The translations under genes were made by a program, and so were the position numbers. Below are positions 1-64,000 of a stretch of 64,000 nucleotides of DNA, piece by piece. The stretch is from Halosimplex salinum (GTDB lineage Archaea; Halobacteriota; Halobacteria; Halobacteriales; Haloarculaceae). The stretch spans positions 1 through 64,000 of the forward strand of contig NZ_QWGG01000005.1 in NCBI RefSeq assembly GCF_003730195.1, given 5' to 3'. The stretch's first letter is position 1. Every line of letters begins with the position of its first letter. The notes under the pieces are model-generated. The model was not told the DNA's origin, ran no database searches, and saw only the letters and a list, made by a program, of their open reading frames with translations.

Positions 1-106
1 CGCGTCCACGCACGAACAGAAGTGTTCCTTGCGTTGTGTCTGCGGCTCGTCGTTGCAATCACCAACTTCGAACGAGGAAACGATCCGGGCTGTGAGAAGC
101 TATGAG

Positions 107-1156
107 ATGGATTCTATGACACGCTCTCGAGCGCAACTGTCGGGATCGGCGGTGAGTGACGTGTTTCGAGGTGCTCGGGTCGGCGTCGTGATCCCGGTGT
201 ACAACGAGGCGGCGTTCGTCGGAGAGGTCGTCGACACGCTCCCCGCGTTCGTCGACCGCGCGTACGTCGTGGACGACTGCTCGACGGACGACACCTGGCG
301 GGTCGTCCAGGAGCGACAGGCGGCTCACGCCACGGACACGGTCGTCAGGCAGGCCGACGGCGGTCGGTTCGGCCCCTCGCTCGTCCCGATCAGACACGAC
401 TCGAACCGGGGGCGGGGCGCCGCGGTCAAGACCGGGTACCGGGCCGCACTCGGCGACGGGATGGACGTCGTCGCGGTGATGGACGGCGACGGGCAGATGG
501 ACCCGGACCGGCTCGACGACCTGGTGCGTCCGGTCGCCGACGGCGTCGCCGACTACGCGAAAGGCAACCGGCTCGGCGCGCCCGAACACCGGAGCGAGAT
601 GACCGCCTGGCGCCGCTTCGGGAACCGGTTGCTGTCGGTACTGACGCGGGTCGCGAGCGGGTACTGGGGGACGAGCGACTCGCAGAACGGGTACACTGCG
701 ATCTCCGCGGACACGCTCGAGGCGCTCGACCTCGAGGAGGTGTACGACGGGTACGGCTTCCTCAACGACATGCTCGTCCGGTTGAACGTACTCGACGCGC
801 GCGTCGTCGAAGTGCCGATGCCCGCGATCTACGGGGACGAGGAGAGCGGCATCGAGTATCGCTCGTTCGTCCCCGCGCTGTCGCTGTTGCTGGCCCAGCT
901 GTTCGCCTGGCGGCTGACGACCAAGTACACCGTCGGACAGCTCCACCCGGTCGCCGTCCTGTACGGCCTCGGGCTCGGCTCCGGGGCGTTCGGTCTCGGC
1001 TACGTCACCCACTGGTTCGCCCCGCTCGCCGACGAGGCGGGACGACTCCAGCTGGCGTTCGTGATCCTCGGGACGAGCGCCACAGTCACCCTGGTCGCGC
1101 TCGCTCTCGATCGCCTGCACAACCGCCATCTCGTCACCGACGGTGAGCGACCGTGA
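107..1156 (+). CDS. Family 2 glycosyltransferase, polyprenyl-phosphate sugar transferase type
   Basis: A GT-A-fold glycosyltransferase of about 349 aa, predicted to move a sugar from a nucleotide donor to a lipid phosphate or glycan acceptor at the cytoplasmic face of the membrane. Seen directly: the N-terminal IPVYNE strand (about residues 29-34), VVDDCSTDD (about 54-62) and the DGDGQMDP metal/donor motif (about 126-133), as in DPM1-like enzymes. Two hydrophobic segments lie near the C terminus (from VAVLYGLGLGSG and from LQLAFVILGTS). The frame stays open upstream to position 29, but conserved sequence begins just before GVVIPVYNE, so I chose the ATG at 107; an ATG at 116 is also possible. 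Its stop overlaps the next start (GTGA), so it forms an operon with the deacetylase-like gene. The acceptor cannot be read from the sequence. Confidence 0.85.
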   Translation: MDSMTRSRAQLSGSAVSDVFRGARVGVVIPVYNEAAFVGEVVDTLPAFVDRAYVVDDCSTDDTWRVVQERQAAHATDTVVRQADGGRFGPSLVPIRHDSNRGRGAAVKTGYRAALGDGMDVVAVMDGDGQMDPDRLDDLVRPVADGVADYAKGNRLGAPEHRSEMTAWRRFGNRLLSVLTRVASGYWGTSDSQNGYTAISADTLEALDLEEVYDGYGFLNDMLVRLNVLDARVVEVPMPAIYGDEESGIEYRSFVPALSLLLAQLFAWRLTTKYTVGQLHPVAVLYGLGLGSGAFGLGYVTHWFAPLADEAGRLQLAFVILGTSATVTLVALALDRLHNRHLVTDGERP

Positions 1157-2151
1157 CCCACCTCCCGGACAGCCTCGCCGCCGCGCTCGACCCCGTCGAG
1201 GGCTACGCCGCCGCGTTCCCCGACCACGAGTTCGCGCTGTGCCTGACCCACGACGTCGACCGACCGTACAAGGGGTTCAGATCGCTGTACTACGCGCTCA
1301 CGGACCGGCCGTCGTATCACCTGCGGACGGCGCTGTCCGGCGAGAACACCTACTGGCAGTTCGAGTCGGTGATGGCGCTCGAGTCGGAACTGGGCGTCCG
1401 GTCGGCGTGGTACTTCCTCGACGAACCGAACCTCCTGCGCGAGGGGACGCCGACCGACTGGCTCGACCCCGAACTGTGGGTCCAGTTTCTCGGACGCTAC
1501 GACCTCACTCACCCCGAACTCGCCGACGCCATCGGCGCGCTCGACGACGGCGGCTGGGAGGTCGGGCTCCACGGGTCGATCCCCTCTCACGCCGACGTCG
1601 AGCGACTCCGGGTCGAGAAAGACCGCCTCGAACGCGTCCTCGGTGGCCGGGTCGGCGGCGGTCGCCAGCACTACCTCAGGCTCGACGGACTACGGACGTG
1701 GCGACGCCAGCGAGCCGTCGGTCTCAGGTACGACTCGAGTCTCGGGTCGGGCGAGACCTACGGATTCCGACACGGGTACGCGCCGCTCCGACCGTTCGAC
1801 GACGAGTTCGTCGTCTTCCCGCTGACGCTCATGGAGCAGGCGCTCCCCGGCGTCTCCGACGACACCGACCGCGCGTGGCGGGAGTGCGAGTCCCTGCTGG
1901 CGGAGGCCGCCGACAACGACGCGGTGATGACCGTCCTGTGGCACCCGCGGTACTTCGCCCGCCGGGAGTTCCCCGGGTACCGCCGCCTCTACCGGGCCCT
2001 CGTCGAACGCGCCCTCGACATGGGCGCGTGGGTCGGCCCGCCGGGGGCGCTCTACGACCGCCTCGTGGAACGCGGGCTCGTCCCGGACTCGACGGACTCC
2101 ACGGGCGCGGCGGACGCCGAACCGACGAGCGAGACGCCGTCGGGCGTGTAA
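1153..2151 (+). CDS. Polysaccharide deacetylase-like (NodB-homology) protein
   Basis: A 332-aa protein with features of the NodB-homology fold: an early Asp-bearing motif LTHDVDRPY (about residues 33-41), GWEVGLHGS with a candidate zinc His near residue 140, and a late VLWHPRYF motif. The family removes N- or O-acetyl groups from glycans. Haloarchaeal members often sit in surface-polysaccharide or N-glycan gene sets. It starts with GTG overlapping the stop of the glycosyltransferase by 3 nt, which implies translational coupling. No signal peptide is visible. The middle diverges from the canonical pattern, so the exact substrate, or even enzymatic activity, is uncertain. Confidence 0.7.
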   Translation: MTHLPDSLAAALDPVEGYAAAFPDHEFALCLTHDVDRPYKGFRSLYYALTDRPSYHLRTALSGENTYWQFESVMALESELGVRSAWYFLDEPNLLREGTPTDWLDPELWVQFLGRYDLTHPELADAIGALDDGGWEVGLHGSIPSHADVERLRVEKDRLERVLGGRVGGGRQHYLRLDGLRTWRRQRAVGLRYDSSLGSGETYGFRHGYAPLRPFDDEFVVFPLTLMEQALPGVSDDTDRAWRECESLLAEAADNDAVMTVLWHPRYFARREFPGYRRLYRALVERALDMGAWVGPPGALYDRLVERGLVPDSTDSTGAADAEPTSETPSGV

Positions 2152-2205
2152 CCGCCCGACCGTCCTGGCCGCCCGGGTCGGGGGGCCCCGCGGACGCCGC
2201 GGTGG

Positions 2206-3303
2206 TCACGTCTCGGTTGCGGGTTCGGTCGACTCAATCTGCGAGACGATGCGTTCGGCCGCGTGGCCGTCGCCGTAGGGCGACGGCTGTTCCGCCGGCG
2301 GCGACGCGTCAGTCAGGGCGTCGACGATCGCTCGTTCGTCCGCGCCGACGAGTGCGTTCCACCCGGCGTCGACCGTCTCGGTCCACTCCGTCTCGTCTCT
2401 GAAGGTGACGCAGGGCCGTTTCAGGAAGAACGCCTCCTTCTGGACGCCGCCGGAGTCGGTCGCGACCGCTCGCGCCCCGGAGAGCAGTGCGACGAACTCC
2501 AGGTACCCAACTGGGTCGACGAGGGTGAGCGACTCCGCCGCCCACTCCCAGAGGCCGAACCGTTCGAGGGCCCGTTCGGTCCGCGGGTGGACCGGGAGGA
2601 CGACCCCGCCGTCGACCGCGGCGAGCGCGTCCACGATCGCCGAGAGGCGGTCGGGGTCGTCGGCGTTGCGGGGCCGGTGAACCGTCGCGAGGACGTACTC
2701 CCCGCGTTCGACGCCGTACTCGGCGGCGACGTCGGTCTCCTGGTCCGCGACCTCGCGCGCCCACAGCATCGCGTCGTACATCACGTCCCCGACGAGCTGA
2801 CACCGGTCCCCGAGCCCTTCGCGGTCCAGGTTCTCGACGGCCGCTTCGGTCGGCGCGAACAGCAGATCCGACGCGTGGTCGGTGAGGACGCGGTTGATCT
2901 CCTCCGGCATCGAACGGACGCCGCTCCGCAGTCCCGCCTCGACGTGAGCGACCGTGACGTCGAGTTTCGCACCGACGATCGCGCCGCCGAGCGTCGAGTT
3001 CGTGTCGCCGTACAGCACCAGCACGTCGGGGTCGGCGCGGTCGACGAGCGGCGCGAGCCGAGCCACGACCGCGGACGTCTGCTCGGCGTGGGTCCCCGAG
3101 CCGACGCCGAGTTCGTGAGCCGGTCGGGGGATGTCCAGCTGGTCGAAGAACACGTCCGAGAGCTCCTCGTCGTAGTGCTGTCCCGTGTGGACGAGTCGTT
3201 CCTCGTGTCGCTCGCCGAGCGCCCGCGACACCGGCATCGCCTTCACGAACTGTGGTCGCGCACCGACCACCGACATCACGTTCACGGACCGCTCACCCGC
3301 CAC
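2206..3303 (-). CDS. wecB: UDP-N-acetylglucosamine 2-epimerase (non-hydrolysing)
   Basis: A 365-aa cytoplasmic enzyme interconverting UDP-GlcNAc and UDP-ManNAc for surface-glycan precursors. The N terminus has the diagnostic MSVVGARPQFVKA strand. VHTGQHYD, VLYGDTNSTLGG, HVEAGLRS, PEEINRVLTDH, VHRPRN, PVHPRT and the TDSGGVQKEAF motif near the C terminus all follow in family order. A GTG start at 3303 is used so that the first beta strand (VNVMSVVG) is complete; an internal ATG at 3276 would cut it. The gene converges with the deacetylase-like gene across a 54-nt gap. It belongs with the preceding glycan genes by function, not with the pectin locus. Confidence 0.93.
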   Translation of the reverse strand: MAGERSVNVMSVVGARPQFVKAMPVSRALGERHEERLVHTGQHYDEELSDVFFDQLDIPRPAHELGVGSGTHAEQTSAVVARLAPLVDRADPDVLVLYGDTNSTLGGAIVGAKLDVTVAHVEAGLRSGVRSMPEEINRVLTDHASDLLFAPTEAAVENLDREGLGDRCQLVGDVMYDAMLWAREVADQETDVAAEYGVERGEYVLATVHRPRNADDPDRLSAIVDALAAVDGGVVLPVHPRTERALERFGLWEWAAESLTLVDPVGYLEFVALLSGARAVATDSGGVQKEAFFLKRPCVTFRDETEWTETVDAGWNALVGADERAIVDALTDASPPAEQPSPYGDGHAAERIVSQIESTEPATET

Positions 3304-4264
3304 TCACGCCGTCCTTCGCGAACCCCGACCCGACTGCGACTGGCATATGTCTCCCGATAGACATTATCGATTACCTCACACCCTATTCTCTCCCCGTCAA
3401 AGACTCGCTGGCCACGCATCGGTCGATAGTGCACCTTCTATTATATTGTTATATTTGCCGTATCGGTGGCGCGCACAGAAACGTCCAGTTACCGGCCTGA
3501 TAGCCGCTGTATTACGTGATTCGGAGACGGTGGTGTCGTCCGAACGGCCTGCGCCCGGTTGCAGGACGCGACGGAATGGCGGACGCCGACCCGTTCACGC
3601 GGCGACCGCTCCTCGTTCGACCCACACCCTCGCAACGAGTCTGGCATCCTTTCACGACTCGGGCCGTGGGCATCCTCCTCGAAGCACTGTGACACAGACA
3701 GCGGCGGCTGCGTGGTCCGACGGTCGGCCGGGAACGATCGACGGTCGGCCCGACCGACTCGACGCGGCCGAGTCACTAGAGCGCGCCGCCTCTACTAGTA
3801 AGAATACTTGGAGAAAGAATAATATATACTATTCTAGTGAATGTTCGAACGATAGTAGAACCCCCTGTCAGAAGATATCGGGTCGACGCACCGGCGCTCG
3901 GCCAGCGATCGCTCGAAGAGACGTCCGGTGTCGAGCACTCGATCTCGAGCTGTCGGCGGTTGCCGACAGGAGCGGGGGTCGCGCTCGCAAAGATAACACC
4001 TTTCAGACGCCGAACCGACGAAATAGGCCAGGCGAAGTGCCACGGCCAACTCGACACCGCTGTGAGCGATGGGTCCACCGAACTTCGAATCGAACGAACG
4101 ACGAAATCTGTTGTATCGGGCCGTCTACAGCGTCGCTTCCCCGCGGTACTCTGTTGGACGTCGAACTCTCTGGCCGACGCAACCGGACCGCCCGTTGATC
4201 GCGATCACCGCGGTCGGTAGTCGTATCTACTCCCCATCCGAACCGTCTGTTACCGCCGATCATG

Positions 4265-4283
4265 CGAAAAATATAATTTTTCG
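4265..4283. repeat. A/T-rich perfect inverted repeat
   Basis: Two 8-bp arms (CGAAAAAT and ATTTTTCG) flank a 3-bp ATA centre. It could be a protein-binding site or a bidirectional terminator-like hairpin; the sequence alone does not decide. It sits in the gene-free region upstream of the dehydratase. Confidence 0.5.
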
Positions 4284-4485
4284 AGTATAGAACGTATTCA
4301 GACATGAATTGGACACTGTGTCATACATCGCGCCGTCTCTCCGGCCGCCCGATGGAGCGGATCCGGCGGCCCGTGACGACCGCGCCTTCGTGACGTTCCC
4401 GCCGTCGAACACTGGGTCTCGTCGACGGATTCCCGGACGAGCGCGCCTTCGACCGGGAGATCGGGCAAGCGTGTAGACACATATT

Positions 4486-4502
4486 GTACGGTAATGCCGG
4501 AA
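4486..4502. promoter_or_regulatory. Palindromic operator, copy A1
   Basis: GTACGGTAATGCCGGAA matches the perfect palindrome at 4617-4633 at 14 of 17 positions. It is almost identical to copy B1 at 38714. It is probably a transcription-factor site shared by the dehydratase and oligogalacturonate lyase promoters. Confidence 0.65.
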
Positions 4503-4519
4503 CGAAAGCCTGCCTAGTT

Positions 4520-4541
4520 ATTACACTACTACGATTGTAAT
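4520..4541. promoter_or_regulatory. 22-bp inverted-repeat element, copy A
   Basis: ATTACA and TGTAAT half-sites are separated by 10 bp (CTACTACGAT). The element recurs at 38948-38969 with only two differences, both in the spacer. It lies between operator copies A1 and A2. It may be a second regulator site or an upstream promoter element. Confidence 0.6.
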
Positions 4542-4616
4542 GAGATCTCAGGACACTCCGAATGGACTGTGTTAGTCTGTTATTCCTGCGCTGCTCGAAA
4601 CGACTGCGGCCCAATA

Positions 4617-4633
4617 TTCCGGTAATACCGGAA
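4617..4633. promoter_or_regulatory. Palindromic operator, copy A2 (perfect)
   Basis: TTCCGGTAATACCGGAA is a perfect 8-1-8 palindrome. It is the best copy of a motif found three times here and three times at 38.7-39.1 kb. Dimeric regulators of the HTH type typically bind such sites. Confidence 0.75.
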
Positions 4634-4709
4634 CAATACGTCGGTACCCGTTCGTTTCGTGGAGTAGACCGGTGTCGATGGGCTATCGTTCGGGTTCACA
4701 CGCCTCTCG

Positions 4710-4726
4710 GTTCGGTAATACCGGAC
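4710..4726. promoter_or_regulatory. Palindromic operator, copy A3
   Basis: GTTCGGTAATACCGGAC matches copy A2 at 14 of 17 positions. It is the copy closest to the dehydratase start, about 180 bp upstream. Confidence 0.65.
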
Positions 4727-4857
4727 GCTTGTGGCGGCCGTGAGCTGACCGCGAGACGAGGGGTGGGTTTCGGATCCGCGAGCGCGGATCGTGTGACGAC
4801 CGACCCGACTCCGATCCGGAGGTCGAGACCGGAAGGCCTCGGTCGGGCACGCAAGGG

Positions 4858-4865
4858 TTATGTAA
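4858..4865 (+). promoter_or_regulatory. Putative TATA box of the dehydratase operon
   Basis: TTATGTAA lies about 47 bp before the chosen ATG at 4909. With the usual 25-27 bp from box A to transcription start, the leader would be about 20 nt. Confidence 0.45.
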
Positions 4866-4908
4866 ACGGTTGCCCGAAGTACTGGACGAACGGCGGTCAG
4901 CAGCTACT

Positions 4909-6114
4909 ATGGAAATCACAGATATCGACGTCACGAAGGTGAGTACAGAATCGTGGGGCGAGTTCGTGGAGTTCCCCCTCGTCACGGTGATGAGCAAGTA
5001 CGACGAGTACAACAACGCCGAGGGCGACAACCCGCAGGCCCGGCGCAAGTGGATGGGCCCGATCGGCGACGTCGTCGTCGAGGTCCACACGGACGCGGGG
5101 ATCACCGGCGTAGGCCACGGCAACTGGGCGACGGGCGCCATCGAGACCATCGTCGAGGAGACGCTCTCGAAGCTCGTCGTCGGCGAGGACCCCCAGGAGC
5201 GCGAGCGCCTCTGGGACATCATGTACCGGGCGACGATCCCGTTCGGTCGGAAGGGCGCCGCCATCGAGGCGATCAGCGCGGTCGACCTGGCGCTGTGGGA
5301 CATCGCCGGCAAGGAGGCCGACAAACCCGTCTACGAACTGCTCGGCGGGCCGGTCCAGGACGAGATCCCCTGCTACGCGAGCAACCTCCACCCGGTCGAC
5401 ATGGACAAACTCGAACGCGAGGCCATCGAGTACGCCGAGAAGGGCTTCGACGCGATGAAGCTCCGGTTCAGACACGGCCCCGAGGCCGGTCGCGCGGGCA
5501 TGAAGGAAAACGAGGAGATCGTGAAGACCGTCCGCGACGCCGTCGGCCACGACATCGCTATCGCCGGCGACGCCTACATGGGCTGGTCGGTCCGCTACGC
5601 GAAGAAGATGCTCGACCGACTGGAGAAATACGACATGGAGTGGGTCGAGGAGCCTGTCATCCCCGACGACATCGACGGCTACGCCGAGGTCCGCGAGTCC
5701 ACCAGCATCCCGATCTCCGGCGGCGAACACGAGTTCACCCGCTGGGGCCACGAGGAACTGCTCGAACGCGAGGCCGTGGACATCCTCCAGCCGGACGTCC
5801 ACCGCTGCGGCGGGCTGACGGAGCTCCAGAAGATCGACGCGCTCGCGAGCACGCACGACGTGCCGGTCGTCCCCCACTCGGGGACGAACCCGCACCTGCA
5901 CTTCATCGCCGCGTCGACGAACGCGCCGATGGCGGAGTACTTCCCCATCCCCGAGTGGTTCCAGGAACAGCAGGAGGCGAAAGACTCCACCTACGCCGAC
6001 GCCATCTACGAGCACCCGCCGGACGCCGAGGACGGCGTCATCCCGCTCCCCGACGGCGTCGGCCTCAGTTCCGAGCTCAACCGCGAGGCGCTCGACAACT
6101 ACGCCGTGGAGTGA
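4909..6114 (+). CDS. Enolase-superfamily sugar-acid dehydratase, probably L-rhamnonate dehydratase
   Basis: A 401-aa cytoplasmic enzyme of the mandelate racemase/enolase superfamily, predicted to dehydrate an aldonic acid to a 2-keto-3-deoxy acid. The Mg ligands are visible: D221 (AGDAY), E247 (WVEEP) and E273 (GGEHEF). The general-base region VPHSG has H323, and K184 sits in MKLRF. The blocks PDDIDGYAEVR, GGEHEFTR and DILQPDVHRCGGLTEL resemble characterised L-rhamnonate dehydratases more than galactonate dehydratases. Rhamnose mutarotase and rhamnosidase genes nearby support that substrate. The ATG at 4909 is preferred over a TTG at 4870 because the beta strand MEITDIDVTKV starts there. The next gene begins 2 nt after its stop. 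The substrate remains an inference. Confidence 0.82.
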   Translation: MEITDIDVTKVSTESWGEFVEFPLVTVMSKYDEYNNAEGDNPQARRKWMGPIGDVVVEVHTDAGITGVGHGNWATGAIETIVEETLSKLVVGEDPQERERLWDIMYRATIPFGRKGAAIEAISAVDLALWDIAGKEADKPVYELLGGPVQDEIPCYASNLHPVDMDKLEREAIEYAEKGFDAMKLRFRHGPEAGRAGMKENEEIVKTVRDAVGHDIAIAGDAYMGWSVRYAKKMLDRLEKYDMEWVEEPVIPDDIDGYAEVRESTSIPISGGEHEFTRWGHEELLEREAVDILQPDVHRCGGLTELQKIDALASTHDVPVVPHSGTNPHLHFIAASTNAPMAEYFPIPEWFQEQQEAKDSTYADAIYEHPPDAEDGVIPLPDGVGLSSELNREALDNYAVE

Positions 6115-6116
6115 CC

Positions 6117-7148
6117 ATGTCCGACATCAGCTTCGAGTACAACGTGCCGGTGTTCGCGGGCGCCCCCGACGAGGGCAGCGAGCCCGTCCACCGCGACACA
6201 CCCCAGTACGAGTCGCTCGACTGGGAGACCACGCTGGAGGGCGTCCGCCGGGCCGAGGAACTCGGCTTCGACGCCGCGTGGGCGCCCGACCACCTGATGC
6301 TCGGCCGCGACAACGCCGAGTACGAGTGCTGGACGCTGCTGTCGGCGCTCGCCGGCGAGACGGACGACATCGACCTGGGCTCGCTCGTCCTCTGCAACGA
6401 CTACCGCAACCCGGCGCTGGTCGCGAAGATGGCCGCCACGCTCGACGTGATCTCGGGGGGGCGACTCCAGCTCGGCCTCGGCGCCGGCTGGCACGAGCCC
6501 GAGTACGACGCCTACGGCTGGGAGTACCGCGACGGCTTCGAGCGGCTCATGCGCCTCGACGAGAGCATCCGCCTCATGAAGCGGATGTGGGACACCGACC
6601 CCGGCGAGGGCGCCGACTTCGACGGCGACCGCTACCAGATCGAGGACGCCCACTGCGAGCCCGGCCCGGTCCAGGACCCCCACCCGCCGATCCTCGTCGG
6701 CGGGCAGGGCGAGGAGGTCACCCTGAAGCTCGTCGCCAAGCACGCCGACGTGTGGAACACGGACGTGTTCAACGGCGACGTGCCGACGCTGGAGCACAAG
6801 ATCTCGGTCATCGAGGACCACTGCGAGACGGTGGGCCGCGATCCGTCGGAGATCGAGTATTCCTGGGACGGCCACGTCATCTGCACGCGCGACGAGGAGA
6901 CGTTCGACCGGCTGCTCGACCTGATGACGCCGATCCAGTTCGAGGAGGAGTACCAGGACCAGGCGCCCATCGAGACCGAGGAAGACGCCCGGGAGTACTT
7001 CGTTATGGGAACGCCCGAGGAGTGCGCCGAGGCCATCGAGGACCGCGTCGAAGCGGGCGTCACGAAGTTCCAGTGCTGGTTCGTCGACTACCCGGACTTC
7101 GAGGGCATGGAACTGTTCGCCGACGAAGTGATGCCCGAGTTCGCCTGA
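6117..7148 (+). CDS. LLM-class flavin- or F420-dependent oxidoreductase
   Basis: A 343-aa luciferase-like TIM-barrel protein. It has typical family features: GFDAAWAPDHL near residue 52, LGSLVLCNDYRNPALVAKMAATLDVISGGRLQ-type sequence in the middle and LGLGAGWHEPEYDAYG thereafter. The family includes FMN monooxygenases and, commonly in archaea, F420-dependent dehydrogenases. The ATG lies 2 nt after the dehydratase stop, so the two are cotranscribed and probably share a pathway. No oxidoreductase of this class belongs to the textbook rhamnonate route, so its step is unknown. A related gene lies at 17799. The larger frame open upstream is a shadow of the dehydratase. Confidence 0.85.
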   Translation: MSDISFEYNVPVFAGAPDEGSEPVHRDTPQYESLDWETTLEGVRRAEELGFDAAWAPDHLMLGRDNAEYECWTLLSALAGETDDIDLGSLVLCNDYRNPALVAKMAATLDVISGGRLQLGLGAGWHEPEYDAYGWEYRDGFERLMRLDESIRLMKRMWDTDPGEGADFDGDRYQIEDAHCEPGPVQDPHPPILVGGQGEEVTLKLVAKHADVWNTDVFNGDVPTLEHKISVIEDHCETVGRDPSEIEYSWDGHVICTRDEETFDRLLDLMTPIQFEEEYQDQAPIETEEDAREYFVMGTPEECAEAIEDRVEAGVTKFQCWFVDYPDFEGMELFADEVMPEFA

Positions 7149-7250
7149 CCGCGTCTCGATTCTCCACTCGACGGGGGTCCGGGTCGACCGCCCTCAGATC
7201 CCCTCGAAGCCGTCCCACTCGTCGGGCGTGATCCGACTCGATAGGGCGAC

Positions 7251-7508
7251 TCAGCCCTTCGTTCCGCGCTGGGAGAGGGCGGTAAAGGCGTACGCGCCCA
7301 GACCGATCAACACGAACGCGGAACCCCAGATCGGCAACATCCCGGCCCAGACGCCGGAGCCGAGCGCGAATCCGATCGCGATGAATGCGACCCCGACCGC
7401 CGCGAGTTGCAGCGAGAAGGAGGTGCGAACCGGGTCGAGTAGGGCGAGCGGGCTCCCGGACGACTGTGACGAGTCCGCGTTCGGACTCTCGTCGGTGTCA
7501 ACGGCCAT
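7251..7508 (-). CDS. Small two-helix membrane protein, unknown function
   Basis: An 85-aa protein with a polar Ser/Asp-rich N terminus (about 25 residues) and two hydrophobic segments, roughly residues 33-52 (LQLAAVGVAFIAIGFALGSG) and 55-76. It ends in a basic tail. It resembles the many small haloarchaeal membrane proteins without an assigned role. It follows another small membrane gene on the same strand 105 nt upstream. Just beyond its stop, on the same strand at 7196-7231, ATC-ACG-CCC reads ITPDEWDGFEGI followed by a stop; this looks like the tail of a decayed coding sequence. Confidence 0.65.
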   Translation of the reverse strand: MAVDTDESPNADSSQSSGSPLALLDPVRTSFSLQLAAVGVAFIAIGFALGSGVWAGMLPIWGSAFVLIGLGAYAFTALSQRGTKG

Positions 7509-7613
7509 ACCAGAATATCAGCCTATATTCGGATAGTTGTTTCGCCGCCGGAGAACCCGGGCGCTCGGTACCCGATCGGACTCTCGGCTACCGTGCGGGA
7601 ACCGACGGAGCCC

Positions 7614-7817
7614 TCACCCGAGGTCGAAAACGTCCCACTCGAAGTAGGAGATGAGCGCGACGAGTGCCAGCATCGTGAGACAGAGGGCGGCGGTCATCGC
7701 GGCGACGACGTACGACGCGGTGCCCGGTTCGAGATACGGGTAGGAGAACCCCAGCAGGAGCAAGAAGAGGACGTTGACCCCGAACACCACTTTCAACACA
7801 GAGCGCGTGCGATCCAT
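7614..7817 (-). CDS. Small membrane protein with YFEWD tail
   Basis: A 67-aa protein with two hydrophobic segments (about residues 8-27 and 37-57) and the C terminus ALISYFEWDVFDLG. Length, two-helix layout and the YFEWDxF tail match the 66-aa protein at 48242-48442, so the two are probably paralogues. A candidate TATA element on this strand lies near 7843-7850 (CTATTTGA). No function is known. Confidence 0.7.
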   Translation of the reverse strand: MDRTRSVLKVVFGVNVLFLLLLGFSYPYLEPGTASYVVAAMTAALCLTMLALVALISYFEWDVFDLG

Positions 7818-7930
7818 CCGAGAGATGCTACCGAACGAATCGTCAAATAGCTTGTCTCCGCACCGGCGTATTCTCGTACTAACCGGCCACCAAAGTAGTG
7901 TTGAACGGCAGTAATCTTCAGCGAAATTTA

Positions 7931-7938
7931 TTTATATT
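7931..7938 (+). promoter_or_regulatory. TATA box of the first ABC importer operon
   Basis: TTTATATT is centred about 26 bp before the ATG at 7960, so a leaderless transcript is expected. Confidence 0.7.
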
Positions 7939-7959
7939 AGCCTGTGGACATACGACCGA

Positions 7960-9861
7960 ATGTCTGACGATAACAGACGACAAGCCAAGTGGCTTAGCCG
8001 ACGGAACGCCCTGAAGAGCGGTCTCGCCAGTAGTGCGGCGCTGCTCGCAGGTTGTAGCAGTGGTTCCGACGGTGAAGACGGTGGAGACGGAGGGGGCGGA
8101 GACGGAGACGGGGGTACCGGAACGCAAACCGGAGACCCAGTTCAGGAACGCGTCGACGAGCGGTTCACCATGGCACTCCACCGCGGGACGTACAACATGG
8201 CCAACGCCTCGTGGAACCCGTACGATCCCCAGAGTGCGATGGCGAACTTCGACCCGCCGGGGCTGATCTACGACCCGACGGTCGTCTGGTATCACAGCCA
8301 CAACGAGGGGCAGGGTGTCATCGCGAACGACTGGGAGAAAGAAGACGAAACGACGCTCCTCGTCGAACTGAGCGAGGAGTGGGAGTGGCACAACGGCGAT
8401 CCGGTCACGACCGCCGACTGGAAGACCGACCTGGATCTGATGTTCAGGATATCCAATATCACTTCCCCGGATTCGAATGCGCATGCCGTCATCAGTGATT
8501 ACGAGGCCGTCGACGACTACGCGATGCGGTTCCATCTTCACGACGCCTTCAGCACCGACCACGTTATCCAGCACGCCGTCGCTTCCGACCTGATGATCAA
8601 GGAGGACGTGGGCGATCCGTCCTTCGGCGATTGGCGCGACGACCTCATGGACGTGGACGCAGAGAGCGAGGAAGCATCGCAGACCGTCTCCGACTTCCAG
8701 GAGTGGACACCGAGTGTCGACGAGGTCGTCGGTAACGGTCCGTTCGAACTCGTCGAAGTGACGGACAGTGCTTTCGTCACCGAAGTGTACGACGGCCACC
8801 CCAACGCGGAGAACATTAACTTCACCGAGTACGTCATCGAGAAACACTCCGATCAGGTCCTGGCCTTCATGGAAGAGGAGGTCGACGGGCTCGGCCTCAA
8901 TCTGCCCGCTTCGCCGGACGTCATGGATCAACTGCCGGAGCGCCAGAACATCAACCGGGACTACAACCACGCCTGGTCGCTCCTGTTCAACCTCGGGAAC
9001 TACGACTGGGCCAACTCGCCGGCCGAGAACCCATCGAACCAGCCGATCACGTCCGATCGGCGGGTCCGGCACGCTATCTCGTGCGCTGTCGACAAAGAAG
9101 AGCTCTGGGCGTCAGTTCCGCAGCAGTACGAACTCTACGAGCTGCCATCGTCGTTCCTCAACCAGACGACGGTCGACGAGGGAGTGGTCGACATCGAGGG
9201 GTACGATTACTACAACGTGGACGGAGACCGGGCAACGGCGCTCATGGAGGAAGCCGGGTACCAGCGAGATGGCGGGAAGTGGTACGGCGAGGACGGCGAA
9301 CCGGCCACGCTCAGGCTGATCGCTCAGTCCGGCACCAGCGTCCAGGTCGACGCGCTCGACTCGGCACGACACCAGCTGGAGGAGTTCGGATTCGACGTGA
9401 CCCTCGACGCCGTCGACGAGGCCACCTACGGCGAAGCCCGGCTCAACGGGGACCACGACATCATCTTCGACAACCACCCGATCTTCTCGCTCACCGGGCT
9501 GACGTACGTCGGCTTCGTCTGGGACTGGTTCGCCAATCTGACCCACGCCGATTACAACAATTCGACCTGGGATATCCCGGCGGAAATCGGAAACCCCGAC
9601 GCCAACGAAACGATGGAGATCAACGTCATGGACGAAATCGAGAAAATCCCCCTCACCGACGGCTCGGAGCCGCTGCAACGGCTAACGTGGTGGTACAATC
9701 AGGTACTGCCGATGTACAATTGTGTCGTCGGCCGGGACTACGGCGCGATCAACGCGAGCGACTGGGTCGTCGACGCTCCGGACGCGCTACTGGACAACCG
9801 CGTCGCCGAATTCAACCTAGTGAAGATTTCGGACGCGACGCTCGCCCCGAAGCAGGAGTAA
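7960..9861 (+). CDS. ABC importer substrate-binding lipoprotein (SBP family 5)
   Basis: A 633-aa extracellular binding protein of the oligopeptide/oligosaccharide (Opp/Dpp, SBP_bac_5) family. The N terminus holds a Tat motif (SRRNALKSG) and a lipobox LAGC with the lipidated Cys at residue 32, followed by a Gly/Asp-rich linker. The body shows family features, such as DWKTDLDLMFRI near residue 150 and VRHAISCAVDKEELW near residue 369. It heads the operon with two permeases and a fused ATPase. In the pectin context it most likely captures galacturonate- or rhamnose-containing oligosaccharides; that ligand is inferred. The TATA box at 7931 indicates that translation begins at the very 5' end of the mRNA. 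Confidence 0.9.
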   Translation: MSDDNRRQAKWLSRRNALKSGLASSAALLAGCSSGSDGEDGGDGGGGDGDGGTGTQTGDPVQERVDERFTMALHRGTYNMANASWNPYDPQSAMANFDPPGLIYDPTVVWYHSHNEGQGVIANDWEKEDETTLLVELSEEWEWHNGDPVTTADWKTDLDLMFRISNITSPDSNAHAVISDYEAVDDYAMRFHLHDAFSTDHVIQHAVASDLMIKEDVGDPSFGDWRDDLMDVDAESEEASQTVSDFQEWTPSVDEVVGNGPFELVEVTDSAFVTEVYDGHPNAENINFTEYVIEKHSDQVLAFMEEEVDGLGLNLPASPDVMDQLPERQNINRDYNHAWSLLFNLGNYDWANSPAENPSNQPITSDRRVRHAISCAVDKEELWASVPQQYELYELPSSFLNQTTVDEGVVDIEGYDYYNVDGDRATALMEEAGYQRDGGKWYGEDGEPATLRLIAQSGTSVQVDALDSARHQLEEFGFDVTLDAVDEATYGEARLNGDHDIIFDNHPIFSLTGLTYVGFVWDWFANLTHADYNNSTWDIPAEIGNPDANETMEINVMDEIEKIPLTDGSEPLQRLTWWYNQVLPMYNCVVGRDYGAINASDWVVDAPDALLDNRVAEFNLVKISDATLAPKQE

Positions 9862-9945
9862 GCCGTCCCCGCTTCGGCAACGTACTGAGACAGACACGAT
9901 TGGAACTGCAATGATTGTAGAAATTAACGATACGCTGTTAGACAG

Positions 9946-10941
9946 ATGAACTGGAAGATACGCAGGATAGGTCAGGCCGTGTTTACCGTCCTGGCGGTGT
10001 TGACCCTCTCGTTCGTGATGATACGGATGATGCCGGGTAATCCGGTCGACGCCTTCGTCGCCCGGGTCGGTCCCCAGCTGGAGAACCCGCAGGAGGCCTA
10101 CGAGCGTGCGGAGACGTACATGAACATCAACCCGCAGGAACCGATGCACATCGCCTACGTGAACTACATGGCGGACATGATCCAGGGCGACATGGGCCGC
10201 TCGATGAGCCAGAACGCGCCGGTCGCCGCCATCATGGCCGAAGCCATCCCGTGGACGCTGTTCGTCATGAGCTGGGCGGTGTTCCTCGGCTTCGCAGTCG
10301 GCATTTCACTGGGCGCGCTCATGGCCTACTGGGAGGGGAGCAAGTTCGACAGCGCGCTCACCGGCTACGCCACCACCATCACCTCGATCCCCTTCTACGT
10401 CCTCGCACTCTTCCTGTTGATGACGTTAGGCTATCAGCTCGGGTGGTTCCCGACAGGCGGTCGGCGGCCCGAGGGCGTCGCCGTCGGGTTCAATTTGCCG
10501 TTCATGATGGGTATCATCTACCACGCGACGCTGCCCGTCCTCTCGATGTTCGTCGCGTCGGGCGCGGCCTCACTGACGATGCGTGGGAACAGCGTCCGCG
10601 TCCTCGGCGAGGACTATCTGCGGGTCGCCCGGCTACGCGGCCTCTCCGACCGAACGATCGCCATTCGATACGTGGCCCGAAACGCGATCCTCCCCATGTA
10701 CACCGGACTGATGATCGCTATCGGCACGATGTTCGGTGGGGCAGTCGTCCTGGAGGAGATATTCTCCTACAGGGGGATGGGGTATTACATGATCCAGGCC
10801 GTGCGAGCGCGTGACTATCCGCTGATGATGGGAACGTTCACGGTGATCACGATCGCTGTCGTGATCGCGCTGTTGATCGCCGACCTGACCTACGGAAAAA
10901 TCGATCCCCGAGCAGGGAGTGAGGACCGTGAAGCGTTCTGA
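9946..10941 (+). CDS. ABC importer permease, DppB type
   Basis: A 331-aa integral membrane protein of the binding-protein-dependent permease family. The N-terminal helix is followed by FVMIRMMPGNPVDAF, the usual DppB signature. Five further hydrophobic segments follow. The cytoplasmic EAA loop is visible as RVARLRGLSDRTIAIRYVAR (about residues 227-246). It lies 84 nt after the binding protein, and the next permease overlaps its end by 23 nt. It forms the translocation pore with the product of 10919. Confidence 0.92.
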   Translation: MNWKIRRIGQAVFTVLAVLTLSFVMIRMMPGNPVDAFVARVGPQLENPQEAYERAETYMNINPQEPMHIAYVNYMADMIQGDMGRSMSQNAPVAAIMAEAIPWTLFVMSWAVFLGFAVGISLGALMAYWEGSKFDSALTGYATTITSIPFYVLALFLLMTLGYQLGWFPTGGRRPEGVAVGFNLPFMMGIIYHATLPVLSMFVASGAASLTMRGNSVRVLGEDYLRVARLRGLSDRTIAIRYVARNAILPMYTGLMIAIGTMFGGAVVLEEIFSYRGMGYYMIQAVRARDYPLMMGTFTVITIAVVIALLIADLTYGKIDPRAGSEDREAF

Positions 10942-12070
10942 CGACGACGACCGTCGAGCGGGCGACTCGATCGACGAGTTCGTTCCCGCCCGTCCGGCCG
11001 AATCGAGCGGCGGTTCGGCCGGCGACGGCGCCGCCGAGACGGTTCGGAGCGACGGCGGGACCGTCGGATCGGGGTCCCCGTTCGAGACGACCTCGTCAAC
11101 CGAAGAAACCCGCGGCGACCGAGTCAGGCGATTCCTCGACGAGTTCGTCCGTACCCCGTGGTCGATCCTCCGCGACGACTGGCGAGCACTGGTCGGATTC
11201 GTGATCGTGAGCGTCTACGTGTTGATGGGGACCGTCGGCGTCTACCTGGTGGAGACGACGTCTCCCGCGGCCGGGCCGAAGCTGGTCGGCGCGTTCCAGA
11301 GCTCGGAGTTCCCGCTCGGGACGACCTCGGCGGGGAAAGACATCCTCTCACTCACGGTGCACTCGACGCCGTCGATCATGATCATGATGACTTCGGGCGC
11401 CGTGTTCACGGTCGTCGTCGGGACGCTCTTCGGAGTCGTTACCGGCTACAAAGGCGGTCTCGTCGACACTGCACTCAGCACGATCACCGACGTGTTCATC
11501 AACATTCCCGGGCTCCCGCTCGTGATCGTCCTCGCGACGCTCCTCGAGGAGTGGATCAACAATCCGGTCACGCTCGGCGTGCTGCTGGCGATCGCGGCGT
11601 GGGCGGGACTCGCCCGCGCGATCCGGTCGCAAGTGCTGACGATCCGCAGCGAGTCGTTCGTCGAATCGGCCCGGGCGATGGACCTCTCGACGAGGTGGAT
11701 ACTCTCGCGGGAGATCGTCCCGCACCTGATGCCGTACATCGTGGTGAACATGGTGAACGCGGCCCGACGGGTCATCTTCGCGGCGGTCGCGCTGTACTTC
11801 CTGGGCGTGTTGCCGTTCTCGGACGCCAACTGGGGCGTCATGCTGAACAACGCCTACAACGCCGGCGCGCTCTATCGGCCGTCGGCCTACCACTGGCTGC
11901 TCGTCCCGATGATCGCCATCTCGGGCATCGCGCTCGGGCTCATCCTGCTCGCGCAGTCGCTGGACCGCGTGTTCAACCCGCGGGTCAGAGCCCGACATCA
12001 GAATACCGGCGACGGCGAGCGGCTCGAACCGGACACCGAGGACGACGCGAAGGACATGATGAACGTATGA
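10919..12070 (+). CDS. ABC importer permease, DppC type
   Basis: A 383-aa permease partner. The first 75 or so residues are an acidic, Ser/Gly-rich extension, probably disordered. Transmembrane segments start at about residue 90 (LVGFVIVSVYVLMGTVGVYL). The EAA loop ESARAMDLSTRWILSREIVP lies near residues 243-262. The start is GTG at 10919 or GTG at 10928, both inside the preceding permease gene, so translation is coupled. Its stop overlaps the ATG of a 26-codon frame (ATGA at 12067). Confidence 0.9.
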   Translation: MRTVKRSDDDDRRAGDSIDEFVPARPAESSGGSAGDGAAETVRSDGGTVGSGSPFETTSSTEETRGDRVRRFLDEFVRTPWSILRDDWRALVGFVIVSVYVLMGTVGVYLVETTSPAAGPKLVGAFQSSEFPLGTTSAGKDILSLTVHSTPSIMIMMTSGAVFTVVVGTLFGVVTGYKGGLVDTALSTITDVFINIPGLPLVIVLATLLEEWINNPVTLGVLLAIAAWAGLARAIRSQVLTIRSESFVESARAMDLSTRWILSREIVPHLMPYIVVNMVNAARRVIFAAVALYFLGVLPFSDANWGVMLNNAYNAGALYRPSAYHWLLVPMIAISGIALGLILLAQSLDRVFNPRVRARHQNTGDGERLEPDTEDDAKDMMNV

Positions 12071-12147
12071 TCCCGATTCGACCCACGACGACGACGCGCG
12101 ACGACCGCACCGAGCGACGAGCCCCCGCACCGGAGGTGGCCCGATGA
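12067..12147 (+). CDS. Possible 26-aa bridging small protein
   Basis: A 27-codon frame whose ATG overlaps the permease stop (ATGA) and whose stop overlaps the ATPase start (ATGA). The predicted peptide begins MIPIRPTTTT and is Arg/Thr-rich and basic, unlike the acidic haloarchaeal norm. A strong Shine-Dalgarno (GGAGGTGG, 12132-12139) near its end serves the ATPase gene. It could be a real micro-protein, a coupling device, or chance. Confidence 0.3.
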   Translation: MIPIRPTTTTRDDRTERRAPAPEVAR

Positions 12148-14288
12148 CCCTCTCTCGGTCCGACGCGAGCACCGCGCGACCGGCGGACGACGTCGTCATC
12201 GAGCTACGGGACACGTCCGTCGAGTACGGGATGGACCGCGGGACGTCGAAGGTCCTCAACGAGGTGGACTTCGAGGTCCAGCGAGACGAGATCGTCGGCG
12301 TCATCGGCGAGTCGGGCTCGGGGAAGTCGATGTTCGCCTCGGCGATGCTCGACGCGGTCCCGGAGCCGGGCGTCACGACCGGCGAGGTGATCTATCGCCC
12401 CGAGGACGGCGAGCCCGTCTCCGTCACCGACCTCTCGAAGGAGGAGCTCCGGCGGTTCCGCTGGGAGGAGGTGTCGATGGTGTTCCAGGGCGCGATGAGC
12501 TCGTTCAACCCGGTCATGGATATCCGGACGCACTTCGTCGAGACGCTCAGCGCCCACGACTACGACGTCGACCGGGGGATCGAGCGCGCGAGGGAACTCC
12601 TGTCCGACCTCTACCTCGATCCCGACCGGATGCTCGATTCGTACCCGCACGAGCTCTCTGGCGGGATGAAACAGCGCGTGCTCATCGCGCTGTCGCTCGT
12701 CCTCGAACCCGAGGTGCTGGTGATGGACGAGCCGACGGCGGCGCTCGACCTGCTCATGCAGCGGTCGATCGTCTCGCTGCTCGAGGAGATCAAGGAGAAA
12801 CACGACCTCACGATCGTGTTCATCACGCACGACCTGCCGCTGGTCGCCGACCTCGCGGACAGGCTGGCGGTCCTCTACGCCTTCGAGTTCGCGGAGGTCG
12901 GTCCGTCCGAGGACATCCTGGAAAATCCAGCCCACCCCTACACGCGGGCGCTGCTGAACGCGACGCCCAACCTCTCGGCGCCGCTGGAGGAGATGCGCCC
13001 GATCGAGGGCGAGAGCCCGGACCCGGTGAACATCCCCGACGGGTGTTCGTACCACCCCCGATGTCCGCTGTCCGACGAGCAGTGCGTCGAATCCGACCCC
13101 GGCCCGTACGACGCGGGCCCGGAGCACGACGTCCACTGTCACCACTGGGAGCAGTCCGTCGAGGACATCGACGTCGCCTTCGCCGAGACGGACGAGCGAG
13201 CGTTCACCAGCGCGGCCGAGAAGGCGGTCGACGAGCCGCTCGTGTCCCTCTCCGACGTCGAGGTCACGTTCGGCTCCGAGAACGACGGCTGGCTGGACTT
13301 CGGCGAGGACGAGACGGTGTCCGCCGTCGACGGCGTCTCGCTCGACGTCTACGAGAACGACGTCCTCGTGCTGGTCGGCGAGTCCGGGTGTGGCAAGACG
13401 ACGCTCGGGAAGACCGCCGTCGGGCTGCAGCGCCCCACTGGGGGTTCGATCGAGTACCGCCAGCGTGACATCTGGGAGGGCAGCGGCGGCACGAGTTCGC
13501 TCGCCGACGAGGAGATCCGCCGCGCGCTCCAGATCGTCCACCAGGACCCCGGAAGCTCGCTGAACTCCCACCAGCGCGTCCGGACGATCCTCGAACAGCC
13601 GCTGAAGCGCTGGCACCCCGAACTCGACGGCAACGACCGCCGCGAGCGGATACTCGGCATGCTGGAGTACGTCGGCATCACCCCGCCCGAGGACTACGTC
13701 GAGCGGTATCCCCACCAGCTCTCGGGCGGCGAGCAACAGCGGATCGCGCTCATCCGCACGATGCTGATCAACCCCGACCTCATCCTAGCCGACGAGGCCG
13801 TCAGCGCGCTGGACGTGTCCCTGCGCGTCGGGATGATGGACCTCATGATCGAGTTGCAGGACGCCTTCGACACCTCCTTCCTGTTCATCAGTCACGACCT
13901 CTCGAACGCGCGCTACCTCGCCGAGAAGACCGGCGGCCGCATCGGCGTCATGTACCTCGGGAGACTCGTCGAGGTCGGCTCCGCCGAGCGGATCATCCAG
14001 AATCCCCAGCATCCCTACACGAAGGCGCTGCGCTGGGCGACGCCCGAACTCGGGGAGGAAGCGCGGGAGGACCCCCCGATCCGGACGATCGACATCCCCG
14101 ACGCGCAGGACCCGCCGTCGGGCTGTCGGTACCACACGCGCTGTCCCGAAGCGCGCGAGGTCTGTACGACCGAGTCCCCCGAGTTCGTCGACGTCGGCGA
14201 CGAGACGCAGATCCAGCGGAGCGCCTGCTTCCGCGCGCTCGACGAGCACCCCTACTGGCAGAGCGACCCGATCGCCGACGACTCGTAG
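12144..14288 (+). CDS. ABC importer ATPase, fused DppD-DppF
   Basis: A 714-aa cytoplasmic protein with two complete ABC ATPase domains. The N-half has Walker A GESGSGKS (about 55-62), signature LSGGM (about 172) and Walker B VLVMDEPTAALD (about 191-202). The C-half has GESGCGKT (about 412-419), LSGGEQQR (about 525) and LILADEAVSALD (about 545-556). Each half ends in the Cys-containing oligopeptide-transporter tail (CSYHPRCPL and CRYHTRCPE). Most Opp/Dpp systems encode D and F separately, as does the second system here at 48767-50976. A Shine-Dalgarno sequence 4 nt before the ATG supports the start. Confidence 0.92.
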   Translation: MTLSRSDASTARPADDVVIELRDTSVEYGMDRGTSKVLNEVDFEVQRDEIVGVIGESGSGKSMFASAMLDAVPEPGVTTGEVIYRPEDGEPVSVTDLSKEELRRFRWEEVSMVFQGAMSSFNPVMDIRTHFVETLSAHDYDVDRGIERARELLSDLYLDPDRMLDSYPHELSGGMKQRVLIALSLVLEPEVLVMDEPTAALDLLMQRSIVSLLEEIKEKHDLTIVFITHDLPLVADLADRLAVLYAFEFAEVGPSEDILENPAHPYTRALLNATPNLSAPLEEMRPIEGESPDPVNIPDGCSYHPRCPLSDEQCVESDPGPYDAGPEHDVHCHHWEQSVEDIDVAFAETDERAFTSAAEKAVDEPLVSLSDVEVTFGSENDGWLDFGEDETVSAVDGVSLDVYENDVLVLVGESGCGKTTLGKTAVGLQRPTGGSIEYRQRDIWEGSGGTSSLADEEIRRALQIVHQDPGSSLNSHQRVRTILEQPLKRWHPELDGNDRRERILGMLEYVGITPPEDYVERYPHQLSGGEQQRIALIRTMLINPDLILADEAVSALDVSLRVGMMDLMIELQDAFDTSFLFISHDLSNARYLAEKTGGRIGVMYLGRLVEVGSAERIIQNPQHPYTKALRWATPELGEEAREDPPIRTIDIPDAQDPPSGCRYHTRCPEAREVCTTESPEFVDVGDETQIQRSACFRALDEHPYWQSDPIADDS

Positions 14289-14315
14289 TCCGCGGCGCCT
14301 CCGCTCACCGAGTTC

Positions 14316-14326
14316 GTTTTTCGAAT
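14316..14326 (+). terminator. Possible T-tract terminator after the first ABC operon
   Basis: A run of five T residues flanked by short TTCG/CGAA arms lies 28 nt after the fused ATPase stop, between convergent genes. Confidence 0.3.
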
Positions 14327-14369
14327 TCGCCGTCGAACGTATCGGAATCGGCTGGCGCAGTCGTCCGGA

Positions 14370-14672
14370 TCAGACCATCCGGTACACTTCGTCCATCCAG
14401 CTGTCGTCCGACTCTTCGAGGATGTCGCCCATGATCTCGTCCCAGTCGGCCTGTGCCTCGCTCTCGGCCTGCACCTCCTTGATCGCCTCGGGGTCGTCGA
14501 GTTCCATGAACCCGAAGACGTGGCCGTCCGTCTCGAAGACCGAGTAGGTCTCCAGCCCCGCGTCGGAGTCGAGATACGCCCGTTCGAGTTCCTCCGGCAC
14601 GCGGTCGTGCCACTCGCGGTAGTCGTCTCGCTTGCCGTCCTGGATCTCGAGGTGGAACGCGATTCGCGCCAT
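14370..14672 (-). CDS. rhaM: L-rhamnose mutarotase
   Basis: A 100-aa cytoplasmic enzyme interconverting the alpha and beta anomers of L-rhamnose. The start MARIAFHLEIQDGK and the YREWH motif place Tyr18 and His22 at the positions reported as catalytic in the E. coli protein. The AGLETYSVFE and QADWDEIM blocks also match the family. Length is normal. It sits between the ABC importer and the GH28 gene and strongly ties the locus to rhamnose. A candidate TATA (AAATAGCTAT) on this strand lies at about 14701-14710, roughly 30 bp upstream of the ATG, so it probably has its own promoter. Confidence 0.9.
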   Translation of the reverse strand: MARIAFHLEIQDGKRDDYREWHDRVPEELERAYLDSDAGLETYSVFETDGHVFGFMELDDPEAIKEVQAESEAQADWDEIMGDILEESDDSWMDEVYRMV

Positions 14673-14746
14673 ACGTGCCCGCCGACGGCCGGCGCCGTGA
14701 TAGCTATTTCCCCGCCTGCGGCCCGCGAGGGGGACGTGCTGGCGCG

Positions 14747-16363
14747 CTACGACGGGGGAACGTTCCCGGCGGTCGTGAACCCGGCCTCGTCGGGGTCACC
14801 AGCGGACTCCGCGTCCGCGAGGTCGTTGCCGGCGAACAGGCGGGCGTCTCGAACCTCGTCGGTCGCGAGGAACTGCCCGGTCCTCGGCCGCGCGCGGGAG
14901 TCGCGGACGGAGACGGTCTCGACGCGCTCCAGTGCGACCGCGGCCGCGTCGCCGTCGCGGTGGGCCTGCCGACCGTCGAATCCGCGGACATCGACATCAG
15001 AGGCGTGCTCGCAGGCGAGTCCGTGGGCGTAGTACGTTGGGACGTCGTCGGCCCAGTCGACGCGCACGTCGCGCACGGCGAGGTCGGCGACGCCCTCGCA
15101 GTGGAGCCCCGAGATGTCGCGTTCGACGATCGGCGTCTCCGCGGCCGTCGGCTGGAGGTCGAAGTTCCCGCCGGTGCGGTCGCTGTTCTCGCTCCCGTCG
15201 ATCTCGACGCGCACGTCGTCGAAGGTGACCCCCTCGATCGACGCCTCGTCGGAGCCGTACACGAGCGCGCCGTTCTCGCCCCGGGCGACGACGTTCGAGA
15301 AGCGGACGTTCCGGACGCTCCCCAGGTCCGTGTCGTCGGTCCGCGGCAGCGACGTGACGTAGATGGGTTCTGCTTTCCCCCACCACGGGCCCGAGAGCAG
15401 GCGCGTCTCGACGACGACGTCGCTGAACAGCACGTTCTCGAGCGTGCCGCTGTCTCGGTGCTGGATGCCCAGCCCGCGGTTGGTGTCGCGGATCGCGACG
15501 TTCTGGAAGCAGAAGTTCCGCATCGGCCCGTCGGTCGACGACCCGAACTTGATCGCACAGGCGTTGGACTCCAGCGTGCAGTTCGTGACGGTGACGTTCT
15601 CGCAGGGCTGGTCGATCTCCGAGGTCCCGTTCAGGACGATGCTGTCGTCACAGGTCACGACCGTGCAGTCCGAGACGTGCACGTCCCGCGAGTCGGTGAT
15701 CGCGATCCCGTCGTTGTTGGGGATGTACTTGTTCCCGAGGATATCGACACCTCGCACGTCGACCCCGGTCGTCCCCTCGAAGTGGAGCGTCCACGAGGGC
15801 ATGTTCCGGAGCGTGAGGTCGCTGACGTGGACGTTCTCACAGTCTGCGAACAGGAACATCGGCCCCGGGCGGAACGCCGGCTTGGCGACCGGCCAGTCGT
15901 CGGTGCCCCGGCTTCGGTCGAGGTAGTCGTCACCCTGGCGGGCGTCGTGGGCGCCGCTCGTGACGAGCGGGTGGGCCGAGGACTCGCCGGAGTGGCCCTC
16001 GATCGGTTCGTCCATCCGCATGATCTCGGTGCCGCGGCCGTGGAAGGTCCCGCGGCCGGTGAGCGCGACGTTCCGACGGCCCTCGGCCACGAGGAACGGG
16101 CGCTCGCCGTCGGGGCCGACCCGCTCGTCGGCGTAGTCGGCCTCGTCCGGGCTCGCGAACACGGTCGCTCCCGGTTCGAGGTGGAGCGTCACGTCGTCTC
16201 GGAGTCGTATCGTGCCGGTCTCGTACTCGCCCGGCGGGACGGCGACGCGGCCGCCACCGTGGTCGCCCGTCGCGTCGATCGCGGCCTGTACGGCCGCCGT
16301 GTCCGTCGGCGCCTCGTCGTCCAGATACTCCGTTACCGTCACTGTCGCTCCCGTCTCGGGCAT
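14747..16363 (-). CDS. GH28 family glycosidase (polygalacturonase-like), cytoplasmic
   Basis: A 538-aa right-handed beta-helix protein. The N terminus AAVQAAIDATGDHGGGRVAVPPGEY-type sequence is typical of GH28. The catalytic region is visible as NNDGIAITDS (about residues 214-223), TCDDSIVL (about 235-242) and ACAIKFGSS (about 265-273). These correspond to the NTD and DD acid motifs and to the GHG/RIK region in altered form. No signal peptide is present, so it probably trims imported oligogalacturonides or rhamnogalacturonan fragments from their ends. The His of the classical GHG motif is replaced, which may reflect a different specificity. Confidence 0.85.
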   Translation of the reverse strand: MPETGATVTVTEYLDDEAPTDTAAVQAAIDATGDHGGGRVAVPPGEYETGTIRLRDDVTLHLEPGATVFASPDEADYADERVGPDGERPFLVAEGRRNVALTGRGTFHGRGTEIMRMDEPIEGHSGESSAHPLVTSGAHDARQGDDYLDRSRGTDDWPVAKPAFRPGPMFLFADCENVHVSDLTLRNMPSWTLHFEGTTGVDVRGVDILGNKYIPNNDGIAITDSRDVHVSDCTVVTCDDSIVLNGTSEIDQPCENVTVTNCTLESNACAIKFGSSTDGPMRNFCFQNVAIRDTNRGLGIQHRDSGTLENVLFSDVVVETRLLSGPWWGKAEPIYVTSLPRTDDTDLGSVRNVRFSNVVARGENGALVYGSDEASIEGVTFDDVRVEIDGSENSDRTGGNFDLQPTAAETPIVERDISGLHCEGVADLAVRDVRVDWADDVPTYYAHGLACEHASDVDVRGFDGRQAHRDGDAAAVALERVETVSVRDSRARPRTGQFLATDEVRDARLFAGNDLADAESAGDPDEAGFTTAGNVPPS

Positions 16364-16418
16364 AGGGAAACGGCGGTCGGCGGGAGGTTAGATGTACCGG
16401 TGCACGCCGCGGGGCGGC

Positions 16419-17690
16419 TCAGACCGACGCCGGGTCCGCGTCGCCCATCGCGCCCGCGTGGCTCTCGACGAGCCTGCGCGCGACCAGCGCAGCCGCGACG
16501 AACGAGAGGACGCTGATCGCGACGAACGCCGACCCGTAGTCCGCGACGGTCGCCAGGGCGCCGACGAGTAGCGGGCCGAGCACGCCACCGACACCGCGGG
16601 CGGTCGAGCGGTAGCCCATCAGCTCCGACTCCCGGTCGGTCGGCGAGACGTCGCCGATGAACGCCACTGCGCCGACGGTGAGCGCCGAGAACGTCAGCGC
16701 GTGGACGACTAACGCGGCCCCGCTCACGAGCGCCCGGGCCGCGGCCGTCCCGGGGAGCAGCGCGGCCACCAGAACGAGCGCCTGCAGACCGGCCCCACAG
16801 AGTCCGACGACGATGAGCCGCTTCCGGCCGACGACGTCGGAGAGCCGTCCCAGCCCGTACATCGCCGCGACGCGCACCGCCGGACTGACCGCGAGCACCG
16901 CGCCCATGACGAACTCCGAGAGCGCCACGTCACTCACGAGATAGACTGCGAGTACCGACGAGACGCCCTTTTGCGTCATGTTTCGGAGCGTCAGCCCGGC
17001 GTAGAGCCAGCCGAGGCCGTTCGTCCGGAAGAGGTCACGTCGGTCTCCCGTCGGGTAGAGACGGCGGCGAACGTCGCGCCAGAGTCGCTGGGCCGTGAGA
17101 TCGCCGTTGCGGGCGGTCGTCGGGTCCGTCACGAGCGCCGCGCAGACGGTCGTCACGAGGCCGATGACGACGACGACGCCGTACAACTGCGTCGGGAGGA
17201 GGAGCCCGAGCAGGTATCCGCCCAGGAGGCGGCCGACGATGTCGCCGCCGGACTGGAAACTCGTGTAGAAGCCGATCGACCGTCCGCGGTCGGCGTCGCC
17301 TCCCATCTCGCTGACGATCGTCAGCACGACGGATCCGAACCCCGTGATGAAGACCGCGTACAGCCCGCGGCTGGCGATCTCCAGCGGCACGGACCGCGTG
17401 ACGGCCAGCGGAGCGACCGCCAGCGCCGCGCCCAGACCGGTCGCGACGAGGACGGCCTTGCGTCGCCCGGTGACGTCCGCGACGGCGCCCCACACCGGCG
17501 CGAACAGCAACAGTCCCAGCGAGTAGATCGCGAACGAGAGGGTCACGACGAACGGGGAGGCGTTGCGGCCGAGGTAGACGGTGATCGCCGTGCCGAACAG
17601 CGCCCCCGCGGTGACGCGGCTTATCGCGACGAGCGCCAGGGCGACTTGTGACCGACGCGCGGCCGAGAGTGTCCGATCCACGCTACCCAT
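16419..17690 (-). CDS. Major facilitator superfamily transporter
   Basis: A 423-aa membrane protein with about 12 hydrophobic segments. The loop FAPVWGAVADVTGRRKAVLV between segments 2 and 3 and GLGRLSDVVGRKRLIVVG in the second half are the duplicated MFS signature. The frame continues upstream to 17909, but that extension is not hydrophobic and overlaps the divergent gene, so I chose the ATG at 17690. Substrate unknown; a monosaccharide or uronate in this context is a guess. It may be a proton-coupled exporter, since it resembles drug-efflux-type MFS proteins. The intergenic TAATAATC at 17709-17716 may be its TATA box. Confidence 0.85.
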   Translation of the reverse strand: MGSVDRTLSAARRSQVALALVAISRVTAGALFGTAITVYLGRNASPFVVTLSFAIYSLGLLLFAPVWGAVADVTGRRKAVLVATGLGAALAVAPLAVTRSVPLEIASRGLYAVFITGFGSVVLTIVSEMGGDADRGRSIGFYTSFQSGGDIVGRLLGGYLLGLLLPTQLYGVVVVIGLVTTVCAALVTDPTTARNGDLTAQRLWRDVRRRLYPTGDRRDLFRTNGLGWLYAGLTLRNMTQKGVSSVLAVYLVSDVALSEFVMGAVLAVSPAVRVAAMYGLGRLSDVVGRKRLIVVGLCGAGLQALVLVAALLPGTAAARALVSGAALVVHALTFSALTVGAVAFIGDVSPTDRESELMGYRSTARGVGGVLGPLLVGALATVADYGSAFVAISVLSFVAAALVARRLVESHAGAMGDADPASV

Positions 17691-17798
17691 CGGTCTCCGT
17701 GACGCAGTAATAATCTTCGCGTCCCGGCCTCGACTTCCGGTGTCGACCGCTCTCGAAATTGGTAAGTGAGTACCGCACACAGTGGCTGACGAACCACG

Positions 17799-18785
17799 AT
17801 GAAATTCGGAATTTTCCCGATAGAGGGCGGTGACACCTGGGAGGGTGTCGTCGAGCAGTGTCAGGTCGCGGAGAACGTCGGCTTCGAAACCTGCTGGGTC
17901 AACGACCACCAGGCCACCGAGGGCGACAACTACTGGCCGTCGCCGCTGACGCGGCTGACGAGCATCGCGCAGGGGACCGAGGAACTCGAACTCGTCACGT
18001 CGGTTCTCATTCTACCGCTGTATCACCCGCTGCACGTCGCCCAGCGGGCCGCCATGCTCGACAACATCTCCGACGGTCGACTCACACTCGGTGTGGGGCT
18101 GGGCTACGTCGAGGAGGAGTTCGAAGCGTTCGGCGTGCCGATGGACGAGCGCGCGGGGCGGATGATCGAGGGCATCCAGTTCATCGACGAGTTCCTCTCG
18201 TCGGAAGAGCCGATCAGCTACGAGTGCCCGTTCTTCGAGGTCGAAGACTGGCAGCCTCTTCCCAAGACGATCCAAGAGCCGCGGCCGAACCTGTGGATCG
18301 GCGGCTGGGGCCCCAAGCAGATCCGTCGCTCCGTGCAGTTCTCCGACGCGTGGGTGCCGGGTGTCGTCGCGGATCTGGGCATCGTCGAGGACCGCAAGAA
18401 CCAGCAGCGCGAACACGTCGAGGAAACGGATCAGGACTGGGAGTCGATGGACCACCCGCTGATGCGTGAGGCCGTCATCGCCGAGACCGAAAAAGAAGTC
18501 ATGGAGCGCAAGGAGTACCTCCACACCACCTACGTCGACGAATATGGTGGGGAGTTCTCCCACCCGCTCATGAACGCCGATTCGGTCGAGGACTTCGAGG
18601 AACTGGCCGACGACCGCTTCATCTACGGCACGCCCGAGCAGATAATCGAGCAGATCGAGGCCATGCAGGACCGCTTCGCGCTCGACCAGCTCGCCCTGCG
18701 ATTCCACCACTCCGGCATGCCCAAGGATCTCGTCGAAGACCAGATCCGCCTGTTCGGCGAAGAAGTCGTCCCCGCCTTCGACTGA
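17799..18785 (+). CDS. LLM-class flavin- or F420-dependent oxidoreductase
   Basis: A 328-aa luciferase-like TIM-barrel protein, from MKFGIFPIEGGDTWEG to a typical C-terminal GTPEQIIEQIEAMQ block (about residues 275-288). The middle contains SVLILPLYHPLHVAQRAAML and LTLGVGLGYVEEEFEAFG, the usual cofactor-pocket region. It is divergent from the MFS gene and upstream of the rhamnosidase. With the gene at 6117, this locus has two members of a family not normally linked to pectin use. Whether it uses FMN or F420 cannot be decided from sequence alone; haloarchaea make F420. Confidence 0.85.
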   Translation: MKFGIFPIEGGDTWEGVVEQCQVAENVGFETCWVNDHQATEGDNYWPSPLTRLTSIAQGTEELELVTSVLILPLYHPLHVAQRAAMLDNISDGRLTLGVGLGYVEEEFEAFGVPMDERAGRMIEGIQFIDEFLSSEEPISYECPFFEVEDWQPLPKTIQEPRPNLWIGGWGPKQIRRSVQFSDAWVPGVVADLGIVEDRKNQQREHVEETDQDWESMDHPLMREAVIAETEKEVMERKEYLHTTYVDEYGGEFSHPLMNADSVEDFEELADDRFIYGTPEQIIEQIEAMQDRFALDQLALRFHHSGMPKDLVEDQIRLFGEEVVPAFD

Positions 18786-18915
18786 GACGCGCGGCTTGGC
18801 CACGGCGGCCACTGCACTGGCGCGCCGCTATCTCGGCGGTGCAAGTAGCTGTTCTCGCGTCGCCAGCGCACACCGGACTCCCCGCGTTCGAGCCGTTCTC
18901 GGCCGCTCCGTCGGC

Positions 18916-18923
18916 TTTATAAG
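18916..18923 (+). promoter_or_regulatory. TATA box of the rhamnosidase gene
   Basis: TTTATAAG is centred 27 bp before the ATG at 18947 and 18 bp before the ATG at 18938. Spacing favours the second ATG as a leaderless start. Confidence 0.7.
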
Positions 18924-18937
18924 CCGGCGACCGAAAG

Positions 18938-21706
18938 ATGAGCGAGATGGCCGACGCGAGCCCACCGACAGGTATGCGTACAGCTTACGCCGTCGATCCG
19001 GTCGGGATCGGCGAACGCGAACCGACGCTCCGCTGGCGAGTCCCGACGAACCGCCGCGGCGCGAGTCAGACCGCTTTCCACGTACTCGTCGCGACGAGTC
19101 CGGATCGGCTCACGCCCGAGCGGGCGGACGTGTGGGACACGGGAAAACGGGAGAGCGAGCGGCCGGCGGTCAGGTACGACGGGCCCGAGCTGGACGCCGG
19201 CGAGGCGTACCACTGGGCCGTCCGCGTCTGGGACGAGCGCGGTGAGGTCAGCGCGTGGAGCGAGCCCGCCTCTTGGGAGATGGGGCTGCTCGACGCCGAC
19301 GACTGGACGGCCTCGTGGATCCGCCGACCCACCGACGGGTTCGAGCGCGGGGAGTTCTCGTACGTCCGCCGCGAGTTCGAACTCGACGGCGAGGTCGAGC
19401 GGGCGCGGGCGCACGTCTCCGCCAGCCACCAGTACGCCCTCTCGGTCAACGGCGAGACCGTCGACCGCGGGCAGTCTTTTTCGTACCCGGACTTCCAGTA
19501 CTACAAGACCGTCGCGCTGGACGACGCGCTCTCCGAGGGCGACAACGCGGTCGGCGCGCTGTACAACTGGAACGGCGCGGGACAGGGCCGCCCCGAGGCG
19601 GAGCCGGGCGTTATCGCACAGCTTGAGATCGAGTTCGCCGACGGGCGCGAGCGGGTGATCACGACGGACGGCGAGTGGCAGACCCGCCCGGCCGAGTGGG
19701 TGAGCGCACCCCTCCGCAACGAGGAGATCGCCGAGCCCGTGGAGACGATCGACGGGCGCGTCGTCCCCCGGGGCTGGGCGGAACCCGGATTCGACGACGC
19801 CGCGTGGGACCCCGTCGAAGTCGTCGGCACTCACCCCACCGACCCCTGGGAGCGACTGATCGCCCAGGACCGCGAGCGCGTCAGCCACCGCGTCGACCCC
19901 GAGTCGGTCGAGCGGGTCGACGAGGACACCTACGTCGTCGACTTCGGGAAGGTGTACACGGGTGTCCCGCGCGTCGCGTTCGACGACGGGACCGACGGCC
20001 ACCGCGTGGACCTGCTCGCCGGCTACCGCCTGACCGCGGACGGGTACGTCGACGACACCGAGGGGACCCAGTGGACGGACATGCGCTACGAGTACGTCCA
20101 GCGCGACGGCGAGCAGGCGTTCCGGCCGTTCAACTACCTCGGCATCCGCTACCTGCAGATCGAAAACCCGGGGGAGGACCTCGATCCCGACCAGCTATCG
20201 CTCGTCGCGACGCACAACGAGGTTCCCGACGCGAACGCGGCGACGTTCGAGTGCGACGACGAGACGGTCGAAGACGTGTTCGAACTGGCTCGCCACTCCG
20301 CGCTGTACGGGAGCCAGGAGCAGTTCGTCGACACGCCGACGCGGGAGAAGGGGCAGTTCCTCGCCGACGCGTTCAACGTCTCGGCGGTGACGACCCGGGC
20401 CTTCCGGGAGCGGCGGCTGAGCCGGCAGGCCATACGGGAGTTCCTGCGCTCCCATTACCGCTACTGGGCGCCGGAGGGGCGGTTCAACGCCGTCTACCCG
20501 AACGGCGACGGCAAGCGCGACATCCCCGATTTCACCGTCACGTTCCCCCAGTGGCTCCACGAGTACTACCGCGAGAGCGACGACCGCGCGACGCTCGAAC
20601 GCGCCTATCCCGTCGTCCGCGCCGTCGCCGACTACGTCGTCGAGCACGTCGACGAGGAGTCGGGACTCGTCACGCGCCTCTCGGGCGGCGAGGGCGGTCC
20701 CTACCACGAGGGCATCGTCGACTGGCCGCCGGAGATGCGCTACGGCTACGACCGCGACTGGCCCGCCCGCACGACGGTGAACGTCCTCTGCGCGAACGCG
20801 CTCGACCGGGCGGCCGACGTCGCGGCCGAACTCGACCGCCCCGACGCCGAGCGCGCCTACTACGACGAGAACCGCGCCGCCATCGAGGCGGGTATCGACG
20901 AGCACCTGCGCGACGACGACCGCTACGTGGACGGTGCGGACCCGACAGCGGCGAGCGAGTCGGCCGACGTGCCCAGCGCGGGCGACACACCCGCGGTCAG
21001 CGACCACAGTTCCCAGCATGCCAACGCGCTGCCGCTCGCGACCGGGCTGGTGCCCGACGAACGAGTCGACGAGGTGGCCGACCGGGTGGCGGCGGGCGGC
21101 ATGCGGATGGGGCCGATGATGGTCCGCTGGTTGCTCGACGCGCTCGACCGGACCGACCGCCCCGCGGCGACGGTCGACCTGCTGACGGACCCCGCCGCGG
21201 ACGGGTGGGCGAACATCCTCGACGTCGGCGGTACGTTCACCTGGGAGACGTGGCACTGCCGCACACTCGACCCGGCCGACGAACGCCACAACCGCAGCGA
21301 GTCCCACGCGATGGGCGCGACCGTCCTGACCTCCGTCCAGCGAACCCTGCTGGGCGTCCACGTCACCTCGCCCGGCGGGGCGACCCTCGAAATCGCGCCG
21401 CCCGCCGAGGGAGTCGGCGAGGCGAGCGGCCGCGTCCCGACCGAGCGCGGTCCCGTCAGCGTGGACTGGGAGCGAGACGGCGACGAGTTCGCGCTCGACG
21501 TGACCGTCCCCTGGAACACCACCGCGACCGTCGTCCTGCCGGGCGAGGGAGAGCCCGAGTCGGTGACCGAGGACGGAACCCCGCTGTTCGGGGTCGACAG
21601 ACCGGTCGCGGACCTGCCCGAGGGCGTCGAATCCGTCACGGTCGAGGACGGCGGCGTCGCGGTCGAAGTCGGCGCGGGATCGTACGAGTTCGAGCGGCGC
21701 GACTAG
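18938..21706 (+). CDS. GH78 alpha-L-rhamnosidase
   Basis: A 922-aa cytoplasmic glycosidase releasing terminal L-rhamnose. Order of parts: N-terminal fibronectin-like domain (TLRWRVPTNRRGASQTAFHVLVAT), a carbohydrate-binding jelly roll (about 125-280), an (alpha/alpha)6 barrel and a C-terminal beta domain. Catalytic landmarks are DTPTREKGQFLADAFN (about residues 465-480, the acid-bearing region) and GGTFTWETWH with Glu near 769, matching the family WER base motif. No signal peptide is present, so it acts on imported oligosaccharides. The TATA spacing suggests that the real start may be the ATG at 18947. It is the clearest evidence that rhamnose-containing glycans are the substrate here. Confidence 0.93.
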   Translation: MSEMADASPPTGMRTAYAVDPVGIGEREPTLRWRVPTNRRGASQTAFHVLVATSPDRLTPERADVWDTGKRESERPAVRYDGPELDAGEAYHWAVRVWDERGEVSAWSEPASWEMGLLDADDWTASWIRRPTDGFERGEFSYVRREFELDGEVERARAHVSASHQYALSVNGETVDRGQSFSYPDFQYYKTVALDDALSEGDNAVGALYNWNGAGQGRPEAEPGVIAQLEIEFADGRERVITTDGEWQTRPAEWVSAPLRNEEIAEPVETIDGRVVPRGWAEPGFDDAAWDPVEVVGTHPTDPWERLIAQDRERVSHRVDPESVERVDEDTYVVDFGKVYTGVPRVAFDDGTDGHRVDLLAGYRLTADGYVDDTEGTQWTDMRYEYVQRDGEQAFRPFNYLGIRYLQIENPGEDLDPDQLSLVATHNEVPDANAATFECDDETVEDVFELARHSALYGSQEQFVDTPTREKGQFLADAFNVSAVTTRAFRERRLSRQAIREFLRSHYRYWAPEGRFNAVYPNGDGKRDIPDFTVTFPQWLHEYYRESDDRATLERAYPVVRAVADYVVEHVDEESGLVTRLSGGEGGPYHEGIVDWPPEMRYGYDRDWPARTTVNVLCANALDRAADVAAELDRPDAERAYYDENRAAIEAGIDEHLRDDDRYVDGADPTAASESADVPSAGDTPAVSDHSSQHANALPLATGLVPDERVDEVADRVAAGGMRMGPMMVRWLLDALDRTDRPAATVDLLTDPAADGWANILDVGGTFTWETWHCRTLDPADERHNRSESHAMGATVLTSVQRTLLGVHVTSPGGATLEIAPPAEGVGEASGRVPTERGPVSVDWERDGDEFALDVTVPWNTTATVVLPGEGEPESVTEDGTPLFGVDRPVADLPEGVESVTVEDGGVAVEVGAGSYEFERRD

Positions 21707-21773
21707 CATCGAACGGCGCGGACAGAATCGAGGCGCACGAACGAAGGCGGACAGCGTCGAACCCGGTCGGGAG

Positions 21774-23228
21774 TCAGTTTTCGCCGTCGGCCGTCTCGTC
21801 CGGCGGCCCGTACGTCCCCGGGTGGTACCGGCCCATCTCCAGGCGCTCGTAGGGGATCTCCAGCAGCGAGTCGCCGTCGAGATACTCGGTCGCGCCGTGC
21901 TCGCGCAGGTGCTCGGCCGCGGCGCGGCGACAGCGCTCGACCACCTCGGGCTCGTCGTCCGACCGGTCGACCGTCTCGCGCGGGTCGGCGGCGAGGTCGA
22001 AGAGCTGCTCGCGGCCGCCGTTCACGGCGTAGACGTACTTCCAGTCGCCCTCGCGGACCATGCAGGTGAGGTTGTGCGGGAGGGAGAAGAGCCTCGTCTC
22101 GCGCGGGGTCTCGTGGGTGCCGAACAGCCGCTCACGGGGTTCGCCGTCGCCCGTGAGCGCGCCGAGCACGTCGGACCCGTCGCGGAGGTCGGGGTCGCCG
22201 GCGGCCGTCGTCGCGATGCCGAACACGTCGGTCAGCGAGACCAGCCCGTCGTACGCCTCGCCGGTCGGGAGTCGCTCGGGCCAGCTCACGAGGAACGGAA
22301 CCCGCGCCGACTCCTCGAAGAAGGACGTCTTCCCCCAGCCGTGGTGGTCGCCCAGTAGTTCGCCGTGGTCGGAGACGAAGCAGATCAGGGTGTTCTCGGC
22401 GTCGTCGCGCGCCTCGACGGCGTCGAGCACCCGTCCGATCTCCCGGTCGAGTTGCGTCACGAGGCCGTAGTAGTGGGCGCGGGCGATCTGGATAGTGGAT
22501 TCGCCGGTGTCGTCCTCGCGGGCCTTCCAGAAGTGGTAGTTCTGGGCGGGGATCTTCTCGTCCGTGTGGTCGAGGTCGCGGTTCCCGCGTATCGGGTCCG
22601 GCATGTCGTCCGGGTCGTAGTAGTCGTCGAACGGGGGCGACGGGTTCCACGCGGGGTGGGGCTTCGAGAAGGAGACGAACCCGAAGAACGGGTCGTCGTC
22701 GTCGCGGCCGATCTCTGCGACCGCCTCGTCGGCGATCCAGGCCATCCTGCGGTCGTCGGGCGGGAGCGAACAGGACTGGGGGAGGAAGTTCATCGCGGCC
22801 ATCCGCCCGGTGTCTGCCGCGGCGTCGGCGCCGGGTTCGGCGGCGTAGTCGTCGCCGGTCAGCCGGCGGTCGTAGCCCAGATCGATGTCGCCGGGGTGGG
22901 CGTGGAACTTCCCGATCCCGAACGTCCGGTACCCCCGGTTCCCCATCGCTCTGGCGAGGAAGGGTCCGTGTTCGGCTTCGAGATGCTCGGCCGAGTGCTT
23001 GTCGTTGCCCAGGTAGCCGGTCGCGAGGGGGTCGCGACCGGTTCGGACGTTGTGACGAGCGGGGACGCAGATCGGCGCGCTGCTGTATGCGCTGGTGCAG
23101 GCGACGCCCCGGTCGGCGAGTCGGTCGAGGTTGGGCGTGTCGACGTGGGCGTGTCCGAGCGCGGAGATCGTATCGAAGCGCTGCTGGTCGGTCATCACGA
23201 CGAGGACGTTCGGCTGGTCGGCTGCCAT
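21774..23228 (-). CDS. Type I sulfatase (formylglycine-dependent)
   Basis: A 484-aa alkaline-phosphatase-fold sulfatase. The modification motif CVPAR is present with Cys54, Pro56 and Arg58, so the catalytic formylglycine would form from Cys54. Metal residues are visible in VMTDQQR (Asp14) and in the later SDHGELLGDHHGWGK block. SFSKPHPAWNPSPPFD and GIGKFHAHPG are typical of carbohydrate sulfatases. There is no signal peptide, so it would be cytoplasmic. Its presence suggests that imported oligosaccharides may carry sulfate, as marine or algal polysaccharides do. No maturase gene is in the window. It is divergent from the beta-helix gene. Confidence 0.9.
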   Translation of the reverse strand: MAADQPNVLVVMTDQQRFDTISALGHAHVDTPNLDRLADRGVACTSAYSSAPICVPARHNVRTGRDPLATGYLGNDKHSAEHLEAEHGPFLARAMGNRGYRTFGIGKFHAHPGDIDLGYDRRLTGDDYAAEPGADAAADTGRMAAMNFLPQSCSLPPDDRRMAWIADEAVAEIGRDDDDPFFGFVSFSKPHPAWNPSPPFDDYYDPDDMPDPIRGNRDLDHTDEKIPAQNYHFWKAREDDTGESTIQIARAHYYGLVTQLDREIGRVLDAVEARDDAENTLICFVSDHGELLGDHHGWGKTSFFEESARVPFLVSWPERLPTGEAYDGLVSLTDVFGIATTAAGDPDLRDGSDVLGALTGDGEPRERLFGTHETPRETRLFSLPHNLTCMVREGDWKYVYAVNGGREQLFDLAADPRETVDRSDDEPEVVERCRRAAAEHLREHGATEYLDGDSLLEIPYERLEMGRYHPGTYGPPDETADGEN

Positions 23229-23301
23229 CGATGCGGGGTTCGCATCCGCGCCCTTTCAAGATTCCCACGTTCGCGCCGAGCCTCCCTCACGTCCGTCGCC
23301 G

Positions 23302-23328
23302 ACTCGACGCACTCGACGCACTCGACGC
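23302..23328. repeat. Three 9-bp tandem repeats
   Basis: ACTCGACGC is repeated three times without change in the sulfatase/beta-helix divergent intergenic region. Confidence 0.7.
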
Positions 23329-23367
23329 ACCACATGTTGCCTGTTCACCATTTCCAAATAGATCATA

Positions 23368-23378
23368 AATATTTATCA
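23368..23378 (+). promoter_or_regulatory. TATA box of the first beta-helix gene
   Basis: AAATATTTATC lies about 37 bp before the ATG at 23410, giving a leader of about 10 nt. Confidence 0.6.
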
Positions 23379-23409
23379 ATCAACGAGTGTGTGGTAACGA
23401 CTTGCAGCC

Positions 23410-25167
23410 ATGACACACGATGGCTCGCCACAAGGTGGCAACGACAGTGGTATCGGTAGCGATCGATCGAAATCGACAGCGGAGACGGAGTCGGGTACTG
23501 CGGGCGACCCCCCGGCGGAGCCGGACGACGAGCGCGGTCCGAGCGTCACGCGGCGGCGCGCGCTGAGCGTCGCGGGGTCGTCGCTGGTCGCGGGCGCGCT
23601 GGGGAGTTTCGTCGGCACGGCGTCGGCGAGCAGTCACAACGCGGTCGTGTACAACGGCGGCAGCGGGTTCGTGGCCGAGAACGTCGACAGCGGGAGCGTC
23701 GTCTACGACGGCGGGGACTTCATCGCGGCCATCCAGGCGGCGGTCGACAGCCTCACGTCGGGTCGGACGTCCAAGGAGAAAGTCAGAGTCGACGCGACGG
23801 GTGACACGGGCTCGGCCGGCAGCGCGAAGGCGGTCGACCTCCCGAGCTACACGATCCTGGACGTCCCGGGGAACATCAACGTCAACGACAGCGGCGAGCC
23901 GTGGATCATCCCGGCGCGCGCCCAGAGTGTCAACGACGTCGAGATCCAGCGCTTCAACGTCTCCGGGAATCCCCGGTACGGCATCCGGGTCTCCCACTGT
24001 GACAACGTGATCCTCGACGACGTCAACATGGACCTCTCGAACGGTCTGGGCATCCGCATCGACGGCCGGGACGGTCCAGACACGACGAACGTGACGATCA
24101 ACTCAGCGACCGTCAGCGGGTCGGGCACCCACGCCGTCGAGACCTACGGCGTCGACGGCCTCGACGTGGGAACGGTCACGGCGACCGACAGCGGCGGCTG
24201 TGGCCTGCTGCTCAACGACACCGCGAACGCGACGGTCGACTTCGTGGACGCGACCCGATGCGACCAGGGCGGCGGGTACGCCGGCTTCCGCTGTGCCAAC
24301 GACGCCGGACCGAACATCACGGTCAACCGCGTCGACGCGGTCGACTGCGGTCGGGGCATCTTCACCGTCTCCGGGTCCAGCGGCATCGAGATATTCGACG
24401 TGTACCTCGACGGCAACGGCGGGAACCTGATCCAGGACACGCAGGACACGCTGATCGACGGCGGAACGATCACGAACACCGGGAGCTCGGGCGTCCGCAT
24501 CGACTCGCGCGACTCGGACACGCACGCGCCCTCGGAGTACGTCACCGTCCAGAACCTCACGATCGAGAACAACTCGGGGTGGGGCGTCTACGAGACGGGG
24601 CCCGACACCGGGAACAACACCATCCAGAACAACTACCTCTGCGGGAACGACTCCGGTGCGATCGAGACCTACGCGTCCAGCACCACCGTCAGCGGGAACA
24701 GCTACTGCGGCGACGACGGCGGCGGTGGCGGCGGCGCCATCAGCGACGGGACCTACGTGATCACGAACGCCAACAGCGGCAAACCCATGGAGGTCGCCTC
24801 GGCGGGCACGGCCGACGGCGACAACGTCCAGCAGTGGTCGGACAACGGCGGCGCCCACCAGCAGTGGGACGTGACGGCCAACGGCGACGGGACGTACACG
24901 ATCACCAACGTCAACAGCGGCCTCCTACTGGAAGTCGCCAACGCCGACACGAGCGACGGCGCGAACATCAGGCAGTGGAGCGACACCGGTCACGCCTGCC
25001 AGGACTGGAATATCGTCGACAACGGCGACGGCACCTACCGGCTGGAGAACGTCAACAGCGGCTCCGTCGCCGACGTGGAAGGCGGGTCGACCGACGACGG
25101 CACCAACGTCCTCCAGTGGCCGTGGCTCGACGCCGCCAACCAGAAGTGGAACTTCGAATCGGTCTGA
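23410..25167 (+). CDS. Exported right-handed beta-helix protein with ricin-type CBM13 domain
   Basis: A 585-aa protein with a Tat signal (VTRRRALSVAGSSLVAGALG, about residues 46-65, cleavage after ASA), a parallel beta-helix (about 80-435), a Gly-rich linker, and a C-terminal beta-trefoil of three repeats with QxW-type motifs (QQWSDNGG, RQWSDTGH, LQWPWLD). The helix shares blocks with the protein at 28013, including AVDSLTxGRTxKEKV, GVLLNDT or GLLLNDT, and GVRIDSR. Beta-helices in pectin loci are usually lyases or hydrolases, but the textbook PL1, PL9 and GH28 catalytic motifs are not recognisable. I call it a candidate pectinolytic enzyme of unassigned family. The trefoil probably binds galactose- or arabinose-type side chains. 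Confidence 0.8.
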   Translation: MTHDGSPQGGNDSGIGSDRSKSTAETESGTAGDPPAEPDDERGPSVTRRRALSVAGSSLVAGALGSFVGTASASSHNAVVYNGGSGFVAENVDSGSVVYDGGDFIAAIQAAVDSLTSGRTSKEKVRVDATGDTGSAGSAKAVDLPSYTILDVPGNINVNDSGEPWIIPARAQSVNDVEIQRFNVSGNPRYGIRVSHCDNVILDDVNMDLSNGLGIRIDGRDGPDTTNVTINSATVSGSGTHAVETYGVDGLDVGTVTATDSGGCGLLLNDTANATVDFVDATRCDQGGGYAGFRCANDAGPNITVNRVDAVDCGRGIFTVSGSSGIEIFDVYLDGNGGNLIQDTQDTLIDGGTITNTGSSGVRIDSRDSDTHAPSEYVTVQNLTIENNSGWGVYETGPDTGNNTIQNNYLCGNDSGAIETYASSTTVSGNSYCGDDGGGGGGAISDGTYVITNANSGKPMEVASAGTADGDNVQQWSDNGGAHQQWDVTANGDGTYTITNVNSGLLLEVANADTSDGANIRQWSDTGHACQDWNIVDNGDGTYRLENVNSGSVADVEGGSTDDGTNVLQWPWLDAANQKWNFESV

Positions 25168-25394
25168 TCGGCTGCGAGCGACTGAAACCGGCCGCGGCCC
25201 GAACGTAGACCACTCGCCGGCACCGCGCGACACCCCTCGGAGGACGGCGCTCGATCGGTTTCGACCCGGTCTGACCGCTTTCGACCGCATTCGAGCGACT
25301 TCCTCCGGTCGGCCCCGGCTCACCGCGCCACACCGCTCCCCGTCCGACCGGTGGTCGCCGGTTGCGACGTACGACTCACTACAATTGAAAACCA

Positions 25395-25403
25395 TTATAT
25401 ATG
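25395..25403 (+). promoter_or_regulatory. TATA box of the GH43 gene
   Basis: TTATATATG is centred 27 bp before the ATG at 25426, which predicts a leaderless mRNA. Confidence 0.75.
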
Positions 25404-25425
25404 TTAATCTTATTCTAGGGATTGC

Positions 25426-26955
25426 ATGACAGACAGTCATGACAATAGAAGAACTAACCGACGGACCGTGTTGAAAGCGATCGGAGCGGGGACGCTGGCG
25501 GCGGGCGGCGTGCTCGGTGCGAGCGGGGCGGCCGTCGCCGACGAGAGCGAGGAGCACTACCACAACCCCGTGGGGCCGATCGGGTTCGGCGACGTGTCGA
25601 TCATCGAAGACGGCGGGACGTACTACGCGTACGGGACGGAGACGCCCGAAGACATCATCCCGATCGCGGAGTCGACGGACATGTACGACTGGTCGTACAT
25701 CGCGCCGGCGCTCACGGAAACCCCGGACTGGCACCCCACGGAGTCCGATCCGGGCTGCTGGGCGCCCGACATCCGCTACCACGACGGGCAGTACCACCTC
25801 TATTACTCCCTGTCAGTGTGGGGGAGCGACGACGCAGGAATCGGCCTCGCCACGTCGGACACGCCCGACGGGCCCTTCACCGACCAGGGGCCGGTCATCC
25901 AGAGCAGCGACCTCGACCTGACGAACTGCATCGACGCGGACACGGTGATCGTCGGGGGCCAGCCGTGGCTGGTCTGGGGCAGTTTCGAGGGCATCTACGC
26001 CGTCCAGATGAACGACGCGATGGACGACATCGTCCCCGGCACCGAGTTCCAGCTAGCGGGACAGATGATCGAGGGCCCGGTGATGCTGCAGGACAACGGG
26101 TACTGGTACCTGTTCTACTCGACGGGGCAGTGCTGTGAGGGCTACGACAGCACGTACCGACTCGAAGTCGGCCGGGCGACGAGTTTCCAGGGGCCGTACT
26201 ACAACCAGGACGGGATGGACCTGCGGGACATCACTGACCACCATCAGGGCGTCCCCATCCTGGAGGGCAACGACCAGTTCACGGGGCCGGGGCACAACGA
26301 CGTCTTCCAGGGTCCCGACGGCGACTGGTGGTGTTTCTACCACGTCGAGGCTACCGCCGACGACGAGACGCGCTACATGATGCTGGACCGCATCGAGTGG
26401 GACAGTGACGACTGGCCGGTCGTCGCCTGCAACGGCGAACCGAGCAGCCAGGCCCCCGTCCCCGGCGAACCGTTCGGCTGTGGCGACGGCGGAGGCGGTG
26501 GCGGCGACGACGGCACCAGCAGCCCGATCAGCGACGGGACCTACCACATCGCGAACGCCAACAGCGGCCTGCTCCTCGAAGTCGCCAACGCCGGCACGGC
26601 CGACGGCGACAACGTCCGCCAGTACGCCGACACCGGCCACGCCTGCCAGGACTGGGACGTCACCCAGAACTCGGACGGGACGTACACCCTCACGAACGCC
26701 AACAGCGGCAAGTTTCTCGAAGTGGCCAGCGCCGGGACGGCGGACGGCGACAACGTCCAGCAGTGGGCCGACACCGGCCACGCCTGTCAGGACTGGACCA
26801 TCGAAGACGCGGGGAGCGGGCAGTACCGCCTCGTGAACGCCAACAGCGGCAAGCTCGCCGAGGTCGCCTCTGCGGGCACAGCCGACGGCGACGACGTCCA
26901 GCAGTGGGCCGACAACGGCGGCACCCACCAGCTGTGGACGTTCACTTCGGTGTAA
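25426..26955 (+). CDS. Exported GH43 glycosidase with ricin-type CBM13 domain
   Basis: A 509-aa secreted five-bladed propeller enzyme, probably an arabinanase, arabinofuranosidase or beta-galactosidase acting on rhamnogalacturonan side chains. The N terminus has a Tat signal (RRTVLKAIGAGTLAAGG). The catalytic triad is visible: base Asp56 in FGDVSIIEDGG, the Asp pair in NCIDADTVI, and acid Glu in MIEGPVML. A Gly/Asp linker (about 355-368) leads to a beta-trefoil of three QxW-type repeats almost identical in style to that of the gene at 23410. The bond specificity cannot be fixed. It lies downstream of the first beta-helix gene with its own promoter. Confidence 0.9.
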   Translation: MTDSHDNRRTNRRTVLKAIGAGTLAAGGVLGASGAAVADESEEHYHNPVGPIGFGDVSIIEDGGTYYAYGTETPEDIIPIAESTDMYDWSYIAPALTETPDWHPTESDPGCWAPDIRYHDGQYHLYYSLSVWGSDDAGIGLATSDTPDGPFTDQGPVIQSSDLDLTNCIDADTVIVGGQPWLVWGSFEGIYAVQMNDAMDDIVPGTEFQLAGQMIEGPVMLQDNGYWYLFYSTGQCCEGYDSTYRLEVGRATSFQGPYYNQDGMDLRDITDHHQGVPILEGNDQFTGPGHNDVFQGPDGDWWCFYHVEATADDETRYMMLDRIEWDSDDWPVVACNGEPSSQAPVPGEPFGCGDGGGGGGDDGTSSPISDGTYHIANANSGLLLEVANAGTADGDNVRQYADTGHACQDWDVTQNSDGTYTLTNANSGKFLEVASAGTADGDNVQQWADTGHACQDWTIEDAGSGQYRLVNANSGKLAEVASAGTADGDDVQQWADNGGTHQLWTFTSV

Positions 26956-26999
26956 CGCGACGGAGCGGAACGGCCGGACGGGGGTCCGACTGACGGACC

Positions 27000-27776
27000 T
27001 CAGAGGACCGCGTACCCGCCGTCCACGTAGAGCAGATGGCCGGTCACGTACGAGGCGTCCTCGCTCGCGAGGAAGAGGTACGAGCCAGCGACTTCCTCGG
27101 GCGACGCCGAGCGGCCCATCGGCGCCGACTTCTCGACGTCGATCACGTCCGTCTCGGACTCGCTGTCGTCGTCGGACCCGATACCGGTGTCGACGGCCCC
27201 GGGCGCGACCGCGTTGACTCGAACGTCGTGTTCGGCGAGTTCGAGCGCCGCGACGCGCGTGAGCATCATCACCGCGCCCTTCGAGGCGTCGTACATCGCG
27301 TGTTCGGTCTGGGCGAGTTCGGAACTGATCGACGCGGTGTTGACGATCGATCCCGGTTCGCCCCGGTCGAGCATGTCCCGGGCGGCCGCTTGCATCCCGG
27401 CGAAGACGCCGCGCGCGTTGACGCCGTAGACCCGGTCGAACGTCTCGGGGTCGGCGTCGAGCAGCGGGGCGCCGCGGAAGATACCGGCGTTGTTGACCAT
27501 CACATCGACGCCACCGAACTCGCGGGCCGCCTCGACGACCGAGGCGACCTCCCCCGGGTCGGAGACGTCCGTCTCCACGAACGTCGCCCGGCCGCCCGCG
27601 TCCTCGATGGCCTCGTGAGTCGGCGGACCGCTCTCTTTCGGCCGTTCGCGCACGTCCGCGACGACGACCGTCGCGCCCGCCGCGCCGAATCGCCGGGCGA
27701 CCGCGCGCCCGATGCCCGAACTGCCGCCGGTGACGACGACGGTCTGATCCCCGAAGTCGTACGTTGCGGATCCCAT
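27000..27776 (-). CDS. Short-chain dehydrogenase/reductase, sugar-acid type
   Basis: A 258-aa classical SDR. The cofactor motif TGGSSGIGRA (about residues 16-25), NNAG (about 93), and the catalytic Ser-Tyr-Lys set with YDASK (Tyr near 160) are intact. The second strand ends VVVADV, where an Asp usually indicates NAD over NADP. It could be the rhamnose dehydrogenase or 2-keto-3-deoxyrhamnonate dehydrogenase of the haloarchaeal diketo-hydrolase route, or a KduD-type enzyme for uronate products. Sequence alone does not choose among these. It converges with the GH43 gene across 44 nt. Confidence 0.85.
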   Translation of the reverse strand: MGSATYDFGDQTVVVTGGSSGIGRAVARRFGAAGATVVVADVRERPKESGPPTHEAIEDAGGRATFVETDVSDPGEVASVVEAAREFGGVDVMVNNAGIFRGAPLLDADPETFDRVYGVNARGVFAGMQAAARDMLDRGEPGSIVNTASISSELAQTEHAMYDASKGAVMMLTRVAALELAEHDVRVNAVAPGAVDTGIGSDDDSESETDVIDVEKSAPMGRSASPEEVAGSYLFLASEDASYVTGHLLYVDGGYAVL

Positions 27777-27981
27777 GGGTGCCCGTTCGCCGGTCGTCCG
27801 CTTAGTGATACCGAACGGGGAACCTCAGGCCGCGATGACGCCGCGGCGGGAGCCGCCCGCCGAGACCGCGGGTCTCGCTCGCCCACCCCGTCGCGTGGGC
27901 TCCCGACCGGATCGCCATTCGGCCAGTACGTGACAACGAGACGGCCAAAAAGCCGGGAATACTACGAAATCATTCAATAAT

Positions 27982-27987
27982 TATAAA
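27982..27987 (+). promoter_or_regulatory. TATA box of the second beta-helix gene
   Basis: TATAAA is centred about 28 bp before the ATG at 28013, which makes that ATG a leaderless start and the GTG at 28010 unlikely. Confidence 0.7.
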
Positions 27988-28012
27988 TGGGTGGTATTCG
28001 ATCGGCTGTGTG

Positions 28013-30367
28013 ATGCGCGATAGCAACAGTCACGGCACAGGGAGTAGCGACGCGGGCGGGCTCACGATGACACGACGGGCGGCGATGGCGCTGCTCGGCG
28101 TCGGGACGCTCGCGGGGGCGAGCGGCGTCGCGGCGGCCCAGGAGGGGGACGACGAGGACGGGAACGGCGACTCCCCCACCCGCAAGTGGAACCAGCACGT
28201 CGACGCACAGGACTACGACCTGCGGAACGTCGGCGAGTTCGACGCGAGCGGGGCGACGCTGGGCAACGTCCGCACCGCCGCGCGGGACGCGGACGTCCTC
28301 GTCTGGCAGGACCCCGAGGGGGCCTACCACGCCGACGGCGTCGAGGAGACGGTCTACAGCGGGGAGAACTTCACCGAGGCGGTCCAGGCAGCCGTCGACA
28401 GCCTCACCGACGGGCGGACGACGAAGGAGAAGGTCGTCGTCGCCTGTTCGGGGACGATGGGGCCCCACGAGTGGGACGGCGACGTGCTCGCCATCGACAT
28501 CCCGAGCTACACGATCGTCGACTTCCGGGGGACGATCCGCGTCGAGGACGAGGGCGAGGCGCTGATCCGACCGCTGCGGGCGCTGAACGCCGAGGAGATC
28601 GAAATTCCGCGCGTCGCGATCGTCGGGAACTTCCGTTCGGCCATCTGGTTCCGGAGCGTCTCGAACGTCCGCTTCGGGCACATCGACGTGCGGACGCCCG
28701 AGGATAGCGCTATCGAGGCGACCGGCGGCGGCTTCCGCCTCGACGGCTTCGCCGAGGGTCGCGGCGACGACACGATTCGCTCGACGGACATCCAGGTCGA
28801 TAGCGCCTACTTCGAGAACGTCCAGGGCCACGCCTTCGAGACCTACGCCGTCGACCGGATCCAGGTCGGGGAAGTCATCGCCAACGGCGGCGGACAGTGC
28901 GGCGTCCTCCTGAACGACACGAGCGACGCCACCGTGAACGCGGTCGTCGGGAAGGACCTTGACGTCGGCGGCGGGTACGCCGCCTTCCGCCTGGCCAACG
29001 CGTGCGAGGACGTCACCTGCGGGCAGGTCGTCGCCCGCAACTGCGCCCGGGGCGTGTTCACGGTCTCGGCCTCGTCGAACGCGACCATCGGCAGCGTCAA
29101 CATCGTCGGCACCACCTCCCACGGTATCCTGATCCAGGACGGCGAGAACGTCAGCGTCGGCGGCGGTCTCGTGAAAAACACCGGCGCGGAGGGCGTCCGC
29201 ATCGATTCGCGGTCGGACCCGCAGCACCCGGCGGCAGCGGGGGTCTCCGTCTCCAACCTGCGCGTCGTCGACGACCGCGACGACCCGCAGATGCCCTACG
29301 CGATCAGCGTCACGGAGGGGCCGCGCGACGGCCGCGACACGAACAACGTCCGCGTGGTCGACAACGACGTCCGGGGCGCGGGAACGGACGGCGGGATCAA
29401 CGTCGAACCGTCGAGCGTCGTCGTCCGGGACAACGTCGGCGACGGCGTCGCCGCCGGCACCACGACCCTCTCGACGGGAAGCGACCCGGCGGCGACCGTC
29501 GAGAACGTCACGACGCAGGGACAGGCGACGCTCGACCTGCGGGCGAAGGTGTTCGACCCCCCGGGAACGGCGTTCGCCTACGACCATCGCTTCGAGTACA
29601 ACGGGTCGGGCTGGGACCTCGTCCTCGAGTGGGTCGAAGACCCCGGCGAGGACCTCACGCTCGACTACGTGGTCGACCAGCCCCAGGCCCTCGTCGGCCG
29701 CGATCCCGCCAGTGGCGGTGGAGACGACGGCGGCGACGGCGGCGACGGCGGTGACGGCGGCGACGGCGGCGACGTGTCGTGGGACTACGACACGAGTCCG
29801 GGCCTCGTCGACGACTTCGAGGACGGCGACATCGACGAGTACGAGGGCGCGACCGGCGACTACGAGGTCAACCAGACCAGTCCCGTGCCGTCCGGGGACC
29901 ACCGGCTGGAGGGGTCCGCCGGCGAGGGCAGTCGCCTGTTGGCCTCTGACCTCGACCGCATGCCCGCCGAGGGGACGAAGTTCTCCGCGAAGATCGGCGC
30001 CACGAGCGACGCCGAGAACGCCGGCGTCGCGTTCGGGAGCGCGAAGTCGCTCGACGCCGACTCGGCGTTCCCCTTCCACTTCGCCCGCCTGTGGAAGAGC
30101 GGGGATGACGACTGGCGCTTCCAGGTCTGGCAGCGCGAGGGGAGTCAGGTGATCGAGAGCTCCGTCGGCGCGGTCACGCTCGGCGAGTTCTACGAGGTCG
30201 TCATCGACTGGCAGGCGGACGAACTGACGGCCACGCTGAACGACCCGGACGGGAACCAGGTCACCCAGCAGACGACCGCCTTCGAGACCGACTACACCGA
30301 GGGCGGCGTCGGGACCCGCGGGACGGGGCTCCTCGACGAGATCCGCGTCCTCGAGGACAACACCTGA
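28013..30367 (+). CDS. Exported right-handed beta-helix protein with C-terminal jelly-roll domain
   Basis: A 784-aa protein with a Tat signal (MTRRAAMALLGVGTLAGASG, about residues 19-38, cleavage near VAAAQ), a beta-helix (about 110-470) homologous to that of the gene at 23410, an all-beta region (about 490-560) and a Gly/Asp repeat linker (GGDGGDGG). The final domain begins GLVDDFEDGDIDEYEG and ends LLDEIRVLED, like LamG or CBM66-type jelly rolls that bind carbohydrate. The helix family is not one of the named pectinase families that I can recognise. Secretion and context suggest polymer cleavage outside the cell. Confidence 0.8.
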   Translation: MRDSNSHGTGSSDAGGLTMTRRAAMALLGVGTLAGASGVAAAQEGDDEDGNGDSPTRKWNQHVDAQDYDLRNVGEFDASGATLGNVRTAARDADVLVWQDPEGAYHADGVEETVYSGENFTEAVQAAVDSLTDGRTTKEKVVVACSGTMGPHEWDGDVLAIDIPSYTIVDFRGTIRVEDEGEALIRPLRALNAEEIEIPRVAIVGNFRSAIWFRSVSNVRFGHIDVRTPEDSAIEATGGGFRLDGFAEGRGDDTIRSTDIQVDSAYFENVQGHAFETYAVDRIQVGEVIANGGGQCGVLLNDTSDATVNAVVGKDLDVGGGYAAFRLANACEDVTCGQVVARNCARGVFTVSASSNATIGSVNIVGTTSHGILIQDGENVSVGGGLVKNTGAEGVRIDSRSDPQHPAAAGVSVSNLRVVDDRDDPQMPYAISVTEGPRDGRDTNNVRVVDNDVRGAGTDGGINVEPSSVVVRDNVGDGVAAGTTTLSTGSDPAATVENVTTQGQATLDLRAKVFDPPGTAFAYDHRFEYNGSGWDLVLEWVEDPGEDLTLDYVVDQPQALVGRDPASGGGDDGGDGGDGGDGGDGGDVSWDYDTSPGLVDDFEDGDIDEYEGATGDYEVNQTSPVPSGDHRLEGSAGEGSRLLASDLDRMPAEGTKFSAKIGATSDAENAGVAFGSAKSLDADSAFPFHFARLWKSGDDDWRFQVWQREGSQVIESSVGAVTLGEFYEVVIDWQADELTATLNDPDGNQVTQQTTAFETDYTEGGVGTRGTGLLDEIRVLEDNT

Positions 30368-30435
30368 GCCGACCGGGTCGCGGCGGCTCCCGCGGCGTCT
30401 TCGGCGTCTCGGGGTCGTAGGGCGGCGTCGTGTAG

Positions 30436-30585
30436 AAAGTGGAGGCCGCGGGCGCGACGTTCGCCTCCGACCACTGCTTCCGCTGGAACGTCGACCGCGA
30501 GGAGTGGGGCCTCGGCTTCGGGTGGAAGCGCGACCCCGATCCGGGCGCGGACATCCGTCACTGGAACGTCGGCGCGGGTCGCTGA
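30436..30585 (+). pseudogene. Remnant of a lost coding sequence, C-terminal fragment
   Basis: A 49-codon open stretch ending in TGA reads FASDHCFRWNVDREEWGLGF and then KRDPDPGADIRHWNVGAGR. The composition is protein-like and unlike the random Arg/Ser-rich frames around it. A stop (TAG at 30433) precedes it. No homologue can be named. It sits between the beta-helix gene and the Gfo/Idh promoter and is probably debris of a deleted gene. A GTG at 30439 would allow a 48-aa protein instead. Confidence 0.35.
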
Positions 30586-30619
30586 CCGGCCGACACCGGC
30601 GGGCGCTACCGCGGTCACG

Positions 30620-30630
30620 AAGTATTTTAT
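30620..30630 (+). promoter_or_regulatory. TATA box of the Gfo/Idh-Hyi operon
   Basis: AAGTATTTTAT is centred about 27 bp before the ATG at 30653, again predicting a leaderless mRNA. Confidence 0.65.
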
Positions 30631-30652
30631 CGGTCGGAGTACACGACGGGGT

Positions 30653-31759
30653 ATGGCCCACAGCGTTGCAGTGATAGGTACCGGTGCGGAGCCAGACGAC
30701 CCCGGCCGCGACGGCTACGCGATGGCGTACCACCACGCCGCCGGCTACGAGAACCACGACGACTGCGACCTCGTCGCCTGCGCGGACATCGTCCGCGAGA
30801 ACGCCGAGGCGTTCGCCGACGAGTTCGCCATCGACGACGACGCCGTCTTCGAGAACTACGGCGCGATGCTCGACGCAGTCGAACCCGAGATCGTCTCGGT
30901 CTGCGTGCCGCCGTCGATCCACGCCGACATCGTGGTCGACTGCGTCGAGCACGACGCGGTCGCGGCCGCCCACTGCGAGAAACCGATGGCCGACACGTTC
31001 GACGGCGCGAAGCGCATGGCCGAGGCCGCCGAGGAACACGACGTACAGGTGACGTTCAACCACCAGCGCCGCTTTTCCGACGCCGTTCGGACGGCCAAGG
31101 ACCTGCTCGACGACGGCGCGATCGGCGAACTGGAGCGCGTGGAGTTCGCCGCGCCGGTCGGCATCTTCGACTACGGCAGCCACTCGATCGACCTGTGCAA
31201 CTACTTCGCCGACGAGGCCCGCGCCGAGTGGGTGATGGGACAGGTCCACTACGACACCGAGAACATCCTGTTCGGCACCCACAACGAGAACCAGGCGATG
31301 GTCCAGTGGGAGTACGAGAACGGTGTCCACGGGATGGGCGGCGTCGACGCGTCCGGCGACGGCGGCCCGGCCGGTGCGTTCGCCTGCCACAACCGCCTCG
31401 TCGGCACCGAGGGAACGATCGAGGTCGGCCCGCACGGCGACGAGGACGACGAGGAACCCCCGGCGCTCCGGGTCCGCACCGACGGCGAGTGGGAGGCCGT
31501 CGAGACCGAGGACGGCCTCCACGACTGGGCGTTCGTCGACCGCGCCATCGCCGAGAACGTCCGCTGCCTGGAGGCCGGCGAGGAACCGGAGCTGAGCGCG
31601 GCGAACGCGCTGAAGGCGACCGAGATCATCTTCGGGACCTGGGAGTCGGCGCGCCGCCGCGCCCGGATCGACCTCCCGCTCGACATCGACGGCAACCCGC
31701 TCGAGGAGATGGTCGAGGCCGGCGAACTCGACCCGGCGCCCCGCGAGGAGGACGAGTAG
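30653..31759 (+). CDS. Gfo/Idh/MocA family oxidoreductase
   Basis: A 368-aa NAD(P)-dependent sugar oxidoreductase. It has the N-terminal Rossmann start (VAVIGTGAEPDDPGRDGYAM), the family CEKPMAD motif (about residues 108-114) and the C-terminal beta-sheet domain with VEFAAPVGIFDYGSHSIDL. The fingerprint after the first strand is longer than the usual GxGxxG, with a few acidic residues inserted. It likely oxidises or epimerises an imported sugar or uronate; the substrate is unknown. The next gene follows with no gap, so the two are a functional pair. Confidence 0.85.
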   Translation: MAHSVAVIGTGAEPDDPGRDGYAMAYHHAAGYENHDDCDLVACADIVRENAEAFADEFAIDDDAVFENYGAMLDAVEPEIVSVCVPPSIHADIVVDCVEHDAVAAAHCEKPMADTFDGAKRMAEAAEEHDVQVTFNHQRRFSDAVRTAKDLLDDGAIGELERVEFAAPVGIFDYGSHSIDLCNYFADEARAEWVMGQVHYDTENILFGTHNENQAMVQWEYENGVHGMGGVDASGDGGPAGAFACHNRLVGTEGTIEVGPHGDEDDEEPPALRVRTDGEWEAVETEDGLHDWAFVDRAIAENVRCLEAGEEPELSAANALKATEIIFGTWESARRRARIDLPLDIDGNPLEEMVEAGELDPAPREEDE

Positions 31760-32512
31760 ATGGTCGACCTCTCGGTCTGCGTCGAGATGGTGTACGACGA
31801 CGAGCCCTTCGAGGCCCGGATCGAACGGGCCGCCGCGGCGGGCGCCGACGCCGTCGAGTTCTGGGGCTGGCGCGAGAAGGACCTGGACGCCATCGACGAC
31901 GCCGCCGCGGAAGCTGGCGTTCCCGTCGTCGGCTGTGTCGCTGGCGGGACGCTGACCGATCCAGCGGAAGCGGACGACGCCGTCGAGACGATCCGCGAGT
32001 CAATCGCGATGGCCGACGAACGGGACATCCCGACGCTGATCGCCACGACCGGCCCCGACCAGGACGGCCTCGACCGGGAGACCCAGCACGAGAATATCGT
32101 CGACGTGCTCTCGCGGGTCGCACCGGACGCCGAAGCCGCGGACGTGACGCTCGTGCTCGAACCGCTCAACACCGAGGTCGACCATCCGGGGTACTTCCTG
32201 ACGACCGCCGAGGAGGGCTTCGAGATCGTCGACGAGGTGGGGTCGCCGAACGTACGGCTCCTCTACGACGCGTATCACCAGCAGGTCACCGAGGGGAACC
32301 TCATCCAGACGATGACCGAGAACGTCGACCGGATCGGGCACGTCCACGTCGCGGACGTGCCCGGGCGTCACGAGCCCGGGAGCGGCGAGTTGAACTACGG
32401 GAACGTCTTCGCCGCGCTCGACGACGCCGGCTACGACGGCTACGTCGGCTGCGAGTTCTCCCCGACCGGCGACCCCGACGAGGCGATGGCCGACGTGCTC
32501 GCGCTGCGGTAG
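31760..32512 (+). CDS. Hydroxypyruvate isomerase-like sugar isomerase/epimerase (AP endonuclease 2 family)
   Basis: A 250-aa TIM-barrel protein. Hyi-type features are strong: LVLEPLN with Glu134, DHPGYFLTT, LLYDAYHQQVTEGNL, HVADVPGRHEPGSGELNYG, and GCEFSP with Glu232; these Glu residues are the usual metal ligands and catalytic pair. The family isomerises hydroxypyruvate or small keto-sugars, but many members act on other sugars in catabolic loci. The ATG follows directly on the Gfo/Idh stop, so both are translated from one mRNA and probably act in sequence. Confidence 0.85.
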   Translation: MVDLSVCVEMVYDDEPFEARIERAAAAGADAVEFWGWREKDLDAIDDAAAEAGVPVVGCVAGGTLTDPAEADDAVETIRESIAMADERDIPTLIATTGPDQDGLDRETQHENIVDVLSRVAPDAEAADVTLVLEPLNTEVDHPGYFLTTAEEGFEIVDEVGSPNVRLLYDAYHQQVTEGNLIQTMTENVDRIGHVHVADVPGRHEPGSGELNYGNVFAALDDAGYDGYVGCEFSPTGDPDEAMADVLALR

Positions 32513-32614
32513 GGCGGCGACCGGCGGAGCGGGCGCACGTCGACGCTCGGAAACCGGCGCGTTCGTGGCCTGCCGAAACCTTTTCCCCGCGACTCCGACA
32601 CGGGACAGTGAAGA

Positions 32615-34618
32615 ATGAGACCGACACGGAGTATCCCATCGATTCTCGAAAGCACCAGCCGCGGGCGGTTTCTCGGCGGCGTCTCCGCCGGATCGCTCCT
32701 GCTCGCGGGGTGTTCGAGCGGCGGCAAAACCGACACGGACGGCCACGCCGACGAACCGGAGGGCGCGAGCGGCGAACTCCTGACCGACGGCGGCATCGAC
32801 GTCGACGAGACGGACGACACCGGGCCACGCCGGATGGAGGCGCTGGACCGCGGCGTGGTCGCGGTGCCCGCCGAGGACGGGATTCTCGTTCGCTGGCGGC
32901 TGCTCGGGACCGAGCCGCGCGACGCCGCCTTCGACGTGTACCGTGACGGCGAGCGCGTGACCGACGAGCCCGTGACCGAGAGCACGAACTACCGCGACCC
33001 CGACGGCGAACCGGGCGACGCGTACGCGGTCGAGCGCGTCGACGGCGGCGGGCAGCGATCCGACCCCGTCGAGGCGTGGGACCGGGAGTACAGACGGATC
33101 CCGCTGGAGCGGCCGGACCCGGTCGAAGCGGCGGCGCCCGACGACGACTCGCTCGTCGCGTACCACGCGAACGACGCGAGCGTCGGCGATCTGACCGGTG
33201 ACGGGAGCCTCGACGTCGTCCTCAAGTGGTCGCCGGAGAACGCCAAGGACAACGCCCACGAGGGGTACACGAACCAGACGATCCTCGACGCCTACGAACT
33301 GGACGGCACCCATCTGTGGCGGATCGAACTCGGCCGGAACGTCCGCGCGGGCGCCCACTACACCCAGTTCCTCGTCTACGACTTCGACGGCGACGGACGG
33401 GCGGAACTCGCCGTCCGAACCGCCGACGGCACCGTCGACGGCGAGGGGGCGGTCATCGGTGACCCCGACGCCGACTACCGGAACGAGACCGGCCGCATCA
33501 TCGAGGGGCCGGAGTACTTCACGGTCTTCGACGGCGAGACCGGCGCCGCGCTGACGACGATCGACTACGAGCCCGCCCGCGGTGACATCGCGGACTGGGG
33601 AGACGACTACGGGAATCGCGGCGACCGGTTCCTGGCCGGCGTCGCCTACCTCGACGGCGAGCGACCGAGCATCGTCAACGCCCGCGGGTACTACGAGAAG
33701 ACGATGCTGGCTGCCTACGACTTCCGCGACGGCGAGCTCACCCAGCGATGGGTGTTCGACAGCACAGAGGGCAACGAGGCCTACGAGGGCCAGGGCAACC
33801 ACCAGCTGAGCGTGGCGGACGTCGACGGCGACGGCAGAGACGAGATCGTCTACGGCGCCTGCGTCGTCGACCACGACGGGACCGGGTTGTACTCGACGGG
33901 CTGGCTGCACGGCGACGCGCTCCACTGCGGCGACTTCCTCCCCGAGCGCGAGGGGCTGGAGGTGTACCAGGTCCACGAACCCGAGGACGCCCCCCACGGC
34001 GCGTCGATGCGCGAGGCCGGCACCGGCGAACTGATCTGGGGCGAGTACACTGGGACCGACACCGGCCGCGGGATGGTCGCGGACATCGACCCCGAACACG
34101 ACGGCGCCGAAGCGTGGGCGCCGGCCGGCGTCGGCCTCCACACCGCCGACGGCGAGCGGATCGGCGAGACGCCCGCGTCGTACAACTCCGCGGTCTGGTG
34201 GACCGGCGACTTGCGGCGGGAACTGCTCGACCACGACTGGGAGGGCGACGGGGTCGGCATCCCCACGATCGAGCGGTGGGACCCCGACGCGGGCGAGCTA
34301 GAGCGACTGGAGACCTTCGAGGGCACCCGGTCGAACAACTGGACGAAGGGCAACCCCTGTCTCTCTGGGGACTTGCTCGGTGACTGGCGCGAGGAGGTCC
34401 TCTTGCGCGAACCGGACAGCGAGGCGCTCCGGCTGTACGCCACGCCCCACGAGACCGGACACCGGATCCCGACGCTGCTGCACGACCCGCAGTACCGCCT
34501 CGCGCTCGCGTGGCAGAACGTCGCGTACAACCAGCCGCCCCACCCGAGTTTCTTCCTCGGCGTCGGCATGGACGACCCGCCGACGGCGGACCTCGAACTC
34601 GTCTCGACCGACGACTGA
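32615..34618 (+). CDS. PL11 rhamnogalacturonan lyase, exported lipoprotein
   Basis: A 667-aa beta-propeller lyase that cleaves the rhamnose-galacturonate backbone of rhamnogalacturonan-I by beta-elimination. After a lipobox LAGC (Cys33) and an acidic linker comes RRMEALDRGVVAVPAEDGIL, the usual PL11 start, then VYRDGERV, the repeated DGDGR-type calcium loops (FDGDGRAELAVRTADGT, DVDGDGRDEIVYG) and the GMDDPP end. The signal has SRGRFLGG where the neighbours have twin Arg, so it may use a variant Tat signal or Sec. Length fits the family. It is the clearest genetic evidence that rhamnogalacturonan-I is the target. Confidence 0.93.
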   Translation: MRPTRSIPSILESTSRGRFLGGVSAGSLLLAGCSSGGKTDTDGHADEPEGASGELLTDGGIDVDETDDTGPRRMEALDRGVVAVPAEDGILVRWRLLGTEPRDAAFDVYRDGERVTDEPVTESTNYRDPDGEPGDAYAVERVDGGGQRSDPVEAWDREYRRIPLERPDPVEAAAPDDDSLVAYHANDASVGDLTGDGSLDVVLKWSPENAKDNAHEGYTNQTILDAYELDGTHLWRIELGRNVRAGAHYTQFLVYDFDGDGRAELAVRTADGTVDGEGAVIGDPDADYRNETGRIIEGPEYFTVFDGETGAALTTIDYEPARGDIADWGDDYGNRGDRFLAGVAYLDGERPSIVNARGYYEKTMLAAYDFRDGELTQRWVFDSTEGNEAYEGQGNHQLSVADVDGDGRDEIVYGACVVDHDGTGLYSTGWLHGDALHCGDFLPEREGLEVYQVHEPEDAPHGASMREAGTGELIWGEYTGTDTGRGMVADIDPEHDGAEAWAPAGVGLHTADGERIGETPASYNSAVWWTGDLRRELLDHDWEGDGVGIPTIERWDPDAGELERLETFEGTRSNNWTKGNPCLSGDLLGDWREEVLLREPDSEALRLYATPHETGHRIPTLLHDPQYRLALAWQNVAYNQPPHPSFFLGVGMDDPPTADLELVSTDD

Positions 34619-34662
34619 GCGAGTCCCCCGTCTCGACCGACGACCGAATCCGCGGTCGCCGC

Positions 34663-36126
34663 TCAGTCCGCGAGGACCGCCTCGCGGTCGAGTTCGTAGT
34701 CGTCGAGCACCGAGGCGTCCTCGACGTCGTAGGCGTCGAGGTAGTCGCGCTCGATGGCGACGAGGTCGGCGAAGAGGTCCTGCGCCTCGTCGCGCTGGAC
34801 GGTGACGAGCGGCTCGTTGAGGAACGCCTGGAACGCCAGGTCGAGGTCGCCGGCGAAGCCGGCCTCGATCAGCGTCTCCTGGTTGTGGATCGCCCGCGTG
34901 ACCATGCTGCGGACCTGCCGCGGGAGCGTCCCCGCGGTGATCGGCGAGATGTCGTCGCCGGTGATCAGCGCGTTCGTCTCGACGACGGCGCCGTCGGGCA
35001 GGTCGGGGCACTGGCCGCGGTTCGGGTAGTTGACGTGGGTCTTCGTGGGCTCGATGCCCAGCAGCGCGCGCACGATGTCGACGACCTCCTCGCCCGACTC
35101 CGAGAGGTGGAACTCGCCGTCCTCGTCGCGGAACTTGTCCATCTTCGCCGGCGCCTCGCCGTCGCTCCGGCGTGCGGAACTCGGCGTCAGGCGGATGCCC
35201 CACCGTTCGACCTCGGCGGGCGTGTCCACCTCGAGGTACCACGGGACGAACTCCGCGAGGTGACGGTCGCCGGCGGCGGCGAACACGCCGAAGCGGTCGT
35301 ACAGGTCGAAGGCGACCTGGTCGTGGTTGCTCCAGTATGACTCGTCGGCCAGCTCACCGGACTCGAAGCCCGGGAGCGGCCGGTGGCGCTCCAGTTCCTC
35401 GTCGAGGTACTGGTAGACGTCGTGGCCGCGCCAGCGCGCCTCGTCGATCCACGTGAAGTGGTTGATCCCCTTCACGTTCACTGCGATCTCCGACCCCGAG
35501 ACGTCCTCGGCGGCGTCGATGTGCCGTTCGGCGACGTCAGCGAGCATGTGCTGGACGTGCGTCACCTCGTGGCAGAGGCCGATGGCGTTGATATCGGGGT
35601 ACTCCTCGTAGAGCGCCCGCGTGCAGACGGTCATCGGGTTGGTGTAGTTGACGACCCACGCGTCGGGGCACTGCTCGCGGACGGTCGCTGCGATCTCTCG
35701 GTACTGCGGGATCGAGCGCAGCGACCGGAAGACGCCGCCGGGGCCGACGGTGTCGGCGACGGTCTGGTAGATGCCGTACTCCTGTGGCACGTCGATGTCG
35801 TGGACGAACGTCTCCTCGGGCGGGTCCTGCGTCGAGCAGACCACGAAGTCCGCGCCGGCGAGCGCGTCGTCCATGTCGCGGTGGGCCTCGAACGTCCAGT
35901 CGCCGGGCACGTCCGGGCGGTCCATCACGTCGTTGGCGAGTTCGGCGTTCTCGACGGCCCCCTCGTGGTTCACGTCGTAGAGCGCGACGGTGCCCGAGAC
36001 GTCTTCGCACTGGGCGAGGTCGTTGATCAGCGTCAGCGCCCAGCCCTGGCTGCCGCCGCCGACGTATCCGATCCGAACGTCGGTCGCCGCTCCGTCGACT
36101 GGTGGCTCCGCTTGCAGCGAATGCAT
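34663..36126 (-). CDS. GH4 family glycosidase, probably alpha-galacturonidase
   Basis: A 487-aa cytoplasmic, NAD- and metal-dependent glycosidase. It has the dinucleotide-binding start (VRIGYVGGGSQGWALTLIND), VVNYTNPM, GLCHEV (metal Cys and His) and GINHFTW. GH4 covers alpha-glucosidases, alpha-galactosidases and alpha-galacturonidases; the pectin context favours galacturonate. A TATA box at 36150-36158 on this strand is centred 28 bp from the ATG at 36126, so that start is preferred over a GTG at 36135. It would act on imported galacturonate-containing oligosaccharides. It converges with PL11 across 44 nt. Confidence 0.85.
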   Translation of the reverse strand: MHSLQAEPPVDGAATDVRIGYVGGGSQGWALTLINDLAQCEDVSGTVALYDVNHEGAVENAELANDVMDRPDVPGDWTFEAHRDMDDALAGADFVVCSTQDPPEETFVHDIDVPQEYGIYQTVADTVGPGGVFRSLRSIPQYREIAATVREQCPDAWVVNYTNPMTVCTRALYEEYPDINAIGLCHEVTHVQHMLADVAERHIDAAEDVSGSEIAVNVKGINHFTWIDEARWRGHDVYQYLDEELERHRPLPGFESGELADESYWSNHDQVAFDLYDRFGVFAAAGDRHLAEFVPWYLEVDTPAEVERWGIRLTPSSARRSDGEAPAKMDKFRDEDGEFHLSESGEEVVDIVRALLGIEPTKTHVNYPNRGQCPDLPDGAVVETNALITGDDISPITAGTLPRQVRSMVTRAIHNQETLIEAGFAGDLDLAFQAFLNEPLVTVQRDEAQDLFADLVAIERDYLDAYDVEDASVLDDYELDREAVLAD

Positions 36127-36149
36127 GTATCCCACCCAGCGCCCCGGCG

Positions 36150-36158
36150 ATAATAATA
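36150..36158 (-). promoter_or_regulatory. TATA box of the GH4 gene
   Basis: Read on the minus strand, TATTATTAT is centred about 28 bp before the ATG at 36126, predicting a leaderless transcript. Confidence 0.65.
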
Positions 36159-36324
36159 CCTGCCGTTCACGGCGGATCGCGCCGTCTCTCCCGACGGTGT
36201 CGCGCCCGGCGAGATTCCCACCGTTGGGCGCGCTCGGACGTGCGACGTCGAGCGACCCACGGTCCGTGACGGCCCGCCTCGGGATCCGTAAGACGCAAGC
36301 GACCGGCCGCTGAACAACCGCGTC

Positions 36325-37326
36325 GTGTTACGAACTGCCATTATCGGGACCGGCGGCATCGGGACCCACCTCGCGCGCGAGGTTCGCGAGCACCCGGAGG
36401 GACAGATCGCGGCGGCGGTCGACGTGAACGAGGACGCGCTCGCCGACCTCGCGGCCGAACACGACCTCGACGAGTCGGTCCTGTACACCGACGAGGCCGA
36501 GATGTACGAGACGACAGATCTGGATGCGGTGATCGTCGCGACGCCGCCCGCGTTCCACGACGACCAGATCCACGAGGCGTTCGACCGCGGCCTGCACGTC
36601 CTCTGCGAGAAACCGGTCGTGATCGAACAGGCGGCCGCCCAGCGGCTCCGCGACCGGGTCGCCGAGTCCGACCTGGTGTTCATGGCCGGCTACCAGCGTC
36701 ACCTCAACCCCGGGTTCGTCGCGGCGTACGACCGCTATCACGACGAGGGGCAGGAACCGACGTTCATGACCGGCGAGCTGACCCAGGACTGGACGGGCCA
36801 CTTCGAGCGCGGGACGAACTGGCGAGTCGACCCCGACATCGGCGGGCGCGGGCACCTCTTCAGTGTCGGGACGCACGTCCTCGAGTCGGTGCTGTGGCTG
36901 TCGGGGCTGACCCCGACGGCGGTCAGCGCCGAGATGGACTTCTACGACGACGAGCAGTACATCGACACGAAGTCCTCGCTGACGGTCCGCTTCGAGAACG
37001 GCGCGGTCGCGAGCTTCGCCGACTCGGCGGTCGCGCCCGCGACTCGCGAGCACATCCACGTCTGGGACGACGAGGGCGCGATGTACCTGGAAGGCGTCGA
37101 CTGGGGGCAGCGCCACCTCACCGTCGTCGACGCCGACGGGAGCGAGCGGACGCCGGAGCTGGCCTACGACGAGGCGCCGAGCAAGTTCGCCGCGTTCGCG
37201 GAGGCCATCGAGACCGGGGACGAACCGCCCGCGACCGCAGAGGACGTCCTCGTCGTGACTGCGCTGCTCGACGCCGCCTACGAGAGCGCCCGGACCGGTG
37301 AACGCGTCACGGTCGACCTGGAGTGA
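36325..37326 (+). CDS. Gfo/Idh/MocA family oxidoreductase
   Basis: A 333-aa NAD(P)-binding sugar oxidoreductase with AIIGTGGIGTHLA (about residues 5-17), the CEKPVV motif (about 94-99) and the C-terminal substrate domain. It starts with GTG; no ATG precedes the Rossmann strand. It is only moderately similar in layout to the member at 30653 and is separately promoted. It is divergent from the GH4 gene across 198 nt. Sugar-acid or inositol-type substrates are typical; this one is unknown. Confidence 0.82.
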   Translation: MLRTAIIGTGGIGTHLAREVREHPEGQIAAAVDVNEDALADLAAEHDLDESVLYTDEAEMYETTDLDAVIVATPPAFHDDQIHEAFDRGLHVLCEKPVVIEQAAAQRLRDRVAESDLVFMAGYQRHLNPGFVAAYDRYHDEGQEPTFMTGELTQDWTGHFERGTNWRVDPDIGGRGHLFSVGTHVLESVLWLSGLTPTAVSAEMDFYDDEQYIDTKSSLTVRFENGAVASFADSAVAPATREHIHVWDDEGAMYLEGVDWGQRHLTVVDADGSERTPELAYDEAPSKFAAFAEAIETGDEPPATAEDVLVVTALLDAAYESARTGERVTVDLE

Positions 37327-37473
37327 GGAGGCGGACGAGGCGGTCGACCACCGGCCGGGGAGTGGGGCGCCCGACCGGGAAAACGGACCGACCGCAACGT
37401 TCCCCCGTCCAACATCTTTATGTGCCGAAGGCTCGCACTTCCTGTGTCGAAGACGAGAGGGATCTATTAGGCT

Positions 37474-38508
37474 ATGAAGCAAATCGTCCAGACGGGCCCA
37501 GCGTCCGTCGAAGTCCAGGAGGGAGAGCGGCCGTCACCCGGTCCCGAGGAGGTCCTCGTCCGGGTGCACACGGCAGGTATCTGCGGCAGCGACGCCCACG
37601 CCTACGAGTACGAGGGCGGGTACGACTGGATCGCCATGCCGCGGATCATGGGCCACGAGTACTCCGGCACCGTCGAAGCCGTCGGCGGCGACGTCACCAG
37701 TTTCGAGCCCGGCGACCGGGTCGTCGAGGAGCCGATCCACCACTGCGGGGAGTGTTTCCAGTGTCGCAACGGCGAGGAGAACATCTGCCAGAACTTCTCG
37801 ATCACCGGCATGCACCGCGACGGCGCCTACGCCGAATACACCGTCGTCGACCCCGAGCATCTGCACGCCGTTCCCGACGCGGTCCCGCTGGCCGACGCGG
37901 CGATCACGGAACCGCTGAGCATCGCCACACGGGCGGTGTTGACCCGCTCGTCGATCAACCCGGGCGACGACGTCCTCGTCGAGGGGCCCGGCCCGATCGG
38001 CGTGTTCACCGCCGCTGTGGCCGCCTCACTCGGCGCGAACGTCCTCGTCTCCGGCCTCGGCCAGGACGCCGCCGCTCGTCTCCCGCTCGTCGAATCGCTC
38101 GGCATCGATACCATCGACATCTCCGAGACGGACCTCGAAACCCACGCCGTGGCTCGGACCGACGACGTGGGGTTCGACGCGGTGTTCGACGCCAGCGGGC
38201 ATCACACGGGCGTGGAGACCGGCGTCGAGGTCGTCCGCAAGGGCGGCGAAGTCGTCGTCGTCGGCATCCCGCGCGAGCCCAGCGAACTCCTGATGACACC
38301 GGTCGTCCGCGGCGAGATCGACGTCGTCAGTTCCTACGGCTCGGACTGGACGAACTTCGAACAGGCCCTGCGGCTCATGGAAAACGGCGAGATCGACGCC
38401 GAGACCGTCGTCGACGACTCGTTCTCGACCGCCGATCCGACGGCCGCCTTCGAATCGTTCCTCGCCTCCGAAGTCGTCAAGCCGGTCTTCCGTTTCGCCG
38501 ACGACTGA
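37474..38508 (+). CDS. Zinc-dependent alcohol/polyol dehydrogenase (MDR family)
   Basis: A 344-aa medium-chain dehydrogenase related to threonine, sorbitol and galactitol dehydrogenases. Catalytic zinc residues Cys37 (GICGSD) and His61-Glu62 (GHEY), and the structural-zinc cysteines 91, 94, 97 and 105, are all present. The cofactor site is EGPGPIGVF. It would interconvert a sugar or keto-acid hydroxyl and ketone. A near-identical second gene begins at 63831. Upstream, a CTTTATGTG box (37415-37423) and a GAGAGGGA Shine-Dalgarno-like sequence about 12 nt before the ATG suggest a leadered mRNA, unlike most neighbours. Confidence 0.88.
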   Translation: MKQIVQTGPASVEVQEGERPSPGPEEVLVRVHTAGICGSDAHAYEYEGGYDWIAMPRIMGHEYSGTVEAVGGDVTSFEPGDRVVEEPIHHCGECFQCRNGEENICQNFSITGMHRDGAYAEYTVVDPEHLHAVPDAVPLADAAITEPLSIATRAVLTRSSINPGDDVLVEGPGPIGVFTAAVAASLGANVLVSGLGQDAAARLPLVESLGIDTIDISETDLETHAVARTDDVGFDAVFDASGHHTGVETGVEVVRKGGEVVVVGIPREPSELLMTPVVRGEIDVVSSYGSDWTNFEQALRLMENGEIDAETVVDDSFSTADPTAAFESFLASEVVKPVFRFADD

Positions 38509-38713
38509 GACTCTCGAAGCGCCGCCATCGCCGCACCGTCCGATCGATTCGCGGTAGTACGGCCGTTACGGCGACGGATTGACCGCAACGCACTACCCCG
38601 AGTGCTCCGCTCCGTCGAGCGACGCTTCCCGATTCGACCGACGATCTGATAGCGCTCGGCCGGTCAGATCACCCGCTGTACGGGCCGTACCCCGTCGTGC
38701 GCTCCTGAATTCT

Positions 38714-38730
38714 GTTCGGTAATGCCGGAA
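38714..38730. promoter_or_regulatory. Palindromic operator, copy B1
   Basis: GTTCGGTAATGCCGGAA differs from copy A1 at one position and matches the perfect copy A2 at 14 of 17. Confidence 0.65.
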
Positions 38731-38817
38731 GCAGGTGACGGCCCGATCACTGGAATCAGGAGTACCGAACTGCTCGATCGGAACCACTCCGATCTATGGT
38801 ACTAATTATCATACTCG

Positions 38818-38834
38818 GTTCGGTAATACCGGAA
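38818..38834. promoter_or_regulatory. Palindromic operator, copy B2
   Basis: GTTCGGTAATACCGGAA matches the perfect copy A2 at 15 of 17 positions. Confidence 0.7.
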
Positions 38835-38947
38835 CGATCGCGCTGCAGTGTCGGTGAGTGAGACCGGCGCGAACACGGTGTGGGCGTTCGTTCTCGGTCG
38901 GTATCGGGTGTCGAGTCGGGGGATTAGGGCACGCCTGAACCCGATTT

Positions 38948-38969
38948 ATTACACTACTACGTCTGTAAT
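38948..38969. promoter_or_regulatory. 22-bp inverted-repeat element, copy B
   Basis: ATTACA and TGTAAT arms with a 10-bp spacer CTACTACGTC. It is identical to the copy at 4520-4541 at 20 of 22 positions. Confidence 0.6.
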
Positions 38970-39040
38970 TTCTTGTGAGACTACCGGAACGTCGTCGCGC
39001 CGTCGTCGCCAGGGGAGAGAGGGCACACTGCCCGATCGGT

Positions 39041-39057
39041 GTCCGGTATTGCCGGAA
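39041..39057. promoter_or_regulatory. Palindromic operator, copy B3
   Basis: GTCCGGTATTGCCGGAA matches copy A2 at 14 of 17 positions and carries T at the central base. It lies about 180 bp before the lyase start, the same distance as copy A3 from the dehydratase start. Confidence 0.65.
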
Positions 39058-39194
39058 GCACTTTCGACGAGTCGTCGGGTGTCCCACCGGCGGGCGGCGG
39101 ACGCGAGCGTGGGCCGTCGCTGGTGGGGTGCAGGTCGAACCGACCGGCCGGGACGACCGGTGGAGATTCCCAGCGAGAGGTTCTGCGGGGCGAA

Positions 39195-39203
39195 GCTATA
39201 TCC
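39195..39203 (+). promoter_or_regulatory. TATA box of the oligogalacturonate lyase gene
   Basis: GCTATATCC is centred about 20 bp before the ATG at 39219 and 35 bp before the ATG at 39234. The latter would have a leader of about 9 nt. Confidence 0.55.
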
Positions 39204-39218
39204 GCCGCGACGCCCAGG

Positions 39219-40424
39219 ATGTCTACACCTGCCATGCCAGAAACTATCGAACAGGGACCGCGAGCGGGCAGTCACTGGCCCGCCGAGGACGAGACGTACG
39301 CGGACCCGACGAGCGGCGCTCGCGTGCGCCGGCTGACGAGCTACCCCGGCGTCGGCGACTACCACCTCTACTTCACCGAGGACGGCTGGTACGACGGCGG
39401 CCGTCGCCTCCTCTTTCGCTCGGACCGGACCGGCTCGCGCCAGCTGCACTCGATCGACCTCGAATCGGGGCTGATCACGCAGGTCACCGACGTCGAGGGC
39501 TTCCGCGGCGGGACCTCGATCGACCACGACGCGGAACTCGTCTACTTCTGGGCGCGCGACCGGCTGGTGAGCCTGGACCTCGGGACGCTGCGCGTCGAGG
39601 GCGTCCACTACGAGGTCCCCGACGGCTGGACCGGCGGCTCGTTCGACGTGAACGCCGACGGGAGTCGGCTCTACGTCGCCATCGGCGAGGACGTGGAAGT
39701 GCCCGAGCGGGACGACAAGCTCTCGGGGACCTTCGAGGCCGCGCCGGACACGCGTATCCTGTCGGTCCCGACCGACGGCGGGGAGCCGGAACGCCTCAGG
39801 GAGGTCGACGTCTGGGCCAGCAGCCACGTCAACGCCTCGCCGACGCGACCGGACCTGTTCACCTACTGCGAGGAGGGGCCGTGGGACGCCGTCGAGAACC
39901 GCATCTGGTCGGTGAACGCCGAGACCGGCGAGACCTGGAAAGTCAGGGAAGTCCCCGACGCGGGCGGGGTCGGCCACGAGTACTGGATGCAGGACGGCGA
40001 GCGGGTCGGCTACCACGGCTCGCTGAAGGACCCGCAGGGCCGCGAGCGCGTCGACGACCCCGAGCCGTTCATCGGGAGCAGTCGCTACGACGACACGGAC
40101 CGCCGGGAGACCGCCCTCCCCGACGAGGTGTACGCACTGACGCACACCCACGCCAACTCGCCGGAGTTGCTGGTCTGCGACGGCACGTTCGAGGCGGTCC
40201 CGCACAGCTTGCTGTACCGGTGGGACGAGGCTGCCGGCGAGTACGAGGGCCCCCGCGTCCTCGCGACGCACGACTGGGACCACGCGGGACCGCACCCTCA
40301 CTCGCGGTTCAGCCCCGACGGCTCGCACGTGCTGTTCGACTCCGCTCGCTACGACGGGTCGAGCAACCTCTACCTCGCCGAGGTCCCCGAATTCGAGGAC
40401 CTGCCCGAGTACGAGAGCGACTGA
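39219..40424 (+). CDS. ogl: PL22 oligogalacturonate lyase
   Basis: A 401-aa cytoplasmic seven-bladed propeller enzyme that cleaves short oligogalacturonides by beta-elimination. Diagnostic blocks are YHLYFTEDGWYDGGRRLLFRSDR, SSHVNASPTRPDLFTYCEEGPW, RIWSVN, GHEYWMQDG with GYHG, and the metal-binding HPHSRFSPDG near the end. In the characterised family, His residues in these last two blocks and a nearby Gln bind Mn. The frame is open far upstream, but conserved sequence begins near GSHWPAEDETYADP. The ATG at 39234 is an alternative supported by TATA spacing. It is preceded by the operator-rich region shared with the dehydratase. Confidence 0.93.
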   Translation: MSTPAMPETIEQGPRAGSHWPAEDETYADPTSGARVRRLTSYPGVGDYHLYFTEDGWYDGGRRLLFRSDRTGSRQLHSIDLESGLITQVTDVEGFRGGTSIDHDAELVYFWARDRLVSLDLGTLRVEGVHYEVPDGWTGGSFDVNADGSRLYVAIGEDVEVPERDDKLSGTFEAAPDTRILSVPTDGGEPERLREVDVWASSHVNASPTRPDLFTYCEEGPWDAVENRIWSVNAETGETWKVREVPDAGGVGHEYWMQDGERVGYHGSLKDPQGRERVDDPEPFIGSSRYDDTDRRETALPDEVYALTHTHANSPELLVCDGTFEAVPHSLLYRWDEAAGEYEGPRVLATHDWDHAGPHPHSRFSPDGSHVLFDSARYDGSSNLYLAEVPEFEDLPEYESD

Positions 40425-40464
40425 GCCCGGCCGAGCGTCGCCGAACGACGGCCGCTCTCGACGG

Positions 40465-43059
40465 TCACTCCGTCGGAGGGGCTGGGAGGTGCTCACCGAT
40501 GTATTCGAGACAGGCGATCACGTTCAGCGCCCAGATCGACACGATGTTCGTCTTCACGCCCGGGAGCTCTTCTATCGGAGACGGATACGCATGCTCGACC
40601 GTCTCCCGCTCCATCGGGAGCTCGACGCGCCGCTCGTCGTCGTACAGGAGGAGGTCCCACGCTCGCTCCGCCAGCTCCTCGTCGTCGTGAAGTTCCGCCG
40701 CGAAACCGGCCATGTTCGTCGCGTACATCGGGAGCTTGTCGAGCGAGTCGGCGACGCAGTCGGGGAGCCGCTCGTCCCGTGCCTCCTCGTCGAGATACAG
40801 CTCGCCCGTCTCCGCGAGCATTTCCTCCCACTCGGGGTCGTCGATCAGCGCGGCGAGTTCGGGCCAGAGCTGGGGCCCGCCCATGCAGTGGAGGAACGTG
40901 TGGCCGTAGTTTCCGTCGCCGATGTGGTGGAGTTCGCCGGTCTCGGGGTCGTAGCCGAACGTCGACCCCGAGAACATCCGCAACGGCATCTCTTTGATGC
41001 ACTCGATCCCCGTGCGGATCTTCTCCCGAGACTCCTCGGACTCGAACCGCTCCCACTCGGTCATCCAGTTCGCGGAGTACGACAGCCAGTCCGGGGCGAT
41101 CCTGGCGTGGGTCGGGTGGTCGTCGTCCGCGACGTGGTTCCGCATCGGATCGACGTCCAGCGTCGCGAAGTCGGCGTCGCGGACCTCCCGGAAGATCTCC
41201 CCGAGCCGTTCGTCGCCGCCGGTCAGGTAGTAGTAGAAGCGGTGGTGGGCGGTCGTGCTGATCCGCGGTTCCTTGCAGCCGCCGGCCCAGTGCAGGACGT
41301 TGTGTCGCGAGCCGAGCCCCGCGAGCGGCCCCTCGTGATACACGTCGACCTCGCTCGTGTGGCGGGTCTGTGCCTCCGCCAGTCGGAACACGTCGGCGCG
41401 CCCCGACCGGAGAAACGCGTACCAGAACCACATCGTCGGCATCTGTTCGGTGTTCTGCCAGGCGTACCCGCCGACGTCGTAGTACCAGCTGTGCCGGGTC
41501 GGATCGTATGTGTGCATGACGTCGCCGTAGTCCCAGAACCCGTACCACCGCCGTTGCTCGATCTCGTCCCGATAGAACGATATCGCGGCATCGAGTTGAT
41601 CCTCGATCCACGCCCGGGCCGGCGTGCTCCTGTCCTCGCGGCTCCACCGCCCGAACGCCCCCGTCTCGTAGTAGCGGTCAGGGTCACAGACCAGCAGCGA
41701 CGGAGCGCGGGCCTCGTCGGCACAGCCGAGCAACGCGTCCCGGTCGGGGACGTCGTCGAAGCAAAACAGCGTGAACTCGCTCGTCTTCGCGATGCCGCGG
41801 GGCGTGCTCAGTTCAGCGTCGACCCCGCCGTAGGCCGCGCCGCCCGTATCCCGCCCCGCTTCGTCGTACGGCCGCAGATCCATCGTCTCACCGTCCGGCG
41901 ACCAGAACCAGGCACGGAGCCGTGCCTCGTCGGCGAGCACGTCGGTCGCTTCGAGCGACGAGGGCTCCGTCTCCCAGAAGTCCTTCACGCCAACTGCGAG
42001 GCCGCCGTCGCTGTCGCCGACGAAGCCCAGCCCCGACGACCGCCGGCCGTGCGCCGCGTCGACCCAGCAGTAGTCCTCGCCCGCCGTCTTCCTGATGACG
42101 TGATGGTCGGCCGAATCCTGGACCAGCTTGAACCCGTTCCAGGGCGTCACGTCCTCGATCATCTCGGCCCACTCCTCGTCGTCGTCCGGCCGCGGATCGA
42201 GCGGCTCGCCGGCGATCTGGCGCTCGGCGCGCTCTCGATCGGGACCGAGGGCTCGCGGCGGCAACACCTGTGCGGGTTCGCGAAAGAGCCCCTCGTCCCC
42301 GGAGAACCGGACGTGGCGATTGTACGCCGGCCCGGCCATCGGAACGGCGAAGGACAGTCCCAGCCCCGCTATGAAATCCCGTTCGGGGTCGCCGTCGTAG
42401 ACGAAGGTGTGGGTCGCCTCGATGGACGCCACGCCGGCGTAGAACGTGAGATAGAGCGTGAACGGGAGCCACTCCTCCCCGCCGTCGGCCGCCTCGTGCT
42501 CGCCCTCGACCTTCACGACGGCCCGGATCGGCCCCTCCTGTTCGAGCGTGACGTCGTCGACGCGTCCCTCGAACCGCTCCTGCTCGGAGACGTCGGTGCC
42601 TGCCTCCTCGCGGCGGCGTTCCCGAATGCAGACGAGCCGTCCGTCGGTACAGACGACGCGCTGGTCCGTTTCGAGCAGCCCGATGACGGACGGCCCGTCC
42701 TTGTTCACCCGGCAGACCAGCCGACCCGTATCGACCTCGACGTGGTCGTCCGCGTCCGCTATCGTCAGTCGCTGGCCCGGAGTCGATTCGGGGCGCGCCG
42801 CTGTCTCGTCGGGACCGATCTCGAACGCGTCGGCCGTCTCGTCGGAGATTGTCGCCGCGTGGCCGGTCCACTTGACGCTCCCGTCCGGCCAGTACGCCGT
42901 CGGCCACGACTGGACCGGTACGGGCGTTCCCGCCCCGGTCGCCATTCCGAGGGCGTCGTCCCGGTCGAGTTCCCCCTCCGCCCAGGGGACGCCCCACGTC
43001 ACGCCGGTCGGCACCGTCGGCCGGTCCTCTAGCCAGTGCACAGCGGCTCCGAAGTCCAT
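40465..43059 (-). CDS. PL26/YetA-like exo-rhamnogalacturonan lyase
   Basis: An 864-aa cytoplasmic protein. The N terminus (VHWLEDRPTVPTGVTWGVPWAEGEL) and the VQSWPTAYWPDGSVKW block are typical of YetA-like proteins. Their fungal relative PcRGLX is an exo-rhamnogalacturonan lyase (PL26). A long helical toroid domain follows (about 460-860), rich in aromatic residues (SWYYDVGGYAWQNTEQMPTMWF, HWAGGCKEPRISTTAHHRFYYY). Without a signal peptide it would trim imported rhamnogalacturonan oligomers from one end. A TTAATT TATA box on this strand at 43082-43090 predicts a leaderless mRNA. The family call rests on pattern recognition; catalytic residues are not certain. Confidence 0.78.
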   Translation of the reverse strand: MDFGAAVHWLEDRPTVPTGVTWGVPWAEGELDRDDALGMATGAGTPVPVQSWPTAYWPDGSVKWTGHAATISDETADAFEIGPDETAARPESTPGQRLTIADADDHVEVDTGRLVCRVNKDGPSVIGLLETDQRVVCTDGRLVCIRERRREEAGTDVSEQERFEGRVDDVTLEQEGPIRAVVKVEGEHEAADGGEEWLPFTLYLTFYAGVASIEATHTFVYDGDPERDFIAGLGLSFAVPMAGPAYNRHVRFSGDEGLFREPAQVLPPRALGPDRERAERQIAGEPLDPRPDDDEEWAEMIEDVTPWNGFKLVQDSADHHVIRKTAGEDYCWVDAAHGRRSSGLGFVGDSDGGLAVGVKDFWETEPSSLEATDVLADEARLRAWFWSPDGETMDLRPYDEAGRDTGGAAYGGVDAELSTPRGIAKTSEFTLFCFDDVPDRDALLGCADEARAPSLLVCDPDRYYETGAFGRWSREDRSTPARAWIEDQLDAAISFYRDEIEQRRWYGFWDYGDVMHTYDPTRHSWYYDVGGYAWQNTEQMPTMWFWYAFLRSGRADVFRLAEAQTRHTSEVDVYHEGPLAGLGSRHNVLHWAGGCKEPRISTTAHHRFYYYLTGGDERLGEIFREVRDADFATLDVDPMRNHVADDDHPTHARIAPDWLSYSANWMTEWERFESEESREKIRTGIECIKEMPLRMFSGSTFGYDPETGELHHIGDGNYGHTFLHCMGGPQLWPELAALIDDPEWEEMLAETGELYLDEEARDERLPDCVADSLDKLPMYATNMAGFAAELHDDEELAERAWDLLLYDDERRVELPMERETVEHAYPSPIEELPGVKTNIVSIWALNVIACLEYIGEHLPAPPTE

Positions 43060-43081
43060 GCAGGGGCCACTTTTCGCACGG

Positions 43082-43090
43082 AATTAAGGC
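43082..43090 (-). promoter_or_regulatory. TATA box of the PL26-like gene
   Basis: Minus-strand CCTTAATTC is centred about 27 bp before the ATG at 43059. Confidence 0.6.
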
Positions 43091-43156
43091 TTCGGGCGCG
43101 GACCCGGCGGCGCTCAGAACGCTGGTTGGTGGCCCGAGCGGGTCGAGCCGCGACGC

Positions 43157-45952
43157 CTAGATCGTCAGCAGTTTCTCGAGGACGGCCTCCGAGACCGCTT
43201 GGTCGGGGTCGAACGCCGCCGACTCGGCGTACGCGACGAGCGACCGCCCGAACGCTCGCACGGCGGGGTCGTCGTCGGCCGCGAACAGATCGACCGCACA
43301 GACCAGCAGATTCCCGTCACCGACGGCCGATTCGAAGACGAGGCCCAGTCGCTGGTTGCGCTCGACGTTGTCGATCACGCGGACCAGCGGCTCGAAGTCG
43401 TCGGGCGCGTCGTCCAGCACGACCGCGCGGGCGTTCGAGAGGAGGTGCCACCACTGCCAGTCGCCGTGGCTGTCCGTCGGGAAGCCGTCGAGCAGGGGGT
43501 GATCGGGGTCACAGCGCGGGCCCATCGTCCCCGCGGGCGCGTTGCGCTTGAACAGCGCGTACGACCAGAAACAGGGGGCGAACGCCGACTCGACGGAGTG
43601 GCGCAGGTCCTCGTGGCGGGGGACGAGGATCACGTCTTCGCCCGCGTCGAGCAACTCGCGGGTCTCCGCGTTGAAGGCCCGGCGGACGGTCACCGCGGCG
43701 TCCGCGGACCCGCCGAACGCTCCCGCGTCGGCGTCGACAGCGGGCAGGTCAGCGGGGTACACCCACACGTCGTAGTCGGTGGCAGCACCGGTGGCCTCGA
43801 CGGTCACCGAGAGCGTGAGACGGACGGGCGCGTCGACGCCGTCGGCGCTCGCGAGGGCGTCGGCGAAGTCGATCTCGATGGGCCCGAGATCCACGAGTTC
43901 GCCCTGGGGTACGTCCGTGGCAGGGAGCGCTCCCGTCGCGACCACGGCGCCCGAGTCCTCGGACCCGTCGGCGGCTGTCAGCGTCCATTCGGCGACGGCG
44001 CTCTCGTGGCGCTCCGGGCCGAAGTGCGCCAGTTGCACGTCCGCAGAGACCGACTCGCCGGCCGAGACCGTCCGCGCGTCCAGGCGGACCAGCGGGACGC
44101 TCTCGGCGCAGAACCGCCGCCAGTCGGCGGGGTCGATCAGTCCCTTGGACTCGCGGAACGGGTCGAGAATCCCGACCAGCGCGGTCCCCTGTCCGGGGAA
44201 GTCCTCCAGTTGCAGGAGCTGGAACCCGCCGAACCCGGGCGTCCGCAGGGCGGCCTCGACCTCCTCGCGGTAACACTGCACCGAGAGGCGTCCTGAGGCG
44301 TCGGCAAAGTCGCCCGCGCGGTCCAGCAGGCCGTGGGCTTCGAGGTGGTCGCGCTTGAGTTCGAGGTTCCGGGGCGCGAGGACGCCGTCGTAGCGGTCCA
44401 GCCCGGCGAAGTCGGGGTAGGTCTGGTACTGCCCGATCTCGTGGGCGACGACGGGGACCGGGATGTCCTCGACGGCCTCGCAGTAGTCGGTCGTCGTCGC
44501 GGGCGGCGCCTCGTCGATGGCGGCCCCGCGGACCATCTCCCGGCCCGAGTCGGCGTCGGTCGGGATCGGCGGGACCGACGCGGTCGTCCAGTAGTCGTCC
44601 GCGTCGGTGAGCGTCGAGTCGCTGAGCCCGTTGTACGAGCCGCAGGCGTACAGCCGCCGCGGGTCCCGCTCCCGGAGGGTTTCGACCAGATCGCTCATCG
44701 CTTCGAAGTCGCCCGAGAGCTCGTTGCCCAGCGCGAACATGACGAACGACGGGTGGTCGCCGTACTCGTCGAGGATCCGCTCGGCCTCGGCGCGGTAGAA
44801 GGCGGCCGCGTCCGGGTCCTCGAAGGCGCCGCCGTTGTTCCACAGCGGGAGCTCCGGCTGGAGGTAGATCCCCAGTTCGTCGGCGGCGCGGAAGGCGGCC
44901 TCCGGGGGGCACCAGCTGTGGAACCGGTAGTGGTTGAGGCCGTACTCCTGTGCAGTCTCGAAGACCTCGCGCCACGCCGCCTCGTCGGTCGGCGGGTAGC
45001 CCATCTCCGGGAAGATACAGCAGTCGACGTTCCCCCGGAGGAAGGTGGTCTTGCCGTTGACCGCGAACTGCGTCCCGTCGCGCTCGAACGACCGGACGCC
45101 GAAGATCGTGTCGGTGGCGTGGGCGTAGTCGATGCCGTCGGCAGTCGCGTCCAGCGTCGCGGTCAGTTCGTAGCGGTCGGGGTCGAACTCGTCCCACCGG
45201 AGCGGGTCGCCGAGGTCGTAGTCGATAGCGAGGGTCGTCGACTCGCCGTCGACGCGAACGGACGCCGTCTGGGGATCGACGGCGTGGGTTCCGTCGGCGC
45301 TCTCGGCGGCCAGTTCGACTGACCCCTCGGCGGCCGCCCCCGTCCGGTTCCCGACGGTCACTTCGACGCGCGCGGTCCCGGCCGCGGGGTCCGTGGAGAC
45401 CCGACAGTCGTCGATCCAGACGGGGGCGGTGGCGACCAGTTCCAGGCCGCCGACGACGCCGTTCCAGTTGGTCTGGGTGTGTTCTGTCGCGGCGTGGGAG
45501 CGCTGGACGCCCGGGAACGCGACCGGTTCCGAGCCGGTGTCGATCCGGAGCGTCAGGGCGTGTTCGCCGGGGTCGAGGGCGTCGGTGAGGTCGTACTCGT
45601 GGGGCGTCGAGAGGCTGTCGTCCCGACCGGCAGGGTCACCGTCGACCCACACCCGGGTCGGACGGGTGCGTTCGAGTCGGAGGACGACGCGTCTGTCGGC
45701 CCACGCGTCCGGGATCTCGACGGTCGTGCGGTACCAGGCCGCGCCCTCGTACCGATACCGGCGGGTCAGGTGCCCCGGCGTCCGTTCGGTCGTGCGCTCG
45801 CCCGCCCCGGCCTCGTCGGTCGTCCCGGGGAGCGCGATGCTGTCGTCGAAGTCGGTCGACGGCGGTCGCTCGGCGTCCACTCCGTCGTCGGGGTCGAGTG
45901 TGAACTCCCAGCGACCGGCCAGATCGATCCGGTCGGTAACGGAATCGGCCAT
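43157..45952 (-). CDS. GH2 family glycoside hydrolase, beta-galactosidase-like
   Basis: A 931-aa cytoplasmic enzyme. Layout: jelly-roll sugar-binding domain (LAGRWEFTLDPDDG to about residue 190), immunoglobulin-like domain, TIM barrel, then extra C-terminal domains. The acid Glu lies in MFALGNELSGD (near residue 406). VVAHEIGQYQTYPDF (near 500) may hold the nucleophile. DECC-type placement is consistent with GH2, but the sub-family (galactosidase, glucuronidase, mannosidase) is not clear; galactan side chains of rhamnogalacturonan are a plausible target. A TATA box at 45976-45985 on this strand supports the ATG at 45952 over a GTG at 45958. Confidence 0.85.
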   Translation of the reverse strand: MADSVTDRIDLAGRWEFTLDPDDGVDAERPPSTDFDDSIALPGTTDEAGAGERTTERTPGHLTRRYRYEGAAWYRTTVEIPDAWADRRVVLRLERTRPTRVWVDGDPAGRDDSLSTPHEYDLTDALDPGEHALTLRIDTGSEPVAFPGVQRSHAATEHTQTNWNGVVGGLELVATAPVWIDDCRVSTDPAAGTARVEVTVGNRTGAAAEGSVELAAESADGTHAVDPQTASVRVDGESTTLAIDYDLGDPLRWDEFDPDRYELTATLDATADGIDYAHATDTIFGVRSFERDGTQFAVNGKTTFLRGNVDCCIFPEMGYPPTDEAAWREVFETAQEYGLNHYRFHSWCPPEAAFRAADELGIYLQPELPLWNNGGAFEDPDAAAFYRAEAERILDEYGDHPSFVMFALGNELSGDFEAMSDLVETLRERDPRRLYACGSYNGLSDSTLTDADDYWTTASVPPIPTDADSGREMVRGAAIDEAPPATTTDYCEAVEDIPVPVVAHEIGQYQTYPDFAGLDRYDGVLAPRNLELKRDHLEAHGLLDRAGDFADASGRLSVQCYREEVEAALRTPGFGGFQLLQLEDFPGQGTALVGILDPFRESKGLIDPADWRRFCAESVPLVRLDARTVSAGESVSADVQLAHFGPERHESAVAEWTLTAADGSEDSGAVVATGALPATDVPQGELVDLGPIEIDFADALASADGVDAPVRLTLSVTVEATGAATDYDVWVYPADLPAVDADAGAFGGSADAAVTVRRAFNAETRELLDAGEDVILVPRHEDLRHSVESAFAPCFWSYALFKRNAPAGTMGPRCDPDHPLLDGFPTDSHGDWQWWHLLSNARAVVLDDAPDDFEPLVRVIDNVERNQRLGLVFESAVGDGNLLVCAVDLFAADDDPAVRAFGRSLVAYAESAAFDPDQAVSEAVLEKLLTI

Positions 45953-45975
45953 CGCCACCAGAGACGACCGAGGTC

Positions 45976-45985
45976 GTTATAACGC
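45976..45985 (-). promoter_or_regulatory. TATA box of the GH2 gene, self-complementary
   Basis: CGTTATAACG is a perfect 10-bp palindrome centred about 28 bp before the ATG at 45952. Confidence 0.65.
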
Positions 45986-46029
45986 TGGCGTCGCCGGAAG
46001 CGGAACCGCGCCCGGTCGAGACCCGGATC

Positions 46030-47172
46030 TCAGCCGTCGAGCGGCCGGGACTCGGTGACGACCACCGTCTGCCCCGACCGCTCGTAGGACGGGTCGACGA
46101 ACTGGAGGGGGTCGTCGCGCTCGCCGTCGCGGAGCCAGTTCGACTCCACCCACGACCGGGTCGCGTCGGCGTCCGCCTCCCCGTCGGGGAACGCGGCGAC
46201 GAACCGGCGGTCGACCACCGGGTCCTCGGGCGCCTCGGTCGCGGTGGGAGCCGCCGTCTCGGTCGCGGCCGGCGATCTGTCGTCGGCCGTCGCGTCGCCG
46301 TCGGTGCCGGACGCCGTCTCGACCGGCGTCGTGGTGCCGACCGCGCCTCGGCCCGCCCAGCGGACCGTCAGCGCGAACCCGCCCGCGCGGGCGCCGTCGG
46401 GCGCCCAGGAGCTCCCGGCGAAGGCCCCGCCGTCCGTGCGGAAGCGCGCGAAGACGAAGTCCGCCTCGGGGAGGCGTTCGACGAGCGCCCGGTCGGCGGC
46501 CGAGTAGCAGTGTCCGGGATGGGCGTCACCGCGCGCGGTGTCGAGGAGGCGCTCGATGCGCGCCGTCGCGTCGACGGCGACCGGATCGGCGGCCTTCGGT
46601 GCGGCGACGACGTGGTCGTCGTCGAAAGCGAGGGCGTTGACCTTGCTCCCGGAGACGCCGCGGCGCTGAAAGCCGCGGTAGTCCGAGGCCTCCGTGAGTT
46701 CCGCGCTGCGGAAGCCGGTGCCCTGGAGGCGGGTGAGCCACCGCCAGCGCTCCTCGGAGTAGTCGAAGACGACGTACAGCGCCGGGCGCTCGCTGGGCGG
46801 TCGGAGCGCCGTCACCCGGTCGAGTTCGGGAAAGGGCATCGCGGCGGCCTCCGCGAGTTCGCGGCTGTACCAGAGGTACGGCCGCAGTCCGCGGTAGAGG
46901 TCCGAATGCGGCATCAGGAACCGGGGGCGGGCGCTGGCGAACGCGAGCGTCGGAGCGTCGTAGTCGCCGGGTCGGAGCCGCAGGAGCCAGTCGTCGTACA
47001 GCGCCTCGGCGTCGGTGTCCCCGGAGGCGCACGTGGAGTCGCGTGGCGTCGGCGTCCCGCCCCCGAGGACACGTCGCTGGCACCCCGCGAGCGACGCCGC
47101 CCCGACGGCGGCCCCGAGCGCTCGCAGACAGGCCCGCCGCGTGCGGTCGTCAGTCCGACCGGACTCGTCCAT
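46030..47172 (-). CDS. Haloarchaeal Tat lipoprotein of unknown function
   Basis: A 380-aa protein. The N terminus RTRRACLRALGAAVGAASLAGC holds a Tat motif and a lipobox with Cys31. The body contains LYDDWLLRLRPGDYDAPTLAFASARP, RVTALRPPSERPALYVVFDY and an acidic Thr/Ala-rich stretch near 290-330 that looks disordered. No catalytic motif is recognised. I chose the ATG at 47172 because the upstream extension to 47331 is Arg/Pro-rich and not protein-like. It is likely anchored on the outer face of the membrane. It sits at the right edge of the pectin genes without a functional link. Confidence 0.7.
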   Translation of the reverse strand: MDESGRTDDRTRRACLRALGAAVGAASLAGCQRRVLGGGTPTPRDSTCASGDTDAEALYDDWLLRLRPGDYDAPTLAFASARPRFLMPHSDLYRGLRPYLWYSRELAEAAAMPFPELDRVTALRPPSERPALYVVFDYSEERWRWLTRLQGTGFRSAELTEASDYRGFQRRGVSGSKVNALAFDDDHVVAAPKAADPVAVDATARIERLLDTARGDAHPGHCYSAADRALVERLPEADFVFARFRTDGGAFAGSSWAPDGARAGGFALTVRWAGRGAVGTTTPVETASGTDGDATADDRSPAATETAAPTATEAPEDPVVDRRFVAAFPDGEADADATRSWVESNWLRDGERDDPLQFVDPSYERSGQTVVVTESRPLDG

Positions 47173-47310
47173 GGGTGGCGGTCGGTGCGGTCCGGGCAAA
47201 AAGGTGCCGTTCACCCGCGCCGGCTGGCGGATCGACCGCCGAGAGCGCCGCGTGGGCGAGTCGCCGGCAGCGCGGCGGGAGCGGGGTGGAGCGGAGCGTC
47301 CCGAAACGGA

Positions 47311-47316
47311 TATATG
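47311..47316 (+). promoter_or_regulatory. TATA box of the lipoprotein gene at 47342
   Basis: TATATG is centred about 28 bp before the ATG at 47342, predicting a leaderless mRNA. Confidence 0.65.
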
Positions 47317-47341
47317 CAGCCTCACTAACACCTATCGTATC

Positions 47342-48022
47342 ATGGCACCGTTCGACAGGCGGTCGGTCCTCGCAGCGCTGGGTAGCACGGTCGGGACAGG
47401 TGTGCTGGCCGGGTGTTCGGATTCGTCGGGTGACGGCACCGACGAGGGCGGTACGAACCGCGTGGGCGACACGGCGACGGTCGACGGACTCGACGTGACC
47501 CTCCTCGTCGGCGAGCTCCGCCAGAGCGTCACGGTGACCCCTCCGCCGGAACGGTACGGGAACGACGAGACGCCGGAGGGGACGCCGACAACCCGAACGA
47601 TCGAGAGCTCCGACGGCCGCCAGTTCGTCGTGGTCGTCCTCCGGCTCTCGAACGACACGGACGAGCCGCTCGGCGTGCCGATGCCCGGCGGGACGGTCAT
47701 CTCGGAGGGCGAGATATACCTCCACAAGCGCGGGACGGAGGGAGACCCCACCGACGAGAACCTCACGCAGGTCCCCGTGGAGGGCAACGAGCCGGTGACG
47801 GTCGACGGCAGGCTCGTCCGCGAGGAGACGATCTACGACCGTCTCACGTTCGCTCTGGGGGACTACCGGGCCGAGCTCCCGCCGGGCGAGTCGGCCACGG
47901 GCTGGATCCTCTACGACGTCGGCGCGGACGTGACCCTCGACCGGTTGAAACTCGTCGCCGACCTCAATCCCAGGACGCTGAACAGGCGCGTCGAGTGGGA
48001 ACTGGCGGCGCCCTCGGAGTGA
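47342..48022 (+). CDS. Tat lipoprotein with DUF4352-like immunoglobulin fold
   Basis: A 226-aa protein with FDRRSVLAALGS and lipobox LAGC (Cys25). The body reads like the secreted Ig-fold proteins of the DUF4352/telokin type: RQFVVVVLRLSNDTDEPLGV followed by LPPGESATGWILYDVG. Role unknown; such proteins are extracellular and often membrane-anchored. The start is fixed by the leaderless TATA spacing and by the signal peptide. Confidence 0.72.
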   Translation: MAPFDRRSVLAALGSTVGTGVLAGCSDSSGDGTDEGGTNRVGDTATVDGLDVTLLVGELRQSVTVTPPPERYGNDETPEGTPTTRTIESSDGRQFVVVVLRLSNDTDEPLGVPMPGGTVISEGEIYLHKRGTEGDPTDENLTQVPVEGNEPVTVDGRLVREETIYDRLTFALGDYRAELPPGESATGWILYDVGADVTLDRLKLVADLNPRTLNRRVEWELAAPSE

Positions 48023-48241
48023 GCGGCGCCTCGACCGCGCCTGTTCGGTCGTCAGTCGGACGCGGACTCGCCCGCCGCCCTCCCTTCCCACGCCCGGTGG
48101 CCCGCGGACACGTGGAACGTCTGCGTGCCGCTCGACCGGCCGGAATGGGCGGCCTCGTCCGGTCGCGACGCCGCGGGACGGACCGATCGCGGCGACCGCC
48201 GCGCCACAGGGTTTTAGAGAGACCGGCGGATAGGGAGGGGT

Positions 48242-48442
48242 ATGAACAGGCAGTTCTGGAAGGGAGTCCTCATCGTCGCCGTGGTACTGCAGGGGATCCT
48301 CGTCGCGTCGATGCTCTCGGTCGATTCTGACTCGCCGACGTTCGTCGTGTCGGTGCTCGCGACCGTCCACCTCGTCGCCGGGATGGTGATCGTCGGGTCG
48401 ATGCTCTACTTCGAGTGGGACCCGTTCGAGCCGCTCAGGTAG
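48242..48442 (+). CDS. Small membrane protein with YFEWD tail
   Basis: A 66-aa protein with two hydrophobic segments (about 8-25 and 35-55) and C terminus GSMLYFEWDPFEPLR. It matches the 67-aa protein at 7614-7817 in length, topology and tail. A box TTTTAG at 48211-48216 lies about 28 bp before the ATG. Function unknown. The preceding 200 bp hold nothing recognisable. Confidence 0.7.
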   Translation: MNRQFWKGVLIVAVVLQGILVASMLSVDSDSPTFVVSVLATVHLVAGMVIVGSMLYFEWDPFEPLR

Positions 48443-48461
48443 AAACGCGGTGACGGCGGCC

Positions 48462-48725
48462 TCAGCTCGCGCCCGGTCCGGCCATGTCCCGGACGATCGA
48501 GACGCCGCGGGACACGTAGAGGACGAGGTAGCCGAACAGGCCGAGTGTGCCGGCGCCGATGCCGTAGATTGCGAACCACCCGGCTGCGATCGCCGGGACG
48601 CCCGGCACGTCGACGGCGCTCAGGACGCCGGCGACGGCGAACAGCAACGCCGAGACGAGCAACAGCAGCCCGAGTATCGGGTGGTCGAAGTAGTCCGACA
48701 GCAGTGACGCGGAGTACCGTAGCAT
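48462..48725 (-). CDS. Small membrane protein, unknown function
   Basis: An 87-aa protein with at least two long hydrophobic segments (HPILGLLLLVSALLFAVAGVL, then IAAGWFAIYGIGAGTLGLFG onward). No family recognised. It lies downstream of the second ABC operon on the same strand, 41 nt away, so it may be read through with it. It converges with the small gene at 48242. Confidence 0.6.
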   Translation of the reverse strand: MLRYSASLLSDYFDHPILGLLLLVSALLFAVAGVLSAVDVPGVPAIAAGWFAIYGIGAGTLGLFGYLVLYVSRGVSIVRDMAGPGAS

Positions 48726-48766
48726 GTGTGAGTGATTATCGTGGTTTCAGTTAGTCGTTGCGGTGC

Positions 48767-49921
48767 CTACAGCGGGATCTCGCGGTCGCCGCCGTGGATC
48801 GACTCGCTGTCCCAGTACTCGTGGGTGGGCTCCTCGCGGAAACAGGCCGCCCGGTGTTCGCGCTCCTCGCCGCCGATGAGGTCGGGGTCGACCTCGGTGC
48901 AGACCTCGTGGGCCTTCGGACACGTCGTGTGGAACCGGCAGCCGCTGGGGATGTTCCGCGGGTCCGGCGCCTCGTCGGACATCATCGGCGACTCGTCGGT
49001 GATGGTCTCGCGGGCCTCGTCGGGGTCGAGCGGGAGCGACGCCCACTTGAGGATCTGCGTGTAGGGGTGGCTCGGGTCGTTGATGATATCGTCGGCCGAC
49101 CCGACCTCGACGATCCGGCCGAGGTACATCACCGCGATGCGGCCGTCCGCCTTGTCGGCGATGTACCGGGCGTTGGTGAGGTTGTGCGAGACGAACAGGT
49201 AGGAGGTCCCGAACATCTCCTGCAGGTCGAGCAGGAGGTCCATGATGTCGATGCGCAGGCTCACGTCCAGCGCCGAGACCACCTCGTCGGCGAGGATGAG
49301 GTCCGGCTCGAGCAGCATCGCGCGGATGATCGCCACGCGCTGTTTCTCGCCGCCGCTGAGCTCGTGGGGGTACCGCTCCATGTAGTCCTCCGGCGGGGCG
49401 ATGCCCGTGGTCTGGAGCATGGTCGAGATGCGCTCCTGCCGGTCGTTGAGGTCCATAGTCGGGTACCACAGCTTCAGCGGTTCGGCCAGTTGCGACCGGA
49501 TCGTCCGGTAGGGGTTCAGCGCCGCGTCGGAGTCCTGGTGGACGATCTGGAGCGCCCGACGGATGTCCTCGGCGTACACCTCGCCCGCGTGCTCGCCGCG
49601 TTCGACGGCCTCGATGTCGTAGCCGCGGTACTTGACCGAGCCGGCGGTGGGCTCCTGGAGCCCGATGGCGGTCCGGCCCAGCGTCGTCTTGCCCGACCCG
49701 GACTCGCCGATCAGGACGACGACGTCCTCCTCGCCGATCTCCAGCGAGACGTCGTCGACCGCGTGGACGGGTTCCTCGCCCATCCCGAGACGGTCGGTCA
49801 CGCTGTCGGGGAGCGCCGATTCGAGCAGCGACTCGTCCTGGTACTCCACGGAGACGTTCTCCATCGACAGCACCGGTTCGTCGTTGTCGATCACGTCCTC
49901 GTCCGTATCGATCGTGCTCAT
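48767..49921 (-). CDS. ABC importer ATPase, DppF type (second system)
   Basis: A 384-aa ATPase with Walker A GESGSGKTT (about residues 70-78), LSGGEKQR, Walker B LILADEVVSALD, and the Cys-rich tail CRFHTTCPKAHEVC. An insertion between the start and Walker A (SLLESALPDSVTDRLGMGEE) is unusual but also appears in the C-half of the fused ATPase as an acidic stretch. Conserved sequence begins at MSTIDTDED, so I chose the ATG at 49921, which overlaps the stop of the preceding ATPase by 4 nt (ATGA). It is the last gene of the permease/ATPase operon. Confidence 0.9.
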   Translation of the reverse strand: MSTIDTDEDVIDNDEPVLSMENVSVEYQDESLLESALPDSVTDRLGMGEEPVHAVDDVSLEIGEEDVVVLIGESGSGKTTLGRTAIGLQEPTAGSVKYRGYDIEAVERGEHAGEVYAEDIRRALQIVHQDSDAALNPYRTIRSQLAEPLKLWYPTMDLNDRQERISTMLQTTGIAPPEDYMERYPHELSGGEKQRVAIIRAMLLEPDLILADEVVSALDVSLRIDIMDLLLDLQEMFGTSYLFVSHNLTNARYIADKADGRIAVMYLGRIVEVGSADDIINDPSHPYTQILKWASLPLDPDEARETITDESPMMSDEAPDPRNIPSGCRFHTTCPKAHEVCTEVDPDLIGGEEREHRAACFREEPTHEYWDSESIHGGDREIPL

Positions 49922-50976
49922 TCTGAATCGTCCTCCGAGAGGCTGACGGGCAGTTCCTTCCGGGCGCGGTCCGGGTAGAAACACGCCACGTCGTGGTCGT
50001 CTTCCAGTTCGATCAGCTCGGGGTCCTCGATGGTACAGCGGTCGTCCGCGATGGGACAGCGCGGACTGTAGGAACACCCCGAGGGGATGTTGATCGGGTC
50101 CGGGCTCGACCCCTCGATGGTGGCGATGTCGTCGACCGCCATCGCCAGGTTCGGCGTCGACCGCAACAGCGCCCGCGTGTACGGGTGTGCACCCTCGTGC
50201 ATCACGTCCCGGGTCTCGCCGAGTTCGACGAACTCGAAGGCGTACATCACCCCGAGGCGGTCGACGAAGCCCGAGACCACCGGGAGGTCGTGGCTGATGA
50301 CGATCAGCGTGATGTCGTACTCCTCCTTGATGGTGTAGAGCAGGCGCAGGATCGACCGCTGCATCAGCAGGTCGAGCGCCGCCGTCGGCTCGTCGAGGAT
50401 CAGCACGTCGGGTTCGAGGAGCAGTCCCAGCGCGACCAGCGCCCGCTGTCGCTGTCCGCCCGAGAGCTCGTGCTGGTACTCGTCGAGGATCGCGTCGGGG
50501 TCGAGGTTGAGGTCCCGCATGATAGAGCGGGCCCGCTCCATCCCCTCGTCCTTGTCGGCGTTGTGCGCCGAGAGCGTCTCCTCGAAGTGGGTCCGGATCG
50601 GCTTGGTGGGGTTGAAGGAACTCATCGCGCCCTGGGAGACCAGCGCGATCTCCTCCCAGCGGAGCCGCTTGGTGTCTCCGCCCTCCAGTTCCGTGATGTC
50701 GATCGGATCGCCCTCGTCGGGGTAGTAGGTGATACTCCCCTGGAGACGTCCCGGTTCCTCGACGGCGTCCATCAGCGTCGAGGCGAACATCGACTTGCCC
50801 GACCCGGACTCGCCGACGATGCCGAGGGTCTCCCCGCGGTAGATGTCGAGGTTGATCTCGTTCAGGACACGCGCCTGGCCGCGACCCATTTCGTACGTGA
50901 CGGTGGCGTCGCGGACCTCCAGGACGGTGTCGCGGTTCTCCTGCGGTCGGCCGGTCGCGAATTCTGATTCAGACAT
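49918..50976 (-). CDS. ABC importer ATPase, DppD type (second system)
   Basis: A 352-aa ATPase with GESGSGKS, HELSGGQRQR and VLILDEPTAALDLLMQRS, plus the CSYSPRCPI tail. It is clearly paralogous to the N-half of the fused ATPase at 12144: GAMSSFNP, RTHFEETLSAH, PTAALDLLMQRSI and AHPYTRALL are shared. It overlaps the DppF gene by 4 nt and begins 6 nt after the permease stop. Confidence 0.92.
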   Translation of the reverse strand: MSESEFATGRPQENRDTVLEVRDATVTYEMGRGQARVLNEINLDIYRGETLGIVGESGSGKSMFASTLMDAVEEPGRLQGSITYYPDEGDPIDITELEGGDTKRLRWEEIALVSQGAMSSFNPTKPIRTHFEETLSAHNADKDEGMERARSIMRDLNLDPDAILDEYQHELSGGQRQRALVALGLLLEPDVLILDEPTAALDLLMQRSILRLLYTIKEEYDITLIVISHDLPVVSGFVDRLGVMYAFEFVELGETRDVMHEGAHPYTRALLRSTPNLAMAVDDIATIEGSSPDPINIPSGCSYSPRCPIADDRCTIEDPELIELEDDHDVACFYPDRARKELPVSLSEDDSE

Positions 50977-50982
50977 GTGTGA

Positions 50983-52035
50983 TCACTGCTGGAATCCCAG
51001 CTGGGAGACGCCGCCTTCTTCGATGTCGGTCTCGTCGATGTCCTCCTCCACGTCGGCCTTGCGCGCCTCGTGGCGCGCCCTGACGCGCGGGTTGAAGACC
51101 TGGTCGAACGCCTGCGCGAGCAGCGTCAGCCCGAAGGTCAACATCGCGATGGTCAGGGCAGGCACGAGCAGCCAGTGAGCGTTCTCGAACGACGCGAGGA
51201 TGTTCGAGTTCTCGTAGGCGCTGTTGAGGACGACGCCCCAGTTGGCGCTGGTGTAGGGCAGCAGCCCCAGGAAGTACAGGCCGACCGACGCGAAGATGAC
51301 CGAACGTGCGGTCGACATGAACCGCAGCGTCACCAGCGGAAGCAGGTCCGGCAGGACCTGCTTCATCAGCACCGTCGAGGTCGACTGTCCCATCGTCCGG
51401 GAGGCCTCGACGTACTCGACGTTGCGGAGCGGGAGGACCTGCGCGCGGATCCCGCGAGCCAGGCCCGCCCACGCCTGGACGGTCAGGATGACCCCGATCA
51501 GGTAGGGGTTGCGCGGCTCGATGATCGCCGCGAGGATCAGGAGTAGCGGCAGTGCCGGGATCGACGCCACCACGTCGGTGACCGTCATGAGGATCTTGTC
51601 GGTGTTGCCGCCGGTGTACCCGGAGACGAGGCCGACGACGACGCCCAGCGTGTTCCCGAAGATGGCGCCCGCGAGCATCATCTTCAGCATCTTGGGCGTC
51701 GCGTGAGCCATCAGCGGCAGGAGGCCGCGCCCGACGCCGTCACTGCCCAGCAGGTACCGGAGGTCAGGTTGTTCGAGCGGGCTCAGGAGTCGGTTGATCG
51801 GGTCGACCGACGGCTCGGGGATGACCACGACGCCGACGGTTCCCACGAGGACGTAGAACGTCACCAGGAGCAGGCCGAACCGGCCGCGGTAGTCGCTCCA
51901 GAGGACCCGCAGCGGCGCGACGACCCAGCGACCGAACACGACCTCGTAGATGTCCATCGCGGTCGCGTCGTAGTCGGACTGCGATCTAAACGGCGATTCG
52001 TCGTCTTTCTCGGCCGGAGATTCTCCAGTTCCCAT
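50983..52035 (-). CDS. ABC importer permease, DppC type (second system)
   Basis: A 350-aa integral membrane protein. A short charged N terminus precedes the first membrane segment (LLLVTFYVLVGTVGVVVI, about residues 54-71). The EAA loop VEASRTMGQSTSTVLMKQVLPDLLP lies near 205-229. Features match the DppC-type permease at 10919, including LYFLGLLPYTSANWGV against LYFLGVLPFSDANWGV. It follows the DppB-type gene after 6 nt. Confidence 0.9.
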   Translation of the reverse strand: MGTGESPAEKDDESPFRSQSDYDATAMDIYEVVFGRWVVAPLRVLWSDYRGRFGLLLVTFYVLVGTVGVVVIPEPSVDPINRLLSPLEQPDLRYLLGSDGVGRGLLPLMAHATPKMLKMMLAGAIFGNTLGVVVGLVSGYTGGNTDKILMTVTDVVASIPALPLLLILAAIIEPRNPYLIGVILTVQAWAGLARGIRAQVLPLRNVEYVEASRTMGQSTSTVLMKQVLPDLLPLVTLRFMSTARSVIFASVGLYFLGLLPYTSANWGVVLNSAYENSNILASFENAHWLLVPALTIAMLTFGLTLLAQAFDQVFNPRVRARHEARKADVEEDIDETDIEEGGVSQLGFQQ

Positions 52036-52041
52036 ACGTGA

Positions 52042-53061
52042 TCACCCCATGCTCGACTGCTCTGCCCGCGGATCGATCAGCGAATACGTGAAGTCGGCTA
52101 TCAGGGTCCCCGCGACGAAGATGACCGTCGTGAAGATCAGCGACGTCGTCATCAGCGGGAAGTCGCGCTGGACCGTCGCGTCGTACATCAGCTTGCCCAT
52201 CCCGCGGTAGACGAAGATCTCCTCGAGGATGATCGACCCGCCGATCAGGCCGGCCAGCCCCAGGACGATCCCGGTGTACATCGGGAGGATCGCGTTGCGC
52301 GCGAGATAGCGCGTCGAGATCGTGTACGTCGACAGCCCCCGGAGCTCGGCGTTTCGGATGTGTTCCTCGCCGAGCAGGCGGATCGAGTTGGCGCGCAGAC
52401 TGAGCGCGTTCCCGCCGAACCCGATCGTGATTCCCGAGAGTATCGGTAACGCCGCGTGGTTGAACACCCCCGCGATGAACGGGTAGTTGAACCCGGGCGT
52501 CGTGTTGGTGTTGAACCGCCCGCCGGTCGGGAACCACTCGAGGTTGTAGGAGAACAGGAACAGCAGGAGGATGGCGACGATGTAGTAGGGGACCGAGCTG
52601 GCGGCCAGCATCGAGACCGTCAGCCCGACGTCCATCTTCGACCCCTCGTAGTAGGCCATCAGCGACCCGAGGACGATCCCCGCGACGAGTCCGTACACCA
52701 GCCCCGCCGAGGAGATGAAGATCGTCCACGGCGCCGCCTCCAGGATGAGCTGGACGTTCGACGCGCCGGGGTCGACGATCACCGACGTGCCGAAGTCGCC
52801 CTGGACCGCGCCCTGCATGTAGGAGATGTACTTCTCCCAGATCGGGCCCGGCGTGTAGTTCATCTGGGTCTGCATGACGTCGTTTATCTGTTCGAGCGTC
52901 GGGTTCGGCGGCAGTCCGTAGGCACCCGGATTCTGCTGGATCTCCGCGCGGAGATACGCCGACGGACTCCCGGGCATCATACGGATGAACACGAACCCCA
53001 ACGTGATGATACTGTACAGTGTGATTACTGCCTGCAGTAATCGATTCCGCAGGTATCCCAT
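52042..53061 (-). CDS. ABC importer permease, DppB type (second system)
   Basis: A 339-aa permease heading the second operon. The start MGYLRNRLLQAVITLYSIITL and FVFIRMMPGSPSAYL are standard; the frame extends six codons further up, but the ATG at 53061 fits the family and the TATA box. The EAA loop RNAELRGLSTYTISTRYLARNAILP is clear. No binding-protein gene is directly adjacent; the nearest is at 59966-62158 on the same strand, beyond the MoxR operon. Confidence 0.9.
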   Translation of the reverse strand: MGYLRNRLLQAVITLYSIITLGFVFIRMMPGSPSAYLRAEIQQNPGAYGLPPNPTLEQINDVMQTQMNYTPGPIWEKYISYMQGAVQGDFGTSVIVDPGASNVQLILEAAPWTIFISSAGLVYGLVAGIVLGSLMAYYEGSKMDVGLTVSMLAASSVPYYIVAILLLFLFSYNLEWFPTGGRFNTNTTPGFNYPFIAGVFNHAALPILSGITIGFGGNALSLRANSIRLLGEEHIRNAELRGLSTYTISTRYLARNAILPMYTGIVLGLAGLIGGSIILEEIFVYRGMGKLMYDATVQRDFPLMTTSLIFTTVIFVAGTLIADFTYSLIDPRAEQSSMG

Positions 53062-53086
53062 TGCTATCGCATGGCACAAGCTACCG

Positions 53087-53098
53087 GGATAAAAAGCT
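53087..53098 (-). promoter_or_regulatory. TATA box of the second ABC operon
   Basis: Minus-strand GCTTTTTATCCC is centred about 31 bp before the ATG at 53061, giving a leader of only a few nt. Confidence 0.65.
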
Positions 53099-53263
53099 TT
53101 GGTAACGACCCTCAGGCGCCGGATGCGCGGCGTCTCAGCTGTCGGGGGGAGGCGAGTCGCGGTCGAGGAGCGGATCGGGCGCGGCGGGCCCGTCTCGTCG
53201 GCTGTGACACGGCGGGGGCCTTCCGGGCGGGCGGAGAGTAGCGGGGCTGTTCGGCCGGACGGC

Positions 53264-53536
53264 TCAGATCGATTCGCCTTCCTCGACGATGCGCTGGCGC
53301 TTCCGGTAGATCATGTAGCCGCAACTGACGGCGATGACCGCGCCGAGGGCGCCGTACGCGAGGAGTTCGCCCATCGACAGGACCGCCGTGAGCACGAGCA
53401 CGACCCCGAGAGCCGCCCCGACGTAGTAGGGCGTGTTGCTCCGGACCTCTTTGCCGCAGTTCGGACAACTGTCGGCGTCGATCGGGAACGTTTCGCGGCA
53501 CCGTCGACACTCGATCTTGTTACCGTCAGCGCTCAT
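53264..53536 (-). CDS. Membrane protein with N-terminal zinc ribbon
   Basis: A 90-aa protein. Four cysteines in two CxxC knuckles (C10, C13, C24, C27) form a rubredoxin-like zinc ribbon, followed by two membrane segments (about 37-52 and 56-73) and a basic-acidic tail. Haloarchaea have many such zinc-ribbon membrane proteins without known role. I chose the ATG at 53536 because the 13-residue upstream extension would not fit the family. Confidence 0.75.
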   Translation of the reverse strand: MSADGNKIECRRCRETFPIDADSCPNCGKEVRSNTPYYVGAALGVVLVLTAVLSMGELLAYGALGAVIAVSCGYMIYRKRQRIVEEGESI

Positions 53537-53609
53537 ACGTGCTTGATTCGCTGGCCCGGACTTAAACTTGTACACTCATCCGGGGACGACGGGGGAGCGC
53601 CGCGGTCGG

Positions 53610-53678
53610 GCCCCTCGTGCTGGGTGCGGCCGGATCCCTCGTACTGAGCGCGGTCGCTCCCTCGTAGCGGGCGCGGAC
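53610..53678. repeat. Degenerate tandem repeat of about 23 bp
   Basis: Three imperfect units, each beginning CCCTCGT and containing a GCGCGG or GTGCGG core, lie between the zinc-ribbon gene and the MoxR gene. Confidence 0.4.
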
Positions 53679-53706
53679 GGCGACGACGAAACGGCGGAGG
53701 AGAGCG

Positions 53707-54681
53707 TTACTGGACGGTCGGGACCGGGACCTCGTCGAGGACGTCCTGGACGACCTCGTCCTTCTCGACGTCGTTGACCTCGGCCTCGGGCGTGAGCACG
53801 AGGCGGTGCGAGAGGACGGGCTTCGCGATCTTCTTCACGTCGTCGGGGGTCGCGTAGTCGCGGCCCTCGATGACCGCGCGGGCGCGGGTACACTCGAACA
53901 GGCGCTGGGTCCCGCGCGGGGAGACGCCCGTGCGGACGCGGTGGTCCTCGCGGGTCATCCGGCAGATCTCCTTGAGGTAGACGAGCAGGTCCTCGTCGGT
54001 CTGGACCGTCTCGACGACGTCCTGCAGGGCCTGGACCTCCTCGGGGCTGTCCATGACCCGCCCGGACTCGGGAGTCGATTCGGTTCGGCCGGCGCGCCGG
54101 CGCAGGATCTCGAGTTCGCCCTCGTCGTCGGGGTAGCCCAGCGACGTCTTGACGAAGAAGCGGTCGACCTGCGCTTCGGGCAACGGGAACGTCCCCTCCT
54201 GTTCGACGGGGTTCTGGGTCGCGATCACGAAGAACGGTTCGGGCAGCTGGCGGGTCTCGCCCTCGATGGTGACCTGCTTCTCCTGCATCGCCTCGAGCAG
54301 CGCCGCCTGCGTCTTCGGCGGCGCGCGGTTGATCTCGTCGGCCAGGATGACGTTACCGAAGATCGGACCCGGCTGGAACTCGAACTGGTTGTCCCGCTCG
54401 TTGTAGATGTTCGTCCCGGAGACGTCGTTCGGCAGGAGGTCCGGGGTGAACTGGATGCGCGAGAAGTCCAGCCCGAAGGCGCTCGAGAAACTCATCGCCG
54501 TCAGCGTCTTCCCCGTCCCGGGGACGTCCTCGAGCAGGACGTGCCCCTCCGCGAGGATGGCCAGCAGGACCTCCTCGAGGAAGTCCCGGTCCGCGATGAC
54601 CGCGGACTGGATCTCCTCGATGATCTGGTCGCAACGCTCGCTGGCCTCCTGAACGGTGAACTCTCCGGTAGACGTACTCAT
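53707..54681 (-). CDS. MoxR family AAA ATPase
   Basis: A 324-aa AAA+ protein with Walker A EDVPGTGKT (about residues 55-63), Walker B VILADEINRAPPKTQAALLEAMQE, sensor TQNPVEQEGT and the lid domain YLKEICRMTREDHRVRTGVSPRG. MoxR proteins act as chaperones that assemble or insert metal cofactors in VWA-type partners. It is the last gene of a set with DUF58 and DUF4129 proteins, a combination widespread in haloarchaea. The ATG at 54681 is the start of conserved sequence; the frame upstream is Arg-rich and not protein-like. Confidence 0.92.
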   Translation of the reverse strand: MSTSTGEFTVQEASERCDQIIEEIQSAVIADRDFLEEVLLAILAEGHVLLEDVPGTGKTLTAMSFSSAFGLDFSRIQFTPDLLPNDVSGTNIYNERDNQFEFQPGPIFGNVILADEINRAPPKTQAALLEAMQEKQVTIEGETRQLPEPFFVIATQNPVEQEGTFPLPEAQVDRFFVKTSLGYPDDEGELEILRRRAGRTESTPESGRVMDSPEEVQALQDVVETVQTDEDLLVYLKEICRMTREDHRVRTGVSPRGTQRLFECTRARAVIEGRDYATPDDVKKIAKPVLSHRLVLTPEAEVNDVEKDEVVQDVLDEVPVPTVQ

Positions 54682-54820
54682 ACCATGGCAATCCTCTCGG
54701 TCGGACTTATGTTTGTCGGTTCTTAGAACCCCCGGGCGACCACGACGGCGCCGCTGTCGGTCGGATATCGAACGCGGTCGAGAAAGCCGTCGGTCGAGAG
54801 ACTGCACCGAGCGCCGGCGC

Positions 54821-55348
54821 TCAGGTCCGGATCGCCCAGATCATGAACACGAGCGCCAGCGAGAGCATCCCGATCGCGGCCATCGGGCGCCCGCCGCTCC
54901 CGACGAGGTAGACGCCGTAGCCGACGCCGGTCGCGACCATCGCGACGATCGTCGCGGCGGCGGCGTGGATGATCTCGTTGCGCCTGGTTCGGGAACTGGA
55001 CCCGATCTGCTCGCCGAGGCTGATCGCGTTCTGGCCGAAGTTCCAGGCCAGGATCGTCGCGGCCGCGCTGACGAGCAGTATCTCCGGGCCGGTGCCGAAC
55101 AGGCCGGCGATCAGCACCGAGAGGAAGAGACCGGCCGCGCCCATCGTCACGCGGAGGCGGCTCGACCCCATGAACAGGCCCGACGCGAGCACGGCGATGC
55201 CGCCGAAGCCCAGCGGGATCGCGTACAGCGCGAAGGGGGCGCTCGTCACGGCGGCGACCACCGCGGCGGCGACCGCCGCGATGGAGCTGAGTCTGGTCGG
55301 CGAGTGGTCGACCGTGACGGTCGCGAACTCCTCCTGTTCGACGCTCAT
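54821..55348 (-). CDS. Membrane protein of the MoxR-DUF58 operon
   Basis: A 175-aa protein with five or more hydrophobic segments after a short acidic N terminus. It has no recognisable enzymatic motif. It overlaps the DUF58 gene by 4 nt and precedes the MoxR gene by 139 nt. Proteins of this kind occur in the same position in other haloarchaeal MoxR operons, so it is probably a membrane partner. Confidence 0.72.
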   Translation of the reverse strand: MSVEQEEFATVTVDHSPTRLSSIAAVAAAVVAAVTSAPFALYAIPLGFGGIAVLASGLFMGSSRLRVTMGAAGLFLSVLIAGLFGTGPEILLVSAAATILAWNFGQNAISLGEQIGSSSRTRRNEIIHAAAATIVAMVATGVGYGVYLVGSGGRPMAAIGMLSLALVFMIWAIRT

Positions 55349-57354
55349 ACGGCCCACCTCTGTCGTGCTTCGTCGAGTGCAAGTCCGAGCATGCTATCGT
55401 AGTCCCAGTCGACGACGCGGATGTCCCGCTCGCGGAGCGTCGCGACCCGCATTGTCCGTTCGATACGGGCCAGCCGCTGGCCCACGGTCCGGTCGGCCGT
55501 CGGGTCGGGGCTGATCACCGTCACCCGGTGGCCGGAGGAGTCGAGGCGTCGGGCGACCTCGACCGTGTAGTCGTCGGTCAGCGGCGAGAACAGCACGAGC
55601 TGTGACTCCGGCGAGAGCTGGCTCCTGACGTGGGTCATCGGGTCCACGTAGTGGCCCTCGGTCTCCGACTCCTCGGGCGGCGTCGAGGACATCGCCGGGT
55701 GGCCGGCGAACATCCGGCGCGCGCGTTCGAGGTGCGCGTCGCCGGCGCTGGGCGCGAGCCAGCACGGCACCGTGTCGAACGCGGCCAGTCCGACCATGTT
55801 GCCCTGGTCGGAGAGGGCGCCGAACGCCTCGACGGCCGCCTCGACGCTGCGGTCGACGGCGTGGTGCTCGCCCGGTTCCGGCGCGACGTACGAGGCGTCG
55901 CGCGCGTCGAACAGGAACACGAGCGAGGCCGCCCGCTCCAGGCGGAAGTCGATGGTCGCCAGTTCGCCCGTGCGGGCCTGACGCTTCCAGTCGATGCGGT
56001 TCATCGGGTCGCTCTCGCGGTACTCCCGGACCGCGAAGAACTCCAGCCCGGACCCGCCCGTGGAGGTGTTCTCCTGGCCGGAGTACAGCGAGGTCTGCTG
56101 GCGGACCGGCATCTCGGCGGTCGTCCGCAGCGACGGGACGCACTGGATCTCTCCCTCGACGTCGACGACTGCCTCGCGCTCGACGGCGCCGGAGAAGTCC
56201 CGGCCGATCGCCAGCAGCGGCCACTCGTGGGTGCCGCGCTCGGCGACGACCTGGTAGGTGAACGTGGCGGTGTCACCCGACCCGAGCGCGGTCGCCAGGC
56301 GGGGCGTCCCGCTGACCACGCGCATGTTCCCGGGCACGCGGTCGATCAACCGCAGGTCAGGGACGAACGAGCCACCGGTGTTCTCGACGGTGACGGTCAC
56401 CTCGACGACCTCGCCCGGCGTCACGTCCGACTCGTCGAACGTCCGCTCGACGTCGAGCACCGCCAGTTCCGGGGGCACCGCCGCCCGGGCGTACGCCGAG
56501 AAGGCGACGCCGAGGACGGCCACGAGGACGACGGCGGGCGTCGCGGTGATGACGCCCCAGCCGACGGCCACGAGCGCGAAGGCGGTGACGCCCCGCCACT
56601 GGCCGGTCTCGACCAGTTCGTTGTAGACGACGGAGTCGGTGATCCGCTCGGCGTTCTCGTCGACGTACTGCTCGCGGTACCCCGCCTGGGCGCGGGGCCC
56701 ATCGTCGCCGTCGCCGCCGCGGAGCCCCGAGAGCAGGCCGCCGCTGTCGCCGTCGTCGGTCGCCGCCTCGGGTTCGGTCGCCGTCTCGATGCCGGCGTAG
56801 TCGGCGATCGCGTCGACGGTGACGTCGACCCACTGCTCGTAGGGCGTCTCGTCGTCCCCGAGCCACCTGTCGAGCCGGGACTGGCTCGGCGGCGACCCGC
56901 CGGCGAAGAACGACGCGGCCTGGTAGTTCTCCGTCCACTCGCCCTCCTCGAGCTGGTGGACCGCCTCCGCGCGCGTGCAGTTCTCGCGCTGGCGGATGGC
57001 CGCCACCGCGGCCTCGGCCAGGCGACTCTGGATCTGGTCGCGGTACTCGGAGGTCCCCTGCCGGAGGTGGGTCAGCCGGTAGAGCGTCAGGTCCAGATCC
57101 GACCCCGGCGCGGGGTACGACCGCGGGAGTTCCACGTCCGGGATCGCCGTCTGGTCGACGCCGCCCCTGTAGGCCGTCCGGATCGCCCACAGGCCCAGCA
57201 GGAAGGCCACGAGGCCGGCGAAGGCCACGACCGCGAACGTCGAGGGGAGAAAGCCCACGAACGGGTCGACGACCACGTACGTGGCCGCGCCGACGACGAA
57301 CACGATCGCCCCGACGGCGGCCAGTCCCAGTCGGACGACGTCGTCTACGTCCAT
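55345..57354 (-). CDS. DUF58 domain membrane protein
   Basis: A 669-aa protein. Two N-terminal membrane segments (about 9-30 and 36-62) lead to an alpha/beta region (about 80-200), a further membrane pair (about 235-275), an Ig-like segment (VEVTVTVENTGGSFVPDL) and the DUF58 domain with the hallmark DPMNRIDWKRQARTGELATIDF. A VWA-like part with DARDASYVAPE follows. Partner of MoxR ATPases. The ATG at 57354 is chosen over a GTG 9 nt upstream. Confidence 0.88.
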   Translation of the reverse strand: MDVDDVVRLGLAAVGAIVFVVGAATYVVVDPFVGFLPSTFAVVAFAGLVAFLLGLWAIRTAYRGGVDQTAIPDVELPRSYPAPGSDLDLTLYRLTHLRQGTSEYRDQIQSRLAEAAVAAIRQRENCTRAEAVHQLEEGEWTENYQAASFFAGGSPPSQSRLDRWLGDDETPYEQWVDVTVDAIADYAGIETATEPEAATDDGDSGGLLSGLRGGDGDDGPRAQAGYREQYVDENAERITDSVVYNELVETGQWRGVTAFALVAVGWGVITATPAVVLVAVLGVAFSAYARAAVPPELAVLDVERTFDESDVTPGEVVEVTVTVENTGGSFVPDLRLIDRVPGNMRVVSGTPRLATALGSGDTATFTYQVVAERGTHEWPLLAIGRDFSGAVEREAVVDVEGEIQCVPSLRTTAEMPVRQQTSLYSGQENTSTGGSGLEFFAVREYRESDPMNRIDWKRQARTGELATIDFRLERAASLVFLFDARDASYVAPEPGEHHAVDRSVEAAVEAFGALSDQGNMVGLAAFDTVPCWLAPSAGDAHLERARRMFAGHPAMSSTPPEESETEGHYVDPMTHVRSQLSPESQLVLFSPLTDDYTVEVARRLDSSGHRVTVISPDPTADRTVGQRLARIERTMRVATLRERDIRVVDWDYDSMLGLALDEARQRWAV

Positions 57355-57411
57355 CGGTCCCACCTCGGGCTCGTCGCGTCGGTCCTCGCGCCGTGCGTCG
57401 TCGTGTCTGTG

Positions 57412-58395
57412 TTACTCATCGTTCTGACCCTCCGTCTGTTCGTCGCCAGTTCGTTCGTCGCCGCTGTACGCCGACTCGATGTTCCGGAGGATGTCCAGCG
57501 CCTGGTCCTCGCGGTCCGCGGCGTCGCGGCCGCCGTAGCGGACCTCGTTGAACAGCCGCGTGAGTTCCGAGACGTCGTCCTCCGCCATGCCCAGCGAGAC
57601 GGCCGTCTCCGCGAACTCGCCGGGGGTGTACATCTCCGGGTCGTCGACGTCGAGCAGGTCGGTCATCTCGACCCACGCGCGGTACACCGCGTTGTCGACG
57701 TCGGCGTTGTGCTCCTCGATGCGGTCGGCCGCCCGGCCCGCCGCCTCGGCGAACTGGTCGAGGTCGGGGCCGTCGTCGATCGTCTCGTCCTCGACGACGA
57801 CGATGTCCTCCTCGCCCATCGAGCGGTAGAGCGCCCCGACCGCGCCGACGAGGACGAGCCCGACCAGGAGCCCGATGGCCCACGACGGGACGTTCGTCAG
57901 CGGCGAGATGGGCGCGGTGTCGCCGCCGGGGATGGGGTTACCTCCGCCTCCGCCCGCCCCCGAGGTGGGTCCCTGGGTCGCGCAGTTGGTCCCGAGGAAG
58001 TACACCAGCGCCACCGGCGGGAGGAGCGCCCAGCTGGTCAACAGCGCCGCGGAGAAGTTAAACCGATAGTAGACCAGCCCGATCACGCCCAGGAAGCCGG
58101 CCACGACGAGTAGCGTCCCGAGGATGGAGTCGAGGAACTCGATACACGCCGAGATCTCGAGGACGTTGCGCTCGGCCGTGTCGCTCGGGTTGCCCGGTTC
58201 GAACTGCCCCGGTCCGTCGGGGTTCTCCTGTCCGGGCTGTTGGCCCTCGTCGGGCTGTTCGATGATCCCGCCGTCACCGTCCCCGCCGATGGACTGGGCG
58301 GTGTCGACCGTCGCCGCGATCATCCCGATCCCCACGATACAGAGGATCGCGACGATCAGCGGCGTCGCGACGTCTCGACTGACACTCTGGCTCAT
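57412..58395 (-). CDS. DUF4129-containing membrane protein
   Basis: A 327-aa protein with an N-terminal membrane helix, an acidic extracytoplasmic region rich in Pro/Gly/Asp, three more helices (about 80-190), and a C-terminal cytoplasmic DUF4129 domain (VYRAWVEMTDLLDVDDPEMYTPGEFAETAVSLG). It is the promoter-proximal gene of the MoxR operon as read on the minus strand. The gap to DUF58 is 57 nt. A candidate TATA box (TTAAAC on this strand at 58512-58517) is about 115 nt upstream, implying a long leader. Confidence 0.85.
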   Translation of the reverse strand: MSQSVSRDVATPLIVAILCIVGIGMIAATVDTAQSIGGDGDGGIIEQPDEGQQPGQENPDGPGQFEPGNPSDTAERNVLEISACIEFLDSILGTLLVVAGFLGVIGLVYYRFNFSAALLTSWALLPPVALVYFLGTNCATQGPTSGAGGGGGNPIPGGDTAPISPLTNVPSWAIGLLVGLVLVGAVGALYRSMGEEDIVVVEDETIDDGPDLDQFAEAAGRAADRIEEHNADVDNAVYRAWVEMTDLLDVDDPEMYTPGEFAETAVSLGMAEDDVSELTRLFNEVRYGGRDAADREDQALDILRNIESAYSGDERTGDEQTEGQNDE

Positions 58396-58700
58396 GCGGC
58401 GCCGCCAACCCCGTAACCGAGAGTATCGAGTCGAACGCCGGTGCCGTCCGATCCGATGATTGTGCTGTCGGTAACGCGTCTCATACTACACTGAAAGAGC
58501 GGTCTCCTGTTTAAGTTTTTTCCGATAGCCGGGAACTGCCCATCGAGAGGCAGTGAAACGCCGTCATCCGACGAGCGGCCCTCCGGGAGCGCTTCGCGCC
58601 CTGACTGGCCCCGACACGCCGGCCGCGGCGCCGCTCGACGGTGCCGCCGACTGCCGTCGTCACCGACGATTTATACGCGCCGGCGCGCTCTGGTTCGGCA
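58396..58700. other. Divergent intergenic region
   Basis: Contains the putative minus-strand TATA box near 58514 and the plus-strand TATA box TTTATACG at 58670-58677. No protein-like frame seen except the short uORF that follows. Confidence 0.5.
58670..58677 (+). promoter_or_regulatory. TATA box of the propeller-protein gene
   Basis: TTTATACG is centred about 27 bp before the ATG at 58701, not before the ATG at 58736. The mRNA would therefore begin at the short upstream frame. Confidence 0.6.
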
Positions 58701-58739
58701 ATGAGACGCCAGCGCGTGACGGCGGGGACGGAGCGATGA
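58701..58739 (+). CDS. Twelve-codon upstream open reading frame
   Basis: ATG at 58701 encodes MRRQRVTAGTER and stops at a TGA (58737-58739) that overlaps the ATG of the next gene (ATGA). Placed exactly where a leaderless transcript should start, it may couple translation to the downstream gene or act as a leader peptide. Confidence 0.4.
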   Translation: MRRQRVTAGTER

Positions 58740-59743
58740 CGGACGGCGACCTCGCGGGGACGGAGCGCTTCCGGCGGGTCCCCAGTGAGGGAGTCGGGCG
58801 CTATCGCCTCGTCGACCCGCCCCGGAGCGTCGGCGTCCGGCGAGTGGCTCCCGTCAGCGCGGCCCGGTCGGTCTGGCTGTACGCCGGTGCCGAGACGCCG
58901 ACGCTGGGCGTCCTCGACACGGACTCGGGCGCCTACCGGTCCGCGGCGACGACGACGCCAGGGGGGCCGACGCCGTGGGTCGACGCGGAGTCGAGGACGG
59001 CCTACGTCCTCGACGGACACGCCGTCGCCGCACACGACGCGGAGCGGCCGGCGGAACCGCGGCCGGTCGGCCGGTTCGACCCCGGGACAGTCCCGGGCGC
59101 CCCCGTCGCCGGCCTGACTCGCTCGGTCGACGGCGAGCAGTTCGGAGCGGTGTTCGCGGCCGACGGCGAGTCGCGACTGACGACCCTGTCGGTCGACGAT
59201 GGGGCGACGGCCGTCTGGCACACCCGCGACCGGCGCTACGACACGCTCCGGTTCAGTCCTTCGGACCCGTCGCTGACGCTCCTGGCGCGAGACGCGACCG
59301 ACGGCGTCGGCGGGGAGGCGTGGCTGGCTCGCGAGGGACTGGGGGCCCGCCCGCTCTCGCAGCTGCTCCCCGATCACCACAGCGACCTCCGGTGGGGCGA
59401 GGGCGGGACGGGCCTCTGGTACGTCGAGCCGGGACGGGGGGTGGGGTCGCTTCACCTCGAAGCCGGCCACCGCGAGCGCGTCTGGGCGACGGCCGCGCGG
59501 GAGGCGGACGCGACTCGCGACGGCGACCTGCTGGCGGGGACGGTCCCCGACGGCGAGGCCGTCCGGGTCGCGGTCTACGATCGGCGCGACGACCGCGAGC
59601 GAGTCGTCTCGGACCCGCTCCCGGCCGACGGCGCGTGGTCACCCCGGCCGCAGTTCGTCTGCGGTGACCGCTGGCTCCTGTACACGGCGACGGTCGACGG
59701 CGCTCCCCGGGTGACGCTGGTGCCGGTCGACGCGCTCCGGTGA
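58736..59743 (+). CDS. PL22-like beta-propeller protein lacking metal-binding His residues
   Basis: A 335-aa protein that I align by eye with the oligogalacturonate lyase at 39219. RYDTLRFSPSDPSLTLLARD parallels SSHVNASPTRPDLFTYCEE, then GEAWLAREG parallels NRIWSVNAE, LPDHHSDLRWGEGG parallels GVGHEYWMQDG, and SPRPQFVCGDRWLLY parallels HPHSRFSPDGSHVLF. The HPH histidines are replaced by Pro/Arg, so lyase chemistry is unlikely to persist. The frame is open upstream to 58553, but that part is Arg/Pro-rich. It may be a sensor or a divergent enzyme. This relationship is an inference from pattern, not a computed alignment. Confidence 0.6.
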   Translation: MTDGDLAGTERFRRVPSEGVGRYRLVDPPRSVGVRRVAPVSAARSVWLYAGAETPTLGVLDTDSGAYRSAATTTPGGPTPWVDAESRTAYVLDGHAVAAHDAERPAEPRPVGRFDPGTVPGAPVAGLTRSVDGEQFGAVFAADGESRLTTLSVDDGATAVWHTRDRRYDTLRFSPSDPSLTLLARDATDGVGGEAWLAREGLGARPLSQLLPDHHSDLRWGEGGTGLWYVEPGRGVGSLHLEAGHRERVWATAAREADATRDGDLLAGTVPDGEAVRVAVYDRRDDRERVVSDPLPADGAWSPRPQFVCGDRWLLYTATVDGAPRVTLVPVDALR

Positions 59744-59746
59744 GCG

Positions 59747-59814
59747 GATCACCGAGTGACGTGAGAGATCACCGAATGACGTGAGAGATAACTGGGTGAC
59801 GCGAGAGATCACCG
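59747..59814. repeat. Three 20-bp tandem repeats plus a partial unit
   Basis: GATCACCGAGTGACGTGAGA occurs as three units with few changes, then GATCACCG. It lies directly after the propeller-protein stop. It may be a replication-slippage product or a 3' end structure. Confidence 0.75.
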
Positions 59815-59965
59815 TTCCCACGGGTTTCTGAGGAAGTACACGAGAGGACGCGGGAGCCGACGACGCGGCGCAGCCCGTGGCGCCGAGCGGGTAACGGGCC
59901 GACGCAGGAGGCGCCGGCCGGCGACGAGAATCGACTGTCGGACGTACGGCGGGGGACCGGGGTCG

Positions 59966-62158
59966 TCAGTTACCCGACGTGGCCTGGATCTTGCCCTGCT
60001 GGACCAGCTGGAAGATGGGCAGGTTCATCTGCCACTCCGACTCGTCTTCCGGCGCGGTCCAGTTGGCGGTGTCCTGGAAGGCCATCTCGAAGCTCTGCAC
60101 GAACGGCGCGATCGGCAGCCGGTAGTTGAAGACCCAGCACAGCTTCCGCTGGTACTCGGCGCGGACCTCCTCGTCGAGGTTCTGCCCGAGCTGGGTGTCG
60201 TAGAACCAGACGGGGTACTCCTGCATCTCGCCGTCGGGTTCGCCCACGGGCGGCGCCTCGAGGGTGAACTCCTTCTGCTGTTCGGGCGTCGCGCCCTCGA
60301 GGTTCATCGTCCAGTCGTACTCGACGTTGTCGACGTTGTCGTAGCTGTCGGCGAACTCCTCGACGAACTCGTCGCTCCAGAGGCTCCCGAAGCGGTGGCG
60401 CCGGTCGCTCTGCTGGATCATGCGGAACCACGCGCCCTGGTGGCTCGCGAACGGCCACTCGTACATCGCGAGCTCGAACTCGCCCTCGCCTTTCCGCTGG
60501 TCGGCGACCGTCGAGTCGACCTTCTGGAGGCTGACCTCGACGCCGAACTCGTTGAGCATCGCGATGACCGTCGACTCGACCTGGACGGACGAGGAGCCGG
60601 TCAGCAGCGTCAGCTCGAAGGGGTCGCCGTCGGGAGTGACCCAGGTACCGTTCTCCTTGGTGAAGCCGGCCTCCTCCATGAGGGCGGTTCCCTGGTCCAT
60701 GCTCTGGTCGTAGCGTGTGAACGAGTCGACCAGCCCCGCGTCCTCGACGTAGCCCCGCTGGACCGGGTCGAGCAGCCCCGCCGGGTACGGGACCTTCTCG
60801 TTGGCGTAGCGGTTGCGGATCTCGGCGATCTGCGATTTGTTGATCGCGAAGTTGAACGCCTGCCGGACGAGCGGGTCGCCGAGGTACTCGTTGGCCTGGG
60901 CGTTCATCGAGAGCCCGTACTGGCCGCCGCCGGTGTGGTTCACCCGCCGGAACTCGTCGGGCAGGTTGTCGACGGTGCTCGGGTTGGGCTTCAGCACGCG
61001 ACCGTTGACGCCGTCGAGGATGCTGTTCTGCAGCGCCTGCGTCTGGGACTGCGTGTTCGGGATGATGTTGACCTGCACCGTGTCCCAGTTGATCTGGTCC
61101 GCGAGGAAGTACTCGGGGTTCTTCTTGAGGATGACCTGGTCCTCGCGGACGTCCTGGAGCACGAACGGCCCGGAACACGGGATGTTCTGCGGGTCCTGGA
61201 TCTCGCCCTCGCCGCGCTCGCGGAGACTGTCGAGTTCGGTCTGGATGAGTTCGCTCCGGTAGCTCGGGTTCGACGTGTCGGGCGTCCCCTCGGGGGTGCC
61301 CCACTCGAGTTCCTGGGCCTCGTCGTGGATCGGCTTTATGTCCTGGCCCATCGTGGCGAGGGACTCGCCGAGCGACTGGTTGTTGGGGTGCGAGAGGTTG
61401 AACGCGCTGATCTGTGCGTCCTCGCTGAAGATGTCGAACCAGCCGGGCTCGCTGCGTGCCGTCACCGTGCCGGCGTCGTCGTCGAACTCGATGCTGGTGA
61501 TCGCCTCGAACGCGCTGAGCGGTTCGCCGTCGGGGTTCTGCTCGCGGACCTCGTCGGGCGAGAGCCCGTTCCAGCGCGCAAGCCGGAAGGAGTACGCCCA
61601 GTCGGACGGTTTGACGGGCGTCCCGTTGATGTCGTTGGGGTCGTCAGGGTTCGCGACCGCCCACGCCGAGTCGTCGCGCATCTGGAACTTGATCTCCGTC
61701 TCGTCGACGATCTCCCACTCCGTGACGATGTGCGGGACCCGCTCGGCGGTCTCCTGGTGCATCATCGTCTTCTTCGCGTACATGAACGGGTACACGAAGC
61801 GCGGCATCTGGGTCCGGTGGTAGTACTTGTTGAACCGCAGACGGTCGCTCTCGAGTTCGGTCTCGAAAGTGACGTACTTGCGGTCCGGGAACTGTTCCAG
61901 ATCGCCGCCGTCGCCACCGTCTCCGCCGTCGCCACCGTCTCCGCCACCACCGTCTCCGCCATCGCTGCCATCGCTGCCGTCGCTACCGTCGCTACCGTCG
62001 CTGCCGTCACCGCCGTCGGCAGTGTTTCCGCCGTCGCCGTCGTTACCGCCACACCCGGCGAGACCGGCCGTGCCGGCCGCACCTAACGCGGCCAACAGTT
62101 TCCGTCTGTACTGGTCAACATCCGTACCCGACCTTCGATTCTCGTTACCGCGTGTCAT
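59966..62158 (-). CDS. ABC importer substrate-binding lipoprotein (SBP family 5), likely second system
   Basis: A 730-aa extracellular protein. The N terminus has a Tat signal (YRRKLLAALGAAGTAGLAGC, lipid Cys36), a long Ser/Asp/Gly repeat linker (about 37-85), then an SBP_bac_5 body with PVKPSDWAYSFRLARWNG, DPLVRQAFNFAINKSQIAEI and LNEFGVEVSLQKVDS. It is on the same strand as the second permease/ATPase operon but 7 kb upstream, with the MoxR operon between. The ATG at 62158 is preferred over an upstream alternative at 62173. A palindrome AATACCGGTATT overlaps its promoter. Ligand unknown, probably an oligosaccharide or peptide. Confidence 0.88.
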   Translation of the reverse strand: MTRGNENRRSGTDVDQYRRKLLAALGAAGTAGLAGCGGNDGDGGNTADGGDGSDGSDGSDGSDGSDGGDGGGGDGGDGGDGGDGGDLEQFPDRKYVTFETELESDRLRFNKYYHRTQMPRFVYPFMYAKKTMMHQETAERVPHIVTEWEIVDETEIKFQMRDDSAWAVANPDDPNDINGTPVKPSDWAYSFRLARWNGLSPDEVREQNPDGEPLSAFEAITSIEFDDDAGTVTARSEPGWFDIFSEDAQISAFNLSHPNNQSLGESLATMGQDIKPIHDEAQELEWGTPEGTPDTSNPSYRSELIQTELDSLRERGEGEIQDPQNIPCSGPFVLQDVREDQVILKKNPEYFLADQINWDTVQVNIIPNTQSQTQALQNSILDGVNGRVLKPNPSTVDNLPDEFRRVNHTGGGQYGLSMNAQANEYLGDPLVRQAFNFAINKSQIAEIRNRYANEKVPYPAGLLDPVQRGYVEDAGLVDSFTRYDQSMDQGTALMEEAGFTKENGTWVTPDGDPFELTLLTGSSSVQVESTVIAMLNEFGVEVSLQKVDSTVADQRKGEGEFELAMYEWPFASHQGAWFRMIQQSDRRHRFGSLWSDEFVEEFADSYDNVDNVEYDWTMNLEGATPEQQKEFTLEAPPVGEPDGEMQEYPVWFYDTQLGQNLDEEVRAEYQRKLCWVFNYRLPIAPFVQSFEMAFQDTANWTAPEDESEWQMNLPIFQLVQQGKIQATSGN

Positions 62159-62177
62159 AAGACGGTCGCACAAACGG

Positions 62178-62189
62178 AATACCGGTATT
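62178..62189. promoter_or_regulatory. 12-bp palindrome in the binding-protein promoter
   Basis: AATACCGGTATT is perfectly self-complementary and lies between the TATA-like TTAAAT (about 62187-62192 on the minus strand) and the ATG at 62158. It shares the CCGGTA half-site with the operators at 4.5 and 38.7 kb but in a different arrangement. Confidence 0.5.
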
Positions 62190-62241
62190 TAACCTTTTTG
62201 GGAATCAATCAAAGATCAGGCAGGATCCGGCCGAGATCGCG

Positions 62242-62760
62242 TCACTCCGGGGCGTTCTCGGCGCGTTCGACCGCCGAGCGGAGGGCGTCGAGGCGGGGGT
62301 CCATCGTCACGTCGGCGAAAAACGTCAGTTCGTCTCCGTCGCGGTCGGCGTCCACGACGAGATAGGTCCGCTCGTCCTCGTCGTCGACGTACGTCATCGC
62401 GACGTGCTCGAAGGGGACCTCGAACAGCGAGTCCGAGAGGCGTCCGCCGACGACGAACAGGAACCGCGAGTCGGTGACGACCACGGCGAGTTCGCGGGTC
62501 GGCGTCTGACGGGCCAGCGAGTCGCCGTTGTCGACCATGAGCGTCCCTCCGCGGAAGACGTACTCCGGCTGTTCGTCGTCCTCGACGTACGTGATCAGCG
62601 GGTGCCGGGTGCGCTCGCCCGCGGCGGTCAGCGCGTCCGCGGTGACCTCCGGGTCGGCGGCGCCGTCGGCCAACCGCGCCGCGCGCTCCTCGTCTACTTC
62701 CGGGCCGGCGTCGCCACCGCCTCCGGCGGCCAGTCGGTCGAACAGGTCGCGCAGTCCCAT
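62242..62760 (-). CDS. PH-like domain protein, unknown function
   Basis: A 172-aa cytoplasmic protein. The C-terminal half (about 75-165) shows a strand-rich pattern typical of bacterial PH-like folds: LITYVEDDEQPEYVFRGG, AVVVTDSRFLFVVGG, VPFEHVAMTYVDDE, then a closing helix LDALRSAVERAEN. The N-terminal half is Ala/Asp-rich and helical. No enzymatic motif. ATG at 62760 chosen; another in-frame start at 62769 exists. Role unknown. Confidence 0.65.
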   Translation of the reverse strand: MGLRDLFDRLAAGGGGDAGPEVDEERAARLADGAADPEVTADALTAAGERTRHPLITYVEDDEQPEYVFRGGTLMVDNGDSLARQTPTRELAVVVTDSRFLFVVGGRLSDSLFEVPFEHVAMTYVDDEDERTYLVVDADRDGDELTFFADVTMDPRLDALRSAVERAENAPE

Positions 62761-63000
62761 CGCTCGCACCTTTCCGGGCGACGGTATTCAGACTGTCGGC
62801 CGTCCGTCCGGCGGAGACGCGCCGCTCGCCGGCGCTGATCTCGGCGACGATGCGGTCGGACTCGCCCCTCGTGCGCGCGTGACTGAATCAGGTAACAGCG
62901 TCGACGGAGTCTCGGCGGGACTCGACCGCAGCCCCGGGGCGCGGCTCGCGGTCCGCGATATACCACCAACATTGATTAGTATCGCCAGTCACGCTCACAT

Positions 63001-63681
63001 ATGATTCGTCGAATCGCGACCTTGCCAGACGGGATTATCCGGCGGCGGACGCCGAAACGCGGGCTCACGCTGGAGACCATCGTGGTCCTGCTGTGCGGGC
63101 TCGTCGGCGGCGCCGGGTTCGGCTACGTGATGATCGAGGCGCTCAACGCGGTCGACACCGACAACTCGATGTTCCAGGTCCAGCTGGTCGGACGGGTGCT
63201 CCGGCCGGTCATGTTGACCGTCGTCGCGTGGGTCCTCTACTCGGTGGGCGCGCACGTTATCGCGAGTTCCAGCGGCGGGCGCGGCCCGATCAGCCGCCTG
63301 ATGCGCGGCGCGGCGTGGGCGATGATCCCCCTCGGGATCTGGAACCTCCTGCGCTCGCTCGTCGTCGCGTACCTCTTCTTCGACGTCGACATCCCGACCA
63401 ACCCGGAGGGACTGAGCGCCACCGAGCAGGCCGCCTCGGTGTTCACCGGCACGGCTGCCGGCGGCGAGGACGTCTACGCGGGGCTGACCGACCCGCTGTA
63501 CGCCGTCGTCATGCTGCTCGGCATCCTCTTCGTCGTCTGGAGCGCCCACCTGCTGTCGATCGCCGTCGCCGAATCCAAGAGCCTCGAGATCGACACCGCC
63601 CGCCGGGCGGCGGCGGTCCCGGCCGGACTGCTCGCGCTGTACCTCCTGGTGACCGCCCTCGGACAGGCGGGCATCCTGTAA
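63001..63681 (+). CDS. Yip1-like integral membrane protein
   Basis: A 226-aa protein with five predicted membrane segments (about residues 24-46, 64-88, 100-124, 160-182 and 203-224). The loop GGRGPISRLMRGAAWAMIPLGIWNL and the overall arrangement fit the Yip1 family widespread in haloarchaea. Function unknown. A candidate TATA (GATATACC) at about 62957-62964 gives a leader of roughly 12-15 nt. Confidence 0.75.
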   Translation: MIRRIATLPDGIIRRRTPKRGLTLETIVVLLCGLVGGAGFGYVMIEALNAVDTDNSMFQVQLVGRVLRPVMLTVVAWVLYSVGAHVIASSSGGRGPISRLMRGAAWAMIPLGIWNLLRSLVVAYLFFDVDIPTNPEGLSATEQAASVFTGTAAGGEDVYAGLTDPLYAVVMLLGILFVVWSAHLLSIAVAESKSLEIDTARRAAAVPAGLLALYLLVTALGQAGIL

Positions 63682-63764
63682 CGCGGCCCCGTTTTCCCCC
63701 TGTTGCACGCCGGGCGAGAGCGGCCGCTCGGCTGGTAGCGACACCGGGCCGTCGGGCGGCTACC

Positions 63765-63785
63765 CGGTATTTTTATATCCGGGCA
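63765..63785 (+). promoter_or_regulatory. TATA box inside a short inverted repeat, second alcohol dehydrogenase gene
   Basis: CCCGG and CCGGG arms flank TTTTTATAT. A GAAGGAG Shine-Dalgarno-like sequence follows at 63814-63820, 10 nt before the ATG, so the mRNA has a leader, as for the first copy. Confidence 0.5.
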
Positions 63786-63830
63786 CGGTCCAAACCACAG
63801 TAGCGCGGTTCGAGAAGGAGCCATTAGTGT

Positions 63831-64000
63831 ATGAAACAGATAGTTCAGACGGGCCCAGCGTCCGTCGAAGTCCAGGAGGGAGAGCAACCGTCGCCCGGTC
63901 CCGAGGAGGTCCTCGTCCGGGTGCACACGGCAGGTATCTGCGGCAGCGACGCCCACGCCTACGAGTACGAGGGCGGGTACGACTGGATCGCCATGCCGCG
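63831..64000 (+). CDS. Zinc-dependent alcohol dehydrogenase, 5' part (near-duplicate of the gene at 37474)
   Basis: The first 56 codons of a medium-chain dehydrogenase; the gene runs past the window end. Catalytic Cys37 (GICGSD) is present. The 170 nt differ from the copy at 37474 at seven positions, all in the first 21 codons; only codon 19 (Arg to Gln) changes the protein. From 63894 to the end the two are identical. The upstream sequences share little except ATTAG before the ATG. This indicates a recent duplication or gene conversion. Confidence 0.9.
   Translation, partial: MKQIVQTGPASVEVQEGEQPSPGPEEVLVRVHTAGICGSDAHAYEYEGGYDWIAMP

Follow-up and report, generated by a model that had tools for sequence, protein, structure and literature searches.

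A candidate PL26 exo-rhamnogalacturonan lyase in a rhamnogalacturonan/rhamnose island of the haloarchaeon Halosimplex salinum

The window analysed here, a stretch of 64,000 nucleotides from Halosimplex salinum, carries a minus-strand open reading frame at 40465-43059, which starts with ATG and encodes 864 amino acids. Its composition is haloarchaeal, like that of the other genes of the window (D+E 0.20, R+K+H 0.12, GC3 0.89). The following features were identified around it, some of which recur in the PL26 locus of another haloarchaeal genome, labeled G345:

4870..6114, plus strand: enolase-superfamily sugar-acid dehydratase (PF13378)
7960..14288, plus strand: Dpp/Opp-type ABC transporter A, complete (SBP_bac_5 PF00496, two permeases PF00528 x2, fused ATPases PF00005)
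14370..14672, minus strand: L-rhamnose mutarotase (PF05336)
14747..16363, minus strand: GH28, polygalacturonase/rhamnogalacturonidase type (PF00295; no signal seen)
18938..21706, plus strand: GH78 alpha-L-rhamnosidase (PF17389 etc.)
30653..31759, plus strand: Gfo/Idh/MocA oxidoreductase 1 (PF01408)
31760..32512, plus strand: AP_endonuc_2 TIM-barrel sugar isomerase/lyase (PF01261)
32615..34618, plus strand: PL11 rhamnogalacturonan lyase (PF18370/PF21348, E 1.8e-237)
34663..36135, minus strand: GH4, LplD-type alpha-galacturonidase candidate (PF02056/PF11975)
36325..37326, plus strand: Gfo/Idh/MocA oxidoreductase 2 (PF01408; conserved in G345)
37474..38508, plus strand: zinc-type alcohol/sugar dehydrogenase, ADH (PF08240/PF00107; conserved in the G345 PL26 locus)
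39039..40424, plus strand: PL22-like oligogalacturonate lyase (PF14583, 102 bits, cut-off 30)
40465..43059, minus strand: PL26 (PcRGLX/YetA-like) candidate exo-rhamnogalacturonan lyase (864 aa, without a signal peptide)
43157..45958, minus strand: GH2, BT4151-like exo-beta-1,4-galactosidase candidate (NF049890, 760 bits, below the cut-off of 1500)
48767..62173, minus strand: Dpp/Opp-type ABC transporter B (two ATPases, substrate-binding protein at 59966-62173)

The GH2 gene lies directly upstream of the PL26 gene, on the same strand and with a gap of 97 nt, and the two are likely co-transcribed; the best solved relative of its product is 8u01 (E 7e-161). For the GH4 protein, the closest solved relative is the B. 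subtilis entry 3fef, titled 'lplD, alpha-galacturonidase' (E 8.5e-110), with the next match at E 2.6e-26. The GH28 protein matches NF051861 (246 bits) and NF049898 (120 bits), both below cut-off, and the best match of the dehydratase is to L-rhamnonate dehydratase (NF011968, 254 bits, below the cut-off of 393). The true start of the PL22-like gene is probably downstream of the listed GTG. In transporter B, one permease was identified by Pfam and one by similarity, and MoxR, DUF58 and DUF4129 genes are interleaved; in the GC-rich stretch between this transporter and the GH2 gene (46000-48700), the two ORFs tried gave no Pfam domain. Because PL11, GH4, GH78, rhamnose genes and transporters surround the PL26 gene, I read the region as a rhamnogalacturonan/rhamnose island of haloarchaeal type, where PL26 would have its place as an end-trimmer. 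The window also contains, at 23410-26955, an adjacent beta-helix protein and GH43 protein, both ending in ricin-type lectin domains, the GH43 having a twin-arginine-like N-terminus; a sulfatase is likewise found within the island.

The first-pass annotation had matched the N-terminal blocks of the PL26 protein to YetA-like proteins, and proposed a profile search for the corresponding domains. That search (hmmscan) places all three PcRGLX Pfam domains on the ORF, in order, near complete and far above their cut-offs (E 1e-29 to 1e-147):

residues 5-81: PF19501 PcRGLX_1st, N-terminal RIFT barrel (101 bits, cut-off 22.1)
residues 99-444: PF21345 PcRGLX_2nd, central beta-sandwich (373 bits, cut-off 23.5)
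residues 453-858: PF21346 PcRGLX_3rd, C-terminal alpha/alpha toroid (492 bits, cut-off 23.8)

The N-terminal likeness is thus real, but the match spans the whole protein and is strongest in the C-terminal domain. NCBIfam models gave no match to this ORF. With phmmer, residues 4-858 align to the exo-rhamnogalacturonan lyase PcRGLX of Penicillium chrysogenum (5xq3, 5xqg, 5xqj, 5xqo; E 8e-155). A chance or partial match is ruled out by three domains that span the full length. The PF21346 profile also finds a match in the B. subtilis control genome, as expected from its YetA.

I then compared the protein with solved structures. An AlphaFold model, generated from 25 aligned sequences, has a mean pLDDT of 82.8 and a pTM of 0.87, although pLDDT falls below 50 at the active-site segments 398-413, 509-537 and 585-592. 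In a Foldseek search, the first 13 matches are all to 5xq3, 5xqg, 5xqj or 5xqo (TM 0.88-0.90), entries whose PDB titles read 'PL 26 exo-rhamnogalacturonan lyase'; against 5xq3_A, TMq is 0.90 and TMt 0.86, at ∼33% identity, and the next distinct fold is that of the GH38 mannosidases, with TM no higher than 0.3. The entry 5xqo, titled as a tetrameric substrate complex, differs from the wild-type PcRGLX sequence by one Tyr to Phe change, at chain position 437 (own count). This tyrosine aligns with Tyr410 of the window protein, and is kept in 52/52 proteins of an alignment comprising the window protein, that of G345 and 50 of the 80 named-genome loci described below. The same alignment has 75 invariant positions, many of them within residues 505-600. 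The ORF is therefore a member of the PL26 (PcRGLX/YetA) family, complete and with the catalytic tyrosine conserved; domains, full-length match, fold and tyrosine all uphold the original assignment. Compared with PcRGLX, it has the same three domains and differs in sequence (∼33% identity), in its acidic composition and in its archaeal origin, its activity being predicted.

In order to determine how widespread the family is in haloarchaea, PF21346 was searched in several overlapping genome samples. A single copy is found in the genome itself, and the domain occurs in 1/8 genomes of the genus, 1/146 of the family, 2/391 of an even class sample, 1/392 of a phylum sample and 2/125 of the family of G345. 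Such rarity, seen across these samples, rules out PL26 as a general haloarchaeal trait. PL11 was found in 23/391 class-sample genomes (21 over the cut-off, some weak partial matches included), and both PL26-positive genomes of that sample are also PL11-positive (hypergeometric p 0.003, from only two positives). Among the confirmed matches of a scan of named genomes (the best 80 of 554) there is one archaeon, Halovivax sp. KZCA124 (70% identity), followed by Paenibacillus at 48-53%. In a quick tree (LG+G4, midpoint root, SH-aLRT only), the three canonical archaeal PL26 proteins, from the window, KZCA124 and G345, form one clade (SH-aLRT 100) amid mostly Bacillota sequences. This single archaeal clade among Bacillota-type PL26 proteins, with Paenibacillus as the nearest outsiders and no copy in 7/8 genomes of the genus, suggests that the gene was likely acquired from bacteria.

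A divergent haloarchaeal subtype was also identified, in two copies: one on the Halomontanus rarus plasmid NZ_CP119797.1 at 610381-612909 (locus L095, 19914-22442), the other on chromosome 2 of Halovivax KZCA124 (locus L100, 9624-12173). The two are 98.8% identical between genera and 31% identical to the window protein. The same 17 of the 75 canonical-invariant positions are changed in both, the tyrosine is kept, and both are surrounded by GH78, GH2 and SDR genes. This suggests a recent island transfer, perhaps with another substrate.

The canonical PL26 proteins of KZCA124 (chromosome 2, NZ_CP071598.1) and G345 are ∼70% identical to that of the window over their full length. Besides Dpp transporter genes, which both loci share with the window, each has a selection of the GH78, ADH, Gfo and PL22-like genes, and the gene order is rearranged. 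On the G345 PL26 contig, the counterparts of the transporter B ATPases and permeases are 62-72% identical; PL11 is absent from the compared 100 kb of this contig, with one located further along it. The plasmid pHALXA01 of Halopiger xanaduensis bears a similar island, with an ABC transporter, PL11, GH4, TIM barrel, Gfo, ADH and PL22-like genes, its annotation also including rhcD, an LLM oxidoreductase, an SDR and a GH43. No PL26 is listed in that stretch, and of the 10 plasmid records that match the window PL26, none is this one. In both islands, a Gfo/Idh oxidoreductase, a TIM-barrel isomerase and an NAD-type GH4 (30653-32512 and 34663-36135 in the window) are found beside PL11, a group that could provide an oxidation-elimination route for uronyl oligosaccharides. 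YetA and the yes/yet/lpl cluster of B. subtilis provide a further comparison: B. subtilis has a PF21346 protein, and the window likewise has a PL11 related to YesW and YesX and an LplD-type GH4. The window differs in its Dpp/Opp-type ABC transporters, in the GH2 beside PL26, and in lacking a GH105 in the island.

PL26 and PL11 have been reported in haloarchaea before. One study lists both among the lyases of haloarchaeal isolates (PMC9726719), and another lists PL26 among the families of Natronoglomus (PMC10963439); PL11 and GH105 are described for Haloterrigena turkmenica in PMC3102087. "PL26 in an archaeon", the emphasis of the first-pass annotation, is therefore not new, and the idea of a first archaeal PL26 was rejected. 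The literature searches listed no paper on the biochemistry of an archaeal PL26. As for growth, PMC9726719 states that no such isolate grew on pectin, polygalacturonate or rhamnogalacturonan. In the available text of PMC12343721, where no mention of PL26 was found, one Natrarchaeobius strain shows marginal or absent liquid growth on pectic polymers, and the introduction notes that evidence for haloarchaeal growth on these is lacking. In the window, a single archaeal island holds what looks like a complete set for the rhamnogalacturonan-I backbone (PL11, PL26, GH4, GH78 and import). Given these published growth results, it would make sense to use a strain bearing this island to decide whether haloarchaea grow on pectic polymers.

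The failure of isolates with PL11 and PL26 to grow on rhamnogalacturonan, for which the authors propose an unknown activity, also bears on the substrate. A PL26-fold lyase could retain the same chemistry yet target a non-plant rhamnose/uronate glycan of saline habitats, such as an algal, microbial or archaeal exopolysaccharide, and the sulfatase, the ricin-lectin proteins and the hypersaline setting would be consistent with this. However, PL11, LplD-type GH4, PL22-like, GH78, GH28 and rhamnose genes make up a standard rhamnogalacturonan-I/pectin set, and bacterial PL26 proteins have the 75 invariant positions in common with that of the window, whereas the divergent haloarchaeal subtype does not. 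I therefore consider a non-plant target quite unlikely, and retain rhamnogalacturonan-I as the probable substrate.

The first-pass annotation had also paired PL26 with an exported endo-acting PL11, and a PL11 is indeed found in the same island, at 32615-34618. Inspected by eye, its start, MRPTRSIPSILESTSRGRFLGGVSAGSLLLAGC, shows a hydrophobic stretch followed by the lipobox LAGC, with RGR in place of the twin arginine RR; the N-terminus (...RGRFLGGVSAGSLLLAGC) appears Tat-like, with an imperfect motif. This PL11 matches both YesX (E 4e-239, 799 bits) and YesW (E 3e-221, 740 bits). It lacks the YesX insertion PPGndgmsY (a gap of five plus two residues), which is also missing from YesW, but has in common with YesX a second insertion, around the HDW segment. 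The PPGndgmsY insertion is the loop that makes YesX exolytic; endo action is thus the better guess for the window PL11. In PL26, a signal peptide is absent and the first domain begins right at the N-terminus. Since PL26 is signal-free, and PL11 bears a putative export signal but not the YesX insertion, the best reading is that an endo-acting PL11 would work outside the cell and an exo-acting PL26 inside it, both activity and location being predicted. An ordinary PL26 exolyase acting on the same side as PL11, either because PL11 is itself a YesX-like exolyase or because an export route of PL26 has gone unrecognised, would fit the higher YesX score and the common HDW-segment insertion, but is quite unlikely given the missing PPGndgmsY insertion and the contrast between a PL26 that is signal-free from its first domain and a PL11 with a lipobox. 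A second full-length PL11 is present in the genome (G000, contig C28, 110178-111671), as part of a larger protein whose N-terminus is of the twin-arginine type.

Taken together, the ORF very probably encodes a functional-looking PL26 exo-rhamnogalacturonan lyase that works in the haloarchaeal cytoplasm. In the proposed pathway, the exported, lipid-anchored PL11 would cut the rhamnogalacturonan-I backbone outside the cell, and the resulting oligosaccharides would be imported by one or both of the Dpp-type ABC transporters. By homology, PL26 would then release unsaturated GalA-Rha units in the cytoplasm by beta-elimination, probably attacking at the reducing end and tolerating galactose on rhamnose, as is reported for PcRGLX (Kunishige 2018). 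Removal of galactose would fall to the co-oriented GH2, that of saturated galacturonate ends to GH4/LplD, and rhamnose would be routed via the mutarotase and the dehydrogenase/dehydratase genes. The unsaturated uronate may be removed by a GH105-like enzyme encoded elsewhere in the genome. No GH105 or GH88 was found in the window island, and the genome has a single GH88/105 match, on contig C26 (5.8e-56). This protein matches YteR/GH105 structures with a best E of 1.5e-30, the match to YteR itself being moderate (E 5.5e-26), and its neighbours, judged by eye from the ORF starts only, are not pectin-like.

I also asked how often these partners accompany PL26 in the best 80 of 554 named-genome loci, with flanks of up to 10 kb, some ended by contig ends. 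PL11 is near PL26 in 27/80 loci and GH105-like genes in 19/80, while a GH2 of the BT4151 type is found in 2/80 and an LplD-type GH4 in 1/80; the MoxR and DUF58 genes of the window, of housekeeping type, were near PL26 in 0/80. One can envisage a cytoplasmic finishing line built around a horizontally gained PL26, in which exolysis that tolerates side chains works together with the GH2 galactosidase of the same transcript, while the NAD-dependent GH4 and the Gfo/TIM-barrel enzymes take the place of a clustered GH105, possibly for a saline non-plant rhamnose-uronate glycan. I regard this extended scheme as unlikely.

Finally, a relic of a second PL26 was identified in G345, on contig C43 at ∼127778-127948 (locus L089). 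It encodes 57 amino acids with an internal stop, is 75% identical to residues 363-419 of the window protein, and is separated by ∼7 kb from the intact PL26 gene of that genome.
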